This document shows, in pieces, positions 1 through 64,000 of a DNA stretch of 64,000 nucleotides; positions within the stretch are counted from its first letter, which is position 1, and every line of letters starts with the position of its first letter. Source of the DNA: Gemmatimonadota bacterium. Lineage in GTDB: Bacteria; Gemmatimonadota; Gemmatimonadetes; Gemmatimonadales; Gemmatimonadaceae. Under the pieces are notes generated by a model, which was not told the DNA's origin, searched no databases, and saw only the letters and a program-made list of their open reading frames with translations. Made by a program: the position numbers and the translations under genes. Where the stretch lies: the NCBI GenBank assembly GCA_947471365.1, contig CANIWQ010000002.1, forward strand, positions 1 through 64,000. Reading direction: 5' to 3'.

Positions 1-213
1 GATGTGCAGAAACGCATTGAAGTCGGTGCCAGCGCGTTGCTGCGCTGCGGCCGCCGGCAGTTCAGGACGCACTGGGCCGGGACGCATCGAGAACGCAACG
101 AGTAGACCACTGCTCGTGACCGACAAGAAATCGCGGCGATCCATCGCACTCAAGCCGTCGGCGTGCGAGGCGTCGGCGCTCAGCATATGAGGCACGTCGT
201 TTCGCGGCGTCAC
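1..213 (-). CDS. Molybdopterin-binding large subunit of a xanthine dehydrogenase/IorB-type hydroxylase (3' part outside window)
   Basis: This is the N-terminal 71 codons of the large molybdenum-cofactor subunit of a molybdenum hydroxylase (isoquinoline oxidoreductase beta / CoxL-like). Visible are a twin-arginine-like segment (MDRRDFLSVTSSGLLVAF), typical of exported IorB-type subunits, and the start of the first domain (FNAFLHI, usually VNAWLRI in the family). It follows the 2Fe-2S subunit gene with a GTGA overlap, the normal small-then-large order. A start at GTG 213 is inferred from that overlap; ATG at 186 or at the MDRR methionine are alternatives. The catalytic part lies beyond the window, so the substrate cannot be inferred. 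Confidence 0.75.
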   Translation of the reverse strand, partial: MTPRNDVPHMLSADASHADGLSAMDRRDFLSVTSSGLLVAFSMRPGPVRPELPAAAAQQRAGTDFNAFLHI

Positions 214-689
214 TTGGCCGCTCCCGCCATCACCGCGGCGGCTTCCTCGATGGCATCTACAATGCGTAGGTGCGCACCTCAGCGACAGAGATGTCTGTCC
301 ATCCCCTCCATGATTTGCTCGCGCGTCGGCCGCGGATTCTTCGCTAAGAGCGCGTGAGCGCCGAGGATCATTCCTGGCGTGCAGAAACCGCACTGGAAGC
401 CCGCGTGCTTGACGAACGCGGCTTGAATAGGATGCAGATGATCGCCGGTGGCGAGCCCTTCGATGGTGATGACTTTTTTTCCGTCGGCGAACGTGGCTTT
501 GGTTGAGCACGCGCCCACGGCTTGGTCATTCACGAGTACGGTACACGATCCACAGAGCGCTTTGCCGCATCCGTACTTGGTTCCGGACATTTCAAGATCG
601 TCGCGGAGTACCCAGAGCAGCATGCGCTCGTCATCAATGGTGACTTTGCGCACTGCGCCATTCAGCGTGAACGAAATGGTCTTCGTCAT
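210..689 (-). CDS. 2Fe-2S small subunit of molybdenum hydroxylase, interrupted by an in-frame TGA at a cluster cysteine
   Basis: CoxS/IorA-type ferredoxin subunit that carries electrons from the Mo site. The N-terminal plant-type cluster motif (YGCGKALCGSC) and the second-cluster motif (CGFCTPG) are intact. The second C-x-C of the family (LCRCGxxxRI) reads LCR-TGA-G here: the codon at 279-281 is TGA where Cys is expected. The same frame then continues with perfect family sequence (GAHLRIVDAIEEAA) to a normal stop at 210-212, giving 159 residues with one internal TGA. A purine-rich RBS (GGGAGAG) precedes ATG 689, and the gene overlaps the large subunit. The TGA may be a nonsense mutation, a consensus error, or much less likely recoding; without readthrough the cluster ligand and C-terminus are lost. 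Confidence 0.8.
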
Positions 690-784
690 AGTCTCTCCCT
701 GGGACGGTATCCCAACACAGCGATCCGACGCCTACAGGGTAAAGACCAACGGCCATATGAGCTAGAGTGAGTAACCCCCGTTTG

Positions 785-1228
785 CTACCGAAGTTGCTGA
801 AAGACACTCAGCCGGTCGGTCACCTGCCAATGTCCCGTGAGCCGATCACCGTCTACGGAATAGATGGTGATTCCCGACGTGTGTACGGGCTTCCCGGTGG
901 CAGGAAAACCTGGGAGGTCGGCGAGAAAGGTGCCCGACCAACGCCAGGTCACGGCGACGCGGTTTCCTTCTTCGAGCATCGTAGTGACGCTGAACTTCTG
1001 ATCGGGGAAGGGCGCGCGACTCGTCACGAGTCGGTGCTTGAACCCATCGCGCGTGAGCGTCTGTCCATGCCAGCCATCACCGGGGTCGTGGTGGATGGTG
1101 TACGACTCGGCGAGATACATATCAACGGCGTCCGTGTTGCCGTTGTCCCACACGTCATGCAAAAATGCGGCAATCATCGCTTTTGCCGGTGACGACGCCG
1201 TAAAAGCTGCCGAGGCGAGCTCGGTCAC
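785..1228 (-). CDS. SnoaL-like ester cyclase / NTF2-fold protein
   Basis: A 147-residue protein of the SnoaL-like (NTF2 fold) polyketide-cyclase/ester-cyclase group. It shows the usual pattern: helix with VWDNGNTDAVDMYLAESYTIH, then GDGWHGQTLTRDGFK, a central TMLEEGNRVAVTWRWSGTF strand pair and a C-terminal HWQVTDRLSVFQQL. Members are small cytoplasmic enzymes or ligand-binding proteins of mostly unknown substrate. The start overlaps the stop of the DUF2239 gene by 4 bases (ATGA), so the two are co-transcribed from the operator-bearing promoter near 1840-1880. The exact reaction cannot be assigned. Confidence 0.8.
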   Translation of the reverse strand: MTELASAAFTASSPAKAMIAAFLHDVWDNGNTDAVDMYLAESYTIHHDPGDGWHGQTLTRDGFKHRLVTSRAPFPDQKFSVTTMLEEGNRVAVTWRWSGTFLADLPGFPATGKPVHTSGITIYSVDGDRLTGHWQVTDRLSVFQQLR

Positions 1229-1803
1229 GCGGTCTCCTGTGCGGAGTGACTAAAGGCGAGGTGCGTCGCGTGGGTGCGCACGTCGTGTGGCCACTCCCGG
1301 ACCAGTTCTCCGAACCGTGCATGGTCGCCGGCGAAGAGTGCGCGGGTTGCCTCTTCGAATCCGGGGAGATCGCCGGCCATCGCCAGCATGAAGTGGTACG
1401 CCGCTTCATGTGCGTGCCGCCGCCGATCTTTTTCACCACCCGCACGCCGCGCCTCCTCTACGAGTTTGCGCAACGTGACGGACGCGCCCCCTGGTTGGGT
1501 GCTGAGCCATTCCCAGTGACGCGGAAGCAACGTGACCTCGCGTGGCACCACGCCAAGTTTGGGACGACCCCGTCCGCGCGGCGGTTCGGCGGGCGGCGAG
1601 TAGCGCGCCGTGATCTCAGCGTCAGTGCCGCGGGTGTCCACGTCAATCGAACGGCCCGTTTGGTTGTAAAAGATGAGGAGTGGGCCGTCAGCGTTTGCAT
1701 CCACGGCAGCACGGTACGCGACAGCGATCTCCGGCAACGTGCCGGAGGCGAGGCGTCGAAATCCGCCAAAAAGCGCGTAGGGCTGGGACTGGGAGTTGGT
1801 CAT
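1225..1803 (-). CDS. DUF2239 family protein
   Basis: A 192-residue protein with the recognisable DUF2239 core: an N-terminal half ending in AEITARYSP, a basic GRGRPKLGVV linker, and the conserved VTLLPRHWEWLSTQPGGAS motif followed by LRKLVEEARR. The PRHW...QPGGASVTLRKLVEEA section resembles a short helix-rich module that may bind nucleic acid, but the family function is unknown. It is the first gene of a two-gene operon with the SnoaL-like gene. A consensus sigma70 promoter (TTGACA-N17-TAATAT) on the minus strand lies about 35 bases upstream inside an inverted repeat, so the operon is probably repressed by a dimeric regulator. No clear Shine-Dalgarno precedes ATG 1803. Confidence 0.8.
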   Translation of the reverse strand: MTNSQSQPYALFGGFRRLASGTLPEIAVAYRAAVDANADGPLLIFYNQTGRSIDVDTRGTDAEITARYSPPAEPPRGRGRPKLGVVPREVTLLPRHWEWLSTQPGGASVTLRKLVEEARRAGGEKDRRRHAHEAAYHFMLAMAGDLPGFEEATRALFAGDHARFGELVREWPHDVRTHATHLAFSHSAQETA

Positions 1804-1837
1804 ATCGGAGCGGCTTTATATATGAAGGGGATATGGA

Positions 1838-1866
1838 ATATTATTATCCGGATGTATATCTGTCAA
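1838..1866 (-). promoter_or_regulatory. Sigma70-type promoter of the DUF2239-SnoaL operon
   Basis: On the minus strand TTGACA (1866-1861) is followed by a 17-base spacer and TAATAT (1843-1838). Transcription would begin near 1831, leaving a leader of about 28 bases before ATG 1803. The surrounding stretch is strikingly AT-rich compared with the rest of the window. Confidence 0.65.
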
Positions 1867-1880
1867 TATCATCCGGATAA
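1844..1880. promoter_or_regulatory. Operator-like inverted repeat overlapping the promoter
   Basis: Two arms containing the self-complementary core ATCCGGAT, extended to TTATCCGGAT-g-TATAT and its near-perfect complement, flank the -35 hexamer; one arm lies in the -35/-10 spacer. Arm centres are about 23 bases apart, typical of a dimeric repressor site. No regulator gene lies next to it, so the binding protein is unknown. Confidence 0.6.
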
Positions 1881-2039
1881 ATAAACCATTAAACTAAATA
1901 GCGGCCTCTGAGCGATGGCTCCAGCTGCCACCGCGAAGCCCCGCCGCCAGCGCTACCGACCTGAAAAAGGCACGCGTCGCTCTGCCCACTCCAGATTGTT
2001 GGGGGCGCAGGAACTACCCAAAAAACGCCTACCCCCCGG

Positions 2040-2300
2040 CTCCTGTCTATCGAGGCGCTTCGCGAAGCCATCGGCTCGACCTACGAACTCCAGCGCGAAC
2101 TTGGCGCCGGGGGGATGGCACGCGTGTATCTGGCGCGGGTGCATTTGGCGAGCGGACAGCCCGACACGGCGATGGAATGGCTCAGCCGCGCCGTGGACGA
2201 ACACGATCCTGAACTTATTTATCTGCGGGTGCGCAGCGAGTACGACGCCCTGCGCCAGGATCCGGCCTTCCGCCAGTTGGCGACGCGCGTCTTAGGCTGA
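2040..2300 (+). pseudogene. Remnant of a Ser/Thr protein kinase with TPR tail (internal deletion)
   Basis: The frame reads a kinase N-terminus (ALREAIGSTYELQRELGAG followed by GMARVYLA: the glycine-rich ATP loop). It then passes directly into a C-terminal TPR-like tail (LASGQPDTAMEWLSRAVDE, then YLRVRSEYDALRQDPAFRQL) and stops at 2298-2300. In this kinase family these two ends are normally separated by several hundred residues holding the catalytic lysine, HRD and DFG motifs and a transmembrane helix. All are missing here, so the gene has lost its centre in frame. No convincing ATG precedes the kinase start (ATG 2115 is inside the loop). A strong hairpin terminator follows. Confidence 0.7.
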
Positions 2301-2324
2301 GCGCGTCGCCGATCACCGCCGCCG

Positions 2325-2363
2325 CCTTTCCGTACGCGGCGTCTCGCGTACGGAAAGGTTTTC
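2325..2363 (+). terminator. Rho-independent terminator after the kinase remnant
   Basis: A perfect 14-bp stem (CCTTTCCGTACGCG at 2325-2338 with its complement at 2345-2358), a 6-base loop and TTTT at 2359-2362. The T run is on the plus strand, so it ends plus-strand transcription of the remnant; the opposite side lacks a T tract. Confidence 0.85.
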
Positions 2364-2411
2364 ATGCTCGCGCCGATTGGGCCGCGTTCATCTAGACATA
2401 CGTTCCAGTGA

Positions 2412-5400
2412 TCACGGAACGAAGGTGCATCCTTCGGCCTTGGCGCACTTGGGATCGACCGTCGGTAGCCCGAGTCGCTTGAGCTCATTGTTGAAGGCGT
2501 TGAGATCGGTCTTCCACACCTTATCGAGATTGGTCGTGTATTTCTTGAGCTCCACGGAGAGAATGCCGAGGATCTCATTCACATTGTTGTTCGGCCGGCC
2601 GTCGCCACGCTCGACCATCGAGAGCAGTGATGCGAGACGGTTATTGACGCGAATCGGGAAGTTGAGCGGATCCTGCCCGCTCTGATTCTTCACCTGATAC
2701 ACATCTTGCTCCACCTCACCCGCGTCTGTGGTCAACTTGTCGCCGGTTTCCTTGAGCTTGGCATCCGGCGATTTCTTGAGGCGATCGGTGACCTGCCCCT
2801 TCACGTTGCGAATGTCCACCACCGCCTGATTGGCTTCGCTCACTTTGTCGCGAATCTTGCTGGCCATCACATACTGCGCGCGCATGTCGGCGTCGCTCAC
2901 ATCCGTGATCAACGGATTGCGCTTGACGATCATCGGCTGCGTGAGCTGCTTGCCGTCGGCGGTAAGACGCAGCGTGTAGCGACCCGGCGGGACCTGCGGT
3001 CCATTGGTGCTGGCGCCCCAGAGAATCATTCCCGGGAAGACCGTCGCCGGTGTGCCACGCAGATCCCACGAATAGCGATTGAGTCCCGCGGCATTCGGCA
3101 GTGCGGGCGCGCCGCCAAAGCGACCACCGCCACCACCTGCCGGCGCGGAATCCGCAGCGGCGCCCGCACCACGACCGCGTCCTGCGGCGGGAGCGACCGC
3201 CGTGTCGGGTTCATATTTGCGAACGAGTGCGCCCGCGCTGTCGAGCACTTCGAGCTTCAAGCGCACGGCGGGTTTCTTCAGGTACCAGCTCAACGTGGCG
3301 CTCGGGCCACTGCGAATCACCACCGGCGGCGCAAAGAGATAGGCGTCACCCGCGGTGACCTCCGGCTTTACCTGGCGCAACGGTGCGACGTTGTCGAGCA
3401 CCCAGAACCCGCGCCCGTGCGTCGAGATCACCAACTCATTCGCCTCAACAACGAGATCACTCACCGGCACGTCCGGCATATTGAGCATGAACGGTTCCCA
3501 CGTCTTGCCGTCATCGTACGCGATGTACACCCCGTGTTGCGTGGCCGCGTAGAGCAATCCCTTGCGATTAGGATCTTCGCGCACGGCGTGCACAAAGGCA
3601 TCGGCGCGCAGACCATTGATGATCTTCGTCCACGTCTTGCCGTAATCGGTGGTCTTGTAGATGTACGGCGATTTGTCATCGAGGAGCGGGCGCTTCGCCG
3701 AGAAGTACGCGGTGCCGGCGTCGAACGCCGAGGCGTCGATTTGCGTGACGCGACTGAACTCTGGTAAATCCTTGGGCGTGACGTTGGTCCACGTTTTTCC
3801 GCCGTCCTTCGTCACGTTCACCAAACCATCATCAGAGCCGGTCCAGATGACATTCACATCTTTCTTGCTCGGGCCAACGGCAAAGATCACGGCGTACACT
3901 TCGGGGCCGTTCATATCGCCGGTGATCGGGCCGCCGCTGTGTCCCATCGTCTTGGGATCGTGGCGGGTGAGATCGCCGCTGATCGCGGTCCAGGTATTGC
4001 CGCGGTCGTTGGTGCGCCAGAGCCGCTGACTCGACGTGAACAGCACGTTCGGGTTCACCGGCGAGAAGATGATCGGATATGTCCACTGCCAACGCTCGCG
4101 GATCGCACTGCTCGGCTCTCCCGAATACATCCACGGATACGGCGTGACTTCGCGATTGGTGCCGAGTCGACGGTTGAACTTGTCGAGGTAGCCGCCGTTG
4201 TTCGTGCCGGAGTAGAAGAGGTCAGGGTCGAGCGGATCGGTGGCGATATAGCCCGGTTCGCCGCCGCCTGCGGTGTAACTCACGGCCATGCCGCCGGCGG
4301 TGATGTCGCCTGGAGCGCCACCGCGACCCCCGCGTCCACCACCGCCACGCCCGCCGCGCGCGGTAAAGCCAAAGGCCGCCGCATTCCAACTGAACGGCGT
4401 GCAGAGCGTGGAGTTGTCCTGCTGCGAGCCGCACACGTGATACGGAATGTGCTTGGTCGTGATCACATGATAGAACTGTTCGGTCGGGAAATCTTCATCG
4501 GTCCACTTGGCGCCCGTTGTGGTGCTCACCGCGCCGCCGCCGTCGTTGCCCACCACGAGATGCGTCGCGTCGTCGGGGTCAATCCAGAGCGCGTGGAAAT
4601 CGCCGTGCGTGCCGTTGCCGGCATTGCCGAGCGTTTTTCCGGCATCAGCGGAGCGGAACATGGAGGTGTTCTGCATGTACACGACGTCCGCGTTCTTGGG
4701 ATCGGCGTAGACGTGCGTGTAATAGAAGGCGCGCTGACGGATGTTGCGGTTGTCGTTCACCAGCGACCACGTGGCGCCGGCATCGTCGCTCTTGAAGAGG
4801 CCACCCTTGTCGTTCTCAACCAGCGCGTAGACGCGGTTCGAGTTGGCGCCTGAGACATCCACGCCAATACGCCCCACGAGCCCGTCGGCCGGTAGTCCCT
4901 TGGCGCGCGTGATTTCCGTCCACGTTTCGCCGCCGTCGGTGCTCTTGAACAAACCGCTGCCGGGGCCGCCGCTCGACATCGTGTATTCCTTGCGGTAGGC
5001 CTCCCACATGGCGGCGTACATCACGTTGGGGTTGTTGCGATCAATGGTGATATCGATCGCCGCCGTTTTGTTGTCACGATACAGCACCTTGCGGAAGGTT
5101 TTTCCGCCATCGGTGCTCTTGTACACGCCGCGCTCTTCGTTTGGCACGCTGTATTTGCCAAACGCGGCGACGAACACAATCTCAGGATTCGTGGGATGGA
5201 TGCGAATCTTGGAAATGACTTCGGATTTTTCGAATCCGATATGCGCCCACGTCTTGCCGGCATCGACGCTCTTGTAGACACCGTCGCCCGCCATGATGTT
5301 GCCGCGAATGCAGCTCTCGCCCATCCCGATGTAGACGATGTCGGGGTTCGACTCGCTCACCGCGATGGCACCCACCGAGGCGCTGGTGATCTGGCCGTCG

Positions 5401-5696
5401 GTCACCGGCGCCCAGTTTTCACCGGCGTCGGTGGTTTTCCAGAGTCCGCCGCCCACGGCGCCAAAATACGCCTCTTTGGGACGCCCCTTTGCGCCGCTCA
5501 CGGCAATCGAACGGCCGCCGCGGTCGGGGCCAATGTTGCGCCACCGATAGCCTTTGAGAATGGCCGTATCGACGGTCGCGGCTGCGCGCACCGGCAGGGA
5601 CCGCGCGTCGGCGCGGTCGCCGGTCCAGGCGGCGGTGAAAGTGACGCACGCGACCGCAATAACGGTCGGGACAATAGCGCGTGATAAGCGTGACAT
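2412..5696 (-). CDS. Secreted VPS10/BNR-repeat (sortilin-like) beta-propeller exoprotein
   Basis: A 1094-residue exported protein. A signal peptide (MSRLSRAIVPTVIAVACVTF) starts at ATG 5696, chosen over an upstream ATG at 5735 because AGGA lies just before it and the signal starts there. Many BNR/Asp-box repeats of the form S/T-x-D-x-G-x-T-W follow (TTDAGENW, SVDAGKTW, STDGGKTF, STDGGETW, SDDAGATW, TNDRGNTW), the hallmark of VPS10/sortilin-type propellers annotated as glycosyl hydrolases. A Gly/Arg-rich insert and another low-complexity Gly/Ala stretch interrupt the propellers. The C-terminal 200 residues are helical. Such proteins are abundant in Gemmatimonadota and Acidobacteria; no substrate is known and glycosidase activity is unproven. 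Confidence 0.85.
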   Translation of the reverse strand: MSRLSRAIVPTVIAVACVTFTAAWTGDRADARSLPVRAAATVDTAILKGYRWRNIGPDRGGRSIAVSGAKGRPKEAYFGAVGGGLWKTTDAGENWAPVTDGQITSASVGAIAVSESNPDIVYIGMGESCIRGNIMAGDGVYKSVDAGKTWAHIGFEKSEVISKIRIHPTNPEIVFVAAFGKYSVPNEERGVYKSTDGGKTFRKVLYRDNKTAAIDITIDRNNPNVMYAAMWEAYRKEYTMSSGGPGSGLFKSTDGGETWTEITRAKGLPADGLVGRIGVDVSGANSNRVYALVENDKGGLFKSDDAGATWSLVNDNRNIRQRAFYYTHVYADPKNADVVYMQNTSMFRSADAGKTLGNAGNGTHGDFHALWIDPDDATHLVVGNDGGGAVSTTTGAKWTDEDFPTEQFYHVITTKHIPYHVCGSQQDNSTLCTPFSWNAAAFGFTARGGRGGGGRGGRGGAPGDITAGGMAVSYTAGGGEPGYIATDPLDPDLFYSGTNNGGYLDKFNRRLGTNREVTPYPWMYSGEPSSAIRERWQWTYPIIFSPVNPNVLFTSSQRLWRTNDRGNTWTAISGDLTRHDPKTMGHSGGPITGDMNGPEVYAVIFAVGPSKKDVNVIWTGSDDGLVNVTKDGGKTWTNVTPKDLPEFSRVTQIDASAFDAGTAYFSAKRPLLDDKSPYIYKTTDYGKTWTKIINGLRADAFVHAVREDPNRKGLLYAATQHGVYIAYDDGKTWEPFMLNMPDVPVSDLVVEANELVISTHGRGFWVLDNVAPLRQVKPEVTAGDAYLFAPPVVIRSGPSATLSWYLKKPAVRLKLEVLDSAGALVRKYEPDTAVAPAAGRGRGAGAAADSAPAGGGGGRFGGAPALPNAAGLNRYSWDLRGTPATVFPGMILWGASTNGPQVPPGRYTLRLTADGKQLTQPMIVKRNPLITDVSDADMRAQYVMASKIRDKVSEANQAVVDIRNVKGQVTDRLKKSPDAKLKETGDKLTTDAGEVEQDVYQVKNQSGQDPLNFPIRVNNRLASLLSMVERGDGRPNNNVNEILGILSVELKKYTTNLDKVWKTDLNAFNNELKRLGLPTVDPKCAKAEGCTFVP

Positions 5697-5851
5697 CCGC
5701 TGTTCCTCGTTCAGGTGGGGACGCTCGGCGAGCATAGGAGCGCTACGACCGACGTCCTACATACGTTGGCGCAGGGGGAACCGTGGAGCAACTACCCGGC
5801 CACGAGTTGTGCGGGGTGGCACAGCCCCCGTCACTAGGTGAACATTCCGAT

Positions 5852-6595
5852 ATGTCTAAAGTCACCGTGATAACTGGGGCTAGCGCTGGCATCGGGGCCG
5901 CCCTCGCCGAACGCCTCGCCGCCGCCGGACACTCGCTCGTGCTGGTTGCCCGCCGCGAAGCTGAACTGCACGCCGTGGCTCAGCGGTGCGGCCCTTTAGC
6001 CCTTCCCGTTGTGGCCGACGTGACCAGCCGCGACGATGTCCGACGCGTGGTGCGGAGTGCGCTCGAGCGGTTCGAGCACATTGACGTCTGGGTGAACAAC
6101 GCCGGGCGGGGCATTACGCGGTCGCCATCGGAACTCACCGACGAAGACATTGATGACATGATCCGCATCAATGTGAAGAGCGTGCTCTATGGCACGCAGG
6201 AAGTGCTGCCGCACTTCAAGGCGCGCGGCGCGGGGCACGTGATCAATGTGTCATCGATGCTGGGGCGGATTCCCTTTGCCGTGTTCCGCGCGGCGTATAG
6301 TGGCGCCAAGCATTTCGTGAATGCGCTGACCGCCACCTTCCGCGACGAACTCAAGAGTACGTATCCCGGGATTCAGATATCGCTTGTCTCGCCGGGCGTG
6401 GTGCAGACAGAGTTCGGGGCCAATGCGCTGCACGGCGGGCCGGATTCGCGATCGCTGCCCAACTCGCAGACCGCCGACGAAGTGGCCGCCGTGATCGCCG
6501 AGGTGATTGCGACGCGCAAGGCAGATGTCTACACGCGCCACGGTGCACGAGAGATGGTCGTGAAGTACTTCGCAGCCGAGGAGCCGGGCGCGTAG
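5852..6595 (+). CDS. Short-chain dehydrogenase/reductase (SDR)
   Basis: A 247-residue classical SDR. The cofactor loop TGASAGIG is at residues 8-15, NNAGRG follows strand 4, and the catalytic Ser (NVSSMLG) and YSGAK (YxxxK) are present. The Rossmann N-terminus MSKVTVITGASAG fixes the start at ATG 5852 rather than 23 codons upstream. It resembles DhrS7-like oxidoreductases of unknown substrate. It is divergent from the VPS10-like gene and convergent with the permease, so it is probably monocistronic. Confidence 0.85.
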   Translation: MSKVTVITGASAGIGAALAERLAAAGHSLVLVARREAELHAVAQRCGPLALPVVADVTSRDDVRRVVRSALERFEHIDVWVNNAGRGITRSPSELTDEDIDDMIRINVKSVLYGTQEVLPHFKARGAGHVINVSSMLGRIPFAVFRAAYSGAKHFVNALTATFRDELKSTYPGIQISLVSPGVVQTEFGANALHGGPDSRSLPNSQTADEVAAVIAEVIATRKADVYTRHGAREMVVKYFAAEEPGA

Positions 6596-6622
6596 GTTCC
6601 GCGCCCATAGCATGTGCGGCGC

Positions 6623-6637
6623 CGCGACCGTGTCGCG
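6623..6637. terminator. Short hairpin between convergent genes
   Basis: A CGCGAC/GTCGCG 6-bp stem with a 3-base loop lies in the 60-base gap between the convergent SDR and permease genes. It may end transcription in both directions, but there is no T tract. Confidence 0.3.
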
Positions 6638-6655
6638 ACGTCCGCCACGTGCCGG

Positions 6656-7963
6656 TCAGGCTTGCGTCTGTAACCGACGACGCGTCAGCCGGTAGATGGG
6701 CCATCCCGCCGCCGTGAGCGCCGCACCCCACGCGATCGCCTCCCAGCCGGAACCATAAAACGCCCAGACCGAAAAGAGCCCCGCGCCCACCGAGGCGACG
6801 GTGAGACCAGCCGTACGCGGCAGGCGGCCATTCGACATGAACTTGAACGCCACGATCGAGCACAACAGGTACATCACCAAGTTTGTAGCGGTTGCGAGCA
6901 GCGCCACAAAGTTGAACGCCGCCACACCGGCCTTGGTCGCTGCCAAGAGCGTGAGCGAGGCGCCAATGACGCCCGAGAGAACAACTGACTGTGCCGGAAT
7001 GCCGTTGGCATTGCGTTTGCCGAACCAGGGCGGAAGAGTGCCCGCGTCGGCCATCACCGCGGCCATCTGACCTGAAATCAGGATCCACCCGTTTACGGCG
7101 CCAAAGCAACTCACCACGGCACAGAGCGCCACAAAGCCACCCGCCACATTGCCCCAACTCACGGCAATAAAATCGGCGATCGGCGCGTTCGACTTGACCA
7201 CCTGATCCACCGGCAGCATCAAGACGACGGCGCAGGTGGCTATGATGCTCGCTACCGCGCTCACGACCGTACCGATGATCGTCGCCCGCGGCACGTTGCG
7301 TTCCGCGTTTTCTACCGCATCACTCGGCACCGTCGCGCACTCCACGCCGAGCATCGCGTAGAGCGTGAGGGACGCCACCGAGGTGGCGCCGGCGAATGTA
7401 AAGGCACCCGGTGTGATGGGCGCCAGCACACGACCGCCCGTGCTGAATAGCCGCCAGAAGGCGAGTCCGATGGCGGCAGCAAAGGGGAGGAGTTTCACAA
7501 TCGTGGTAACGAGCTGCACGCTGCCACCCGTGCGCAGGCCGCGCAGATTCACCCACGTAAGGAGTGAAATGAGCGCGAGGGCGATCGCCGTAGCACCACC
7601 GGGGAAGGTATCGACGGCAGGGACGAGGCGTGTCAGGTAGCTCACACCGGTAATTGCGATGGCCGCGATCGTTGGCCAGCACGAGACGAGATAGCCCCAC
7701 GATCCCAAGAAGGCGGCTCCCTCACCGAGGCCGAGGCGCATAAACCCATTGGCGCCCCCGGCGTCCGGCAAGCGGCGCGCCAGCTCGGCGAACACCCAGG
7801 CGAGGCAGAGCGCACCGAACATCGTGATCAGCCAGCCGGCGACGGCATTCCAGCCGTACGGTGCCAGCGAACCCGGCAGCATGAGAATCCCAGCCGCCAA
7901 GATGTTGCCGATCACCAGCGCGGTGGCCATCCACACACCGAGTTTTCGAGAGGGCGCCGTCAT
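6656..7963 (-). CDS. APC-family amino acid permease
   Basis: A 435-residue integral membrane protein of the amino acid-polyamine-organocation family, with about 12 predicted helices. The first helix holds the unwound substrate-site pattern (GNILAAGILMLPGSLAP), as in AdiC/YjeH/PotE transporters, followed by the conserved GLCLAWVFAELARRLPDAGG-type loop. ATG 7963 starts directly at MTAPSRKLGVW; further upstream codons lack family similarity. It is divergent from dimethylargininase, so arginine, citrulline or methylated arginine is a plausible but unproven substrate. The inner-membrane location is clear. Confidence 0.85.
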   Translation of the reverse strand: MTAPSRKLGVWMATALVIGNILAAGILMLPGSLAPYGWNAVAGWLITMFGALCLAWVFAELARRLPDAGGANGFMRLGLGEGAAFLGSWGYLVSCWPTIAAIAITGVSYLTRLVPAVDTFPGGATAIALALISLLTWVNLRGLRTGGSVQLVTTIVKLLPFAAAIGLAFWRLFSTGGRVLAPITPGAFTFAGATSVASLTLYAMLGVECATVPSDAVENAERNVPRATIIGTVVSAVASIIATCAVVLMLPVDQVVKSNAPIADFIAVSWGNVAGGFVALCAVVSCFGAVNGWILISGQMAAVMADAGTLPPWFGKRNANGIPAQSVVLSGVIGASLTLLAATKAGVAAFNFVALLATATNLVMYLLCSIVAFKFMSNGRLPRTAGLTVASVGAGLFSVWAFYGSGWEAIAWGAALTAAGWPIYRLTRRRLQTQA

Positions 7964-8017
7964 GGCGGTAGTATGCACAAAGGACGCACGGGTGGCGAGT
8001 CGGCTCGCCAATGCGCA

Positions 8018-8086
8018 TATAATTGAGTGTGCGGTCGAGGTTCCCATTGCGACTGCCCAGTTGCCATCGCACCATCCATCGCACCA
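8018..8086 (+). promoter_or_regulatory. -10 element and direct repeat in the ddaH leader
   Basis: TATAAT at 8018-8023 lies 78 bases before the likely GTG start of the dimethylargininase gene. In the leader an 11-base direct repeat CCATCGCACCA occurs at 8064-8074 and 8076-8086. A 7-bp hairpin with a TCGG loop (7993-8010) sits just upstream. No good -35 was found. Confidence 0.35.
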
Positions 8087-8100
8087 GCCAGTACGCCATC

Positions 8101-8868
8101 GTGACTATCCTCGCATTTACCAGAGCCGTCAGTTCACGCATCGCCCAGTGCGAGCTCACGCATCTCGCCCGCGAGCCGATTGATGTAGAACGTGCGCGCG
8201 CGCAGCACGCGGCCTATGAACATTTACTCTCGGACTTGGGCTGCAGCGTGCAACGCGTGGCAGGCGCCGAGGAGCAGGCCGACGCAGTGTTCATTGAGGA
8301 CACGGCCGTGGTGCTGCCAACGATCGCGGTGATGACGCGGCCTGGGGCGCAGTCCCGCCGCGCTGAGGTCGATGCCGTGGCAGCGGCGCTCGCAGCGTAT
8401 CGACCCCTCGCCTTTATCACCGCACCCGGCACCCTCGATGGCGGTGATGTGCTCCGCGCGGGCCGAACGCTGTTTGTGGGACGCAGCACACGCACCAACG
8501 ACGCCGGTATCGCTCAGCTGCGGGCCTTTGCTGCGCCGCAGGGATTCACGGTGAGTCAGATTGACGTTGGGGGCGCGCTGCATTTGAAGTCGGCGGTCAC
8601 CGAGGTGAATGCGAACACGCTCTTGGTGAACTCCGCGTGGGTGGACGTGCGTCAGTTCCGCGAATGGCAGATTATTGACGTGGATCCTGAGGAGCCGGCC
8701 GCGGCCAACGTACTGCGCATTGGCAATGCGCTGGTGCACGGCGTCGCGTATCCGCGCACCCGCGCACGGCTCGAGGCGGCTGGGTGTCGTGTGCACGCCG
8801 TGGATGTGTCCGAGCTCGCCAAGGCTGAGGGCGCTGTCACCTGCTGTAGTGTGCTGGTGGAGCTATAG
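8101..8868 (+). CDS. ddaH: N(G),N(G)-dimethylarginine dimethylaminohydrolase (dimethylargininase)
   Basis: A 255-residue enzyme of the amidinotransferase fold that hydrolyses methylated arginines to citrulline and methylamines. Family landmarks are FTRAVSSRIAQCELTHL near the N-terminus, FIEDTAVVL, GTLDGGDVL, the catalytic-histidine strand GGALHLKSAVT, and the C-terminal cysteine in GAVTCCSVLVEL. GTG 8101 is chosen because VTILAFTRAVS matches family starts and gives the usual length of about 255 residues; the frame is open another 26 codons upstream without similarity. A divergent amino-acid permease suggests a small arginine-derivative uptake and degradation unit. Confidence 0.88.
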   Translation: MTILAFTRAVSSRIAQCELTHLAREPIDVERARAQHAAYEHLLSDLGCSVQRVAGAEEQADAVFIEDTAVVLPTIAVMTRPGAQSRRAEVDAVAAALAAYRPLAFITAPGTLDGGDVLRAGRTLFVGRSTRTNDAGIAQLRAFAAPQGFTVSQIDVGGALHLKSAVTEVNANTLLVNSAWVDVRQFREWQIIDVDPEEPAAANVLRIGNALVHGVAYPRTRARLEAAGCRVHAVDVSELAKAEGAVTCCSVLVEL

Positions 8869-8951
8869 GGCAACGAGGGACGCGTGCGCGATCACGCCAG
8901 AATTTGATTCTCACGGTGTCTGCTGTTCGTCATCCTTCATTCCGACATTCC

Positions 8952-10424
8952 ATGAAACGCTTTCTGCAACTCTTGGGCGCCGTCGTCGTTGCAATCGTGG
9001 GGGTTCTCGTCGTAAACACGATGCGATCGGCGCGTGCGGCCGATGCCGCCGTGGTGCCCGTGGATGTGGCGGTCGACTCCGTTGGGGCCATCGGGCGTTT
9101 CTCCAAAGCGCTCACCTTCCCGACGATTTCGTATGATCCGGGAACGCATCCCACCGACAGCGCCGCATTCCGCGCGCTGCAGGCGCACTTCGTCACGAGC
9201 TTTCCGCTTGTCCATCAGAAGCTGAAACGCGAGACGATTGGGCTCGCGCTGTTGTATAGCTGGCCTGGCAGCGACCCGTCGCTCGATCCCGTGGTGTTGA
9301 TGGGGCATCAAGATGTGGTGCCCGTCATCCCGGGCACCGAGAACCGCTGGGAGCAGCCGCCGTTTGGCGGTGTGGTGAATGGCGGATACATCTGGGGCCG
9401 CGGGTCGCTCGACGACAAAGTCTCGGTACTCGCCATTCTCGAGAGCATTGAGGGGTTGCTACGCGCGGGATTTCAGCCGAAGCACACGATCTATCTGGCG
9501 TTCGGGCACGATGAAGAGATTGGCGGGCATGGCGCGGAAACGTTGCGCGACACGCTTATTGCGCGCGGCCTCAAGCACGCGGCGCTCGTGATTGACGAAG
9601 GCGGCACCGTCACCGACGGCGCGGCACTCGGCGTGACAGGCAAAGTCGCCTTGATCGGCGTGGCGGAAAAAGGATATCTGACGCTCGAACTTACGGCGAA
9701 CGGCAAGGGCGGCCATTCGTCCACGCCGCCCGCCCATTCGGCGATCGGCGTGCTCGCCACCGCGATTACCAAATTGGAAGCCTCGCCCTTTCCCATGACG
9801 CTCGACGGCCCCACCGAAGCCATGCTCGAGTCGGTGCGCGCGCGCATGCCATTCAGCCGCCGTCTGGCGCTCTCCAATCTGTGGTTGCTCCGCGGCGCGG
9901 TGGTGCGCGCGCTCAGCGCGGCACCGATGTCCGCGTCGATGATGCGAACCACCACCGCCGTGACGATCATCGGTGGCGGCGTGAAGGCGAATGTGCTGCC
10001 GATCGACGCCAAGGCGTCGGTGAACTTCCGTATTCGCCCGGGTGAGTCCGTGGCGAGTGTGACCGCGCGGGTGGTGCAGACCATCAACGACACATCGGTC
10101 CACGTGGCCGCGGTGGGCTTTGCGCGCGAGCCCTCGACGGTCAGCGACGCCAATGGTGCGGGATTTGCCGCCATCTCGCAGTCGGTACGCGAAGTGATGG
10201 GTGGAGCCGATGTGACGGTCGCACCATTTCTCCTGATGGCCGGCACGGATGCACGGGCCTGGTCGGCGAAGAGTTCGCAGGTGTTCCGTTTTATTGCCGC
10301 ACCACCGGACGCCGATGTGCTCACACGCGTCCATGGAACGAATGAGCGGGTCACCCCCGCCGCGTATCTGACGGCCGTGCGGTTCTTCGACCGACTGGTG
10401 CACCACACCGACGATCTTCCATAG
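8952..10424 (+). CDS. M20 family metallopeptidase, PM20D1/carboxypeptidase S-like, exported
   Basis: A 490-residue di-zinc hydrolase with an N-terminal signal/anchor (MKRFLQLLGAVVVAIVGVLVV, broken here as MKRFLQLLGAVV then AIVGVLVV). Metal-site motifs are MGHQDVVPV (His, Asp), GRGSLDDK (bridging Asp), GHDEEIGG (catalytic Glu pair), a MAGTDAR Asp and a late His (TRVHGTNERV). The order matches PM20D1 and yeast carboxypeptidase S, which cut or form N-acyl amino acids or dipeptides. ATG 8952 starts the signal. It is probably periplasmic or inner-membrane anchored; the substrate is not deducible. Confidence 0.85.
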   Translation: MKRFLQLLGAVVVAIVGVLVVNTMRSARAADAAVVPVDVAVDSVGAIGRFSKALTFPTISYDPGTHPTDSAAFRALQAHFVTSFPLVHQKLKRETIGLALLYSWPGSDPSLDPVVLMGHQDVVPVIPGTENRWEQPPFGGVVNGGYIWGRGSLDDKVSVLAILESIEGLLRAGFQPKHTIYLAFGHDEEIGGHGAETLRDTLIARGLKHAALVIDEGGTVTDGAALGVTGKVALIGVAEKGYLTLELTANGKGGHSSTPPAHSAIGVLATAITKLEASPFPMTLDGPTEAMLESVRARMPFSRRLALSNLWLLRGAVVRALSAAPMSASMMRTTTAVTIIGGGVKANVLPIDAKASVNFRIRPGESVASVTARVVQTINDTSVHVAAVGFAREPSTVSDANGAGFAAISQSVREVMGGADVTVAPFLLMAGTDARAWSAKSSQVFRFIAAPPDADVLTRVHGTNERVTPAAYLTAVRFFDRLVHHTDDLP

Positions 10425-10469
10425 CCGGTCGGGAACGAACCCGCGGTTCTTCGGCGTTCAGTGTTTGAG

Positions 10470-10592
10470 ATGAGCCGTGCAAAGCAAAAGTGGTTCCGGC
10501 GCCTTGGCGTCGTTGGGGGGCTGCTCTTTCTGGCGAAGGGGCTCCTCTGGCTATCCATCCCCGCCTTGTTGACCCTGCAATGCGGGGCATGA
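10470..10592 (+). CDS. Small single-span membrane protein (40 residues)
   Basis: An ATG-TGA frame of 41 codons: a basic start (MSRAKQKWFRRLG) and a hydrophobic segment (LLFLAKGLLWLSIPALL). The pattern basic-R-R-L-G followed by KGLLWL resembles small hypothetical membrane proteins seen in many GC-rich genomes. It lies 45 bases after the M20 peptidase. No strong Shine-Dalgarno is seen; function unknown. Confidence 0.45.
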   Translation: MSRAKQKWFRRLGVVGGLLFLAKGLLWLSIPALLTLQCGA

Positions 10593-10882
10593 TGGCGCTG
10601 GGCTGAACGGAGTGTGATCGGTACCAAACCGCGAGAGCGGAGGCCGATGTGCCGCGGTGAGCTTGGCTGTTGGGCGGATTTCCTCTGCCCAAGTGGGTGG
10701 GCGCTCAGTATCTTCCGTGATCTCCTGCCTCACGCTGCTCGGAGCTCCGATGCCGACGCCTAGTCGATTTAACGAGTTCGCCTCGCTCGCCAGCCTCGCC
10801 ATCGCGACGGTGTATGAGTTGGCGCGCGGTGACGCATTCGTGGCGGCGCGAAAGGTCGAACACTGCCACGATCGAGCGTTGT
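10593..10882 (+). other. Non-coding or leader region before the DUF5916 gene
   Basis: A stretch of about 290 bases without a recognised conserved gene. It holds a possible 47-codon frame at 10750-10893 (listed separately). I see no clear terminator, promoter hexamers or RNA motif. Confidence 0.3.
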
Positions 10883-10893
10883 TTGGCCGCTGA
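10750..10893 (+). CDS. Possible small protein (47 residues) upstream of the DUF5916 gene
   Basis: ATG 10750 is preceded by GGAG at 5-base spacing. The frame encodes MPTPSRFNEFASLASLAIA followed by a charged C-terminus and stops at 10891-10893, overlapping the inferred TTG start of the DUF5916 gene by 11 bases. It may be a coupling leader peptide or chance. No homologue is recognised. Confidence 0.3.
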   Translation: MPTPSRFNEFASLASLAIATVYELARGDAFVAARKVEHCHDRALFGR

Positions 10894-13459
10894 GTCTTGC
10901 CGCAGGCGCATCGGACAAACAACCCGACTGGCCGCACTATGTGTCGCGCTGAACGGCGTGGCGGTTGGTGCTGCGTATTCGCAGGCGACCGTGCAATCTG
11001 GGCCTGCGGCGTCCGCAGCGCCAAGGCCCGCTGCGGGTGCTATGACCGCCCGCGCGGTGCGAACGGCCACGCCTCCCGTCATCGATGGTCGCGACGACGA
11101 TGCCGCTTGGGCCACGGCCCCGCGGTTGACCGACTTTCGCCAGTTCGATCCTGGGGAGAACCTGGACCCTTCGTTCCGTTCCGAAGCGCGCGTCCTCTTT
11201 GATGATCGCTATCTCTATGTGCTGGTGCGCGCCTTTGATCCGCACCCGGACAGTATCGTCACGCTCTTGAGCCGGCGCGACGTGAAAACCGCCAGCGATC
11301 AACTCAAAATCGTGATTGACGCCTTCCACGACGGTCGTACCGGTGTGGAAATGGCCGTGAACCCGGCCGGCGTAAAGCGCGACTACTCGATCTACAGCGA
11401 CGGCATCGAAGACCAGACCTGGGATGGCGTGTGGGATGCCGCGACGCGCATTGACGCGCTCGGGTGGATCGCCGAGTTTCGCGTGCCCTTTAGTCAGCTG
11501 CGCTTTAATCCGATGGCCGAGCACACATTCGGATTCGGCATCTGGCGCGACATTGCACGCTTCAATGAACGCGACGCTTGGCCGGTGTACCGCTTGTCGA
11601 AGAGCGGGGTGATCTCACAGCTCGGCACACTCACCGGCATCACGGGCATCGCACCGGTCACGCGCTTGGAGTTGCTCCCCTACGGCGTTGCCAAGAATGC
11701 GAGCGAACCAACAGCCACCGGTGCGCGGTCCGTGAACCACGGAACGGTGGGGCTCGACATCAAAGCCGGGCTGACATCCAACGTCACGGTGGACGCCACG
11801 ATCAATCCGGACTTCGGTCAGGTCGAAGCCGATCCCGCAGTGCTCAATCTTTCGGCGTTTGAAATTCGCTTTGATGAACGTCGACCCTTCTTTCAAGAAG
11901 GCGCGGGGCTCTACCGTTGCTCCGGGCCGTGCGAGGGAATCTTCTACACGCGGCGCATTGGGCGCACGCCGCAGTTGCGCGCGTCAGCGAACGATCCGTG
12001 GTTTACGCCGATTGTCGGCGCCGCGAAACTCACCGGACGCTTTACCGACGGCACCGCCGTCGGAATCGTGGAGACGGTGACCGATCGCGTGATCGGATCC
12101 AACGGCACGACCATCGAACCGCGCACCAATTATCTCGTACTGCGTGGGGTGCGCGAATTTGATCGCGGGCTCTCGCAGTTCGGATTTGAAATTACCGACG
12201 TGCGCCGTTCGCTTGACGCGGCCACTGAACCGTATTTACGTCGGTCCGCCACGATGGCGGTGCTGCAAGGGTACACGCGACTCTTCAGCGATGACTGGCG
12301 CGCCATGATGTACGCCGGCGTCAATCATGTGGACGGGAGCCGGTCGGCGATCGCGCTCACCCAGCTCGGGAGCGTCCACTACTTTCAGCGGCCCGACGGC
12401 GACGAACATTTTGACTCCACGCGAACCGCCCTCGGTGGATATGTGATTGGCGGCGAACTCACCAAACTCGCGGGGCGCGTGCGGTATGACGGATTCTACC
12501 GCTATGCCACCGGTGGCATCGAAGCCAACGATTTTGGGTTCGTGACGCTCGTCAACGACGTGAGCGCGCGCCATCAAATCGATTTTCTTCAACGGACGCC
12601 CACCGACTGGTTTCGGTCGGCCTTCACGTCGCTCGCGCTCGACTCCCATTGGACGACGAGCGGCTTGCCCACGTCGGAAGTGTTTCAGGCGCGGTCCAGC
12701 ATGGTGTTGCCGAACTACTGGGGCGGTATCGTCACGTACACGTTAAGTGAATTTGGCGGCACGTACTGCGTGAGCTGTGCGCGTGGTGGTCCGGCACTGC
12801 GCCAATCACCCAAGCACGGGATTCGCCTCGACCTCACCCCCGATCCGCGCCTCAAACTATTGCCGCACGCCGCGCTGCGCGCGGGCACCAGTGACGAAGG
12901 GCGCTCGTCCTACCGCGGCGGCGACCTCGGCGCTGACCTCCGGGTGGCGAGCCGCTTTTCGGCATCGCTCGGCGGCTCGTTTGACCATGTGGTGAACGAT
13001 CAACAGTGGGTGGCCAACTACGGTGACCCCCTACGCGACAGCACGCACTACACCTTTGCCCGCCTCGACCAGAACATTCTGGCGCTCACCGCCCGGATCA
13101 ACTGGACGGCAACGCCGAATCTGTCATTCCAACTCTACGGGCAGCCGTTCGTGAGCACGGGATCGTACGACGCGTGGCGACAACTCGCCTCGCCGCATGC
13201 GTCGAGTTACGACGCGCGATTCCGCATGTACAGTGCGAGTGCGCCCAGCGGCTTCAATGTGAAGCAGTTCAACTCGAACATCGTCGTGCGCTGGGAGTAT
13301 CGTCCGGCCAGCACCCTGTTTGTGGTCTGGCAGCAGGGGCGCCTCCAGAGTGATCGCGACCATGGCAGCTTTGATGCAACACGGGACGTGACGCATATTT
13401 TTGCGTCGCGTCCCGACAACACCGTGCTCGTGAAAATGAGTTGGTGGCTCAACCCCTAG
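10883..13459 (+). CDS. DUF5916 outer-membrane protein with CBM9-like N-terminal domain
   Basis: About 858 residues. After a signal peptide (LAALCVALNGVAVGAAYSQA) comes a carbohydrate-binding-family-9-like domain (PPVIDGRDDDAAWATAP, then RVLFDDRYLYVLVRAFD). Next is the DUF5916 region with the diagnostic RPFFQEGAGLYR segment, and a beta-rich C-terminal half with alternating aromatic residues, probably a membrane barrel. The frame is open to an ATG at 10814, but TTG 10883 gives a normal signal peptide and is preferred. These proteins are frequent in Gemmatimonadota and Bacteroidota; function unknown, possibly glycan binding or transport. It ends overlapping the convergent CBS gene by 4 bases. 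Confidence 0.8.
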   Translation: MAAESCRRRIGQTTRLAALCVALNGVAVGAAYSQATVQSGPAASAAPRPAAGAMTARAVRTATPPVIDGRDDDAAWATAPRLTDFRQFDPGENLDPSFRSEARVLFDDRYLYVLVRAFDPHPDSIVTLLSRRDVKTASDQLKIVIDAFHDGRTGVEMAVNPAGVKRDYSIYSDGIEDQTWDGVWDAATRIDALGWIAEFRVPFSQLRFNPMAEHTFGFGIWRDIARFNERDAWPVYRLSKSGVISQLGTLTGITGIAPVTRLELLPYGVAKNASEPTATGARSVNHGTVGLDIKAGLTSNVTVDATINPDFGQVEADPAVLNLSAFEIRFDERRPFFQEGAGLYRCSGPCEGIFYTRRIGRTPQLRASANDPWFTPIVGAAKLTGRFTDGTAVGIVETVTDRVIGSNGTTIEPRTNYLVLRGVREFDRGLSQFGFEITDVRRSLDAATEPYLRRSATMAVLQGYTRLFSDDWRAMMYAGVNHVDGSRSAIALTQLGSVHYFQRPDGDEHFDSTRTALGGYVIGGELTKLAGRVRYDGFYRYATGGIEANDFGFVTLVNDVSARHQIDFLQRTPTDWFRSAFTSLALDSHWTTSGLPTSEVFQARSSMVLPNYWGGIVTYTLSEFGGTYCVSCARGGPALRQSPKHGIRLDLTPDPRLKLLPHAALRAGTSDEGRSSYRGGDLGADLRVASRFSASLGGSFDHVVNDQQWVANYGDPLRDSTHYTFARLDQNILALTARINWTATPNLSFQLYGQPFVSTGSYDAWRQLASPHASSYDARFRMYSASAPSGFNVKQFNSNIVVRWEYRPASTLFVVWQQGRLQSDRDHGSFDATRDVTHIFASRPDNTVLVKMSWWLNP

Positions 13460-14112
13460 CGGGGGCGCGGACTCACGATGCGCAGGATGTTGAGCACTTT
13501 GTGTCCCGACTTCCACAAGTCGTCGAGAAACATCTCCATCCGTCCGCCGCGAAAGCGAACCACGCACACGGGCCGGTCGCCCTGCTCAGTGACGATGAAG
13601 CTATTCACGCGCACCCCGCGGCGGCGCGTCGCGTCGGCCAACCAGACGAAAATGTCTTCGCCGACCGTCACGTCGAAGGTCACGCGCGCATCGCCAGGCG
13701 CCGTCTCGAGAATTTTGGCAAAGGCCTGAAAAATATCGGACTCGGTGATGATCCCCACCAACGTGCCGTCGCGCACCACGGGGAGGGCGCCGATTTTTTC
13801 ACGACGCATCGCGGCCGCGGCTTCCTCGATCGGCGATTCCGGCGTGGTGGTACTCGGATCGTGCCGCATCACGTCGCCGGCCGTGAGAACGGCCGAGTGA
13901 CTGTCCGGTGCGAGTGGATCGAATTTGGCAGGGAGCGCACGCAGTAAGTCCGTGAGCGAGAGCAGCCCCACCACTTTGGGCGTGCCATCACGAATCGCCA
14001 GCACCGGGAGATTCCGGATATTGCGCGATTTCATCAATGCCGCGGCCTGAGCCACGGGCATGTTCCGTTCAATGCTAAGCACGTCCCGCGTCATCCACAT
14101 GCTGACGATCAT
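13456..14112 (-). CDS. CBS-domain protein with ACT-like tail
   Basis: A 218-residue cytoplasmic protein. Two CBS motifs form a Bateman module: residues 5-58 (VSMWMTRDVLSIERNMPVAQ onward, LPVLAIRDG, VVGLLSLTDLLRAL) and about 77-135 (DVMRHDPSTTTPESPIEEAA, IGALPVVRDGTLVGIITESD). The C-terminal 70 residues look like an ACT-type strand-helix regulatory fold. Such proteins bind adenosyl ligands and sense energy state. A good RBS (AGGGAGGG) precedes ATG 14112. The target protein is unknown. Confidence 0.8.
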   Translation of the reverse strand: MIVSMWMTRDVLSIERNMPVAQAAALMKSRNIRNLPVLAIRDGTPKVVGLLSLTDLLRALPAKFDPLAPDSHSAVLTAGDVMRHDPSTTTPESPIEEAAAAMRREKIGALPVVRDGTLVGIITESDIFQAFAKILETAPGDARVTFDVTVGEDIFVWLADATRRRGVRVNSFIVTEQGDRPVCVVRFRGGRMEMFLDDLWKSGHKVLNILRIVSPRPR

Positions 14113-14154
14113 CCACCCTCCCTTCGGTCCACGCGCGTCGTGCTCGTTACGGAT

Positions 14155-15066
14155 TTAGGGCGGCGGAGCCGCCCCACCGTGCGTACGCCACGGCACTTCT
14201 TTCATCCCGAGGAGCTTCACACGACGTTCAGTAAGCTCCCGCAAAAAACTGTCGCTCAACAACACAGCTAAGTCTCGTTGCCGCCACGCCGCTCCCCAGG
14301 CGTCTACGCCGTCGGTGAGTGCACGCAACTCTGCGTCGTCGTAGCCCGGATGCACCACCACCCGCGTGACACCCGCCGGCGCGCCGCGCACCACGGCTTC
14401 GTACCAACGCGGCCATCGCGCCGGCGTTTCTGCTGGCGTGATCGCCGTGCTCACTTCGAACATCGGCCCCGTACCGAGGGCCACGGCCAACGTTCCCCAC
14501 TCGGTTGGACCGGTGCGAGACAGCACCACGGTCACCGCTTCGTCCGCCACGATCCGAACCAAGGCGTCGGCAAACCGTCCACCGCCGCCATACAACGCAT
14601 TCTTGTGCACATCGAGATGCGTGACATGCACCCCCGCGGCGCGCGCCAGCATCAGCTGCGCGCGAATCTCCTGCTCCACCTCGCGTGCATCGGCACGCGA
14701 TCCGTCAAAGTGGCGCCGAAAGGCGCCGGTGCTGTCGGTCAGCGAGCGCACGACGGACGCCGGCATCACCGGACGCCACCGCGCGTGCGGCCACTCAGCG
14801 CTCAACACCACGTGCAAGCCGACGTCCACTTCGGGATGCGCCCGCAACCACGCGGCTGCGTCGTCGAAGGCGTCGCCCACGACCATCACGCTCACCGAAC
14901 TCACGGTGCCGCGTGAGACCGCCTCAAAAACGCCGCGGTTTACGGAGCGAGACATCCCCACGTCCACCGCACTCACTACTATGAGTTTCGGCCGCGGGGT
15001 GAACGTTTGTGAGCGTAGCTTTGTAGCAGCCGCGAGAATCGCGACCGCCACAAAAGCATATCGCAT
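14155..15066 (-). CDS. ChbG/YdjC-like carbohydrate deacetylase, exported
   Basis: 303 residues with a signal peptide (MRYAFVAVAILAAATKLRSQ). The YdjC/ChbG core follows: a VVSAVDVGMSRSVNRGVFEA strand, GLHVVLSAEWP (metal His), HLDVHKNA (the HxxxH-type motif) and VVHPGYDD. Family enzymes deacetylate chito- or cello-oligosaccharides. In most members the first strand reads ADDFG; here the first Asp is Val (AVDVG), so activity may be altered. ATG 15066 is preferred to GTG 15093. It lies 33 bases after the M42-like gene and is probably co-transcribed with it. Confidence 0.7.
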   Translation of the reverse strand: MRYAFVAVAILAAATKLRSQTFTPRPKLIVVSAVDVGMSRSVNRGVFEAVSRGTVSSVSVMVVGDAFDDAAAWLRAHPEVDVGLHVVLSAEWPHARWRPVMPASVVRSLTDSTGAFRRHFDGSRADAREVEQEIRAQLMLARAAGVHVTHLDVHKNALYGGGGRFADALVRIVADEAVTVVLSRTGPTEWGTLAVALGTGPMFEVSTAITPAETPARWPRWYEAVVRGAPAGVTRVVVHPGYDDAELRALTDGVDAWGAAWRQRDLAVLLSDSFLRELTERRVKLLGMKEVPWRTHGGAAPPP

Positions 15067-15099
15067 GCCAATACGTCTAACCGATTGCTGCACTTACAG

Positions 15100-17103
15100 T
15101 TACGGCGCTACGGCGAGGGCAAGAATCAATCGCGAAAGGGCGTCTAAGTCGCGCAGGTCGAGCACTTCGCCTGGGGTATGAGAATAGCGCCCCGGCCAGG
15201 AAAGTCCAATATCCGGTGGGCCGAACCCTCCGATGGCCGACCCGTCGGTGGAGCCGTGCGTGGTCCCCACCTGCAAGGGAATCGCGTTGGCCTTGGCTAC
15301 ACGCATCACACGGTCACGTTCGGCGCGTGGTGCAACGCTGCCATCGTCGAGTCCGCGTAGCACGGCACCTTGGCCGAGTGGCGCGTAGGCAAACATCTGC
15401 TGTTCGAGCGGCGTGTCGGACGACACAAAGGTATCTACGGCGTACACGCGCCGCAGCGATCCGCCCGCCACCGCGCCCCACGCCCGTGCGCCGATGAGCC
15501 CGCCTTCCTCGCCCACCGTCCACACAAAAATCACTTTGTGCTTGAGCGTTGCGGGATTGAGCCGCTGCACGGCGAGCAACAGCGCCGTGGAACCCGTGCG
15601 ATCGTCGGACGAGCGTCCGGTGATTCGGGTGCCAGCGAGACGTGTGGCGTGTTTGTCGCCGAGAATCGCAGAGCCGGTGCGCACGCCGCGCCCGACGAGC
15701 GCGGCGGAGTCGAGTCCAAACCACGCAACGAGCCGCGGCGGACTTTTCACGCGGGCGCTGTCGCGCGGCACGAACACACCAGAGAGCGGGCTCGCGGTGT
15801 TTCCGTTGGCATCGGCGTCAAAGAAGAGCACGGCGGGCTGCCCTTCCCACGCGGACGGAATCACGCCGCCTTTGCGAGTCAGCGTGACGGTGCCGTCGCC
15901 GAGGATGCGATCGACTTCGAAGCTGACTTCGTCGACGTGTGCTACGAAGGCCACGGAATCACGGTCGGGGCCGGCCTCTACAATCAGATTGCCTGTGGCG
16001 TCCACTGTGGCACGCGCACGCGCCCACTCGGGAAGTGCGGCGCGCACGGCATTGCGCACCCGCCACTCGTGGCCGGGAACGCCGGGCAGATCGAGCAGCG
16101 ACATCACCATCCGTTCGGCGTTCTCGTGCGCGTCAGTGCGCGGCCGGCGAGCGACCGCGGCGACGGCGGGAGGCGCGACCCATCCCGCGTCTGCGGCGAG
16201 CGTGGCGCCGGCCGCTTTCGCAGTCGCCTCGAGCAATGCCGCTGCATCGTTGGCGTGAATGGTTTCGACACGTGATCCGGCAAAGCGCACGCGCGCAGAT
16301 AATGCGCGAGCCCCGGCGATGGCGTTGATCTCACGAGCCGAAGCGCCAACGATGAACAATGAATCGACGCGCCCCAGCCGCTGCAGCGCGGCGGTCAGGC
16401 CGCGCCATCCCATGACGTGGCGCGCGGACAGGATGAACACCGTCTCGCCACTCACGACTCGTCCGTCAGCGGCAGTGGCCACGGCGGCGCAGGCGGTACG
16501 GCTCAGCGCCCCGGCCCCGCTGGCATAGCCTTCAAAACTCCACGCCGGACGCGTTGGCGTCACGGGATCGAGCAGCGCGATGCCGATGCGCTCCGCTTCC
16601 GCGCGCGACGACACGCCGACATCCACCCAGAGTTGATCGACGCCGACGACGGTCGTGTCGGCGCGGTGTTGACGGGTGAAGTGTCCATTGGCGATCGCCA
16701 CCACGCCGGCCAGCGGGCCATGCGCGGTGTGAATCTGCACGCGCTGCGCTTCGAGGGACTGATCGGCGAGCGGATGTTCCAGCGCCGTGCCGATGCGATG
16801 CAGGCGCAGGTAGCCGTCGGCGGTGATGGCGCTCACCACGTAGGCGTGCACGTCGAGCCCGCAGGCGACGACGCGACGTGGAGTGCCCTGCCCCACCCGC
16901 TTGATGAGATTACCCGACAGATCGCGCGACCAGCCATGCAACGACTTGAGGAGCGGATCGGTGGCAAGTTCTTCGGCGCCCGGCGGCGCGGTCATCGCCA
17001 TCCAACGCGAAAGTGTTTCCGCGGTACGGGAGGCGTCGCTCTGCGCGCTCAGGCGGGCGGCGACGAGGGCGAGGACGAGAGTGATTTTTGCGATGTTGGT
17101 CAT
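15100..17103 (-). CDS. Tandem M42/M20-type metallopeptidase, exported
   Basis: 667 residues starting at ATG 17103 with a signal peptide (MTNIAKITLVLALVAARLSA). It appears to contain two M42-like peptidase units. The C-terminal unit (from about residue 325) has the metal sites: AHVDEVSF, GRSSDDRTGS, TVGEEGGLIGA, VDTFVSSD and a final SHTPGE. The N-terminal unit has matching landmarks (CGLDVHAY, VDVGVSSRAEAERIGI, YASGAGALSRTA), but the bridging Asp and the EE pair are not evident, so it is probably inactive or structural. It is likely a periplasmic aminopeptidase. It sits 110 bases downstream of the FkbM gene, probably its own unit with the ChbG-like gene. Confidence 0.7.
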   Translation of the reverse strand: MTNIAKITLVLALVAARLSAQSDASRTAETLSRWMAMTAPPGAEELATDPLLKSLHGWSRDLSGNLIKRVGQGTPRRVVACGLDVHAYVVSAITADGYLRLHRIGTALEHPLADQSLEAQRVQIHTAHGPLAGVVAIANGHFTRQHRADTTVVGVDQLWVDVGVSSRAEAERIGIALLDPVTPTRPAWSFEGYASGAGALSRTACAAVATAADGRVVSGETVFILSARHVMGWRGLTAALQRLGRVDSLFIVGASAREINAIAGARALSARVRFAGSRVETIHANDAAALLEATAKAAGATLAADAGWVAPPAVAAVARRPRTDAHENAERMVMSLLDLPGVPGHEWRVRNAVRAALPEWARARATVDATGNLIVEAGPDRDSVAFVAHVDEVSFEVDRILGDGTVTLTRKGGVIPSAWEGQPAVLFFDADANGNTASPLSGVFVPRDSARVKSPPRLVAWFGLDSAALVGRGVRTGSAILGDKHATRLAGTRITGRSSDDRTGSTALLLAVQRLNPATLKHKVIFVWTVGEEGGLIGARAWGAVAGGSLRRVYAVDTFVSSDTPLEQQMFAYAPLGQGAVLRGLDDGSVAPRAERDRVMRVAKANAIPLQVGTTHGSTDGSAIGGFGPPDIGLSWPGRYSHTPGEVLDLRDLDALSRLILALAVAP

Positions 17104-17213
17104 GTCTGTAAGCTGTGGGCGCGAAGGGCTTGGCGGCAATGTGTGTGGCCCGCGCAACACGATAAAAGGCGCGGCGAATGTGGCACCGCCGATGGGGCCG
17201 TGCCTCCGGCCGT

Positions 17214-18692
17214 CTACTGTTCGCCGAGCGGTGTCGCGCGCGTAGTGTAGGCGACGGTCTCGTAGGCGAGGCCGGTGTAGTGCCGAAGACCGATGGCGCC
17301 GGCGCCGTGGAGTTGTAACCACGCCGGGAGGTCGGTGAGGTCACCGGCCCGATGATAGGCGGCAATCGCGACGAACGGCGTGTGCCGGAGCGTCTCACGC
17401 GAGCCCGCGAGCGAGGCGGCTTCTTGGCCTTCGACATCGATTTTGATCATCTGCGCGACGGCAGAGAGGCAATCGTCCACGCGTACGACGGGCACCTCGA
17501 CGGACACGCCATCATCGGCCGAGCCAAGTGCACCGGACATGCCATCGGCCTTCGCAAACCAGGTGGAGCCCGGCGCTGCGCCTGCGGCCGCTCGTATGAC
17601 AGTCGCACGCGCGCCAGACAAACTCGCGGCGGCCTTGGTAGCGAGCGCCTCATCCGGCTCAATGACCACCACTTCCCCGTCGGGGACGTGGCGCAGGAAG
17701 GCGCGCGCGGTGTCACCGTCAAAGCCGCCGCAGTCCACGAGCGATCGAATAAGCGCGGCATCAAAGTAGTCGGGGTCGAACCATTGCTCGTGCGAGGACT
17801 TGATGGCCCACAGCTCGCGATCGTTGAGTGTCCGCCGAAAATGGAGCACGCCTTCGAGTACGCGGAGCGATGCGTCGCCGTCGAGGGCGCCCATCAGCGC
17901 GAGATACTGCCCTGGGCGCGCCATCGCATCGTCTTGCCATGCCAGCTCTGGCTCTGCTGCTACGCGCGCGGCGAGATGCAGAGTGGAGAGCCCATAGGCG
18001 TTGCTGCGCCCAGCGGCGCTCCAGGCCGCGAACATTCGGTCGGCGGCGCCGGCGGCGAGCACGACGGGGCCGTCCGGCGCGTCGTCTGGCGTGTGTACGG
18101 GGAGTCCATCGTCGTTGGTACCGCGAGCGGCGGGATTAGAGTCCACCCAAAAGAGTGTACGGATTCCGGCAGCGGCGGCACGCGCACGCGAGATACGCCC
18201 CACCATGCCGCGACCATAAATACCGATGCCACCAGCGCGGCGTGCTTCGTCACGTAGCCGTGCGGCGACGCCATCCGCCTGCCATTCCGCTGCGTTGAAG
18301 AATCGCCAGAACTCCGACAGCAACGCGCGATGCTGTGGGTTGTCGGCATCGGGGAGTCCCGCGCGCCACGCGGGAGCCCATTCGTTGCTCGGCTGGCCCA
18401 TGGGAATCAAACTCCACCGCAACGCTGGGACCGTGGCATCAGCGGCGAGTCGGTCGCTGAGCAAGAGCCGCACGGAATGGCTCGTGGCGGCGTACCGCCA
18501 TTCGTCGAGCGGTTGCACGTCCGCGAAGTCGCGTAATGCATGAAGGGCTGGTATCGCGGCAGCGACCGCATAGACCGCTACGTGCGCGCCACTTTGCTGC
18601 CAGCCGCGCAGGCGATCGGCCATCGCCATCACCCGAGCGGCCGACGACTCGAGTGACACGATGACGACAACTTCGAACCGCGCGTCAGTCAC
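17214..18692 (-). CDS. FkbM-family SAM methyltransferase with extra N-terminal Rossmann-like region
   Basis: 492 residues. The C-terminal 230 carry the FkbM fold: VDCGGFDGDTARAFL (SAM-binding loop), EVVVIEPDEAL (acidic end of strand 2) and MIKIDVEGQEAASLAG, the FkbM signature. The N-terminal half contains GIGIYGRGMVGR, a second nucleotide-binding-like loop, which makes the protein about twice the core length. FkbM enzymes O-methylate sugars or polyketides; here it probably caps a sugar of the surface polysaccharide. It overlaps the Fe-alcohol dehydrogenase gene by 8 bases and is the last gene of the operon. Confidence 0.82.
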   Translation of the reverse strand: MTDARFEVVVIVSLESSAARVMAMADRLRGWQQSGAHVAVYAVAAAIPALHALRDFADVQPLDEWRYAATSHSVRLLLSDRLAADATVPALRWSLIPMGQPSNEWAPAWRAGLPDADNPQHRALLSEFWRFFNAAEWQADGVAARLRDEARRAGGIGIYGRGMVGRISRARAAAAGIRTLFWVDSNPAARGTNDDGLPVHTPDDAPDGPVVLAAGAADRMFAAWSAAGRSNAYGLSTLHLAARVAAEPELAWQDDAMARPGQYLALMGALDGDASLRVLEGVLHFRRTLNDRELWAIKSSHEQWFDPDYFDAALIRSLVDCGGFDGDTARAFLRHVPDGEVVVIEPDEALATKAAASLSGARATVIRAAAGAAPGSTWFAKADGMSGALGSADDGVSVEVPVVRVDDCLSAVAQMIKIDVEGQEAASLAGSRETLRHTPFVAIAAYHRAGDLTDLPAWLQLHGAGAIGLRHYTGLAYETVAYTTRATPLGEQ

Positions 18693-19950
18693 GACTCACG
18701 CCTTCGAGACAACGCGCCATCTCCTCTGCATCCGCCTCGGTAATGGGGCTCGGTGATTCCTTGGTGCACCAGACCGCATCGTCGGCCACGCGTCGCACCA
18801 CTGACGCACGCGCCTCGGCGATACGCGGCGATGTGGCGAGCGCGGCCACACTCTTTGTAATGAGTGCGAGACTGCCCGCGCGCGCGAGCAACTGTTCCCA
18901 CATGGCGAGCGCGTCAGACATCGACGTGCAACCAAACGCCTGCGCCAGTTCTTGTTGAAGGCGCGCGCCCTGTGCAGAACGTGCGGTCTGCGCGAACCCA
19001 CGGCGCGCAAAGATCCAGAGGGTTTGCGCGTGCGTGAGTCCGTCGCACCACTCCAGTGCAGCGCCGCCGGCCTCGTGTACGTGTCCGGTGCGCGCATTGG
19101 AAATGGCAACGCCTGCCATACACGCGGCCACTTGTAGGTGAGCGATATCGTTCATCGACAGTTGCTCGCCGGTCAACAAGATGCGCACCACACGGGATAG
19201 CGTGCGAATGCTCTCAAGGCAGAGACTGCGCGTGATGTCGCTGGCTTCGCCCTGGCACAGATACGATTCACAGCAGTGTACGAACGCGTCGAACGCCGGC
19301 TCCGCAAAGACGCGCGGTGGCGCGCCCGCGAGCATCTGTGGGTCGAGGAGCGCCACGTCGGCCACCAGTGCCCAACTTTTTCCGTGCGATTTCTTCCAGC
19401 GCGCGCCAGATTTGTCATAACACACCACATAGCGGCTCGTTTCGGCGCCGCTCCCTGCGGTGGACGGTACCGCGACGAACAGAGGTTTTGTGATACCGGC
19501 TCGCGTGAGCTGCCCGCGACGCGCGCCCATGCCAACGCCGTCGTAGCCGCCATCAAACAGCCACTCGCCAAGCAACGCCTTCGCGCTGTCGAGCGCACTC
19601 CCGCCGCCAAAGGCAACGACCCAGCCAATAGAAGACCAGTCCAACTGCGCGGTGTGTTCACTCACCCACGCCGTTTCAGGCATTTCGCGATTGGTGAGCC
19701 AAAGAGCGCGTGCGCCGAGTGCGGTGCGCAAAGCGACGACCGGTGCTTTGTGCTCGAGGGCCGGGTCACACACAACGAGGCAGCGGGAGCTGGTGTGCTC
19801 CGCCATCTGCGTGAGCCATGAGGCGGCGCAATGGTCGCCCCAGATGAGTCGCGTCGGCGCGGTGAATCCACCGCGCGCACGCTGACCAAAGAACAGCTCT
19901 TGATCGGACTGCGCGGCAATCTGTGCGTCGTTTCCGTGCGATGTGCTCAT
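18685..19950 (-). CDS. Iron-containing alcohol dehydrogenase-like oxidoreductase
   Basis: 421 residues. The NAD(P)-binding loop FGGGSALDSAKAL and the PSTAGSGAETS motif are typical of Fe-ADH proteins. Metal ligands appear in FDAFVHCCES (Asp, His), GHVHEAGG (His) and THAQTLW (His). ATG 19950 begins MSTSHGNDAQ and overlaps the preceding epimerase stop by 4 bases (ATGA). It is embedded in the polysaccharide operon, so it probably reduces or oxidises an aldehyde or keto intermediate of a cell-surface sugar or side group rather than serving fermentation. The substrate is unknown. Confidence 0.82.
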   Translation of the reverse strand: MSTSHGNDAQIAAQSDQELFFGQRARGGFTAPTRLIWGDHCAASWLTQMAEHTSSRCLVVCDPALEHKAPVVALRTALGARALWLTNREMPETAWVSEHTAQLDWSSIGWVVAFGGGSALDSAKALLGEWLFDGGYDGVGMGARRGQLTRAGITKPLFVAVPSTAGSGAETSRYVVCYDKSGARWKKSHGKSWALVADVALLDPQMLAGAPPRVFAEPAFDAFVHCCESYLCQGEASDITRSLCLESIRTLSRVVRILLTGEQLSMNDIAHLQVAACMAGVAISNARTGHVHEAGGAALEWCDGLTHAQTLWIFARRGFAQTARSAQGARLQQELAQAFGCTSMSDALAMWEQLLARAGSLALITKSVAALATSPRIAEARASVVRRVADDAVWCTKESPSPITEADAEEMARCLEGVSRD

Positions 19951-21014
19951 GTGTCCTCGCGGTGCCAGCGCCACATCCGACGGATTCCGTCGTCGAACGA
20001 CGTCCAGGCATCGAGTCCCAACTCCGTGCGCGCCAACGCAATCGACGGCACGTAATGTGAGGCGTGGCCGTGACTCGTGGCCGGTGCGGATCCTGCGAAT
20101 TCCAGCGAGACTGGTGGCGTGGCGAGTGCAGCCACGCGCGACGCGGCGGTGCGCAGATCGTACGACTCTTCGGATCCCACGTTGTATGCGGCGCCGTTTT
20201 TTCCGTGCGTGAGCAACACCCAGCACCAAGCGGCGAGGTCGGCGGCGTAGAGCCACGAGCGCACGGCGGTGCCATCGCTGAGCAACGTGATGGGGCGCCC
20301 GGCAAGCGCGTCGCCCATGAAGTTGCCGAGGGCAAACTGGCCGTCGAGTGGTAACCGCGGACCGAAGAGCGCGAAGACGCGCGCACACACGCCGTGCACG
20401 CCGCGCGTGCAGGCGAGTTGTACGCGCTGCTCCGCGCGCCACTTGGCCGTGCCAAACCGTTCGGCGCCTTCCACGGCGTGTGCGCGACCCGCGAACGATT
20501 CCGGAATTCCCGTGGGTGGCACCGGTGGCGTGCCATAGATGGATCCGCTGCTCAACTGCAACAGACGCGTGCCCTTCGTGGACTCCGCTTCTTCGCACAT
20601 GCGTTCGGTGCCGTGCTCAATCAAGTCCACCACTTCGTCGGGCTGTTCGGCGTTCATGCGCGGCGTGGCCGCTGACGCCGAATGCACGATATGCGTAAAC
20701 GCGCGGGTCGGTGGATCGGCCATGCGCACATCGCCCACATGAATGCGGAGCGCCGCATCGGTCATCAGGTGCGGAAAGCGCGCGGCAAAGGTATCGCGAT
20801 CGCGCACGAGCGCGGTGACGTGCACACCGAGTTGCTTCGCGCGATTTGCCGCGAGGAGCGATTCGAGGAGCCAACTCCCCACAAAGCCGCTGGCGCCGGT
20901 GATAAAGACGCGTGCGTCGCGTAGGTCGTCCCACGCGGGAGCCGCGCGCTGCACCACGGCATCTAGGTCGGCGGCGGGCAACCGGGTCACGGGTCTGTCC
21001 TGGGGGGGGATCAT
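19947..21014 (-). CDS. NAD-dependent sugar epimerase/dehydratase-like protein with altered active-site Tyr
   Basis: 355 residues, extended SDR fold. It has FITGASGFVGSWLLE (NAD loop), HSASAATPRM, LQLSSGSIYG and the substrate-binding tail RSWLYAADLAAWCW. The canonical YxxxK reads FGTAK (ERFGTAKWRAEQ), so the catalytic Tyr is Phe while Lys is kept; this may mean a changed mechanism or loss of oxidoreductase chemistry. ATG 21014 is chosen; GTG 21053 right after the flippase stop is an alternative. It lies within the polysaccharide operon, between the flippase and the Fe-ADH. The sugar is unknown. Confidence 0.75.
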   Translation of the reverse strand: MIPPQDRPVTRLPAADLDAVVQRAAPAWDDLRDARVFITGASGFVGSWLLESLLAANRAKQLGVHVTALVRDRDTFAARFPHLMTDAALRIHVGDVRMADPPTRAFTHIVHSASAATPRMNAEQPDEVVDLIEHGTERMCEEAESTKGTRLLQLSSGSIYGTPPVPPTGIPESFAGRAHAVEGAERFGTAKWRAEQRVQLACTRGVHGVCARVFALFGPRLPLDGQFALGNFMGDALAGRPITLLSDGTAVRSWLYAADLAAWCWVLLTHGKNGAAYNVGSEESYDLRTAASRVAALATPPVSLEFAGSAPATSHGHASHYVPSIALARTELGLDAWTSFDDGIRRMWRWHREDT

Positions 21015-21056
21015 GCCGAAAGCTAGCGTTCCCGCGCGAGGGGCACAGGGCACCGG

Positions 21057-22322
21057 TCAAGCGGCCAGTCGCGCGCGCCGTAGCGCGGCAAAGCGGACGG
21101 CTACCGCGAGGGTGGTCGCGAGTCCGGCGGCAGCGTATCCCATCGCTGCTCCCGCTCGCCCCGCGGCGACTCCTCCCGCAATCCCGCCAGCGGCCATCAC
21201 CGCACACGCGATAACAGCTGGCCTGCCAAACGACTCGGTGGCAAAGGCCCGCGCCCAGGCGAGCATCGCTTGCAGTGCGACTAGCGCAAAGTTGCCCGTG
21301 AGCAGCGCGCTCAGTGACCAGAGCGAAAATACAGGAACCTTTGCATCGGGCAGCACCATCGGGATCGCGCTCGCTAACGCGAGTACGCCGACGGCGCCGG
21401 CAATGAAGACGAGCGTTGCCTGTACAAATGCCTCGCGCGCCGCGCGATCGAAGCCACTCACGTCACCGGCCGCTACACGTGCGCCGAAGCTGGCGTAGCG
21501 CCCGTGTAACCAAACGATGCCCAGCACTGGCGGTGCGAGGGCAAGGGCCATATGCAGGCCGAGGTCGCTCCCTTCTACCGCGCCACGGGCGGCGAGGACT
21601 GCGGGCGTGAGTGCCTGTGGTGCGAGAGTCAGCGCGATCCAGACGCGCGCGGAACGTCCTTGCTCTTGGCGGTAACGGCTAGCTCGCGCTGCGGACGGTG
21701 ACTGTTCGCCTGCGAGGTAGCCGCGCTGAAGGAAAACGAATGTGCCAACCACCAAAAGCTGGGCGAGTGATCCGGCAGCCGCGGCCAAGAGCGGTCGTCC
21801 GGTTGAGAGGCCGAGCGCCAGCGCACACAACAGCGCGAGTGCCTGTACGGCGCGCATCTGTTGTACATGTACCGTGTAGCCGGTGCCTTCCAATGTGCAG
21901 AGGCGCGGCGACAGCCAGATATACAGCGCGGTGCTCCCGACCACCACGAGCCATGGGAGCAAGAACTCCACATGTTCCTGTTGCGCGCGTCCGCCGAGGA
22001 GGAGCACGCCGCCCAGTACGGCAAGCGCGGCGAACCAGAGGGCCGCGTGCGCAAACCAGCGGTTCGCCATGGAACGCACCATACCGATGTCGGCGCCGGC
22101 GTGTGCGGCGAGCTGCACCACGAGTGTGCCGAGTCCGGTTTCGAACATTGGCCCCACCGCCACGAGGTTCACGGCCACGAGATAGAATCCACGCGCCGCT
22201 GGAGAGAGTCGTGTGAGGGTGAGCCAGAGCGTGAGCGGAGCGCCGGCGAGGGCAAGCAGGCGGGCGAGCGCGAGCCAGCGAACGGCAGGGTCGGCGAAGA
22301 GTTGGCCTACGAGGCGTTTCAT
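21057..22322 (-). CDS. Polysaccharide flippase-like membrane protein (MATE/Wzx-like)
   Basis: A 421-residue, very hydrophobic protein with about 12-14 predicted helices and the layout of O-antigen/lipid-linked oligosaccharide flippases. It starts MKRLVGQLFADPAVRWLALA, with ARLLALAGAPLTLWLTLTRL as helix 1 and conserved loops such as SPAARGFYLVAVNLVAVGP. The start overlaps the preceding epimerase by ATGA at 22319-22322. The likely role is moving the lipid-linked repeat unit across the inner membrane. Similarity is by topology and context only, because flippases diverge strongly. Confidence 0.7.
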   Translation of the reverse strand: MKRLVGQLFADPAVRWLALARLLALAGAPLTLWLTLTRLSPAARGFYLVAVNLVAVGPMFETGLGTLVVQLAAHAGADIGMVRSMANRWFAHAALWFAALAVLGGVLLLGGRAQQEHVEFLLPWLVVVGSTALYIWLSPRLCTLEGTGYTVHVQQMRAVQALALLCALALGLSTGRPLLAAAAGSLAQLLVVGTFVFLQRGYLAGEQSPSAARASRYRQEQGRSARVWIALTLAPQALTPAVLAARGAVEGSDLGLHMALALAPPVLGIVWLHGRYASFGARVAAGDVSGFDRAAREAFVQATLVFIAGAVGVLALASAIPMVLPDAKVPVFSLWSLSALLTGNFALVALQAMLAWARAFATESFGRPAVIACAVMAAGGIAGGVAAGRAGAAMGYAAAGLATTLAVAVRFAALRRARLAA

Positions 22323-23191
22323 GCGCCGGCTGTGCGGGGGCGAGCGAATGCGTCCGGCGTGAGTTCCGGCACGACACGCATCATCTCGTTGTCCTTGTAT
22401 GGCAGTGCGCCGATGAGCAAACGACCAGTGGCGTGCCATTCGCGCCAGCACTCGCGAGCGAAATCGGCGACCGAACGTGTGACGCCGGACGCAATATTAA
22501 CTTCCTCGATGCCGCCGTCCTTCCGCTCCTGGATGCGCTCCGCCAGCATGACCAGCATCTCGGCCGCCTGATCAACACGAACGAAATCGCGGAGTTGCTC
22601 GCCGGGCGACATCGGAAAGTCCTTTCCGGCCGCCGCCGCCGCGCGAAGCGCCGGCCACAGGCGCGATTCGGCCTCACCGTCGCCATAGACCTGAAACAAC
22701 CGAGCGATGACGCCCATGCTCCCGGTTTCGCGAACGAACTCACGGACCGCCAGACTCGCCATGGCTTTGGATGTCGGATACGATCCCGCAGGCCGCAGTG
22801 GCGCGCTGGCTGGAATGCGATCGAAATCATTGGCCGAGTGGCCGTACTCGAAGCACGAACCGGCCACAAGAAAACGGCGCACCCCATGCTCGTGCGCCGC
22901 GCGCAGACAGCGAAGACTGTCTGCGACGTTGCCCTGAATGCAGCGCTCCAGCGAGTCGTAGGGCGTGTTGGGGCTGTGCGCGGCGAGGTGCACCAGCACC
23001 TCGTGCCCCGTCATGGCGTCACCTGGCACCGTGGCGAGTTCGCCTGTCACCCAGCGCGGTTCGTCTATGAACGCGATGCGCGGGACGCTCGTCGCGCGCC
23101 GCAGCACCGTTACCTCGTGGCCGCGCCCCATTGCCGCTGCCACAAAATGGCTACCCACAAAGCCGGTGCCGCCTGTGACGAAGAGTTTCAT
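22319..23191 (-). CDS. NAD-dependent nucleotide-sugar epimerase/reductase
   Basis: 290 residues. It has an N-terminal MKLFVTGGTGFVGSHFV NAD loop, HLAAHSPNTPYD, VAGSCFEYG and an intact YPTSK (YxxxK) motif. The region after RLFQVYGDGEAESRLWP matches extended SDRs acting on nucleotide sugars. It is flanked by the RmlC-like epimerase (ATGA overlap) and the flippase, so it probably does the final reduction or epimerisation of one operon sugar, e.g. the 4-keto reduction after the RmlC-like step. The exact product is unknown. Confidence 0.8.
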   Translation of the reverse strand: MKLFVTGGTGFVGSHFVAAAMGRGHEVTVLRRATSVPRIAFIDEPRWVTGELATVPGDAMTGHEVLVHLAAHSPNTPYDSLERCIQGNVADSLRCLRAAHEHGVRRFLVAGSCFEYGHSANDFDRIPASAPLRPAGSYPTSKAMASLAVREFVRETGSMGVIARLFQVYGDGEAESRLWPALRAAAAAGKDFPMSPGEQLRDFVRVDQAAEMLVMLAERIQERKDGGIEEVNIASGVTRSVADFARECWREWHATGRLLIGALPYKDNEMMRVVPELTPDAFARPRTAGA

Positions 23192-23742
23192 ACGGTGCGC
23201 GTGTCCGCCGGTAGAATGGGACGGAACGTCGCGATGGGCGGAAGGGCCTCGTCTCGGCTCGAGATCACGGGTGCCTGCACCGGCCAATCAAATGCAATAC
23301 TACGCCAATGCACGCCGGCATCAAGCGCCGGCACGTGAACATGCGAGGTGAGATAGCCAATCATGGAATGCTCAGATTGACTGAGAAAGCCGTGAGCGAC
23401 GCCGCGCGGGATGAAGATTCCCACGGGGACATCGGCCGTCAGGTTAAGTGACGCAACCTGACCGAATGTCGGTCCTTCTCGAAGGTCCACCAACACATCA
23501 AGCACGGAACCATGCATGCAGAACACAAACTTATCGAGTAAGGCAGTCCCGAGTTGCAGATGCATGCCTCTCACCACATCACGTCCTGACGTGGTATAAA
23601 AGAACTCCGCACAGGCAAACTGCTCAAACCGGTGATTGCCTTGCCTCGAAAACGGCTTAGAAAAGACGCCTCGCGGATCGGAGGTCCGATACGTCTGCAC
23701 CGCATAGCAGCCGTGGAGAAGTTCCTCGTTGATCTCCATCAT
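23188..23742 (-). CDS. RmlC-like (dTDP-4-dehydrorhamnose 3,5-epimerase family) cupin
   Basis: 184 residues of the RmlC/AscE cupin family. RGVFSKPF near the N-terminus, SGRDVVRGMHLQ (active His), FCMHGSVLDVLVDLREG, FIPRGVAHGF and the late GVHWRSIAFDWPV all fit. With no dTDP-glucose genes in the window and a full RfbF-G-H set upstream, it may act on a CDP-4-keto-6-deoxy or 3,6-dideoxy sugar, as AscE does for ascarylose. It overlaps the neighbouring reductase by 4 bases. Confidence 0.8.
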   Translation of the reverse strand: MMEINEELLHGCYAVQTYRTSDPRGVFSKPFSRQGNHRFEQFACAEFFYTTSGRDVVRGMHLQLGTALLDKFVFCMHGSVLDVLVDLREGPTFGQVASLNLTADVPVGIFIPRGVAHGFLSQSEHSMIGYLTSHVHVPALDAGVHWRSIAFDWPVQAPVISSRDEALPPIATFRPILPADTRTV

Positions 23743-24677
23743 TCAAAATTGATCCGTTCGAGTTCGAACACGTGCGGCACATGCCGCACGTGCGTCCAGA
23801 TCGTACCCACATACTCGCCAACGATTCCGATGAAGAACAGCTGCACCGATGTCAACAGAAAGAAGCCGATAAGAATCGGCGCCACGCCCAGCGAGAACGA
23901 ATTCCAGAAGAGCAGTTTGGCCGCGAAGTATCCCAATGCTACGAGCACCGAGACGACCGACATCGCAAACCCCAGCATGGTGGCGATGCGCAGCGGAACG
24001 CGAGAATGGCTCGTGATACCCAGAAACGCCTGATCGTAGAGAGAGTAGAAGTTCTGCGACGTGATGCCGCGACGCCTTCGGGGTTGATGAAATGGCACGA
24101 GGACGGCAGGATAGCCAATCTCCGCGAGCAATCCGCGGAAGAACGGATAGGGATCATCGATGGCACGCATCGCCTCAACCACCGTGCGGTCGAACATGCC
24201 GAATCCTGTGGCCTGCGCCACGACGGGTGCATTCGACATTCGACCGAGGGTGCGGTAATACAATCCGCGAAGGCCATAGAACATCGACCGCTCCGCCGAC
24301 GACGTTTTGACCCCGAGGACGATCTTGGCTCCTGACTCCCAATGTTGAATGAACTCATCGATGAGTTCAGGAGGATCCTGAAAGTCGCACGCCAGCCCGA
24401 TCACCGCCGCACCGCGCGCCTGTAGCACCACGTGAATCCCTGAGCGCGCACCGCCAAAATTCCGTGCGTTGAAAATCGCTTTGACATTCGGGTCTTCCGC
24501 GCACATCTCCCGCAGCACGCGGCGCGTCGCATCCTTGGAGTTGTTATCAATGAAGATGTGCTCATACCGATACTGCGGATGACGCGCCATGACGGCTCGC
24601 ACCGCTTCGTATAACGGCCGCACATTTTCCTCCTCGTTGTAGCACGAGGTGACGACGGACAGCAGTTTCTGTGTCAT
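23739..24677 (-). CDS. GtrB/DPM1-like family 2 glycosyltransferase with C-terminal membrane helices
   Basis: 312 residues. The N-terminal GT2 domain shows VVTSCYNEEENVRPLYEAV, IDNNSKDATRRVL and the DxD-type LACDFQDPPELI motif, characteristic of polyprenyl-phosphate glycosyltransferases (GtrB, DPM1). Two C-terminal helices (AMSVVSVLVALGYF; LIGFFLLTSVQLFFIGIVGEY) anchor it. Such enzymes load a sugar on undecaprenyl phosphate for use by GT-C membrane transferases, several of which lie in this operon. The start ATG 24677 fits MTQKLLSVVTSCYNEE. Confidence 0.85.
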   Translation of the reverse strand: MTQKLLSVVTSCYNEEENVRPLYEAVRAVMARHPQYRYEHIFIDNNSKDATRRVLREMCAEDPNVKAIFNARNFGGARSGIHVVLQARGAAVIGLACDFQDPPELIDEFIQHWESGAKIVLGVKTSSAERSMFYGLRGLYYRTLGRMSNAPVVAQATGFGMFDRTVVEAMRAIDDPYPFFRGLLAEIGYPAVLVPFHQPRRRRGITSQNFYSLYDQAFLGITSHSRVPLRIATMLGFAMSVVSVLVALGYFAAKLLFWNSFSLGVAPILIGFFLLTSVQLFFIGIVGEYVGTIWTHVRHVPHVFELERINFE

Positions 24678-24715
24678 GGGAAACACGGATGAGAGGAAAG
24701 GCGGCGTGGCATACC

Positions 24716-25732
24716 TTAGGTGCCCTGCGCCAAGCCGTTGAGGCGCTGCAGTTGATCCCGCATCCAAAACGAGAGCCGAACAAGCAGTCGACTCCGACCG
24801 AGCAGGCGGGCCATCGGCAGCGCGAGCGGGATATACCCAATGCGGGTTCGCAGCAACTCGACGATCGCCGCCCACTGTGGATCGGCGCCAAGCACACCTT
24901 GATACCGCATCACGCGGGCCCAGGGGTATTCGTGCCGCAAGAGCTGCACAAGACCTCGAGCGCAGGCAGGACGTCGATCCCCAAAACACGCATCCGCCAG
25001 CATCGTGTACCCCTGCAAGTCCAGCAAGACACGCCGTGCCAAGCCATGCTCGCGAAAATGATCGTTGCCGAGGCGACAGTGCACGAGCGCATGGTTGAAA
25101 TACGTCAGCACCGCCCCGTCGGCACAGGCGCCGAGCAGTTTTTGCGAATGCACATACGCCGTGCCGATGAACGTGTCGTTGGTTGGAACGGCGTCCCACG
25201 CCTGCTTGCGAAATGCGGTCGACGAGAGATAACTGAATGCGGCAGCAAGCGAGCGCGCGTCGTTCAGATATTTTTCGAGCGATCCTGTTTGTGCAAACTC
25301 ATAGCGCAGATAATCGGCGCCCTTCGCATCTAAAAACCGATCTTCACGAATCGGCGTGAGCTCTTTGGTACACAAGAGACGATTGAACAGCACAATCGTC
25401 GGCTGCTGCTGGTCAATATGCGCCATTAACTGCCGCACCGCCCCGTCAGCAATCGGATCGTCACTGCCGAGGATCCAGCAGTACTCCCCCGTCGCAATCT
25501 CCACGCACTTCAGATAATTGCGGTCCGCCCCTTGGTTTTCGTCCCAGCGAAAATAGCGAACGTTACCGAGCCGTTTTCCAAGTTGGGCCACCAGCTCGGC
25601 GGTGTTGTCCGTCGACGCATTGTCCGCAACGGTGATCTCGAGGTCATCGCGCCACTGCGCCGCGATGCTCTCAAACGTCGCCGGGAGGTACTCGGCGCGA
25701 TTATACGTCGGAATGCAAATCGACAGTTTCAC
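24716..25732 (-). CDS. RfbV-like family 2 glycosyltransferase (probable dideoxyhexosyl transferase)
   Basis: 338 residues. MKLSICIPTYNRAEYLPATF, VADNASTDNTAEL and CWILGSDDPI match the GT2 group of abequosyl/tyvelosyl-type transferases (RfbV) of Salmonella O-antigen clusters. It directly follows the CDP-paratose/tyvelose genes and overlaps RfbE by 4 bases, so it is the best candidate to transfer the 3,6-dideoxyhexose (tyvelose or paratose). It has no membrane helix and is probably peripheral at the inner membrane. Confidence 0.78.
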   Translation of the reverse strand: MKLSICIPTYNRAEYLPATFESIAAQWRDDLEITVADNASTDNTAELVAQLGKRLGNVRYFRWDENQGADRNYLKCVEIATGEYCWILGSDDPIADGAVRQLMAHIDQQQPTIVLFNRLLCTKELTPIREDRFLDAKGADYLRYEFAQTGSLEKYLNDARSLAAAFSYLSSTAFRKQAWDAVPTNDTFIGTAYVHSQKLLGACADGAVLTYFNHALVHCRLGNDHFREHGLARRVLLDLQGYTMLADACFGDRRPACARGLVQLLRHEYPWARVMRYQGVLGADPQWAAIVELLRTRIGYIPLALPMARLLGRSRLLVRLSFWMRDQLQRLNGLAQGT

Positions 25733-26757
25733 CGAGCGCCCATCAGTTCGCGAGTCCAGTCCAGCATGCGGGCGAGGCCCTCGCGGGCGCTGACACGGGG
25801 CGTCCAGCCGAGCAGTCGTGTGGCCTTGGTTACATCGGCCACAAAGACTTTTTGGTCACTGTGCCGGGCCGCTCCCTGCGCAACGGGCATCGCTGCACCG
25901 GTCATGGACTCGAGCATCGCAAACAACTCGAGCAACGAGAGACTATTCGGCATGGCGCCGCCGACATTGAAGGCCTCACCGTGCACGGTGTTTAGGCGAG
26001 CAGCGGCGGCAGAGTACAGCGCGATCATATCATCGGCATGGAGTACATCGCGCACCTGACGTCCATTTCCTGCGATGCGTACCGCGTCCGTACCGCCGCG
26101 TTCGAGCCGCACAGCCTCCGACACAAACCAGCCAATCCATCCCTGATCGAACGTGGCAAACTGGCGGCCGCCATACATCGACGAATGCCGGAAGACGATC
26201 GTGCGAACGTCAAACATGCGCGCGTAATCCAGCATGTACTGGTCGGCCGCGCCTTTCGAACATCCGTATGGTGACCGGAAGTCCAGCGGCGTCTGCTCGT
26301 CAAAACCCTGCGGATGTTCGACGCACCGGTATCGCGTGACGTCTTCCGTGTAGCGGTACTGATCTAAATCGCCGTAGACCTTGTTTGTGGAGGAATACAC
26401 CACGCCTGCGTGTGGCGCGTGGGCCCGCACCGCTTCGAGCACGTTCAGTGAGCCGAGTGCGTTGATGGCAAAATCCGCGCGCGGATCGGCGATGGACGTG
26501 GTCATGGCCACCTGTCCCGCGAGGTGGAAAATCACAGTCGGCTGTGCGTCGCGCACGAGCGCCGCGACCGCGTCGGCGTCGCGGACATCACCGCGCACGA
26601 AACGAACAGTGCCAAGGGTGTCCAACCAGGCGCGATTCTGCTCACTCCCCACCCGCGAGAGGTTATCGAAGACGATGGGTTCCTCGCCTCGTCGGATCGC
26701 GTCGGCGGCCAGATTGCTGCCTAGGAACCCGCATCCACCCGTAATCAACAGCGTCAT
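25729..26757 (-). CDS. rfbE: CDP-paratose 2-epimerase (CDP-tyvelose epimerase)
   Basis: 342 residues, converting CDP-paratose to CDP-tyvelose. Close match to Salmonella RfbE landmarks as I know them: LLITGGCGFLGSNLA, VFDNLSRVG, FHLAGQVAMTTSIADP, YSSTNKVYGDLDQYRY, SPYGCSKGAADQYMLDYAR, FRHSSMYGGRQFATFDQGW and GRQVRDVLHADDMI. The YxxxK (YGCSK) is intact. It follows RfbS with an ATGA-type overlap. Its presence shows the operon makes tyvelose, not only paratose or abequose. Confidence 0.88.
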   Translation of the reverse strand: MTLLITGGCGFLGSNLAADAIRRGEEPIVFDNLSRVGSEQNRAWLDTLGTVRFVRGDVRDADAVAALVRDAQPTVIFHLAGQVAMTTSIADPRADFAINALGSLNVLEAVRAHAPHAGVVYSSTNKVYGDLDQYRYTEDVTRYRCVEHPQGFDEQTPLDFRSPYGCSKGAADQYMLDYARMFDVRTIVFRHSSMYGGRQFATFDQGWIGWFVSEAVRLERGGTDAVRIAGNGRQVRDVLHADDMIALYSAAAARLNTVHGEAFNVGGAMPNSLSLLELFAMLESMTGAAMPVAQGAARHSDQKVFVADVTKATRLLGWTPRVSAREGLARMLDWTRELMGAR

Positions 26758-27626
26758 GTGCTCGCTCCCGCGCCTTCGGTGTAGATCAACGCCGCGAGTC
26801 CGCTTTCCAGCGCGCGTCCGCCTCGCCAGCCGAGGGACGTCAGCATGGTCGTGTCGGCGCAGGCGCGCATCAGTTCATGCGGCCGATGCGGGATCGCGCC
26901 AAAATCGAGCACCGTGGCCGCACCGGTCACACGCTTGCATTGCTCCACGAGCGCTCGGATGGTCACGGGAATCCCGCGACCGATGCCAGCGGAGAGGTAG
27001 GGTTGTGCGACGGATTGCGCATGGGCCAGCAACAGCATGAACGCATCGACGGCATCATCGACATAGATAAAATCCCGACTCTGATCCCCCGGCGAGAGCG
27101 CAAGGCGAGGGACACCGTGTTGGAGCGCTCTCAACAGCGCTGGGAGAAATTTCTCCGGATCGTCGCCAATACCGTACAACGATTCAAGGCGGACGTTCAG
27201 CACGCGCACGTGATGCGCATCGGCCGCGCGGCGTGCGGCATCGGCGAACGCGCACTTCGTGCGGGCATAGGCGCTCAGCGCTGGCGGCAAGCTGGTGTCG
27301 ATGTTCACGAACAATTTCACGTGAGCGGCGGCACCTGCGTTGAGCAGCGCCAATGGCCACGCCACGTTGACCGCCGCAACCTCGTCGTCGGTAGCACCGT
27401 GCCGGCCATAGTGTGTGGCGCAGTGGATAATGACGTCGCACGCGGCCACCAGTTGCGCCGGATCGGATGCCGCGTCCATGACGTCCGCAGGGCGCACCAC
27501 ATCGGCCACGCGCGCGAGCGACGAGGCGGCACGAGCCGCAATTCGCACTTCGTGACCCTGGGCAATCAACGCGCGCACGAGATGGCTCCCAAAGAAACCG
27601 GTGGCGCCCGTCACTAAGACGCGCAT
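26754..27626 (-). CDS. rfbS: CDP-paratose synthase (CDP-3,6-dideoxy-4-hexulose 4-reductase)
   Basis: 290 residues, an SDR that reduces CDP-3,6-dideoxy-4-keto-D-glucose. Landmarks shared with RfbS/Prt: RVLVTGATGFFGSHLV, IHCATHYGRHGA, NIDTSLPPALSAYARTKCAF, DQSRDFIYVDDAVDAF and a PHELMRACADT tail. The YARTK motif supplies YxxxK. ATG 27626 follows a GTG at 27638 that is also possible. With rfbE immediately downstream the pair makes CDP-tyvelose. Residue-level separation from CDP-abequose synthase (RfbJ) is by similarity and by the epimerase neighbour. Confidence 0.82.
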   Translation of the reverse strand: MRVLVTGATGFFGSHLVRALIAQGHEVRIAARAASSLARVADVVRPADVMDAASDPAQLVAACDVIIHCATHYGRHGATDDEVAAVNVAWPLALLNAGAAAHVKLFVNIDTSLPPALSAYARTKCAFADAARRAADAHHVRVLNVRLESLYGIGDDPEKFLPALLRALQHGVPRLALSPGDQSRDFIYVDDAVDAFMLLLAHAQSVAQPYLSAGIGRGIPVTIRALVEQCKRVTGAATVLDFGAIPHRPHELMRACADTTMLTSLGWRGGRALESGLAALIYTEGAGAST

Positions 27627-27686
27627 GCGATCACTCACACCAGTCGACTGAGTGGACGTTCACTGAGCGTGCGATCAACGTCGCGC

Positions 27687-29510
27687 TCATGAATCGTTCC
27701 GCGGCACCTGCCGCGATCGCGGGTCGACGCGACCTAACTCGTTCTCCAGCACCGCCAGCGGCAACAACGGCGACATGTCTTCGAGCGGCATTGACACCAT
27801 CGACCCATCTGCGCGAGGCATGGCCGCCACCTTTGGGGCGAGCGTTTCGGTGGACGTCAGCGAGACATCACAGAGGTACGGACCGCGCTGCGCCAATGCA
27901 GCGTTGAGCCCGCTCGCCAAATCTTCGGCACGTGTAATGCGCATGGCAGGAATACCAATGGCCTCGCACACCTTGATCAGGTCTGGCATCACCAATCCAG
28001 ACTCGACCCCGGTACCGATGAACCGACTTTCAAAGTAGTTCCGCTGCGTGTTGCGAATGGAGGCGTAGCCCCCGTTGTTCATCACGATCAGCACGATCGG
28101 GAGCTGCAGTGCCTTGAGGGTGGAGAGTTCCTGCAAGTTCAACATCAGACTGCCATCCCCTTCCACACAGACCGTACGCTGCCGGCCGGTGCCAAGGCAC
28201 GCGCCGATCGCGGCGGGAAGGCCGTAGCCCATGGAGCCAAGCCCTGACGTAAGGAACACGCGTTGGCCCGGCTTGTTACGGAAGACGGTATAGAACACCT
28301 CGACGGCCAGCCCGGAGCTGCCGGTCACGCATAGCGTATCGGGCGCAAGCGCTTCGGAAAGCGCATCCACAAAACGGTAATGACTGATCTCGCCGGTGGC
28401 GTTCATCGGTTGTCCATCGCCAATACCATACCGGTGCTTCCAGTCCAGACAGCGCGCGCGCCACGGCGCCCAGTCTGGGTGCGTCACCGGTGGCGCCGCT
28501 TTCCACGCGTCAAGAAACGCGCGGGCATCGCTCCGTACCGTGAGTGCGACGTTGCCCTCTTGTCGCGCCAGTTCGTTTGCATCAATGTCGACAATGACCT
28601 TCGGGGCGCCGGCACCGAAGCTTCGATTGTCGAACCCCGTGACCACGTTGTCGAGGCGCGCACCGAGCGTAATGAGCAGGTCGCAACTTTGCACCGCAAA
28701 GTTCGGCGCACGGAACGCCACCACACCGGGGCGCCCTATCAACAGCTCGTGCTCCCACGGCAGCAGATCGAGCGCGTTCCACGTGGTGACCACCGGAATG
28801 CCGAGCTGCTCGGCAACGGCGCGGAACAGCGCAGCCGCCCCGCTGATGCGGACGCCGTGACCCGCGAGGAGAAGCGGACGCTCCGCCGTGGCGATCAAGG
28901 CGCTGAGAGACTGCAGGGTGGCGTCGAGCGACGGCGCCGTTTCGAGTGGAGGCGTGAAGCCTTCGAGTCGTGCCGGATCCACCTGCGCCGCTTGCACGTC
29001 GAGTGGAATATCGATCCACACTGGGCCGGAGCGTCCGTGCCGCATTTCGTACAGCGCGCGCTCGAGGTGATACCGGATGCGCTCGGGCGATTCCACGGTC
29101 ACGGCGTACTTGGTGACCGGCTTCACCATTGCCACCACGTCCACTTCCTGTACGCCACTTTGCCGGAGCGGACGCCCCGCCAAGAGATCCGCGCGCTTCA
29201 CCTGCCCCGAGAGCACGAGCAAGGGCAGCGACTCAATCCACGCACCGGCCACTGGGGTCAGGGCGTTGGTCGCGCCAGGTCCCGTGGTGACCATCACAAC
29301 GCCGAATCCAGCCGTGCCGTCTGCTTGCACGCGACCGTTCGCCTCGGCGGCGATCCCGCAGGCCTGCTCGTGATGGCAGGGCACGGCCTCGATGTTCGGT
29401 TGACAGGCGAGCGCATCGTTCAAATGCATCGCGCCGCCTCCGGCCAACATGAACAGCTGGCGCACGCCCTCCTCCGCGAGTCGCGCCATCACATAGTCCG
29501 CTGCGCGCAT
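27687..29510 (-). CDS. Acetolactate-synthase-like ThDP enzyme (possible YerE-type sugar carboligase)
   Basis: 607 residues with the full three-domain acetolactate-synthase layout. The N-terminal PYR domain has GGGAMHLNDAL and the catalytic-Glu HHEQACGIAAEA. A central domain follows (RPLLLAGHGVRISG). The C-terminal PP domain carries VEGDGSLMLNLQELST...NNGGY (GDG-x-NN ThDP/Mg motif). There is no IlvH-type regulatory subunit. It is sandwiched in the CDP-sugar operon, so ordinary branched-chain amino-acid synthesis is unlikely. YerE, a related enzyme, adds a two-carbon unit from pyruvate to CDP-3,6-dideoxy-4-ketoglucose to make yersiniose; this gene is a candidate for the same type of step. ATG 29510 is chosen; GTG 29525 overlaps the previous gene. 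Confidence 0.8.
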   Translation of the reverse strand: MRAADYVMARLAEEGVRQLFMLAGGGAMHLNDALACQPNIEAVPCHHEQACGIAAEANGRVQADGTAGFGVVMVTTGPGATNALTPVAGAWIESLPLLVLSGQVKRADLLAGRPLRQSGVQEVDVVAMVKPVTKYAVTVESPERIRYHLERALYEMRHGRSGPVWIDIPLDVQAAQVDPARLEGFTPPLETAPSLDATLQSLSALIATAERPLLLAGHGVRISGAAALFRAVAEQLGIPVVTTWNALDLLPWEHELLIGRPGVVAFRAPNFAVQSCDLLITLGARLDNVVTGFDNRSFGAGAPKVIVDIDANELARQEGNVALTVRSDARAFLDAWKAAPPVTHPDWAPWRARCLDWKHRYGIGDGQPMNATGEISHYRFVDALSEALAPDTLCVTGSSGLAVEVFYTVFRNKPGQRVFLTSGLGSMGYGLPAAIGACLGTGRQRTVCVEGDGSLMLNLQELSTLKALQLPIVLIVMNNGGYASIRNTQRNYFESRFIGTGVESGLVMPDLIKVCEAIGIPAMRITRAEDLASGLNAALAQRGPYLCDVSLTSTETLAPKVAAMPRADGSMVSMPLEDMSPLLPLAVLENELGRVDPRSRQVPRNDS

Positions 29511-29521
29511 GGTGGGTGTGC

Positions 29522-31015
29522 TCACATCCAAAACGCGAGAATCGTCTTCCGCTGCGTGTTGGCGGCGATGGCGGAATCGGTGTAGAACGAATCGTCCACG
29601 AAGTGCGTGGACGAGATCTCCTCAAACACCACGCCGGTGTCGGTGTGAAATTTGTGGCGCATCTCGCGAGACACCGTCACCACATCACCCGGCGCCACAT
29701 CCCGCGCTTCCCCGTCGAGCCAAAGACGCATCGTACCGTGCAGAATGACGAATGTTTCTTCCTTACGATGGTGATACTGCTCGGGATGCGTTTGCCCCGG
29801 CAACATCACGAGCAATTTCTTGGCATACTCGCGGTTCACCACCGTGATCATCGACAGCCCCGTTTCCGGAAACTTCGCCATGCCGTAGTGATGCGAGATC
29901 TCAAGGTGCGCGCGCCCGGGAACGATAATATTTCCCTGCGTCAGGAGCGCTTTCACCGCGCGCACCGCATTCAGCACGAGCGAGCGATCATTGCTGGTGT
30001 CGATCGCCATCTGGAGCACCGGCTCCCCTGCCGCAATCGCCACACGCGTCGTGTAGTGCGCATACTTGGACCACTCGTTCGCGGTCAACTGTCCTTCAAC
30101 GGGCGGGAAGGCGAACTCCACGTCGTCCCGTCGCAGCGACTGCCCCGCCGCCACCGGTCGGACGGCAAACACACCGCGGCGCAGGGAGCGCAAACTTGCC
30201 CCTTCCTCGGGGAATGGCTCAAGCCGTTCGGCGGGGCCGCTCATCGCGAAGGCGCGACGCGCGGCGGTGAGCCAGGTGCGCACTTGATCGGGCGTCGCCG
30301 AGTAGGCGTTCGCCTTGTAGGCCCCCACCTCGAGCGCGACGTGCTTCTCGAACACGGTCGCCCCCTTGGCCACCGCCATCATCACCGGCACCGAGTCGGC
30401 TGGATCCTCATGCGTCGAAAATCCGATGCGCACATTCGGGTACCGCGTGCGCAGCACGTCGATCTGCGACAACCGCAAATCCGCATCGGGCGTCGGATAC
30501 TCGGCGACGCAATGCATGAGTGTGAGTGCCTTGCCGCGGTGCACCAGAAAACTCACCACCGCATCAATTTCGTCGAGGCTCGCTCCGGCAGTCGATGCGA
30601 TCACCGGTTTGTCGACGAGCGCAATGCGTTCGAGCAACGGCCAATCGGTGAAGGAAGCACTTGCGATCTTCACCATCTCAACGCCGTGCGCCTCAATGAG
30701 ATCCACCGACGGTTCGTCGAACGGCGTGCACAGTGAGATGAACCCATGCGCGTGAATGGCCGTCACGAGCTCGAGATACTGCGCGTGACTGAGCCGCGTT
30801 TCTTCAAAACGCTTCACATACTTGATGTCCGCACGGCCCTTGGCGCTGGAATGGATGAACGTGTCGAGATCGCGATACTGTAATTTGAAGGCGAACTGGA
30901 AGTCGTCGAAGCCATGCACCGCCGCCTGCATCGCCGCGATGAGCGCGCGCCCATGAGCAAGGTCGCCCATGTGGTTATTCGCCATCTCGAGTATGAACAG
31001 GGGTCGGTTATCCAT
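29522..31015 (-). CDS. NeuB-like PEP-condensing synthase fused to SAF and cupin domains
   Basis: 497 residues, about 150 longer than plain NeuB. Residues 1-250: NeuB barrel with FILEMANNHMGD, LMHCVAEYPTP, IGFSTHEDP and GATVFEKHVAL. Roughly 275-335: SAF/antifreeze-like domain (VRPVAAGQSLRRDDVEF). Roughly 375-480: cupin resembling D-lyxose-isomerase-type proteins (HHRKEETFVILHGT, DVVTVSREMRHKF, FEEISSTHFVDDS). NeuB enzymes join PEP to an aldose to form sialic-acid-like nonulosonates. No CMP-nonulosonate synthetase or UDP-GlcNAc epimerase is in the window, so the substrate is unclear. It lies between rfbH and the ThDP enzyme. ATG 31015 follows GTG directly. Confidence 0.82.
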   Translation of the reverse strand: MDNRPLFILEMANNHMGDLAHGRALIAAMQAAVHGFDDFQFAFKLQYRDLDTFIHSSAKGRADIKYVKRFEETRLSHAQYLELVTAIHAHGFISLCTPFDEPSVDLIEAHGVEMVKIASASFTDWPLLERIALVDKPVIASTAGASLDEIDAVVSFLVHRGKALTLMHCVAEYPTPDADLRLSQIDVLRTRYPNVRIGFSTHEDPADSVPVMMAVAKGATVFEKHVALEVGAYKANAYSATPDQVRTWLTAARRAFAMSGPAERLEPFPEEGASLRSLRRGVFAVRPVAAGQSLRRDDVEFAFPPVEGQLTANEWSKYAHYTTRVAIAAGEPVLQMAIDTSNDRSLVLNAVRAVKALLTQGNIIVPGRAHLEISHHYGMAKFPETGLSMITVVNREYAKKLLVMLPGQTHPEQYHHRKEETFVILHGTMRLWLDGEARDVAPGDVVTVSREMRHKFHTDTGVVFEEISSTHFVDDSFYTDSAIAANTQRKTILAFWM

Positions 31016-31037
31016 CACATACTCCCGCACGGCGCGT

Positions 31038-32363
31038 TTAGGATCGCGCCGAGCTGTTAACGAAATCGTGAATACTCTCGACAATCCACGCGAGCATCGG
31101 TGCCGTCAGGCCTGGATAGCATCCCACCCAGAGCGTCCCGCGCATGATCGCGTCGGAGTTCGGTAGATCACCAATCACGCGATACGTCAATCCCCGATAC
31201 GCCGGCTGGCGCACCAGATTGCCGCCGAACAATAAGCGCGTGCCAATCAATCGATCATCGAGAAACTTCACCAAGGCGTTGCGCGTGAAGCCCGCATCAT
31301 CGCGAACACGCATCGGGAAGCCAAACCAGCTTGGTTCGGCCTTGGGATGCACGGTGGCAAACTCCAGTACGTGCGACAGGTTGGCGAGGTGCGCGCGCAG
31401 ATAGTCGTAGTTGCGGCGACGGGTTTCGATAAACCCATCGAGGTGGTCAAGCTGTGCCACACCCACCGCCGCCTGCATGTCGGTCGCCTTTAGATTGTAG
31501 CCGATATGCGAGTACGTGTACTTGTGGTCGTAGCCGAACGGCAGGTCGCCGAGTTGATATTCGAACCGTTTGCCGCAGGTATCCGCCTTGCCGGGGTCAC
31601 ACCAGCAATCGCGGCCCCAGTCACGAAACGACTCAACGATGCGCTTGAGCTTGGGAGAATGCGCCAGCACGGCCCCGCCTTCACCCATCGTGATATGGTG
31701 CGCCGGATAAAAACTCACCGTCGCAAGATCACCAAAGGTGCCGACCGACTTGCCGTCGAACTTGGCACCCACGGCATCGCAGCAATCTTCAATCAACCAG
31801 AGTTTGTGCTGTTCGGCGAACGCTTTCACCGCGCCAATGTCGTACGGATTTCCGAGTGTATGTGCGACAATGATCGCCTTGGTGCGCGACGATCGCGCGG
31901 CCTCCAGCTGCGACACATCGATTCCATACGACGGAAGCTCAACGTCGACGAACACCGGCACGAGGCCGTTTTGAAAAATCGGATTCACCGTGGTCGGGAA
32001 ACCGGCCGCCACGGTGATCACCTCGTCGCCCGGCTTGAGTGCGCGATCTTCGAGCAGGTGCGACGTGAGCGCGCTCACCGCCGCGAGATTCGCCGAGGAG
32101 CCCGAGTTTACGAGCATCGCGTGACGCGCCGACATGCGCTGGGCAAAGCGCCGCTCGAACTCCGCGGCGAAGCGACCGGTGGTGAGCCAGAAATCCAGCC
32201 CGGCGTCCACCAGCGATTGCACGTCCGTGGCATCGAAGACGCGCCCCGTCACGGGCACCGGTGATTCACCTGGAACGAACGCTCGATCGGCGAACGCTTC
32301 GGCGTGATATTCGGCGACCAGCCCCAGAATCTGTGCGCGGAGCGCGTCGGCGCGCTCAGTCAC
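31038..32363 (-). CDS. rfbH: CDP-6-deoxy-L-threo-D-glycero-4-hexulose-3-dehydrase (E1)
   Basis: 441 residues, a PMP-dependent, 2Fe-2S-containing enzyme that removes the C3 hydroxyl in CDP-3,6-dideoxyhexose synthesis. It is identified by an aminotransferase fold in which the PLP lysine is replaced by His ([15 protein letters not shown]). The iron-sulfur cysteines are also present ([27 protein letters not shown]). The length matches RfbH/AscC. GTG 32363 is preferred ([16 protein letters not shown]), overlapping rfbG by 8 bases. The reaction needs an E3 reductase (RfbI/AscD), which is not found in this window. Confidence 0.92.
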
Positions 32364-33348
32364 GCTGCAGGAACTCCCGGTACCACGCAATCGTGCGATC
32401 CAGTCCTTCGTCGAGCGTAAACGCTGGCGTCCAGTTTAGCAGGCGGCGCGCCTTGGCGGCCGTGAGCCATTGGTGCTGAATCTCGTGCACGGCCTCGCCA
32501 CGCACATCCGGCGTGAGGGACAGCTGCATGCGTTCCAATACGCGACGCGTCAACGCCAGCACATCGACTTGCAGTTCGTTCGAGAAGTTAAACGCCTCGC
32601 CAATGAGCTCCGGCCGACCGTGTAAGGCTTCGGCGAGTTGCATATACGCGGCGGCGCCATCTTCCACGTAGAAATAGTCGCGAATGAGCGTGCCGTCCGA
32701 ACGGATCACCGGCCGTTCGCCCTTGAGCGCGGCGCGAATGACACCTGGGACGAGCCGGTTCCAGTTGAGATCACCGCCGCCATAAAAATTGCCGCACCGC
32801 GTCACGCACACCGGCACCCGGTAGGTGTTGGCGTACATCGTGGCAATCAGATCGGCGCACGACTTGCTGGCGTCATACGGATGCCGGCCTTGGAGCGCAG
32901 CGGTCTCATCATACGGCAACGTTTCGTGATCGCCGTACGCTTTATCGCTCGACGCCACGACGATCGCTTTCACGGCGGGGCTGCGACGCGCCGCTTCCAG
33001 CAGGGCCCACGTGCCGCGAATGTTCGTGTCGAGCGTAGACACCGGGTTGCGATTGGCCACACCGACGATCGTCTGCGCTGCCAAATGGAAAATGCTGTCG
33101 ATCTCGTACTCGCCCAGCGCGCGCTCCAACAAGGCCTGATTGCGCACGTCGCCGCGCACCATCTTCACGCGCTGTAGCAAGTGCGTCGAGAGAAGCAGCG
33201 AGTGTGGCACGTGATCGCGCACGAGCACCGTAACGTCCGCGCCTTGTTCGATCAACTGGCGCACCAACCACCCGCCGAGCAGGCCGGTGGCGCCCGTGAC
33301 AAACACCGGACGATCACGCCAATGCGCGGGTTGCGAAATCGTTGTCAT
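32356..33348 (-). CDS. rfbG: CDP-glucose 4,6-dehydratase
   Basis: 330 residues, extended SDR making CDP-4-keto-6-deoxyglucose. NAD loop [49 protein letters not shown], active YDASK and [18 protein letters not shown] are characteristic of RfbG. ATG 33348 overlaps the rfbF stop (ATGA); another ATG lies five codons upstream. Second step of the CDP-dideoxyhexose pathway. Confidence 0.92.
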
Positions 33349-34118
33349 TTCCACGTTCTCCATGGCGGCGAACCGCCAGCCCAGAGCGATTCCAGCAGAT
33401 GGACATCACGCAGCGTGTCCATCGACTGCCAGAATCGTTCGTGCCGGAACGCGCGCAACTGTCCTTCGGACGCCAGTCGCTCGAGCGGGTCCCGTTCCCA
33501 CAGGGTCGCGTCGGACTCGATATAGTCGAGCACCTGCGGTTCGAGAACAAAGAAACCGCCGTTAATCCACCCTTCGCTCATCTGCGTCTTTTCGGCGAAG
33601 GTGCGCACCTCGTCACCGTCGAGCGCAATGGAACCGAAACGCGCCGGCGGACGCACCGCAGTCACGGTCGCCAGCTTGCCGTGCGATTTGTGGAACGCAA
33701 TCAACGCGGTGATGTCCACGTCACCCACGCCGTCACCGTAGGTGAGGCAGAAGGTTTCGTTGCCAATCCACTCTTTCAAACGACGCACGCGACCGCCGGT
33801 CTGCGTAGTGAGACCCGTATCGATCAGGTGCACCGTCCAGTCTTCCTGCTCATTCGTGCCGTGGGTCGTGACATGCCCGTCGGCGAGCCGGATAGTGGAA
33901 TCGTGCATCGCCGCCCGATACCCCAGAAAGTACGAGCGGATGAAGTCGGCCTTATACCCGAGCGCGAGCACGAACTCTTTCAGTCCGTGCGCCCCGTACA
34001 AGTTCATGATGTGCCACAGCATCGGACGGCCGCCGATTTCCACCATCGGCTTGGGCCGTACGGTCGTTTCTTCCTGCAGCCGCGTGCCGAGTCCGCCGGC
34101 AAGAATCACGACTTTCAT
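33345..34118 (-). CDS. rfbF: Glucose-1-phosphate cytidylyltransferase
   Basis: 257 residues. The nucleotidyltransferase start [19 protein letters not shown] and [17 protein letters not shown] match RfbF exactly. Also present are [17 protein letters not shown] and the [20 protein letters not shown] tail. It makes CDP-glucose, the first committed step. It opens the rfbF-G-H block, with only 33 bases to the upstream glycosyltransferase gene, so it is part of the same long operon. Confidence 0.93.
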
Positions 34119-34151
34119 CCGTCCTCCGTCTTCGTCAGGGGGCTACACACT

Positions 34152-35837
34152 CTAAGGTATCACCGGCGCCTCTCGGCGTACTAGATGCAGGAGCTGAATC
34201 GTCACATTTTGAGCCGAGTACTTGGCGGAGTCGGCGTCCGCATATCGCCGGTGGAGCACGGTCAGAGCGCTGCTGGCGGCGTCATTGGGCTGTTGCACCA
34301 GCCAAAGCTCCCGGGGCGCCTGCTCCCGCAGGGCGGCGACCATAACCTCGTCCGCATAGCGCGGCCGCACGGTACCGGCACCGCCCCCGACCCGCCGATA
34401 GCTCCCCGCCTCGAGCGGCGACCAGAGCCCCCACCGGTTGGTGGCCGGAAACACCACCGTGGTCGATTCCGTGGGCGCGAGCGCCGCGAATGCCACGTTT
34501 AGGGCGTGGTGGAAACCCGTGAACTGCAGATTGTACGCCAGATGATCCGCGTCCCGAACCCTGAAATCGTGTGACAGGCGCGACACGTGATACACCTCGG
34601 CTCGGCCCAGCGACCAGGTCCCAAAGAGGAGCCGCGAGACGGGGTCGAACGACGCCCGAACAGAGCCGAACAGCACGAGTGCGTAGCTGGCGAGCAGCAG
34701 GCGTCGGACACGCGTCGGGGTCTTGAGGGCGTCGAGCGACATCAGGGCGCATATCAGGAGTACCGGCAACAGCACCAAGAAATACCGGGGGAAACTCCAG
34801 GTGCGGTACACGGTGAGAGCGTACGTCAGCACGACAGCGAGGATGGCGAGGATCGCCCGGTGTCCGTCGGCCGTGGTGGAGGGAGCCTGGACGATCGCAG
34901 ACTCAGACGTGCGCCCACGGCGCCAGCCCGCGACCAAACGCTGGCCCAGCGCCGCGACAATGGCCGTCGTCGGAATCCAAGCAAACCCGAGCACAAAAAT
35001 GATGGCGGCGTAGCTCCGGAATATCGGGTCGTCGAGGTCGAACCAGCGCATGCCGGCCAACGGACGCTCGTGCATCCCCTGATTCCACACGACGTACGAC
35101 GCTTGCGTGTTCGCCCACCACGCAAGAAAGGCCGCGTATACTGCCAGTGGAGCAAAGGCTGGCGCCAGCGCGCGTGCCGCCTGAACCAACGAACCGAGCG
35201 CCACGGACGCTGACGCCCGCTTGGGCACCGCATCCGATCGCGCCCGGTCAGCGCGAACGACCCGAACCGCTCGCTCCGTCACCAGTGTTGCCACGAGCAC
35301 GGCGTATACCAGCGCACCGGTCTCCTTGCTGAAACAGAGCACGAGTCCCGCCGCCGCCGCGAGCCAGCGCTGCTCGCGCCAGAAAAACGCGAGGCACATC
35401 AGCAAGAACACATAGACGCCGTAATCGCTGTTGAGTTGCACCAACGACGCCAGCGCCAGCGGATGGACCGCGAGCGTCGTGGTCAACAGCGCCCGCTCGA
35501 CCGCGCGCTCCTCACTCGGCCACAGTACAAGCAGGATGGCGTGAAAAGCCCAGAGGGCGCCCCAGGCGAGGAGTACGTTGGCCAGGAGGAGACGCGTGGT
35601 ATTGCCGGGATCACCCAGTTGACTCAGCGCCAGCCACGCCATCGTGAGCTGCGAGTGGTGACCGCCGCACCGCAGCGCCGATACGCTCCATCCGCTGCGC
35701 GCCGCGTCGACCACGCAATCGAAGTAGACGCGCCCGTCCCAGATGGGCACAAAGCGATGCTCCGGCCACACCAGGGCGAGCACCAGCGCTGCGGGAATCG
35801 CTCCCCACCAGCGGCGGAGCCATGCCGGCATTGTCAC
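34152..35837 (-). CDS. GT-C fold membrane glycosyltransferase (paralogue A)
   Basis: 561 residues with a dozen or so predicted helices. Features shared with the next upstream gene: RFVPIWDGRVYFDC (a GT-C acidic loop after helix 1), ALRCGGHHSQLTMAWLAL, LNSDYGVYVFLLMC and LCFSKETGALVYA. A C-terminal soluble part contains TNRWGLWSPLEAGSYRR. It is related to GT39/ArnT-like polyprenyl-phosphate-sugar transferases. GTG 35837 gives GTGA coupling to paralogue B; ATG 35831 is possible. It probably adds a sugar from undecaprenyl-phosphate sugar (made by the GtrB-like enzyme) on the periplasmic side. Confidence 0.72.
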   Translation of the reverse strand: MTMPAWLRRWWGAIPAALVLALVWPEHRFVPIWDGRVYFDCVVDAARSGWSVSALRCGGHHSQLTMAWLALSQLGDPGNTTRLLLANVLLAWGALWAFHAILLVLWPSEERAVERALLTTTLAVHPLALASLVQLNSDYGVYVFLLMCLAFFWREQRWLAAAAGLVLCFSKETGALVYAVLVATLVTERAVRVVRADRARSDAVPKRASASVALGSLVQAARALAPAFAPLAVYAAFLAWWANTQASYVVWNQGMHERPLAGMRWFDLDDPIFRSYAAIIFVLGFAWIPTTAIVAALGQRLVAGWRRGRTSESAIVQAPSTTADGHRAILAILAVVLTYALTVYRTWSFPRYFLVLLPVLLICALMSLDALKTPTRVRRLLLASYALVLFGSVRASFDPVSRLLFGTWSLGRAEVYHVSRLSHDFRVRDADHLAYNLQFTGFHHALNVAFAALAPTESTTVVFPATNRWGLWSPLEAGSYRRVGGGAGTVRPRYADEVMVAALREQAPRELWLVQQPNDAASSALTVLHRRYADADSAKYSAQNVTIQLLHLVRREAPVIP

Positions 35838-37438
35838 CGCGCGATGCGCACGAGTTTGCGCGCGATGAGCGTGTGCCCCGCGACCGTCGTGCGCAACACC
35901 GCCGTCTGCCGGTATCGCGCTGAGAGACGCTCTCGCGACGAGTCGGCGTCAGGGCGGTAGGAGAAGTCGAGCCACCAGACCACTGGCGGCGGCGCGGGGG
36001 TAGAAAGCAGATCTTCATCGTCCCAATAGCGCGGAACAATCACCCCATCGCGAAGCATCGTGCGGCGCCAGTTGCGTTCATCCAGCTGGCTCCAGATGTT
36101 CCAGCGAACACTGCGCGCGGTGGCGTAGGCCGTGGAATCATTGGGGTGCATCGAACGGAAGAGCGCGTTCTGCACTGTATGGAATCCCGTAAACTCAAGA
36201 TTGTATACCAACTGGTCGCGCCCAGGACCTCGATACTCACCGGTGATCGATGCCATGCGGTACATGTCGCGCTGACCAACAGAAAACGTGCCGTACACTC
36301 GGCGCGAGACAGGATCGACCGAGCGGAACGACGCGAGTACGAATAACGCCGCCACCGAGGCAATCACCACACCGCGCCACCGTGGACCAACGCCCAGCCG
36401 CAGCAATGCCGCGAACGCAAGCAGAATGAACAGCGGATACAGCAACGCGAAATACCGCAGGTTGCTCCAGGTCCGGAACGCCGTCAGCACGTACGTGAGT
36501 ACGACGGTGAGCGTGGTGAGATACCAGAGCATTGTCGTATCGGCGCCCGCGACCGTGCGCGTGGGTTGCCGACGCGCCAGCCGCACACCGCCTACCAGCG
36601 CATCGGACGCGATGATGGCGCTCAGCACCCAGCCAAACCCCAGCACAAAAAGCCCAGCGGCATAGCTGAGGAACACCGGCTCGCTGAGATCGAACCACTT
36701 GAAGCCGTCCATCGTCCCCTGCTGCCACTGATGCCGCCAAATGGCCGACGACGTATGCGTCGCGTTCCACCAGAGCACGTAGACGCCAAAGAGTACCAGC
36801 GGAAAGAGCGTCATGGCGCGCGGCTGTAGGCGCTTGAGGCGATCGATAAGCGGTCCCGTATCGCGACGCATGGCAAACGCGGCGGCGAGGCCGATCATCG
36901 CTCCATAGGCAAGTACCCCCGTTTCTTTCGAGAAACAGAGAAACACGCCAGCCAGCACGACCCATCGCCACGCCTGTTTGAGCAGCGCGGCCAGTGCGGC
37001 AAAGAAAAACACGTACACGCCGAAATCCACATTCGGTTGTACGAGTGTCGAGAGCAGCACCGGATGTACCGCACAGACGACGGTCAGCCCGTCGAGTGCG
37101 CGCGCATGCTCACGCGCCGGAAACACGCGACCTAACACCACACGAATGCTCGCGAGCGCGAGGATGCCCAGCAGCACGTTGGTGAGGTGCAACAGCGTGA
37201 TGTCGCCCAAGCGCAGGAACTGCGGGAGGGCGAGCAGCAAGGCGTACCCCTGCGACGGGTGACCCGCGCACCGCAGAGATTCGAGCGACAATCCATCGGT
37301 CGCCGCGCCCATGGCGCAGTTGGCAAAGATGCGCCCATCCCAGATCGGCACATAATTGCGTTCGGGCATGAGGAGCAGCACAAACGCTGCGGCAATCATG
37401 ACGAAGTTGAACAGGCGTTCGCGTTCATGCGCGTTCAT
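35834..37438 (-). CDS. GT-C fold membrane glycosyltransferase (paralogue B)
   Basis: 534 residues. It shares NYVPIWDGRIFANC, SLRCAGHPSQGYALLLAL, PNVDFGVYVFFFAALA and FLCFSKETGVLAYGA with the next gene, showing a tandem duplication. Predicted topology is an N-terminal acidic periplasmic loop, many helices and a small C-terminal soluble domain (VRWNIWSQLDERNWRR). ATG 37438 overlaps the preceding gene by ATGA. Sugar and acceptor unknown. Confidence 0.72.
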   Translation of the reverse strand: MNAHERERLFNFVMIAAAFVLLLMPERNYVPIWDGRIFANCAMGAATDGLSLESLRCAGHPSQGYALLLALPQFLRLGDITLLHLTNVLLGILALASIRVVLGRVFPAREHARALDGLTVVCAVHPVLLSTLVQPNVDFGVYVFFFAALAALLKQAWRWVVLAGVFLCFSKETGVLAYGAMIGLAAAFAMRRDTGPLIDRLKRLQPRAMTLFPLVLFGVYVLWWNATHTSSAIWRHQWQQGTMDGFKWFDLSEPVFLSYAAGLFVLGFGWVLSAIIASDALVGGVRLARRQPTRTVAGADTTMLWYLTTLTVVLTYVLTAFRTWSNLRYFALLYPLFILLAFAALLRLGVGPRWRGVVIASVAALFVLASFRSVDPVSRRVYGTFSVGQRDMYRMASITGEYRGPGRDQLVYNLEFTGFHTVQNALFRSMHPNDSTAYATARSVRWNIWSQLDERNWRRTMLRDGVIVPRYWDDEDLLSTPAPPPVVWWLDFSYRPDADSSRERLSARYRQTAVLRTTVAGHTLIARKLVRIAR

Positions 37439-38943
37439 TTGCGCACCTCGGTGAACGACCACGCGGCTTCGTCAAAGAGGTACGCGGCTCGCCGTGGCGC
37501 CGCGCGCAGGAGCCGCGCATTGGCATCGCCCCGGTCATGCACAATCCACGAGGGCGATTCGGCCAGCGGGCCTTCATTTGCCACAAGCGAAATATGCATA
37601 CTGCGCCGCTCCGCATAGCGAACGAAGACGATGTTTGGCGTGCGCGGCAACTCGCGGACCGCGGCGCGAAATGCGCGCGGCTCCTCAGACAAGCGTTCCA
37701 CCACACGGCGCGCATCGGCGATATCCACCACCGATAACCCTGCGCCGAGCGCCAGCGCAGCGGTCAGCAGGCGCGATCGCCATGCTGCGTTCACCACAGC
37801 CGGCGATCGCGACACCAACCATGCGGCACCGACCGCCGCGAGAAAAGCGAACACCGGCATCGCTTCGAGATAATAAATGGTCCAATCTGCCGTGTGCGCC
37901 TGCGCGAGATAGCCGGCCATCAGCAGGAGCGCCGTGAGGAGCGCAAACCACCCCGCCGCCTCGGCAACAAACAGCCCCACCACGGCCGTCACTGCAAAGG
38001 GCAAGCGCCAGCCGCCGAACGCATCGCGGAGGAGCAGCGAGCTGCGTGTCGTCGCCGTGACCACGACGGGATCATTCGCCTGCTGCTGTTTGATGTTCGC
38101 CAAAAATCGCCGCACGCGTTCCATCTCAGCGGGGAGCGCCCGCTCCGGCGGCGCGGTATTCACCGTATAGCCAGGCACATCAAACGGCAGATACTGCGCC
38201 GTGTACACCGCCAGCGCATTCTGGCGCCAATCACCGGTGGTGCGCGCATTCCAGAGCGGGAGAATCGCAAGCACGGCCAGACCGGTGAACACACCGGTAC
38301 ACAAGGCGCGCCAACGGCGCCCCTGCCACACATCGCGGAGCACCACCACGCCAACCGGAATCGCAAAGACAAACATCGTGGCTGGTCGTGTGATGGCGCC
38401 CCAACCGATCGCCGATGCCAGCAGGATCATCCACCGACGGCGGCGCGTCTCGCGCCACTCGAGCAAGGCCCACCACGCCAGGAGCCAGCAGGCAGACGTT
38501 GTGAGTTCGGAGAAGTAGCTCGCGCGAAAGCGCAGATTGCCAAACGTCGTGAGCCAGAGCACGAACGTGAGCACCGCGACGCCGCTATTCGCCACGCGGC
38601 GCGCCAGTACGTACACGAGTGCGCCGGCGAGTGCCGTGAGGAGCACGGGGACGAACCCTGGCACACCGAGCGCGAAGCCGAGCGCCATCGTGAGGGCATG
38701 CCCAGGCGGGTACTTCACCGCCCACACGGGCGATACCAACACATACAGCTGCTCAAAAAACTCCGGCACCGGCGGAGCGATTTCCGTCCAATGCGCGTGC
38801 GCGTACAAACCGGCCTGCGTCCAGTAGGCCCATTCGTCGTGCATCACCGGAACCGGCGCGAGCGACTGCCACACCACGAGCACCGCGCACGCCGAGAGGA
38901 GTGCGGCGATCCATGGCGCCCAGCGTTCCAGGCGGGCGTTCAA
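37435..38943 (-). CDS. GT39-like membrane glycosyltransferase
   Basis: 502 residues. [20 protein letters not shown] is the typical first periplasmic loop (H-D-E in place of the usual D-E pair), followed by [17 protein letters not shown], the YPPG/YPPL hallmark of GT39-type enzymes. About ten helices and a short C-terminal soluble tail follow. It overlaps both neighbours by 4 bases. Likely an inner-membrane transferase using a lipid-linked sugar. Confidence 0.75.
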
Positions 38944-40571
38944 TTCGCCCCCTCGTGATAGACCATCTCGAGGTTCACATCCCAGAGCGGCGAGTCGTTC
39001 TCATTTCCTGTGATGATGTGATCCACCGCCATCATCGCCGTCAGCATCGAGTGATCCTGATTGTTGTACCGATGCATGCCGTTGCGTCCAACACAAAACA
39101 AATTCGGCACGCTCGTAATCCACTGGCGGACTTCTCCGAGCTGATCGTACGTCCCAAAATAGGCGGGATACGCTTTTGGCATACGTAACACACAGCCGTC
39201 ACGCACATCCGCCGCGCGCGCAAACCCGATCTGCTCCAACTCTCGCACGCCCAGCTCGATCAACTCGGCGTCGTCCGTGCGCCAGAGTTCGTCGGTCTCA
39301 TCCAGAAAATACTCGAGGCCAATCCACACCTTCGTACCGCGTTCGGCAACCAGGTACGGACTCCAGTTGTTGAAGAGCTGAATGCGGCCGACCTTCACGC
39401 CCTCGTCCTGCACGTAAATCCAATTGTCGTGCACCATGGCCTGCGGTGACTGGCCACTCTCTTGCACGTGGAGCTTATCGAGGAGCAGGCCGACCGTAAG
39501 AAAATCGCGATAGCGCAACCCGCGCGTCACCGCTTGGACCGCAGGCGGTGGCGCGGGCTCGGTGATCGTGACGAGCTCCTGCAGCGGCATCGTTGAAATG
39601 AAGTAATCGCACGCTATTTCCACACGCTGGCCGTCGGCATTGGAGAGTGCCGTGACGTGCGACACACGCCCGTCGGTCATCCGCACGCCGACCACCTTCC
39701 AGCCGTGCCGCACCTCGCCGCCAGCGGCGCGCACCTGCGCAGCGACCGTCTCCCACATCTGTCCGGGGCCAAACTTCGGATACCAGAACCGTGTGATCAG
39801 CGACGTCTCGCGCTCCTCTTGGCGCTTGCGAAACTCGCTGGAGAAGAGATCCTGCACCGCATGGACCACCGCACGTGTGAGCGAGAGTCCTTTCACGCGC
39901 TGCGCGCCCCAGTCGGCACGAATCTCACGGCACGGCACGCCCCACACTTTTTCGGTGTAACCGCGAAAGAACGTCTCGTACAACCGGCGCCCGAACCGAT
40001 TGATGAAAAACGCGTCGAGATACGTCTCATCGCGACGAGGAAAGAGCTGAGCCTGCAAATAACTCAGCGCGATCAGCGCGGTATTCATGAGCCCCAGCCG
40101 CCACGCCACGATCAACGTGATACCCAGCGGATAGGGAAAGAAGTTCTTGCCGAAGTAAATGCGCGAGAGGCGCGGGCGCTGCAGCATCACCGCGTCTTCT
40201 TGCTCGGGGTCGGGAGCGGCGCGTGGCGTTTCTCGGAGCCGCGTGCCTTCGAGCAACTCGGGTGCCAGCGCGCGCACCACCACCTCGGTAGCGTAGTCCA
40301 CTTCGTGCGCGAGCGCCACATCGTCAAACGCCGGGGCGCCCTGCGGCGGCAGAATACCAAACCACCACTGCATCACGCGCTCGCTCTTGGAAAAAAAGCG
40401 ATGTCCGCCAATGTCGATGCGATTGCCCTTGTACTGAAACGTTTGCGCAATGCCGCCGGTGGCGTGCGTGGCTTCCAGCACAATCGGGGTGACGTCCGTG
40501 CGGGCGAGCAGTTCCCACGCTGCCGTGAGCCCTGCCGGACCGGCGCCCGCAATGACGGCGATGCGCGTCAC
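38940..40571 (-). CDS. FAD-dependent oxidoreductase, UDP-galactopyranose-mutase/protoporphyrinogen-oxidase-like
   Basis: 543 residues. The start is the GTG at 40571 overlapping the transporter stop (GTGA), giving [20 protein letters not shown], the FAD loop (GxGxxG). [20 protein letters not shown] and [12 protein letters not shown], then FFPYPL and [13 protein letters not shown], are typical of amine-oxidase/GLF-related proteins often found in polysaccharide clusters. The C-terminus has [19 protein letters not shown]. It may isomerise or oxidise a nucleotide or lipid-linked sugar; exact activity not assignable. Confidence 0.8.
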
Positions 40572-41710
40572 CGCACCGCGACCTTCACGCGGAGCGCGTG
40601 CAACACCGTGCCCAGCACGAGCGCCACGAGATATCCGTAGGGAAGCGAGGCCGCCACCACTCCCAAAAACAGCGCCAGCGCAAAGTCGCGGGACTCGCCC
40701 GCAATGTCGCGAAGCAGCGCGAGAATCGCGACGCCTTCCACGAGGAGCAACACACCCAGCATTGGCTTCGGAAACAGGAGCGCCACTTGCCCGACGCTCC
40801 CGCCAAGAAACAGTCCGACGGCCGCCAGGGCCGTGCCAGCAATGATCACCGATCCGCCCGTCCGACCACCGAACGAATAATGACCAGCCATGCCGCCAGA
40901 GCCATGGCACACAGGAATCCCGCTCACGAGTGGACTCACCAGGTTCATCAGCGAATAGGTGATACCGATGCGCCGAATCGTCAGCGGCTCGCGCTCTGGA
41001 AAGAGGTCGGCGGCCACCTGCTTGGTGGCGAGCACCGAGTTCCCGAGCGAGAGCGGAATCTGCGGCAGGGCCAGTAAGAGAAAGCCACCCCAGATGGCTG
41101 CGACATTGGGCATGTGAGGCACGGGAAGATGCACGCCGAGCGCGGCGATGGCCGGCGTACTGGCGCCCCCCACCGTGAGCGCGAATACTCCCCCGAGCGC
41201 GAGCACAATCGGCGCCGGCGGAAAACGCCGATTGCCGAGCAAGGCCACGACGATCACGAACGCCACGGCCGCGAGGGCATAACCGGCCGCTCCGCCCGAC
41301 GGCACATAATCCGCCACCGCGATGCGAGAGAGCTGCAACCCGAGCCCGCACTGAATCCCCCGCACCACCACCTTGGGCACCACGCGGGCGAGCCAATCGA
41401 GCGCGCCGGTCAGCACCAGCACGAGCATCAGCGCGCCAATCGCAAACCCGCCCCCATAGACCAAATCCGGACTCACTTGCTGTGCAATCACAATGGCCGC
41501 CACCGCTTTTAGCGGTTGCACGGGCATCGGCATCCGGTACACGAGGCCGGTCAGGATCTGCAGGGCCCCGAACGTCACAAGTACGCTGGTGGCATCGAGA
41601 TGCGCCGCCGCGATCATCCCCACAATAAGCGGTAGCGACGTCCCTAAATCGCCAAACGCACCGGAAACTTCGTTCCGGTCAAAGCGTAGGTTTTCTGTGG
41701 CTGGTGGCAT
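40568..41710 (-). CDS. MOT1-type molybdate/sulfate transporter-like protein
   Basis: 380 residues, about ten membrane helices. It has the twin signatures of MOT1 (SulP-related) transporters: [19 protein letters not shown] near the start, [18 protein letters not shown], and in the second half [18 protein letters not shown] with [20 protein letters not shown]. These bind molybdate (or sulfate) in plants and bacteria. Its stop overlaps the FAD oxidoreductase start, so it is probably the first gene of the long minus-strand operon; only 44 bases separate it from the divergent ABC gene. Confidence 0.8.
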
Positions 41711-41754
41711 CAGTCTTATATTCGAAGAGCGTTACGTGTCCTACAAGGGAGCTT

Positions 41755-42717
41755 ATGACCGAACTTGCCCTCGATATCCGAGGCGTCACCAAGCGCTACG
41801 ACCAGCATACCGCGGTCAACGCGCTCTCGCTCGCCGTTCCCAAGGGGGCCGTCTACGGCCTCCTCGGTCCCAACGGCGCTGGAAAGACGACGACCATCCG
41901 GATGATCCTCAATATCATCGCCCCAGACGAAGGGACGATCTCAATTTTTGGTCAGCCGAGCAACTCCAACGGCATCATGGACCGCGTGGGGTACCTCCCC
42001 GAAGAACGCGGCCTCTATAAGAAAATGCAGGTTCGGCGCGTGTTACGCTTCCTCGCCGAACTCAAAGGGGTGAGCGCCAAGGTCGCCGACCAGCGGATTG
42101 ACCAATGGATGGAGCGGCTGTCGCTCAAAACTCCAGAAAAAGACTGGGGACTGGCCAAGCTCGAGGAACTCTCCCGCGGCATGCAGCAGAAGGTCCAGTT
42201 CATCGGCACCCTGCTCCACGATCCTGAACTGGTGATTCTCGACGAGCCGTTCAGCGGGCTCGACCCGATCAACGCGCAGGCCCTCAAAGATACCGTCGTG
42301 GACCTCAAGAAATCCGGGCACACCGTGATTTTCTCCACGCACCTGATGGATAATGCCGAACGCCTGTGCGACTCGGTCTGCATCATTGCCCGCGGCGAGA
42401 AGGTGCTCGACGGCACCGTCGCCGCCGTCAAAGCTGAACATGGCGGGAACAACGTGGCGTTGTCCGTCGCCGGCGGAAGCGAGCTCATCTCCAAGATTTT
42501 CGCCGACCACCAGCTCGTGGAGCGCGTGGACGATTCCAATCGGTTCTTCGAAATCGCGCTCCAAAAGGACGCTGATCCGCAGTCGCTGCTCCGTCGCCTC
42601 GTCGAAGCGGGCGCGGTGGTGCAACGTTTTGAACTCGTGCAGCCCTCGCTGCACCAGATCTTCCTAGAAAAAGTCGGTGCTACCGGCGTCGAAGTGGGGA
42701 TGAGCGGACATGGCTAA
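41755..42717 (+). CDS. ABC transporter ATPase, NatA-like
   Basis: 320 residues. Walker A GPNGAGKTTT, signature LSRGMQQKVQ and Walker B LVILDEPFSGLD are all present; the C-terminal 100 residues form an extra domain. ATG 41755 follows AAGGGAG. It overlaps the permease gene by 8 bases. This type pairs with NatB-like permeases in sodium, drug or lipid export; the substrate is not known here. Confidence 0.9.
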   Translation: MTELALDIRGVTKRYDQHTAVNALSLAVPKGAVYGLLGPNGAGKTTTIRMILNIIAPDEGTISIFGQPSNSNGIMDRVGYLPEERGLYKKMQVRRVLRFLAELKGVSAKVADQRIDQWMERLSLKTPEKDWGLAKLEELSRGMQQKVQFIGTLLHDPELVILDEPFSGLDPINAQALKDTVVDLKKSGHTVIFSTHLMDNAERLCDSVCIIARGEKVLDGTVAAVKAEHGGNNVALSVAGGSELISKIFADHQLVERVDDSNRFFEIALQKDADPQSLLRRLVEAGAVVQRFELVQPSLHQIFLEKVGATGVEVGMSGHG

Positions 42718-44029
42718 GCTCTGGGTGGTCATCAAACGTGAATACTTGGAGCGCGTGCGCTCCAAGTGGTTCATCATCAGTACGGTGTTTGGCCCACTGT
42801 TCTTTGTGGCCATCACCATTGTCCCCGGCTATCTCACGATGCAGGGGATGAAGGACTCACAGGTCTCCGACCTCCGCATCCTCGACGCCACTGGCGCCGA
42901 CCTCGGCTCGCGCGTGGCCGACCGGCTCAAGAAGATGCGCGATGATCGACTCTCGAAGATGTTGGGTGACGATGCCGCGATTGTGCCGCCCACCGTGGTA
43001 CAGCGTGTGGCCCCAACGCAACTCGCCGACGCGGAGAGTACGGCTACGCGACTGGTGATGCAGAAGGTGACGCAGGGCTACCTGGTCCTCGATTCGCTCA
43101 CGCTCACCAAACAGAAGGCGCGCTACGCGGGACGCAACGCGAGTTCGCTCGCGGAAATGGAGATGGTGCAGGGCGCGGTCCGTGAAGCGTTGCTCGCCAA
43201 CAAACTGCAAGCCGAAGGGGTGCCGCCCTCCCGCATTGACTCGATCACTCGGGTACGCGTGGATCTCGCGACGGAGAAGATCGACGAACGTGGTCGCGGG
43301 GGCAGCGGATTGGTGAGCGCGATCTTTGGCTTTATCATCGCGTTCTTGCTGTACATGATGATCATGCTCTACGGCCAGAACGTGCTGCGTGGCGTGCTCG
43401 AAGAAAAAATGACGCGCGTGGCCGAAGTGGTGATGTCGAGCGTGAAGCCGGACATTCTCCTCGCCGGAAAAGTGATCGGCGTGGGGGCGGTGGGGCTCAC
43501 GCAGCAACTCGTCTGGTTTGCGAGCGCAGCGTTGATGGCGGCCTATGGCACGCAGATGATGAACGCGATGGGCAAGCCCGGGATGCCGCCGATCTCACTG
43601 CCGCCCATCTCACCGTTGCTGATGGTGTGCCTCGTGCTCTTCTTCCTGTTCGGCTATGTGTTCTATTCGTCGCTGTTCGCGGCGGTGGGCGCCATGGTCG
43701 GCAGTCAGGAAGAAGCGCAGCAGGCGGCACAGCCCGTGATCATGTTACTCGTGTCGAGCATCATCCTCGTGCAGCCGATCATGCTCAATCCCAATGGCAA
43801 GCTCGCGGTGGTGATGAGCATCCTGCCGTTCACCTCACCGGTGATTATGCCGCTGCGCATGAGCGCGGTGCAGGTACCGACGGCGGAGCTCGCGGCGTCA
43901 CTGATCTTGGTAGCGCTCGCGTGCTGGGCGGCCATCTGGGTCTCAGCGCGCATTTATCGCGTGGGGCTCCTCATGACGGGCAAGCGTCCGAGCCTGAAGG
44001 AGCTGGTGAAGTGGATCCGGTACGCGTGA
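42710..44029 (+). CDS. ABC transporter permease, NatB-like
   Basis: 439 residues. One N-terminal helix (WFIISTVFGPLFFVAITIV) is followed by a large extracytoplasmic domain of about 170 residues (ATGADLGSRVADRLKKM onward) and five or so C-terminal helices (SAIFGFIIAFLLYMMIM; LVLFFLFGYVFYSSLFAAV). This is the classic ABC2 permease layout with RGVLEEKMTRVAEVVMSSVK in the coupling loop. It is encoded with its ATPase. Confidence 0.88.
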   Translation: MAKLWVVIKREYLERVRSKWFIISTVFGPLFFVAITIVPGYLTMQGMKDSQVSDLRILDATGADLGSRVADRLKKMRDDRLSKMLGDDAAIVPPTVVQRVAPTQLADAESTATRLVMQKVTQGYLVLDSLTLTKQKARYAGRNASSLAEMEMVQGAVREALLANKLQAEGVPPSRIDSITRVRVDLATEKIDERGRGGSGLVSAIFGFIIAFLLYMMIMLYGQNVLRGVLEEKMTRVAEVVMSSVKPDILLAGKVIGVGAVGLTQQLVWFASAALMAAYGTQMMNAMGKPGMPPISLPPISPLLMVCLVLFFLFGYVFYSSLFAAVGAMVGSQEEAQQAAQPVIMLLVSSIILVQPIMLNPNGKLAVVMSILPFTSPVIMPLRMSAVQVPTAELAASLILVALACWAAIWVSARIYRVGLLMTGKRPSLKELVKWIRYA

Positions 44030-44045
44030 GTTGCTGATGCAACAT

Positions 44046-44083
44046 CAGAAGGGGCGTCATTCGTGAGAGTGGCGCCCCTTCTG
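44046..44083 (+). repeat. Perfect 11-bp inverted repeat enclosing a start codon
   Basis: CAGAAGGGGCG at 44046-44056 pairs exactly with 44073-44083, with a 16-base loop that contains the GTG start at 44063. No T run follows, so a simple terminator is unlikely; it may control translation of the next gene or protect the end of the ABC mRNA. Confidence 0.6.
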
Positions 44084-46495
44084 CGCACCCTGTTGCTCGC
44101 CATCTCGCTCAGTGCGGCGGGCGCTCGCCTCGCGGCACAAACCGTGCGCGGTGTGGTCGTGTTGCGTGACAGTACCACGCCGCTCACCGGCGCCATTGTC
44201 GCGGCGCTCGCCTCCAATGGCAGTACTGCGGCGCGCGCACTGTCTGGCGAGCGGGGAGAGTTCACACTCAAACTGCCGGCACCCGGCCGCTACACATTGC
44301 GCGTGTTGCGCATCGGCTACCGGCCATCACCGGGGCCCGTGCTCGAGATTACGGGCAGTGCAACAGAATCCGTGCGGCTCGTCTTTAGCGGCGACGCGAT
44401 CACGCTCACGGCCGTCACCGTGCGCGGGCGCAACGAGTGCCGCGTGCGTCCCGACACCGGCCTGCTCGTCGCACAACTCTGGGAAGAAGCGCGCAAGGCG
44501 ATGCTCGCTTCACAACTCAGCACCAGCGGCGCACCGCTCCACGCGGACTGGGTGGAGTACGACCGCACCCTCGACCCCACCGGCAAGATTGTGCGCGACC
44601 AGCGCGTCCGGACTGCGAGCCATCCCACCACTCACGCTTTCAAGAGTCTCGCTCCTGAGCTGCTCGCCGCAAACGGCTACGTGCTCAATGACTCCACCGG
44701 TGTGGAGTTTCACGCGCCGGATGCGAACGTGCTCCTCTCCGATTCGTTTGCGGCCGCGCACTGTCTGCGGCTCGCCCCCGATGGTGATCGCGCGCTGATC
44801 GGCGTGGCATTTCAGCCGGCCACCGAGCGCAAGGGTTTTCACGACATCGAAGGCACGCTGTGGATTGACCGCGCCAGCGCCGAACTGCGCCGCCTTGAGT
44901 TTCACTACACTTCGCTCCCCTCAGCAGCCGACAACACCGACGCAGGCGGGCGGCTCGACTTCCTCCGACTCGGCGGCGGCGACTGGGTGATCAGCGCCTG
45001 GACCGTGCGCATGCCCAAGCTCGTGCCGCGCGACAAGTACGCGGAGGGCGGCACACGCAAAGTCATTCGCGCCGCGTCCAATGACGTGGTGAAAGCCATC
45101 CAGATTACCGGCGGCGAAGTGAACCGCGTGATGCGCGGTGATTCCACACTTCATTTTGTGGACGGCTCGCGGTTGGACTTTCGCGTCGTCTCGCACGACT
45201 CTGTCGTGCCCGCCGCTGGCGCCATCATCACGCTCGACGGCACTGACTACACGACGGAAACAGACGAGTCGGGCTACGCGCTGCTCTGGCCGCTGCTCGC
45301 GGGACGCTACACGGCCCGCATTCGCGCGCCCATTCTCGACTCGCTCGGTGTGCCGCCGATTGCGCGGGAACTCGACGCACGTCTCACCACGCGCACGGAT
45401 TCTATTACGCTACCGAGTGCGCAAGAGGCGTTGCTGCGCGCCTGCCCAAAGGATTCGGTGATGTACGGCGAGGGGATGGTACGCGGCTTTGTGCGCGACG
45501 AACATGCGCGGCCATTGGCACACGCCGCCGTCACCGTGACGTGGCAGCGCTATTTTCGCATCACCGGCGATCAACTCGGGTGGAATGAGCAAACCATTGG
45601 CGCGCTGACCGACGACCGCGGGATGTGGCGCACCTGTGGTGTGCCGCGCGACACGCTGCTGGTGGTGCGCGTGCTCGCCGATTCTGGATCCGACCGCCGC
45701 ACAACGAAGCTTGGGCTACAACAAGCATTTGGCAGCGTGGACTTGGTGGCGCGTGTGACGCACGCGCTCATCGCCGAGCGCGAACAGCGGCCGACGGCCC
45801 TGGTTGAGCTGTTCGTGACGAGCCTCGGCGGTGTACCGCTCGCCAATGTCGCGCTCGACGTTACGGCCCCAGGCGGCACCACGCGAAAACTGATCACGGG
45901 GCCGAGTGGTCGCGCGCTCGTGCCAGATGTGGCACCGGGTTTGCTCAAAGTCGAAGCCAGGCGCATTGGCTTCAGGCCAGGGAAACTTGCGCTCACGGTG
46001 GAACCCGGGCGCAACACGGCGCCGATCGTGCTTAGCGAAAACACCGCGCCGCAACTCGACACGGTGCGCGTCATGGGCGGCCGGAAAGTGGCGGGGCGGC
46101 TCGACGAGTTTGAAACGCGGAAACTCAACCACGAAGCATCCGCGTCGATTGGCCGCGCCGAAATCGAGAAGCGCAACGCACCTCAGGCGTGGCATCTGCT
46201 GATGAACGTGCCGTCAATGAAGATTATTCAGACGGGGCCTGTCGTCACGGCGGAATCGAATCGGGCCATGATTTTGGGTCAGCCATGCTATATGAACGTG
46301 CTCGTCGATGGCGTTCCGATGGCACAAACGGCCGATATCTACGGCAAGCTACAACCGATCAACTTGAACGATTTGCCGCCGATGTCGGAGATTCACGGCA
46401 TCGAGGTGTTCGCCGGCAGTGCGCGGATACCGCTCCGATACGCGGGCGAGGGCGGCGGGAAGTGGTGTGGGTTGATTCTTGTGTGGACGCGCTGA
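44063..46495 (+). CDS. Secreted carboxypeptidase-regulatory-like protein with C-terminal TonB-plug-like domain
   Basis: 810 residues with a signal peptide (PLLRTLLLAISLSAAGARLA). Several carboxypeptidase-regulatory-like repeats (VRGVVVLRDSTTPLTGAIV; VRGFVRDEHARPLAHAAVTV; LFVTSLGGVPLANVALDV) surround a central region. The C-terminal 170 residues resemble a TonB-receptor plug (SIGRAEIEKRNAPQAWHLL, CYMNVLVDGVPM, IHGIEVFAGSARIP) with no barrel behind it. The GTG at 44063 (or 44069) lies inside a hairpin loop. Common in Gemmatimonadota; probably an outer-membrane or periplasmic binding protein. Confidence 0.72.
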   Translation: MRVAPLLRTLLLAISLSAAGARLAAQTVRGVVVLRDSTTPLTGAIVAALASNGSTAARALSGERGEFTLKLPAPGRYTLRVLRIGYRPSPGPVLEITGSATESVRLVFSGDAITLTAVTVRGRNECRVRPDTGLLVAQLWEEARKAMLASQLSTSGAPLHADWVEYDRTLDPTGKIVRDQRVRTASHPTTHAFKSLAPELLAANGYVLNDSTGVEFHAPDANVLLSDSFAAAHCLRLAPDGDRALIGVAFQPATERKGFHDIEGTLWIDRASAELRRLEFHYTSLPSAADNTDAGGRLDFLRLGGGDWVISAWTVRMPKLVPRDKYAEGGTRKVIRAASNDVVKAIQITGGEVNRVMRGDSTLHFVDGSRLDFRVVSHDSVVPAAGAIITLDGTDYTTETDESGYALLWPLLAGRYTARIRAPILDSLGVPPIARELDARLTTRTDSITLPSAQEALLRACPKDSVMYGEGMVRGFVRDEHARPLAHAAVTVTWQRYFRITGDQLGWNEQTIGALTDDRGMWRTCGVPRDTLLVVRVLADSGSDRRTTKLGLQQAFGSVDLVARVTHALIAEREQRPTALVELFVTSLGGVPLANVALDVTAPGGTTRKLITGPSGRALVPDVAPGLLKVEARRIGFRPGKLALTVEPGRNTAPIVLSENTAPQLDTVRVMGGRKVAGRLDEFETRKLNHEASASIGRAEIEKRNAPQAWHLLMNVPSMKIIQTGPVVTAESNRAMILGQPCYMNVLVDGVPMAQTADIYGKLQPINLNDLPPMSEIHGIEVFAGSARIPLRYAGEGGGKWCGLILVWTR

Positions 46496-46534
46496 GCCGA
46501 TCCGCCACACCATCACCGCGACGCGCGCGGAACG

Positions 46535-48388
46535 CTACCGAACGATGGCGCGTCCCCGCACTTCGATGTCGCCCACCCACGCCACTGACGGATATTGTGC
46601 CTCAATCCAGCGCCGGAGTTCCGGCGGCATGGGAATGGGCGCAATATCTGGCCGTGTCAGCACGACGACGCTGATGTTTTTCTCGCGGAGCACCTGCTGC
46701 ACGGCCTCGGTGGTCAGCGTTGCGGGATCGGCAAACGCCTCATACAGCGTGCGTGTGGGGTTCCGCATCCCGGTGAGAAAATAGATCTCCGGCGCGTCGT
46801 GCCACACATAGAGCCAATCAGAGGTCGCGCGTTTGTGCACTTCCTCGTACAGTCTGGCGAATCGCGTGGAATCTTCTCGGCTCACTACAATGCCGCCGCG
46901 CGGACGATCGAGCAACACGAGTTCATCGGCCGCACGCGGCACCTGCTTGATCGCCGAATCCGCAGGCGCACGCAACTGAAACACAATTGCCACTGCCACG
47001 AGGACGACGGGCACTTCTCGTGGCATCCGCGGGAGCGCGCTCCACAGGGCCGCCGCACCGAGAATCAGAAGCGGCACGAAGTACAAGAAATACGTGTAGA
47101 GCGAGAACGGAATCTGCACCAAGCTACAGGTTGCGGCGGTGCTCACCAAAAAGAAGACGGCCGCCCGTCGCTCTGAAGGAATGGCTTCGCCGAGCGGCGG
47201 TCGCAAGAACCACCACAGGGTCAGCAACGACACGCACGGTGTCAGGATGCGGAATGCATACCAAGTAGTGAAAGCGGTCCCCGATCCGTCGAACGCAAAT
47301 GCCGCAAACGCCACCACCAATGCTGCGGCCGCCCACCGGTCCGCCTTCGAGAGCGGACGCCGTACATACGGTGCCAACGCCAGCAGCACTACTACGGGCA
47401 ACACCGACAGCGCCGCGCTCTTGAGTCCGGGCAACGCATATGTCACCAACTGAAAGCGCGCCTGCGGTGCGACGAACAGTCCACGCAGTAACCGCGGCAC
47501 CGCACCAGATGCCACGTACGGCGCGACCCAAGCACCCACGGTAACGGCGACACCGGCAAGGAATGGCAACACCCACGCGAACAATGCTCGCACACGCGTG
47601 GTATCCCTGCTTCCGTCCGCACGCCATTCACGCACCAGCAACAGTGTGACCATGGCCGCCGACGGGACCACAAACTGCAGGAGGGCGTTGGCGTCGCGAT
47701 GGTACGCCGTGAGCTTGAAGACGCCGACGAGAAAGCCCATCAACCCGACCGTAATGAGCCAGCCGTACCATCGGGTGAGCCTCGGTGTTCGCGTCGCCTC
47801 CTGCGGCACGTGTTCCTGTGCTTGAAATACGCAGAAGAGGAACACCGCCGCCACAAAATACAGTCCGACAATTTTGACGGCAATCGACGCGCCAGCGGCT
47901 AACCCTGCGGCAAACATCCAGCCGCGCGCCCTTCCCTCGAGCGCGCGCAGCACGGCCGCACTCCCCATGAGCGCCAGCACGAGGTTGTACCACGACGGCA
48001 GCGGATGCACGGAAAGCGGCAGCGTCCACAGGGACGCACACCAGACCGCCGCCGCCGCTCCCCATGGCGAGAGGAACCGGCGCGCGGCGTCAAACATGGC
48101 GGCGAGACCAATCAGCCACACCACGAGCATCAGCTGACGCAAGACGGTCAGTTTCACGCCCATCAGACGAAACGCGCCGGCGTTCAACCAGTCGAGTCCG
48201 CCCGACCACAGCGCGTCAAAATCGCGATGCGGAAGTTCGCCACGCATCACCCGCTCGGCACTCTGTCCGAGGACTCCCTCGTCGCCGGGGGTCCACGACA
48301 GATACAACTCGGCGTGGCCGTGCCACCACGCCAACAGAAGAACCCCCACGAGCAGCAGGTGCGCGTTGGGTGCCCTCCACCAGCGCAT
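46535..48388 (-). CDS. GT-C fold membrane glycosyltransferase (fourth copy)
   Basis: 617 residues with about 12 helices. ELYLSWTPGDEGVLGQSAER holds the acidic loop after helix 1, and HRDFDALWSGGLDWLNAGAF and LPSWYNLVLALMGSA resemble GT39-like enzymes. The C-terminal soluble domain has LVLLDRPRGGIVVSRED and IYFLTGMRNPTRTLYEAF. ATG 48388 overlaps the bacilliredoxin stop (TGATG). It is separate from the polysaccharide operon but probably works in surface-glycan assembly. Substrate unknown. Confidence 0.72.
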   Translation of the reverse strand: MRWWRAPNAHLLLVGVLLLAWWHGHAELYLSWTPGDEGVLGQSAERVMRGELPHRDFDALWSGGLDWLNAGAFRLMGVKLTVLRQLMLVVWLIGLAAMFDAARRFLSPWGAAAAVWCASLWTLPLSVHPLPSWYNLVLALMGSAAVLRALEGRARGWMFAAGLAAGASIAVKIVGLYFVAAVFLFCVFQAQEHVPQEATRTPRLTRWYGWLITVGLMGFLVGVFKLTAYHRDANALLQFVVPSAAMVTLLLVREWRADGSRDTTRVRALFAWVLPFLAGVAVTVGAWVAPYVASGAVPRLLRGLFVAPQARFQLVTYALPGLKSAALSVLPVVVLLALAPYVRRPLSKADRWAAAALVVAFAAFAFDGSGTAFTTWYAFRILTPCVSLLTLWWFLRPPLGEAIPSERRAAVFFLVSTAATCSLVQIPFSLYTYFLYFVPLLILGAAALWSALPRMPREVPVVLVAVAIVFQLRAPADSAIKQVPRAADELVLLDRPRGGIVVSREDSTRFARLYEEVHKRATSDWLYVWHDAPEIYFLTGMRNPTRTLYEAFADPATLTTEAVQQVLREKNISVVVLTRPDIAPIPMPPELRRWIEAQYPSVAWVGDIEVRGRAIVR

Positions 48389-48819
48389 CACGCGCCGCAG
48401 TATTTATCGAAGGCTACCACCAGATCCGCCGCGATGTCTTCCGTCGGGCGCCCTTCAATCTGATATCGCTCAATCATCGTCACGAGCTTGCCGTCCTTGA
48501 ACATCGCGATCTGCGGCGAACTCGGCGCGTAGCCTGTGAAGTACGAGCGCGCCTGCTTGGTGGCGTCCACATCCTGACCAGCGAACACCGTGTACATGTG
48601 GTCGGGCTTTACAGTGTGCTGCAACGCCGTCGCGACCGCCGGACGCATCATGCGCGCGGCGCAGCCGCACACGGAGTTGACCACCACCAGCGCCGTTCCC
48701 TTCTGCTCCTTCATCACCGCGTCCACGTCGGCAGCCGAGCGCAGCTCATCGATACCGTAGCGCGTGAGTTCCTGACGCATTGGGGTCACCATCCGCTCAT
48801 CGTACATCATGACGTGCAT
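48388..48819 (-). CDS. Bacilliredoxin, BrxA/BrxB (YphP/YqiW) family
   Basis: 143 residues, thioredoxin fold. The CGC active site (VVNSVCGCAARMMRPA) and the sequence FAGQDVDATKQARSYFTGY are diagnostic. These proteins remove bacillithiol from oxidised protein thiols; in lineages without bacillithiol the partner thiol is unknown. It is 3 bases after the GroES-like gene, so it forms a stress-related unit with it and the M24 peptidase. Confidence 0.88.
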   Translation of the reverse strand: MHVMMYDERMVTPMRQELTRYGIDELRSAADVDAVMKEQKGTALVVVNSVCGCAARMMRPAVATALQHTVKPDHMYTVFAGQDVDATKQARSYFTGYAPSSPQIAMFKDGKLVTMIERYQIEGRPTEDIAADLVVAFDKYCGA

Positions 48820-48822
48820 GTG

Positions 48823-49233
48823 CTACTCCTTGTCTCGCGAGAGTGTCAAAATCGCCGCCTGCGGCACCACGAGATAACGCTCGTTCTCAAACGTGATCTC
48901 CACCGAGGCCTTGCGGAAGAACAGCGCGTAGTCACCCACGCGCGCCTGCATCGGAACGTGCTTCGTTTCACGCGACCCCGTAATGCGCCACGGCTCGTCG
49001 AGATGCTCCTCAACGGCCGGCAACGCCATCCCCGGTCCGGTCGCGACGATCGTCCCTCCCTGCACCGCCTGACTATCCACCGCCGTGGCCGGGAGGTACA
49101 ACCCCACCTTCGAGCGCTCTTCGCCATCCTCAATCTGAATGAGGACGCGGTCGCCAACGACGACGATGTGTTTTTTGCCTTTCTTCATCTGCTGTTTCAC
49201 TTCGCTCAGAGAGTCCTCAACACAACCTGTCAC
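48823..49233 (-). CDS. GroES-like co-chaperonin (Cpn10 family) protein
   Basis: About 120-136 residues. IVVVGDRVLIQIEDGEERSK and GLYLPATAVDSQAVQGGTIVATGPG are Cpn10 landmarks, but the usual mobile loop and roof differ and the C-terminus is longer (PWRITGSRETKHVPMQARVG). It is therefore a divergent paralogue, not the main groES; no groEL is adjacent. GTG 49233 overlaps the M24 gene; ATG 49188 is another start. Possibly an accessory chaperonin. Confidence 0.75.
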   Translation of the reverse strand: MTGCVEDSLSEVKQQMKKGKKHIVVVGDRVLIQIEDGEERSKVGLYLPATAVDSQAVQGGTIVATGPGMALPAVEEHLDEPWRITGSRETKHVPMQARVGDYALFFRKASVEITFENERYLVVPQAAILTLSRDKE

Positions 49234-50669
49234 CGCACCAAGAACAATTTATCCTGCCGACGCAACGCCCATCTTGGCACGCCGTCCGCTCCTACAATCA
49301 TATCCTCTTCCTGCGCCATCCTCACCGGCTGGCCTCCCCATTCGGGCACCGGCGTCGTGGCCTGCAGCTCAATCGAGAACCACATCGACGGAATCACCTT
49401 GGCGTCCCCGCGCCCGGGCACACCGTCCTGATAGTCCCACAGTCCGATGAGCGGCCCGGCCCCGTGGCCGTTCATCCCGATGGGATGCGAATACATCGTG
49501 CCGTCGATCCCCTTCGATTTCATCCTCTCAAGCATCGACCTGAGGATTTCGTTCCCGGTGCGCCCAGGCGTGATCTCTTCCATAGCAATGTCCTGCATAG
49601 CGTTGGCATTCGCTAGCGCCTTCTTCAGTCCCGCCGGTGCGTCTGTTTCGCCAGGCAACAACACATAGGCGTTGTGCTGTGTGTCGGTGTTCAACCGCGC
49701 CACGGTGATCCCGACATCACAGTGCAGCACGTCGCCGCGCTGGATGACCGGATCGTCGCCCATCTCCTCCGACGTCTTTCCCTTTCGCTGCACTTCAATG
49801 CTCGGCTGGAACCACGTCCCCAGCCCCTGATCGTTGACGCGCTGGCGCCACCACCAGACGAGATCACTCGTTTTGGTTTTCCCCGGCACAATCACCCGGG
49901 CCGAGAACATCTCCTGCGTCATTTCCCACACTTTCGTGGTCATCGTCCGGAAAAACAGTTCCTCCTCCGGCAGGCGCGACGCAATCAGTTCGAGGGGCAA
50001 TCCTTCGGCGTCTTTGAGCTTGGCGTTCCATTGGTCGCCAAGCGCTTCGCTCATCCCCTGCAGTTCGCCGCTCGAGAGACCGTCACTGAACGCAAAGGTC
50101 TTGGACCGATCAATCCCAATGACTCGCGGATTCTTTTCTTCGATGAGTTGCTTGAGCGCTTGCCACTGCTCATCGCCCCAGAGCTCCGCCTGACGACCGC
50201 CAACAGCGGCCACCACCGGCTTGGTCGAGCGACGCGCCGTAAACACCCCGCCCTGCGACGTACCGCCGAGGGCGATGCGCTCCACACAGTCGGGCTTCGG
50301 CGCCTGATTGGTCGCGGCACACTTGTCAAAAAACACATAGATCGTGCGGCGGCGCGCGGCCATTGTCTCAGGCGCCGTAATTGACGCGAAGACGGGATCC
50401 TCGTTGTACTCGCGCATCGGCACGACCCACAGATCAATGCCGTGCTTGCGCATCAACGCCGGTAGGGTGCCGTCGAGTCGCTTCTGGAGCCACGCCTGCT
50501 GGACTTTCGCCTGCTCCTTGAGCGTGCCGAACGGTCGCTCGGCGGCGGGCAGCGGCCTAGCCGTGGGCGTTGGGGCCACGGTGCGCGCCTTCGGTGCATC
50601 CTGTGCGCTGAGCGCGGTGGCGAAACACGTCGTGGCGACGAGCCAGTACTGACGGGTCGATAACATCAT
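49230..50669 (-). CDS. M24 family metallopeptidase (Xaa-Pro aminopeptidase-like), exported
   Basis: 479 residues with a signal peptide (WLVATTCFATALSAQ). The C-terminal pita-bread domain has metal residues in HCDVGI and NTDTQHN (two Asp), GMNGHGAG (His) and Glu residues in WFSIELQ and MAQEEDMIV. The N-terminal creatinase-like domain starts near AWLQKRLDGTLPALMRKHGI. Periplasmic, probably cutting proline-containing peptides. It is the first gene of a unit with the GroES-like and bacilliredoxin genes. Confidence 0.85.
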   Translation of the reverse strand: MMLSTRQYWLVATTCFATALSAQDAPKARTVAPTPTARPLPAAERPFGTLKEQAKVQQAWLQKRLDGTLPALMRKHGIDLWVVPMREYNEDPVFASITAPETMAARRRTIYVFFDKCAATNQAPKPDCVERIALGGTSQGGVFTARRSTKPVVAAVGGRQAELWGDEQWQALKQLIEEKNPRVIGIDRSKTFAFSDGLSSGELQGMSEALGDQWNAKLKDAEGLPLELIASRLPEEELFFRTMTTKVWEMTQEMFSARVIVPGKTKTSDLVWWWRQRVNDQGLGTWFQPSIEVQRKGKTSEEMGDDPVIQRGDVLHCDVGITVARLNTDTQHNAYVLLPGETDAPAGLKKALANANAMQDIAMEEITPGRTGNEILRSMLERMKSKGIDGTMYSHPIGMNGHGAGPLIGLWDYQDGVPGRGDAKVIPSMWFSIELQATTPVPEWGGQPVRMAQEEDMIVGADGVPRWALRRQDKLFLVR

Positions 50670-50751
50670 AGCAATCCTCGCGTGAGGGAAAAGTCTGTGC
50701 AGAATACGGAGCAGATGCCGGCGTGTGAACGCGCCGTCTGCTTCCCCTCAA

Positions 50752-51327
50752 TCATCCCGTGGCGTCGGAGGGCACATCCGTATGCGCCTCGGACGCCGCC
50801 GACGCGCGATGCACCGCCGCGACGGTGCTCGCACGATGCTCGCCGGCGAGCAGAAGGCGCCGGACAATGGTCACCACGACCGCCAGCACCAACGTAAACA
50901 CCACAATCCCCAGCAATCGCCAGAACAAAATGCGCGTGGCCATGGGGAGCCAATCTGACCATTCCGCCATCTCCGAGCCGAGCGGCTCAAGTCCAAAGGC
51001 GGTGAGGGCGAGGCTCGTCACAATCTCTGATCCAGCCTCAAGTACGGCAAACAGCGGCGCATGCACGGCCCAACGCCTGACGGTGAAATTGCCGAGGTGC
51101 AGGGTGAGCATCAAAAACAGAAATGTCATGCCGGCGAGGAAGGTGCCGCCCACCCAGAGCCAACTGTCCGGGGTCCCGTGCGTGAGCACAAAGGACCGCC
51201 AGATGCGGAGCAGGATTCCGGTAATGAGCGCCATCTGCGGCAACGACACGGACAGCCGTCGCAACGCCGGCGGCTCTTCGAGCGACCCCTTCACGCTCTG
51301 GCGCGGAAAGAACGGACGGGTGGTCAC
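50752..51327 (-). CDS. Membrane protein of unknown function
   Basis: 191 residues starting at GTG 51327 (GTGA overlap with the esterase gene). Three or four hydrophobic helices (LWVGGTFLAGMTFLFLMLTL; ILFWRLLGIVVFTLVLAVVV) and a polar C-terminal tail. No family recognised. It probably belongs to the esterase/RidA/penicillin-acylase run. Confidence 0.6.
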   Translation of the reverse strand: MTTRPFFPRQSVKGSLEEPPALRRLSVSLPQMALITGILLRIWRSFVLTHGTPDSWLWVGGTFLAGMTFLFLMLTLHLGNFTVRRWAVHAPLFAVLEAGSEIVTSLALTAFGLEPLGSEMAEWSDWLPMATRILFWRLLGIVVFTLVLAVVVTIVRRLLLAGEHRASTVAAVHRASAASEAHTDVPSDATG

Positions 51328-52400
51328 TTCGCGATATGCTCCGCCACCCACGCGAGGCTTTGCGCCACGTGATCGCGCCAATACGGCCAGCTGTGGTCGC
51401 CGGGCCATTCGTGATACGCCAGCGGCACACCGCGCGTAGCGAGTGCATCACGGAACGCGCGCGACTCCTCGATGAGCGCATCCTCGGTTCCACAGTCGGC
51501 GAACAACGCTGGCAGTGGTGTGCCCGCCGCACGTAAGCGATCCAGCATATGCACGGGATCGCGCGCAAACCACGCGGCGCTGTCCGCACCAAAAATGAGG
51601 CGCGCACGTTCGCCACGCGGGCCACGGCGGATCCAGTTGATGGCCACGCGAACCGAGTCGGGGTGCGGTAACACTTTCACAAATGCGTCCGGTGCGCGTT
51701 CAAGCGGCCAGAGCACACCCGAATGCGACGCGGCAGCACTAAACAACGCGGGATACTGCAACGCCAGTGCGACGGCGCCGTAGCCACCCATGGAGAGGCC
51801 ACCTAACGCGCGGTGCGCACGGTCCGCGCGCGTACGGTACGCGGCGTCCATGTGGCGCACGATGTCAAAGGCGATGTAGTCGTCATAATGCGGCCACGCC
51901 ACGCAGTCGTGGTCGGGGTTCATTCCCTCGGGGAGCATCTTCTTGCACGTCGCGAGGTCGATGAGCGTGTTGTACGTGGTGTAGTACGAATCATCCGCGT
52001 CGGGCATCGCGATGATCATCTCCGGCATGCCCGCAGCCACCAGCGAGTCCATCACGAGCGCGAGCGCGGCTTTCTCAACCCAGTTGCGCTCATTGCCGCC
52101 GGCGCCATGCAGGTAGTAGGCCACGGGGTACCGCCGCGTCTTCTGCTTTCCATACGAGGGCGGCAGGTACACCACGAGCGCTTTGCGAGCGCCAAGCGCC
52201 TGCGCCCAAAGCGTGTCGGTGCGCACCGTGCCGGTGGCGGTTCCACGAGCGGCTGCGCGGCGCGCGGATGCGCGAGGGGCGGCCGGTCGCGGCGGCGCGC
52301 TCGGACGCGACTGCGCGGTCGCGCGGTGTGGCGCGCTCGTCAGGAGCAGCGCCATCACGAATAGTCGGCGCACCAGACCACCTGACGCCGACCGTCTCAC
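51324..52400 (-). CDS. Secreted esterase (S-formylglutathione-hydrolase/EstD-like alpha/beta hydrolase)
   Basis: 358 residues with a signal peptide (VRRLFVMALLLTSAPHRATA). Alpha/beta-hydrolase motifs: PVAYYLHGAGGNERNW (oxyanion), nucleophile in GGLSMGGYGAVAL (GxSxG), Asp in CGTEDALI and His in WPGDHSWPYW. Member of the putative-esterase group with feruloyl/formylglutathione hydrolases. GTG 52400 touches the RidA stop. A Pro/Ala/Arg-rich linker follows the signal. Substrate unknown. Confidence 0.82.
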   Translation of the reverse strand: MRRSASGGLVRRLFVMALLLTSAPHRATAQSRPSAPPRPAAPRASARRAAARGTATGTVRTDTLWAQALGARKALVVYLPPSYGKQKTRRYPVAYYLHGAGGNERNWVEKAALALVMDSLVAAGMPEMIIAMPDADDSYYTTYNTLIDLATCKKMLPEGMNPDHDCVAWPHYDDYIAFDIVRHMDAAYRTRADRAHRALGGLSMGGYGAVALALQYPALFSAAASHSGVLWPLERAPDAFVKVLPHPDSVRVAINWIRRGPRGERARLIFGADSAAWFARDPVHMLDRLRAAGTPLPALFADCGTEDALIEESRAFRDALATRGVPLAYHEWPGDHSWPYWRDHVAQSLAWVAEHIAK

Positions 52401-52864
52401 TATTTCACCACCGCAATGCATTCAATTTCCACGCGCGCATTCAACGCGAGGCCGCTCGTGCCAAAGGCGCTACGCGCCGGAAACTTTCCGTCTTTGAAGA
52501 AGGTGCGATACACCTCGTTCATTGCGTCCCACTCTTTCATGTCCGCCATGAACACCGTGCACTTGGCCACGTGCTCCATGTCACTGCCGGATTTTTCGAG
52601 GACGTCCTTGATGTTCAGCATCACCTGCTTGGTCTCTGCTGAAATCCCGCCCGGCACAATCGCGCTGCCCTTGGCATCGGCGGCAGTGCCCACCTGGCCG
52701 GCGAGATAGAGCGTGTTCCCCACGCGCGTCGCCGGCGAGAACGGGCGCGTCGTTGGGCCGTAGGGCTGCAGAAATTGCACGCTGTTCTGCGCGGCCGCTG
52801 CAAGCGGCACGGCCATCACGAGCACCAGCGCACGCGTCCAATGCATCAGTCTCAGATTTTGCAT
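52400..52864 (-). CDS. RidA-family protein with signal peptide
   Basis: 154 residues. The N-terminus (MHWTRALVLVMAVPLAAAAQ) is a signal peptide, followed by a RidA/YjgF domain: RPFSPATRVGNTLYLAGQVG, VMLNIKDVLEKSGSDMEHVA and a C-terminal RVEIECIAVVK. Classic RidA deaminates cytoplasmic enamines; an exported version must act on something else. ATG 52864 or 52846. It lies between the esterase and the penicillin-acylase gene. Confidence 0.83.
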   Translation of the reverse strand: MQNLRLMHWTRALVLVMAVPLAAAAQNSVQFLQPYGPTTRPFSPATRVGNTLYLAGQVGTAADAKGSAIVPGGISAETKQVMLNIKDVLEKSGSDMEHVAKCTVFMADMKEWDAMNEVYRTFFKDGKFPARSAFGTSGLALNARVEIECIAVVK

Positions 52865-52919
52865 TCGGTACTCCGAAAAAGGTGTTCCCAACCGCACGCC
52901 ATGCCCGCCGTACGGAATC

Positions 52920-55289
52920 TTACTTGGGTTCGAGCCGGAGGAGATGCACCGTCTCCGCCTCGACTTTCGCTCTGGAATAGTTGAGCGGGAAATACTCCCC
53001 CCGTCCCCACAGGGCGAGCAAGTCACCGTAGTGCGGACTGCCCGGCTGACCGCTCTGTCCCGGAGTGCTCGTGGCCCACGAGTTGTCCCAATTTGCGAGA
53101 TCGATAATCTCGCGGAAACTCGCGCCGGCCGATTGCGACCACCCGCTGCCGCCTGTCGCATTCACCGTCTGCCCATCGCCGCCACGACGCACGCTCGGCA
53201 GATCAAAACTCGGCACAAACGGGTGCGGGAACTTGGCCTGATGCAAATCGCCCCATTGCCAGCTGCTCTGATCCGCCCCGAGTTGCTGCGTGAGCGTGGC
53301 CACCGCCGCATCGAGCGCGGCAATCACTAACGTGTCGCGCGTCGAGCTGCTTTGCGTACCGAGCCGCCCGTCGCCACCGCGCACCAGATCGGTGAGCGTC
53401 TCCGCGTCGAAAATCCGTCCGACACCAAGCGCGAGCTCGCTTGGCAGTAACACGTTGAGGAGGCGGCGGCGCACTTCCAGTGTCCACGCCTCGAAAATCG
53501 CCGGCGCGGCCTGATCCGCTCGCATCACGAAATCCCACGTGCGGAGCGCGGCAACGTCGGCGCGCTCACCCAGTCCTTTTTTGTCGGCAATCCCGAGCAC
53601 CACCGGCACCAACTCGGCAGCAGGAGTCGAGTACTCGTCATGTTGCAAACGCTTGAAGTCTTCGGCGGTGAACTTCTTGCCGCTGTCGAGCATCGCCCGC
53701 ACGCGGTTGGCACGGTAGGGCGCAGCCCACTCGTAGTTGAGCGGTTTGGCGTAACCCGGTGGCAGAATGTTGTTATTCGCCGTGACAATGATCCCACTGT
53801 CGGGATCGAATTTCTGCGGCAGTTCCTTGACGTCGAGAAAGCCCTGCCATTCGTAGCGCCCGTCACCCGGCACGGGGAGGAGTCCGCTCCAACTGCGGAT
53901 CGGCATTAACCCGCTCGCAATCCAGCCGATGTGACCGGCCGTGTCCGCGTAAATGAGGTTCTCCGTCGGCAACCGCCACCGACGCGCCGCATCCACGAAC
54001 GCGGGCCAGTTCTGCGCGCGGTTCAGCGAGAGCGAGGCCATGTAGCCGGCCGTCCCAGGCTCGGTGCCTACAAACCGCAGCGCGAACGCACGCTTGCGCG
54101 CCGTGTCCTCGGCGACAATCGGCCCGTGCTCGGTAAACTCCAGCATCACCGCGCGCGGTGCGGCGCCCTTCACGCGAATCGTGTCAGCAATCGCGCGCAC
54201 CGGTACCCAGCCGCCGTGGTTGAAGTAGCAGCGCGCCCCGGGCGGGGCTTTGGCTGCCGCTGCCGTTTGTGCGCACGGGCGCACCGACTCCACATACACA
54301 TCCTGCTGATCCATTCCAACAATCGTGAAGCCGAACGCTATGGCCTCGTTATGCCCCGCGGCCACGCCCGGCACGCCCGGCTCGCCTGCGCCAATCACGT
54401 TCCAGCCAGGCCCCACGAGGTGCGTGAGATACCGCAACGACGGATTCTGGATGGTGCGATGCGGATCGTTGGCGAGGAGCGGCTTGCCGCTCGCTGTCTT
54501 TTTACCGCTCACCACCCAGTTGTTGGAGCCGACAATTTTTGGATAGGTGATACCGCCCTGCGCGTCGGCAAAGTCCGAGAACATCGCCGGATCGATGCCC
54601 GCATAGTCGAGCCCGCGCACCGGATCGTGCTTGCGCGCCGGCTCGGCGGGAAAGAGCTGATCCACCCGATCGGCCCCCAGCGCGGCCACGAGCCGAGCCC
54701 GCATGAGCTCGGTCAGGGCGTTGCTGGTCATGGACAGCGCGGCCATGCGCTGCAATGGCACGTCCCGGGTCCACGGCTCCGGCTTGATGCCGAGTAAGTC
54801 GAACTCAATCGGAGGGCGCTCGCGTACCTCGGCGATGCGTGCATTCACCCCTTGGGTGAAGGCCTCCAGAATGGCCCGCGCGTCGCTCGCATAGCTGTTG
54901 TACTCCGCGTTCCAGTCGCCACGATAGGTGAGGAGGCGGGCAATGCGATCGCGGCCTACCGCGTCGGCACCGAGCACCTCAGCGAGGCGCCCTTCACCCA
55001 TCCGCCGCCACATTTCCATCTGGAATAGGCGGTCTTGGGCCACGACGTAGCCCTGCGCGAAGAACAGGTCGTGTTGCGTCTTGGCGTAGATGTGCGGCAC
55101 GCCAAAACGGTCACGGCGCACGTCCACCGCACTGTCGAGCCCGGTGAGGGTCACCGTGCCGTCGAGGCGCGCCAGTCGCGACGCGGCGCGCTCAGCCAAG
55201 GCCTGCGCGGCCGCCCCTGACTGCGCCTGCGCGCTCGCGCCAAGAAAGGCCACCACTACTGCCAGCATGCGAAAGGCGCGCACGTTCAT
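52920..55289 (-). CDS. Penicillin acylase family Ntn-hydrolase
   Basis: 789 residues, signal peptide (MNVRAFRMLAVVVAFLGASAQA). A penicillin-amidase precursor: an alpha part with GVPHIYAKTQHDLFFAQGYV, then the autocleavage site with nucleophile Ser (IVGSNNWVVSG) and a beta subunit with KPLLANDPH, GNNI-type and WQWGDLHQAKFPHP segments. Autoproteolysis yields a periplasmic heterodimer that hydrolyses amides, often quorum-signal acyl-homoserine lactones or beta-lactams. The substrate is not deducible. Confidence 0.88.
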   Translation of the reverse strand: MNVRAFRMLAVVVAFLGASAQAQSGAAAQALAERAASRLARLDGTVTLTGLDSAVDVRRDRFGVPHIYAKTQHDLFFAQGYVVAQDRLFQMEMWRRMGEGRLAEVLGADAVGRDRIARLLTYRGDWNAEYNSYASDARAILEAFTQGVNARIAEVRERPPIEFDLLGIKPEPWTRDVPLQRMAALSMTSNALTELMRARLVAALGADRVDQLFPAEPARKHDPVRGLDYAGIDPAMFSDFADAQGGITYPKIVGSNNWVVSGKKTASGKPLLANDPHRTIQNPSLRYLTHLVGPGWNVIGAGEPGVPGVAAGHNEAIAFGFTIVGMDQQDVYVESVRPCAQTAAAAKAPPGARCYFNHGGWVPVRAIADTIRVKGAAPRAVMLEFTEHGPIVAEDTARKRAFALRFVGTEPGTAGYMASLSLNRAQNWPAFVDAARRWRLPTENLIYADTAGHIGWIASGLMPIRSWSGLLPVPGDGRYEWQGFLDVKELPQKFDPDSGIIVTANNNILPPGYAKPLNYEWAAPYRANRVRAMLDSGKKFTAEDFKRLQHDEYSTPAAELVPVVLGIADKKGLGERADVAALRTWDFVMRADQAAPAIFEAWTLEVRRRLLNVLLPSELALGVGRIFDAETLTDLVRGGDGRLGTQSSSTRDTLVIAALDAAVATLTQQLGADQSSWQWGDLHQAKFPHPFVPSFDLPSVRRGGDGQTVNATGGSGWSQSAGASFREIIDLANWDNSWATSTPGQSGQPGSPHYGDLLALWGRGEYFPLNYSRAKVEAETVHLLRLEPK

Positions 55290-55334
55290 ACTCCCGTCGG
55301 TTGGTGCGTCAGTGGGCTCGAAAGCCCGAGCGCA

Positions 55335-56129
55335 CTACTTGATCCAGTGGCCAAGGCGCGACCAGCGGATGTCGGTCACGAATGACATCGCCCGATCACT
55401 TTCGTTGCCCGGCACGTACGAGTAGTACACGAACAACGGCCGGCCACGCAGGTTGCGCCGCGGCACAAAACCCCAGTAGCGACTGTCTTTGGAGTCGTAG
55501 CGATTGTCGCCCATCATCCAGTAATAACCGGCGGGCACGATGAACGGCCCCCAATGATCGAGCTCCGGTTGCGTGGGGGCGGCGCCAAAGCGCGACGCGG
55601 TGAGCCCAATCTTTTTCTGCCAGTCGAACAGCGCGGAGACGTAGTGTGGGTCGCCCTTGGTTTGCTCGGGCGACGCGTACCCCTGCCGCTGTGCGATGCC
55701 GTTGACGTACACCACACCCTCGCGCCCATAGAGCGTGTCGCCCGGCATCCCGATGAGACGCTTCACCAGCGTCGGCGTGGGATCCTCACCCCGCTCAGCT
55801 TCGTCGCCCTGATAGGGCGACTCGAATACCACCACGTCGCCGCGGCTCGGTTCGGCGTAGCCCGGCAGGTTGATCGAGGTAAATGGCACGTGCGGTCCAA
55901 ACACGGCCTTGTTCACAAAGAGCCAGTCTGCAATGAGGAGCGACGGAATCATGCTCCCCGACGGAATGCGGTACGCCTCGATGAAGAAGGTCCGCAACAC
56001 GAGAAAAATCGCGACGGTGCCGGCGAGCGACTTGAATGATTCCCAGAATCGGCGAAGGCTGAACCCAGCACCGCCGCTACGCGCGGCGGCAACGCTGTTC
56101 TTGGGCTTGGCGGGTTTCTTAGCGGCCAC
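55335..56129 (-). CDS. lepB: Signal peptidase I
   Basis: 264 residues. A basic N-terminus and membrane anchor (SLAGTVAIFLVLRTFFIEAY), then box B with catalytic Ser (IPSGSMIPSL), box D with the catalytic Lys (TLVKRLIGMPGD) and box E (YYWMMGDNRYDSKDSR). GTG 56129 starts VAAKKPAKPKNS; the open frame extends further but without similarity. It processes exported preproteins, of which the window has many. Confidence 0.9.
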   Translation of the reverse strand: MAAKKPAKPKNSVAAARSGGAGFSLRRFWESFKSLAGTVAIFLVLRTFFIEAYRIPSGSMIPSLLIADWLFVNKAVFGPHVPFTSINLPGYAEPSRGDVVVFESPYQGDEAERGEDPTPTLVKRLIGMPGDTLYGREGVVYVNGIAQRQGYASPEQTKGDPHYVSALFDWQKKIGLTASRFGAAPTQPELDHWGPFIVPAGYYWMMGDNRYDSKDSRYWGFVPRRNLRGRPLFVYYSYVPGNESDRAMSFVTDIRWSRLGHWIK

Positions 56130-56240
56130 GTGTGCGAATGGAAAAAGGACAACGACAGGAGAGCGTCTTGGGAATCTGAGGAGCGCGCGCCCTGCGGCAA
56201 GTGTGTACGAGGGAGACAGCCGAGGGGGGCTCACGTGGAA

Positions 56241-56284
56241 TCGACGCGGGGGGCGCTCCCCCAATGGAAAGCGCCCCCCGTCGA
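56241..56284 (-). terminator. GC-rich hairpin after the SWIB gene
   Basis: Arms GGGGGGCGCT (56248-56257) and AGCGCCCCCC (56270-56279), extended by TCGAC/GTCGA with a one-base bulge. It follows the SWIB stop on the minus strand. There is no long T tract. Confidence 0.55.
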
Positions 56285-56300
56285 ACCGGCCGGAGCCGAA

Positions 56301-56636
56301 CTACTTGACGTGCTTGCCGATTCCCTTGGCGAGATCGAACATCGTGATCTGCGCCTTGTTGCCGAACACGGCCTTCATCTTGTCGTCCAGGTTGATGTTA
56401 CGGCGGTTCTTCTTGTCCTGGAGGCCGTTCTTCTTGATGTACACCCACAGCTGTTTGACGATCTCAGTGCGCGGGATCGGCTTGGCACCGACCACGGCGC
56501 CGAGCGCAGCGCTCAGGGTCAGCGGCTTCATGAACGCGGCGTTCGGCTTGCGCTTCGCAGCCTTCTTCACCGGCTTCTTCGCGACCTTCTTGACCGTCTT
56601 GACCGTCTTCTTCGCAGCCTTTTTCTTGGCAGCCAT
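56301..56636 (-). CDS. SWIB/MDM2-domain protein with lysine-rich histone H1-like N-terminus
   Basis: 111 residues. The first 32 are Lys/Ala-rich repeats (MAAKKKAAKKTVKTVKK, then VAKKPVKKAAKRK), like bacterial H1-type tails. The rest is a SWIB domain: MKPLTLSAALGAVVG, PRTEIVKQLWVYIKKNGL, KNRRNINLDDKMKAVFG and ITMFDLAKGIGKHV. AGGAGA precedes ATG 56636. Such proteins occur in Chlamydia and many bacteria and are presumed DNA- or chromatin-associated. It is monocistronic with a hairpin after it. Confidence 0.88.
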   Translation of the reverse strand: MAAKKKAAKKTVKTVKKVAKKPVKKAAKRKPNAAFMKPLTLSAALGAVVGAKPIPRTEIVKQLWVYIKKNGLQDKKNRRNINLDDKMKAVFGNKAQITMFDLAKGIGKHVK

Positions 56637-56902
56637 CGAAAATCTCCTCGAGAGGATGGGGTGAACGAACATGTCATGCATTTCGCGCACACATGCCCGA
56701 CACGTCGAAAGTAAACAGACTCCCCCAATGCGCAATAGGGAGTTTCCCTCGAAGAATCCGCCGCGGCCATTGGGAAACACCTGACACCGACCGGCAACAC
56801 GCCAAACGCTCGCTCGAAAATCGTCCGCCGCGCGTCAGCTGTTCATGCGGCGATTAGCCGCCATGTGCTGCCGCCGCGACCGATTTCCCCTATGAAAACG
56901 GA

Positions 56903-57808
56903 TCAGCCGGCGATGAACGCGCCGAGCAAATCCATCATCCGCACATCGGCCGGATCGGCCGTGGCGTCGTCGTCCGCCGTCTCGTCGCGGTCGTTCGGCG
57001 TTTCGAGAATCAGCGGAATTCCCTCGGCGCGCGAATCGGCCAATAGCCAGCGAAATGGCTCCGCCCCAATGGCGCCGGCGCCAATCAGCGCGTGCCGGTC
57101 TTTGTTGCTGCCAAAGGGATGTTGCGAATCGTTCAGGTGAAAAAACGCCGGGCGCTCCCCGATCCGCTGCTCGAACGCATCGAGCGTCGCGCGCTGCGCC
57201 TCGGCGCTCGAGGTGAGATCGTGCCCGCTGGCAAACAGGTGACAGGTATCGAGACCGTACCCCGTGCGGTGGCGCAACGCCGCCGGCACGCGCGCGAGCA
57301 TCCGCGCAATCTCCTCGGCGCTCCGGCCCATCGTGCGCCCAGCGCCGGCCGTGTTTTCAATGAGCACGCGCGTCCCGCTCGCCGTCTCCGGCACAGCCGC
57401 CAGCGCGTGCGCGATGGCGTCGCCCACGCGGTCGCACGCGTCGCCGGGGTCGCCGTCCCCCGAGGAACCCGGGTGAAAACAGCACCCCATCACACCGAGC
57501 GCCGTTGAGCGCTCGAGTTCCTTCGCGAGTCCGTTCGCGGCACGCGCCGCCTTGTCCGGCTCGTTCGAGGCGGTGTTGAGCACATAGGCCGAGTGCACCA
57601 TCACATGGCGTGGCTCAATGCCCGCGTCCGCGAGCGCCGCCGCGAAGGCCGCCGCCTTGGGTGGCTTGATCGTGACCTTGTCGCCGTAGTAGGTGGGCGG
57701 AGCGGTAAAGAGCTGCAGCGCGCGCATCTTGGCGGCGGCGGCGCGGCGGACCGCCATCACAAATCCGCCGGCGTCGCTCGTGTGTGCGCCGATGTATCGA
57801 GTGCTCAT
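56903..57808 (-). CDS. nfo: Deoxyribonuclease IV (AP endonuclease)
   Basis: 301 residues, TIM-barrel zinc endonuclease of base-excision repair. IGAHTSDAGGF begins the fold, then HSAYVLNTAS, LIENTAGAG (Glu), GLDTCHLFASGHDL (Asp, His), FFHLNDSQHPFGSNKDRH (metal site) and LILETPND. ATG 57808 (MSTRYIGAHTS) is chosen over an upstream ATG. The 266-base gap to the SWIB gene shows a weak ACTCCC/GGGAGT inverted repeat and nothing else clear. Confidence 0.88.
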   Translation of the reverse strand: MSTRYIGAHTSDAGGFVMAVRRAAAAKMRALQLFTAPPTYYGDKVTIKPPKAAAFAAALADAGIEPRHVMVHSAYVLNTASNEPDKAARAANGLAKELERSTALGVMGCCFHPGSSGDGDPGDACDRVGDAIAHALAAVPETASGTRVLIENTAGAGRTMGRSAEEIARMLARVPAALRHRTGYGLDTCHLFASGHDLTSSAEAQRATLDAFEQRIGERPAFFHLNDSQHPFGSNKDRHALIGAGAIGAEPFRWLLADSRAEGIPLILETPNDRDETADDDATADPADVRMMDLLGAFIAG

Positions 57809-57877
57809 GCGACGACCATGGAAAAAGAGGGCCAACGCCCAGAGGGTGTGCGTGCCGGGGACCCGGCGACGGCGCGC

Positions 57878-58555
57878 CTACTTGGAGTTGGGATTGATGT
57901 CGATCATTCGCGACTGCCCGAGGTATTCGACGCTCCGCGGGTTGTTGAGATCGCGCAGTTTCTTGACCACGTCGCCAATGCGCCTGGCCTGCTGCACAAT
58001 GGTATCGAGCATTTCGTCCATCTCCTGCGGCTCCACCATTTTGGCTTCAATCAGCGCGGCGTCCGCGAGTAGCGCGGTGAGCGGGTTGTTGATTTCGTGT
58101 TGGAGCGCCAGCGACGTCTCGCCAATCCCCGCGAGGTAGCGCGCCTTGCGCAGTTCCTGCTCGGCGGTGCGACTTGCCCGCGACACCTCAATCCGCCGCT
58201 CGGCAATGCGCAACCGCGCTTTGAGGTTGTCCGGCGTCACCGGCTTGGACATGTAATCATCCGCCCCCGCGTCGAGGACGAGCGTGAGATCTTCGCTCCG
58301 GTCACGCGCCGTCACTACCAGAATGAAGGTGTCGTCCGACCACATGGACTCCCGAATGTGGCGGCAGACCTGCAGGCCGTCCATTTTCGGCATTTCCCAG
58401 TCGAGAATGATCAGCGGCGCTGGTTCCACCGCGTAGAACTCCCACGCGTCCACGCCGTCGGCAGCGGCCATCACCACATGATGCCCGCACTGCTCCACCA
58501 CCCGCGAGAGCAGCAGGCGCATGGTCGGATCGTCGTCAGCAATGATTACGTTCAC
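57878..58555 (-). CDS. Response regulator with HisKA-like dimerisation domain and no ATPase domain
   Basis: 225 residues. Residues 1-120: REC domain with the acidic DDDPTMRLLL triad, phosphorylation site Asp in LIILDWEMPKMDG, and Lys in YMSKPVTPD. Residues about 140-205: a HisKA-type helix pair with an H-box (LALQHEINNPLTAL). No HATPase_c motifs follow; the protein ends 30 residues later. It cannot make phosphate itself, so it may be a phosphotransfer, sensor or sequestering protein. Confidence 0.85.
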   Translation of the reverse strand: MNVIIADDDPTMRLLLSRVVEQCGHHVVMAAADGVDAWEFYAVEPAPLIILDWEMPKMDGLQVCRHIRESMWSDDTFILVVTARDRSEDLTLVLDAGADDYMSKPVTPDNLKARLRIAERRIEVSRASRTAEQELRKARYLAGIGETSLALQHEINNPLTALLADAALIEAKMVEPQEMDEMLDTIVQQARRIGDVVKKLRDLNNPRSVEYLGQSRMIDINPNSK

Positions 58556-58610
58556 GGGTCTGTGAGTCGAAGAAGGTTGGCGTGGCGCCTCGGTCGCACC
58601 GGCGTCACGG

Positions 58611-59426
58611 TCAGCGGAGCACCCCAGTTCTTACGACGGTGACGCCGGTCCCACCACCGCGCGGCGTCTCAAACCACGACACCGCCACTCGGCGTCCGTG
58701 TACAGCCACCAATGGCAACGACGCCACGGCCGTTCCGGATGACACCGCGGTGCGCTGCTCAAAAATATGACCTGTCGTCTGCGAGGTGGCGAGCCATACC
58801 TGTGGCTCCGACGCATTCGGATCGGTGTACGCCACAACCACAGTGTCGCCAGAGGAGGCGACCGACGCGTAGGAGCGGCGCTCACCGTACACAATGGGAA
58901 CCGGCTCGTGAAACAGCTTGCCGCGGTCCATGGAGTGGGTGTAAAAGATCCCCGGCCCTTCGCGCGCCTGCAGAAAGTACACGACGGCCACATACCCGTT
59001 GATCGCGTCGATCGTGATGGCGGGCGGATCGCGCCGACACCCCGCGTGCGACCGGTCGAGCGAATCCGCCACGACGGGCCGCTCCCACGAGAGCCCGCCG
59101 GTCACGGAACGCGATACCACGAGCCGCGCCGAACTATCGGGCTGTGGCGCCCACCACGCGGCGTAGGCCGTGTCGCTCGGGGAGAGGGCGGTGACCATCG
59201 TGCCGCGGCACGCGGCGCCCACCTCGCCCTCACTGGGCACCAGAGGAGGCACCCAGCCAGCGACCATCGCCGGCCCACTGCCAATGAGGACGAGCCGAGA
59301 CTGCGGCGCGGCCACGGCACGCACGCGCGACTCCGCGGCGTCCCACTGCACCGCCTCCGGTACGCACCCCATCACGACGAGAGAACAGCCGAGGAGGGTC
59401 GAGGCCAGCGCTTGAGACCGGTTCAT
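58611..59426 (-). CDS. Lipoprotein with BNR/sialidase-like strands
   Basis: 271 residues. A signal peptide with a lipobox-like VVMGC (Cys 21) suggests a lipoprotein. The rest is beta-rich with Asp-box-like pieces (SVTGGLSWERP; HSMDRGKLF) and TTGHIFEQRTAV, resembling sialidase/BNR propellers but too short for a full six-blade unit. It lies 55 bases upstream of the response-regulator gene on the same strand. Function unknown. Confidence 0.6.
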   Translation of the reverse strand: MNRSQALASTLLGCSLVVMGCVPEAVQWDAAESRVRAVAAPQSRLVLIGSGPAMVAGWVPPLVPSEGEVGAACRGTMVTALSPSDTAYAAWWAPQPDSSARLVVSRSVTGGLSWERPVVADSLDRSHAGCRRDPPAITIDAINGYVAVVYFLQAREGPGIFYTHSMDRGKLFHEPVPIVYGERRSYASVASSGDTVVVAYTDPNASEPQVWLATSQTTGHIFEQRTAVSSGTAVASLPLVAVHGRRVAVSWFETPRGGGTGVTVVRTGVLR

Positions 59427-59474
59427 ACCTCTGAGAATAGCGCCCCGCCCCCCGCAGATACAGCACGAATGACC

Positions 59475-59518
59475 GGATACGGCGTATATCTTTATGACAG
59501 CGGAAGTCCGCCGTATCC
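59475..59518. promoter_or_regulatory. 10-bp inverted repeat upstream of pruA
   Basis: GGATACGGCG at 59475-59484 and its exact complement at 59509-59518, 24 bases apart, in the 116-base divergent region before pruA. The arms flank a TATATC/TTTATGACA-type AT-rich centre, so it is a plausible operator for a proline-responsive regulator. Confidence 0.5.
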
Positions 59519-59542
59519 CTGCCTGCCCACTTCGAGCGAACC

Positions 59543-61180
59543 ATGACGTCCTATCCCACCAGCAACGTCCGCCGCCTCCCGCCCATTTCCAACGAGCCCA
59601 TCAAGAGCTACGCGCCGGGCTCCCCCGAACGCGACGAACTCAAGGCGCGCCTCGCCGCCATGGAACAGGAGTGCCCCGATATCCCGCTGGTGATCGGCGG
59701 CCGCGAAATCCGGACCGGTGATGTCGCCAAAGCCACCTCACCGCACAAGCACCGCCATGTCACCGCCACGTGGCACCGCGCCCGTCCCGAGGATGTCCAC
59801 GCCGCCATCAAGGCCGCGCACGACGCCCGCCGCGAGTGGGCGTCCTGGCGCTGGGAAGACCGCGCCGGCGTGCTCCTGAAGGCGGCCGACATCCTCGCCG
59901 GCCCCAAGCGCGCCACGCTCAACGCGGCGACGATGCTCGGCCAGTCCAAGACCGCGTACCAGACAGAAATCGACGCCGCCTGCGAGACGATCGACTTTTG
60001 GCGCTTCAACGTGCGCTTTGCCGCGCAGATCCTCGCCGAACAACCCGCGTCGAGCGCGGGGGTCTGGAACCAGACCGACTACCGCGGCCTCGAAGGGTTC
60101 GTGTACGCCATCTCGCCATTCAACTTTACCGCGATCGGCGCCAATCTCCCCACGGCCCCCGCGCTGATGGGGTGCACCACCATCTGGAAGCCGGCCGGCA
60201 CCGCGATTCTTTCGGCGTGGCACACCTTGCAGATCCTGCACGAAGCCGGCCTCCCGCCGGGCGTCATCAACTTCGTGCCCGGCAATGCCGCGACGATCAC
60301 CGACATTCTCCTCGCCGACCGCAACTTTGGCGGCGTGCACTTCACGGGCAGCACGGCCGTGTTCAACTCGATGTGGAAGACCATCGGCGAGAACATCAAT
60401 AAGTACAAGTCGTATCCGCGCATCGTCGGCGAAACCGGCGGCAAGGACTTTATTGTGGCGCACCCGTCGGCCGACGCGGCCGCAATCGCCGTAGCGATTG
60501 TGCGCGGTGGCTTTGAATACCAGGGGCAGAAGTGCTCCGCCGCGAGCCGCGCCTACATCCCGAAGTCGCTCTGGAACGAAGTGCGCGACCGCACGCTCGC
60601 GATGATCGCCGACATCCGCATGGGTGACCCGAGCGACTTCCGCAACTTCATGGGCGCGGTGATCGACAAAAAAGCGTTCGAGCGTATTGGTGGCTACCTC
60701 GCCGACGCCAAGCAGAATGCCAAGGTGTTGGCAGGCGGCAACACGAATGGCGCCGACGGCTGGTTCGTGGAGCCCACCCTCATTCAGACCGAGAACCCCG
60801 CGTATCGTTTGCTGTGCGAGGAAATCTTTGGCCCCGTGGTCACGGTGTTCGTGTACGACGACGCCAAATGGATTGAGACGCTGCAGACGGTGGACCAGAC
60901 GTCGCCGTACGCGCTCACCGGCGCCGTCTTTGCTCGCGATAAGAACGCCGTGGCCGATGCGCATCGCGAACTGCATCACGCCGCGGGCAACTTCTACATC
61001 AATGACAAACCGACGGGCGCGGTGGTCGGCCAACAGCCGTTCGGTGGTGCCCGTGCCTCCGGCACAAACGACAAGGCCGGCTCTAAGCTCAACCTCACGC
61101 GCTGGACGAGCGCGCGCACGGTGAAGGAAACCTTCTCGCCGCCGACCGAGTATCGCTATCCGTTTATGTCGGCTGAGTAA
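59543..61180 (+). CDS. pruA: L-glutamate gamma-semialdehyde (1-pyrroline-5-carboxylate) dehydrogenase
   Basis: 545 residues, oxidising glutamate semialdehyde to glutamate in proline/arginine breakdown. Aldehyde-dehydrogenase landmarks: SPFNFTAIGANLPTAPALMG, VHFTGSTAVF, active Glu in VGETGGKDFIVAHP, catalytic Cys in YQGQKCSAASRAYI and PFGGARASGTND. Length and the GETGGKDF motif match the ALDH4 type that stands alone, not the PutA fusion. No proline dehydrogenase is adjacent. An inverted repeat precedes it. Confidence 0.93.
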   Translation: MTSYPTSNVRRLPPISNEPIKSYAPGSPERDELKARLAAMEQECPDIPLVIGGREIRTGDVAKATSPHKHRHVTATWHRARPEDVHAAIKAAHDARREWASWRWEDRAGVLLKAADILAGPKRATLNAATMLGQSKTAYQTEIDAACETIDFWRFNVRFAAQILAEQPASSAGVWNQTDYRGLEGFVYAISPFNFTAIGANLPTAPALMGCTTIWKPAGTAILSAWHTLQILHEAGLPPGVINFVPGNAATITDILLADRNFGGVHFTGSTAVFNSMWKTIGENINKYKSYPRIVGETGGKDFIVAHPSADAAAIAVAIVRGGFEYQGQKCSAASRAYIPKSLWNEVRDRTLAMIADIRMGDPSDFRNFMGAVIDKKAFERIGGYLADAKQNAKVLAGGNTNGADGWFVEPTLIQTENPAYRLLCEEIFGPVVTVFVYDDAKWIETLQTVDQTSPYALTGAVFARDKNAVADAHRELHHAAGNFYINDKPTGAVVGQQPFGGARASGTNDKAGSKLNLTRWTSARTVKETFSPPTEYRYPFMSAE

Positions 61181-61195
61181 GACCGGTGTCTCGTG

Positions 61196-61243
61196 TTCAG
61201 TCGTTTACGGTTTACGGGAAACGGTGTACCCTAAACGACTGAA
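61196..61243 (+). repeat. 12-bp palindromic element with GTTTACGG repeats after pruA
   Basis: TTCAGTCGTTTA (61196-61207) and its exact complement (61232-61243) enclose short repeats CGTTTACGG-TTTACGG-GAAACGG. It lies between pruA and the PhzF gene, and AAAACCACTTTTATT follows. It may be a terminator or a dispersed intergenic repeat. Confidence 0.55.
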
Positions 61244-61275
61244 AACCACTTTTATTCACGTAGGAATTGAGGCAT

Positions 61276-62190
61276 ATGCCTGAGTTCGAGTACGTCACCC
61301 TCGATGTCTTCACCGATCGCAAGTTTGGCGGCAATCAACTCGCCGTCTTTCCCGATGCGCGCGGCATTCCCGAAGAGTTGTTGCTCACGATTGCGCGTGA
61401 GTTCAACTATTCGGAAACGACATTCTGCTATCCGCCCGTGAATCCCGCGCACGCGGCCAACGTTCGGATTTTCACACCAGGTGCTGAGGTGCCGTTCGCG
61501 GGGCATCCGACGGTTGGCACGGCAATCGCGCTCGTCGCGAGCGGCAAGTTCGGCTCGCCCTCGGGCGAATCGCGTATCGTGCTCGAAGAAAAAGTCGGGC
61601 CGATTCCCGTCACGGTGCGCATTGGCACCGATGGTAGTGCCTTTGCCCAATTCTCCGTTGCCAAGTTGCCGGAAGTCGGGCCGCCAGCGCCGTCGCGTTC
61701 GATGCTCGCAAAGATTCTTTCGATCAACACCGAAGACGTCCTCAGCGCACGCTATGCGCCGGAGCCCGTGAGCTGCGGACTCCCCTTCCTGATGGTCGGC
61801 GTCACGGGGCTCGATGCCCTCGAGCGCGCGCGTGTGCGCTTCGAAAAGTGGGAAACGACCCTGCAGTCGGCGTGGGCACCGGATCTCTTCGTGTTCGCCA
61901 AGGATCCCGCCGGCGGCGACACGCATTACCGCGCGCGCTGTTTTGTCCCGAGCTGCAGCGTCCCTGAAGATCCGGCAACGGGTTCGGCGAACGCCTGCTT
62001 TGCCGGTTATCTCGCCATGCGCGAGCGCGCGAAGGACGGCGCCTTCCGGTGGACGGTGGATCAGGGTGTTGAGATGGGGCGCGCCAGTCGCATTGAGATC
62101 GAAGCCGACAAAGCGGCGGGAAGTGTCACCGCGATTCGGGTCGGTGGCGCGGCCGTACAGGTCATGCGCGGCACGCTTCACATCGACTGA
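61276..62190 (+). CDS. PhzF family isomerase-like protein
   Basis: 304 residues, duplicated hotdog-like fold of the PhzF family. VTLDVFTDRKFGGNQLAVFP, ETTFCYPP, VPFAGHPTVGTAIAL and the second-half PEDPATGSANACFAGYL motif are characteristic. AGGAATTGAGG precedes ATG 61276. Outside phenazine clusters these proteins are of unknown function. It follows pruA by 95 bases. Confidence 0.88.
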   Translation: MPEFEYVTLDVFTDRKFGGNQLAVFPDARGIPEELLLTIAREFNYSETTFCYPPVNPAHAANVRIFTPGAEVPFAGHPTVGTAIALVASGKFGSPSGESRIVLEEKVGPIPVTVRIGTDGSAFAQFSVAKLPEVGPPAPSRSMLAKILSINTEDVLSARYAPEPVSCGLPFLMVGVTGLDALERARVRFEKWETTLQSAWAPDLFVFAKDPAGGDTHYRARCFVPSCSVPEDPATGSANACFAGYLAMRERAKDGAFRWTVDQGVEMGRASRIEIEADKAAGSVTAIRVGGAAVQVMRGTLHID

Positions 62191-62246
62191 GCCAGCTCGG
62201 GCCACCATCGGCGGCAGTCCGGCGGCCCACTCGCGCACCCGACCGA

Positions 62247-63548
62247 TTAAACCGTTGGAAACTCGTTGGCCGCGGTCCGTTCCACCGAGCGCTGGCCAGC
62301 GGCGGTGCCGTCGAACGTGCGCATACCGGGGTGCCACACCTCGGTGCGATGACGTCCATTCCGCTTGGCCACGTAAAGCGCCTCGTCGGCGCGCGCAATA
62401 AGCGTCTTCGCCACCTGATCGCTGCGCGCCGCTTTCGATGCGATGCCAATACTCACCGTGATTTTGCGATTCGGCCCAAGGCTCGCGAATGGGCGCGTCT
62501 CGAACGCGTGATGGATGCGCTCGGCCAGAATCGTGGCGCCTTCTATTTCCGTATCGGGCGCGAGAATTTCGAACTCCTCGCCGCCAATGCGCGCCACGAC
62601 GTCGCCGAGGCGCGCGGTGTCGCGCAGGAGCGCTCCCATCTCGCGAAGTACTTCGTCACCGGTGAGGTGGCCAAACTCGTCGTTCACCAGCTTGAAGTGA
62701 TCCACGTCAATCGCCAACACGGCCATCGGGTGCGTGCCGCGCAACGCGCGTGATACTTCGCGTGTGGTCAGTTGCTCAAAGCCGCGACGATTGAAGCACC
62801 CCGTCACGGGATCGGTGAGCACGATCGTCTCGAGATGCGTGCGCATTTTATTGTACGCGCGCCCCACGACGGTGATGGCGTCTGGCATATGATCGAATTT
62901 TTCGTCGTAGCCTTCGCTGAAATCACCATCCTGCACGCGTTCGAATAGCTGGATGATCCGGACGAGGCGTTTGGTCATCTGTCCCTGTAGCCGCGCGAAC
63001 AACAGCGCACCGACCATGAACAGCGCGAGATTCCAGAGCTGCTCGGCCGGCGCCTCGAATCCACCCATCTCCGCGGCCGCCAGCACCACGAACGTATAGG
63101 CCACACCGATCACAATCAGAGTGAAGACGGTCGCTTTGGATCCGAAGTACAGCTGCGTGAGCTGCACCGTAAATATCGAGAGGATGAGGCCCCGCGCGTA
63201 TTCAGCCGGCGGCGTCACCACGAACAGCATCCCGAACAGCAGCATCATGTCGGCAAGCACCGCCATTGCCACGGCACGCCTTCCCGCGGTGCCACGCCGG
63301 CGAATCACGGCGCAGAACAATTCGTTCGCGAGGAGATAGGTGGCGATCATCCCCAGCCCAATCAGCAAAGCAGGGTGCACGCCGATACGACGCGCGACTA
63401 CGGAGTTGGACGCGATCACCCCACCCCATTTCAGCGCCGTCGTGCCAAGGCCAACCACCAGCACGAAGGAACGACGAAACTTCCCCTGCCACAGGAGAAT
63501 TTCGGCGCCAGATAACTGCGTCTCGACTGCCGAGAGATCGGTGCTCAC
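62247..63548 (-). CDS. Membrane diguanylate cyclase (GGDEF protein)
   Basis: 433 residues. Residues about 25-205: six membrane helices (a MASE-like sensor). A HAMP-like or linker stretch follows, then the GGDEF domain with FNRRGFEQL, IDVDHFKLVNDEFGHLTGDE, the active GGEEF motif and an inhibitory RxxD (RLGD) five residues before it, so feedback by c-di-GMP is expected. GTG 63548 is the start. Makes cyclic di-GMP in response to an unknown membrane signal. Confidence 0.88.
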   Translation of the reverse strand: MSTDLSAVETQLSGAEILLWQGKFRRSFVLVVGLGTTALKWGGVIASNSVVARRIGVHPALLIGLGMIATYLLANELFCAVIRRRGTAGRRAVAMAVLADMMLLFGMLFVVTPPAEYARGLILSIFTVQLTQLYFGSKATVFTLIVIGVAYTFVVLAAAEMGGFEAPAEQLWNLALFMVGALLFARLQGQMTKRLVRIIQLFERVQDGDFSEGYDEKFDHMPDAITVVGRAYNKMRTHLETIVLTDPVTGCFNRRGFEQLTTREVSRALRGTHPMAVLAIDVDHFKLVNDEFGHLTGDEVLREMGALLRDTARLGDVVARIGGEEFEILAPDTEIEGATILAERIHHAFETRPFASLGPNRKITVSIGIASKAARSDQVAKTLIARADEALYVAKRNGRHRTEVWHPGMRTFDGTAAGQRSVERTAANEFPTV

Positions 63549-63654
63549 GTCTCACGCGCGGAAGGGGGGCAACTTTACTAATGGTAAAGACGCAGCTTCC
63601 CCCTCAGAGGCAACCTGTTTGCCACTCCAATCCCCCACGACTCCCCAACGACCG

Positions 63655-64000
63655 TTAGAACTTGGCCTCGAGGTACACGTCGAACCGCCATTGCTTGGCT
63701 GGATACAGGCCGCGGGCCAGATCCATGCGGATGAGACCGTCGAGCATCGAAATACCTGCGCCGGCGCCTGACATTGGACGCCCGGGATTCGAAAAATCTT
63801 TGCGATCCCCGGCCCAGCCGATGTCGCCGAACACCACCGGCCGCACGCCAATGTTCCCGAGTCCCAACTCGGCGCGCGCCATCCAGAAGGCGTCTCCGCT
63901 CGCGGTGAGCCCGGTCTGTCCGCGCACCGTCTGGAGCCCACCCAAATAGAACTTCCGCTGCACCGGTACCGAGCCGGTCGTGTAGCCAGCCGCGCCATTC
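63655..64000 (-). CDS. C-terminal part of a BamA/Omp85-like outer-membrane protein (5' part outside window)
   Basis: About 115 residues at the window end. Beta-barrel strands with FYLGGLQTVRG (an Omp85-type FxxGGxxxxRG motif), PVVFGDIGWAGD, GAGISMLDGLIRMDLARGL and a C-terminal WRFDVYLEAKF ending in Phe, the outer-membrane assembly signal. It is probably a surface antigen/BamA-like assembly or haemolysin-secretion protein. Confidence 0.75.
   Translation of the reverse strand, partial: NGAAGYTTGSVPVQRKFYLGGLQTVRGQTGLTASGDAFWMARAELGLGNIGVRPVVFGDIGWAGDRKDFSNPGRPMSGAGAGISMLDGLIRMDLARGLYPAKQWRFDVYLEAKF

Follow-up and report, generated by a model that had tools for sequence, protein, structure and literature searches.

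Two coupled genes in a 64,000-nt stretch of Gemmatimonadota DNA (hereafter the window) encode a predicted ThDP carboligase and a NeuB–SAF–cupin fusion, and lie downstream of rfbF–rfbG–rfbH. The pair is a conserved module across many unrelated bacteria, and we consider it likely that the two genes provide both the donor and its transfer in the synthesis of a long C4-branched 3,6-dideoxyhexose. As judged from sequence, the most probable task of the isomerase–NeuB fusion is to condense an aldose with PEP into a 2-keto-3-deoxy acid; the module would in this way give YerE-like enzymes a donor route. The genes and the domain that bear on this reading are the following.

33345..34118, minus strand: RfbF-like glucose-1-phosphate cytidylyltransferase (TIGR02623, 378 bits against a cut-off of 300)
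32356..33363, minus strand: divergent RfbG-like CDP-glucose 4,6-dehydratase (TIGR02622, 218 bits, below the cut-off of 278; relatives occupy the same slot)
31038..32390, minus strand: RfbH, CDP-4-keto-6-deoxyglucose 3-dehydrase, leading to the 3-deoxy 4-keto acceptor (PRK15407 RfbH, 710 bits against a cut-off of 423)
29525..31015, minus strand: NeuB–SAF–cupin fusion, proposed isomerase and PEP-dependent 2-keto-3-deoxy-acid synthase (Pfam NeuB, SAF and Cupin_2; stop codon at 29522-29524)
29525..29989, minus strand: C-terminal D-lyxose-isomerase-type cupin domain of the fusion (ORF residues 366-520)
27687..29525, minus strand: predicted YerE/JanthE-like ThDP carboligase (best PDB match JanthE, 8rph; separate clade from AHAS)
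26754..27638, minus strand: SDR reductase, either an RfbS-like 4-ketoreductase or a YerF-like branch-ketone reductase (Pfam Epimerase)
25729..26757, minus strand: CDP-tyvelose 2-epimerase homologue (RfbE; P0005; 452 bits to 1orr)
24716..25732, minus strand: GT2 glycosyltransferase, in the block exchanged in the sister species (Pfam Glycos_transf_2)
17214..20598, minus strand: Fe-ADH-like and FkbM methyltransferase genes, candidate accessory functions (Pfam; homologues near the module in L026, L044, L050 and L064)

The likeliest start of the NeuB–SAF–cupin gene is the ATG at 31015, which has GGGAG ahead of it. For the ThDP gene, the GTG at 29525 is a likelier start than the TTG at 29531 and makes the gene overlap the NeuB stop by 4 nt (GTGA); the overlap of about 10 bases described in an earlier note on this DNA holds with the TTG start (10 nt). 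That note also placed the pair between rfbH and rfbS and saw intact catalytic motifs in both reading frames. The rfbH flank and the motifs are confirmed, whereas the gene on the other side is an SDR with no specific NCBIfam match, which may be the CDP-paratose synthase RfbS. A His where the PLP Lys would stand, together with a Cys cluster motif, occurs in 66 of 66 related ORFs and is readable in the RfbH of the window (P0003). The window operon itself yielded no HAD phosphatase, a point against the reading given above.

The ThDP protein contains all three TPP-enzyme domains (Pfam), the catalytic Glu in an HHEQA motif and a GDG...NN cofactor motif, the first part of which reads SDG in most relatives and CDG in JanthE. 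Among PDB entries, it matches JanthE (8rph) with 401 bits and the best AHAS with 266 bits, and in a tree it groups with 40 NeuB–cupin-linked relatives, apart from AHAS. On these grounds, it is a predicted YerE-like carboligase and not an AHAS.

Its partner matches Pfam NeuB (2.3e-42), SAF and Cupin_2, shares 65% identity with 3g8r (C. violaceum) and has an AF2 model with a pLDDT of 91.6. All checked NeuB catalytic positions but one are conserved across 42 relatives; at the exception, Asp247 in N. meningitidis numbering, all 42 have Asn. The NeuB domain falls below the cut-offs of both the N-acetylneuraminate synthase (147 against 400 bits) and pseudaminate synthase (130 against 340 bits) equivalogs. 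We assign the cupin to the D-lyxose-isomerase type, as profile, Pfam and predicted-fold searches agree: the profile search of the PDB returned the D-lyxose isomerase 2y0o (2.4e-16), Pfam Lyx_isomer is found in 41 of 41 members, and the top ten Foldseek matches of the domain are all D-lyxose isomerases (2y0o, 4.7e-12, TM 0.77). A role as a mere regulatory domain, or as one of unknown kind, was dropped after the profile and fold searches. At the metal positions, the aligned His, Glu, His and Lys are kept, and the residue aligned with one further metal-binding His of the D-lyxose isomerases is Gln in all members, which counts against our reading. In one genome (L129), a HAD domain is fused to NeuB–cupin, and HAD genes are found near the module, which fits a Kdo-like series of isomerase, synthase and phosphatase.

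The ThDP gene lies directly downstream in 75 of 79 intact NeuB–cupin loci, often overlapping, so that the pairing is more than chance. It is present in 55 of the 56 well-covered loci, and rfbF, rfbG and rfbH are all present in 47; the remaining nine are without the full rfbF–rfbG–rfbH set nearby. The recurrence of the gene order in other genomes, which the earlier note had suggested looking for, is thus borne out, and its proposal that the operon branches at the RfbH product towards a branched, higher-carbon sugar is supported. Two Magnetococcales loci (L076 and L078), L049 and the fusion locus L129 have no ThDP gene, and the NeuB part can therefore serve other paths; these loci and the nine with an incomplete rfb set weigh against our reading. 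A tblastn search of plasmids gave no match. HpcH/HpaI aldolases and NeuB enzymes both make 2-keto-3-deoxy acids. In a separate mycobacterial ThDP clade (n = 7), an HpcH/HpaI aldolase adjoins the ThDP gene in five members (four identified by Pfam, the fifth by 93% identity), and a cupin-less NeuB fills the aldolase slot in two of the seven, nested among the aldolase genomes.

In the pathway that we propose, the cupin would turn a ketose into a manno/lyxo-type aldose, as its fold and partial active-site conservation suggest; a pentose, for instance lyxose, is the probable aldose and a hexose a possible one, and either may be free or phosphorylated. The NeuB domain, with its conserved residues, would join the aldose to PEP to give a seven- to nine-carbon 2-keto-3-deoxy acid (C8 from a pentose, C9 from a hexose), from which a HAD phosphatase, where present, would strip the phosphate. 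By analogy with the YerE/ErwE/JanthE family, the ThDP enzyme would decarboxylate this acid and attach the acyl anion so formed at C4 of the RfbF–RfbG–RfbH product, CDP-4-keto-3,6-dideoxyglucose. The SDR or the Fe-ADH would reduce the 1′-ketone, and methyltransferases may decorate the branch. With a NeuB-made keto acid as the donor, the branch would be long and not of two carbons; the product would carry a polyhydroxylated branch with CH2 at 2′ and be destined for a surface polysaccharide. With less assurance, we lean towards a wider reading, in which the fusion is a widespread and previously unrecognised keto-acid feed for YerE-like ThDP enzymes that combines isomerization and lengthening with PEP in one polypeptide, is interchangeable with a pyruvate aldolase, yields a C8 or C9 acid and lies behind long branches of the gastriose and caryophyllose type.

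The reaction of NeuB enzymes joins PEP to an aldose through the free aldehyde group of the latter. The earlier note had the ThDP enzyme place a pyruvate-derived C2 unit on the CDP-keto sugar before NeuB adds PEP, an order that draws on the adjacency of the two enzymes and on the action of YerE with pyruvate on CDP-3,6-dideoxy-4-ketoglucose (PMC12247030), but we regard it as very improbable because no such aldehyde is available to NeuB on a CDP-sugar that bears an acyl branch at C4. It would also leave unexplained the isomerase-type cupin, the HAD fusion and the pyruvate aldolase that takes the place of NeuB beside the ThDP gene, and these features, with the branch structure of caryophyllose (see below), lead us to reverse it. 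Less improbable, if still unlikely, is that the enzymes serve separate sugars, the ThDP enzyme using pyruvate to make a yersiniose-like sugar with a C2 branch, and NeuB–cupin supplying the same polysaccharide with an unrelated ulosonic acid. Pyruvate-using YerE enzymes do exist, and L129 has NeuB–cupin without a ThDP gene, but the near-constant adjacency with frequent overlap and the aldolase slot swap argue against such a division, as does the result that the window genes scanned include no CMP-sugar synthetase like NeuA or KdsB.

Two further readings have even less in their favour. The earlier note had located the pair inside a CDP-tyvelose operon, and the strong 2-epimerase homologue in the window (P0005) could suggest that CDP-tyvelose is the only product and that NeuB–cupin and ThDP are idle passengers. 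A sister species, however, has the same operon and module, with both genes 89% collinear at the DNA level, and a search of its genome (G259) found no close RfbE homologue. The block 24654-27726 differs in the sister locus (L128), where a different SDR, 29% identical, lies in the region of the window SDR and only RfbE is missing. The placement in a CDP-tyvelose operon was thus too strong, the pair is ruled out as CDP-tyvelose genes, and, both genes being intact with conserved catalytic sites, there is only a slight chance that they are passengers. Least credible is an ordinary acetolactate synthase with a distant IlvH, also raised in the earlier note: the ThDP protein does match the AHAS profile TIGR00118, but its 335 bits are under the cut-off of 538, true AHAS of module-bearing genomes score 762–855 bits, and the tree separates them. 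Neither an IlvH domain nor IlvC was found in the host genome (98.8% complete), with controls positive in 13 of 14 and 14 of 14 genomes, respectively, and we therefore reject branched-chain acetolactate synthase as the function of the enzyme.

The preferred donor-plus-transfer reading finds a counterpart in Mycobacterium gastri. The branch of gastriose has seven carbons. This sugar of M. gastri is described as a ‘C4-branched 3,6-dideoxy-xylo-hexopyranose’, and the species carries the module (L068/L112) with a ThDP protein and a NeuB–cupin that are each 55% identical to those of the window, together with HAD and methyltransferase genes. Only a single close ThDP copy (707 bits; the next scores 219) occurs in this species, within the module, from which we infer that this gene encodes the MygE of a 2025 review (PMC12247030). 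According to that review, MygE accepts C3–C8 keto acids and ErwE prefers 4-hydroxy-2-oxo acids; MygE was inactive with ketones in vitro, which counts against our model. Caryophyllose is 3,6-dideoxy-4-C-[altro-1,3,4,5-tetrahydroxyhexyl]-xylo-hexose (PMC5706390), and its pattern of 1′-OH, 2′-deoxy and 3′-OH is that which a 2-keto-3-deoxy acid donor would leave. For JanthE, the natural substrates are described as not yet identified (PMC12188165), and, by the 2025 review, a sugar structure is known for only a minority of the 200-odd predicted YerE-like enzymes (PMC12247030). YerE-like branching is already known, and a literature search with partial cover of the papers on YerE-like enzymes found no earlier description of the NeuB–isomerase feed. 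The suggestion in the earlier note that the sugar may not have been described can stand for this organism only, as the class is represented by gastriose, caryophyllose and erwiniose.

If the model is true, long-branched surface sugars are expected in Rhodocyclales, Chromobacterium, Pseudomonas (the easily grown P. capeferrum WCS358 bears the module), mycobacteria, Desulfuromonadales and others, the synthesis by M. gastri of its typifying sugar is explained, and a natural enzyme pair is at hand for biocatalysis in which long polyol chains are joined to ketones.

Comparison with known systems places each part of the module. The window ThDP protein shares its sequence subclass and rfbF–rfbG–rfbH setting with YerE, ErwE, JanthE, MMAR_2332 and MygE, and 4-C branching of a CDP-3,6-dideoxy-4-ketohexose is proposed for it too, but it would be fed by the adjacent NeuB–isomerase fusion rather than by pyruvate or an aldolase product. 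With NeuB/PseI-type synthases, the fusion has in common the NeuB TIM barrel, the SAF domain and the conserved metal His and PEP-contact residues; it differs in its sub-cut-off equivalog scores, the Asp247-to-Asn change, the C-terminal isomerase domain and the lack of a CMP-sugar synthetase seen nearby. Its cupin resembles the D-lyxose isomerases (YdaE 2y0o, Thermofilum 7nzo and E. coli Z5688) in fold, in domain length and at most positions of the conserved motifs, in contrast to which it is fused to NeuB and has the His-to-Gln change at one metal position. The proposed series follows the isomerase, PEP synthase and HAD phosphatase logic of the Kdo route (KdsD–KdsA–KdsC), but with different isomerase and synthase families and with a product that would be decarboxylated and end up as the branch of a sugar. 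The module is also common to the gastriose pathway of M. gastri; the window, however, lacks a HAD gene in the operon and has RfbE, RmlC-like and Fe-ADH genes in addition, along with other glycosyltransferase genes, so that stereochemistry or decoration may set its sugar apart from gastriose.

The pairing of a NeuB-SAF-cupin gene with a ThDP carboligase gene is a module and no accident. From 84,980 species genomes scanned, we kept 80 loci, each with a NeuB-cupin relative at 52–66% identity. The gene is intact in 79, and in 75 of these the ThDP gene lies directly downstream; among loci with at least 5.5 kb of upstream sequence (n = 56), ThDP is found in 55, RfbH in 50, and RfbF, RfbG and RfbH all together in 47. 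The gene order described in the earlier note therefore recurs in other genomes. The tree rows alone take in Pseudomonadota, Actinomycetota, Thermodesulfobacteriota, Chlorobiota, Bacteroidota, Cyanobacteriota, Myxococcota and one Saganbacteria MAG. Two Magnetococcales loci (L076 and L078) carry NeuB-cupin without a ThDP gene; next to it is a long ORF that begins like a B12-binding radical-SAM protein. Two other loci, L006 and L021, have an additional ThDP gene (358–367 bits to the window enzyme P0001) together with an additional NeuB relative (93–102 bits), both lying a few kb beyond the main module on its downstream side. The window genes are as follows.

33345–34118, minus strand, rfbF
32356–33363, minus strand, rfbG-like
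31038–32390, minus strand, rfbH
29525–31015, minus strand, NeuB-SAF-cupin
27687–29525, minus strand, ThDP enzyme
26754–27638, minus strand, SDR
25729–26757, minus strand, RfbE-like epimerase

Glycosyltransferases end this minus-strand series after the epimerase. The NeuB and ThDP genes do overlap, as noted earlier, but by 10 bases only with an upstream TTG start; the likelier start is GTG, its GTGA overlapping the NeuB stop. The window RfbH (equivalog score 710 bits) has His at the position of the PLP lysine and retains the cysteine cluster, as do 66 of 66 related ORFs. To judge by these features it is a genuine 3-dehydrase, and CDP-4-keto-3,6-dideoxyglucose is therefore the expected intermediate. 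Elsewhere in the window, 34152–41396 has an amine-oxidase-like ORF (PRK07208) and genes for three proteins of membrane or PMT-like type. Several genomes of the genus conserve these next to their rfb genes, and the 80 other loci lack them. The stretch 17214–20598 holds Fe-ADH-like and FkbM methyltransferase genes, with homologues near the module in L026, L044, L050 and L064, two of which (L044 and L064) rank with the closest neighbours in the tree.

Over its NeuB part, the fusion protein shares 65% identity with the C. violaceum structure 3g8r. Aligned with 42 relatives, the counterparts of N. meningitidis NeuB K53, K129, S132, S154, Y186, S213, H215, E234 and H236 are invariant, that of E25 is kept in 41 of 42, and Asp247 is Asn in all 42. 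By profile, family and fold, the C-terminal domain is a cupin of the D-lyxose-isomerase type: a profile search reached 2y0o at 2.4e-16, Pfam Lyx_isomer matched 41 of 41 members, and the ten best fold matches of the AlphaFold model (pLDDT 95) are ten D-lyxose isomerase chains. Aligned to the D-lyxose isomerases, the domain keeps the His, Lys, Glu and His; at one metal-binding His, Gln invariantly takes its place.

The best solved relative of the ThDP enzyme is the YerE-like carboligase JanthE (8rph, 401 bits; best AHAS, 266). The earlier note had named an ordinary acetolactate synthase with a distant IlvH partner as an alternative. The enzyme scores 335 bits against the acetolactate synthase equivalog, below the 538 cut-off that true AHAS of module-bearing genomes pass (762–855 bits), and the host's two other ThDP relatives are distant. 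In the 98.8%-complete host genome we found neither an IlvH domain nor IlvC, searches that were positive in 13 of 14 and 14 of 14 control genomes, respectively. As far as the draft genome allows, an ordinary role in making acetolactate for branched-chain amino acids is thus excluded, and the host, in which neither was found, is possibly a branched-chain amino acid auxotroph. The cofactor motif, canonically GDG, is GDG in the window enzyme, CDG in JanthE and SDG in 27 of 35 matched ThDP relatives.

YerE-like enzymes use an α-keto acid, the acyl part of which goes to C4 of CDP-4-keto-3,6-dideoxyglucose; ErwE prefers 4-hydroxy-2-oxo acids over pyruvate, and MygE of M. gastri takes C3–C8 keto acids (PMC12247030). 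The same review reports, with no explanation, that MygE was inactive with ketones in vitro. A PEP-dependent synthase of the NeuB kind yields a 2-keto-3-deoxy acid. The earlier note had the ThDP enzyme adding a two-carbon unit first and NeuB adding PEP afterwards; the simplest reading is instead that the NeuB-cupin product would serve as the ThDP enzyme's donor, made from an aldose whose identity, phosphorylation state and carbon number are inferred.

Mycobacteria offer a comparison. NeuB-cupin occurs in only 5 of 249 Mycobacterium-group genomes, including M. gastri, whose single close ThDP copy scores 707 bits, against 219 for the next, and is followed by HAD phosphatase and methyltransferase genes. 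Seven other genomes of the group have a ThDP relative 36–39% identical to the M. gastri enzyme. Beside it, five have an HpcH/HpaI-type aldolase, recognised by Pfam matches that are weak yet above cut-off, or, for the fifth, by 93% identity; the other two have a cupin-less NeuB in that slot and are nested in the tree among the five. Pyruvate aldolases and PEP synthases both make 2-keto-3-deoxy acids. The exchange is one of five independent tests of the keto-acid donor reading, the others being the M. gastri locus, the M. marinum deletions, the HAD genes and the genomes of the window's own genus. In M. marinum, deleting MMAR_2331, MMAR_2332 (the ThDP enzyme) or MMAR_2333 (a glycosyltransferase), each alone, blocks caryophyllose addition (PMC5706390). 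The order of the genes there points to MMAR_2331 as the putative aldolase.

The earlier note set both enzymes in a CDP-tyvelose operon. An RfbE-like epimerase is indeed present in the window, but the sister species G259 has the module without a close RfbE (genome searched; best 39%, elsewhere). From the ThDP gene to a point past rfbF, G259 matches the window collinearly at 89%, and on the far side of the glycosyltransferases it does so at 87%, but window block 24654–27726 is replaced by a stretch with a different SDR (29% identical). What stays constant is therefore the branching module, and what varies is the tyvelose epimerase; the tyvelose genes are an optional addition to the module. Candidate roles for the window SDR are paratose synthase and reductase of the branch ketone. 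In six scanned genomes of the window's own genus, a ThDP relative has a cupin-less NeuB nearby. At one same-genus locus (L131, G260:C1, 5268–9911), a 3-dehydroquinate-synthase-like gene, a short-chain dehydrogenase and RfbE adjoin such a pair, a set that could conceivably give a cyclised 2-keto-3-deoxy product.

In a genome of the host's order, locus L129 encodes a NeuB-cupin-HAD triple fusion (7961–10240, minus strand) adjoining a Gfo/Idh/MocA oxidoreductase. The 19.9 kb of this locus show no ThDP gene, and the same keto acid may be put to another use here. Many loci also have HAD genes within the module neighbourhood, and together with the fusion these recall the Kdo series of isomerase, PEP synthase and phosphatase. 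A branch from the proposed donor would carry oxygen at 1′, none at 2′ and oxygen at 3′. A C8 keto acid (pentose plus PEP) would leave a branch like that of the M. gastri sugar, 1,3-dimethoxy-4,5,6,7-tetrahydroxyheptyl. A C4-branched 3,6-dideoxy-xylo-hexopyranose typifies M. gastri (Gilleron 1993, 1994). Caryophyllose is 3,6-dideoxy-4-C-[altro-1,3,4,5-tetrahydroxyhexyl]-xylo-hexose (PMC5706390), and its branch has exactly the predicted 1′/2′/3′ oxygen pattern.
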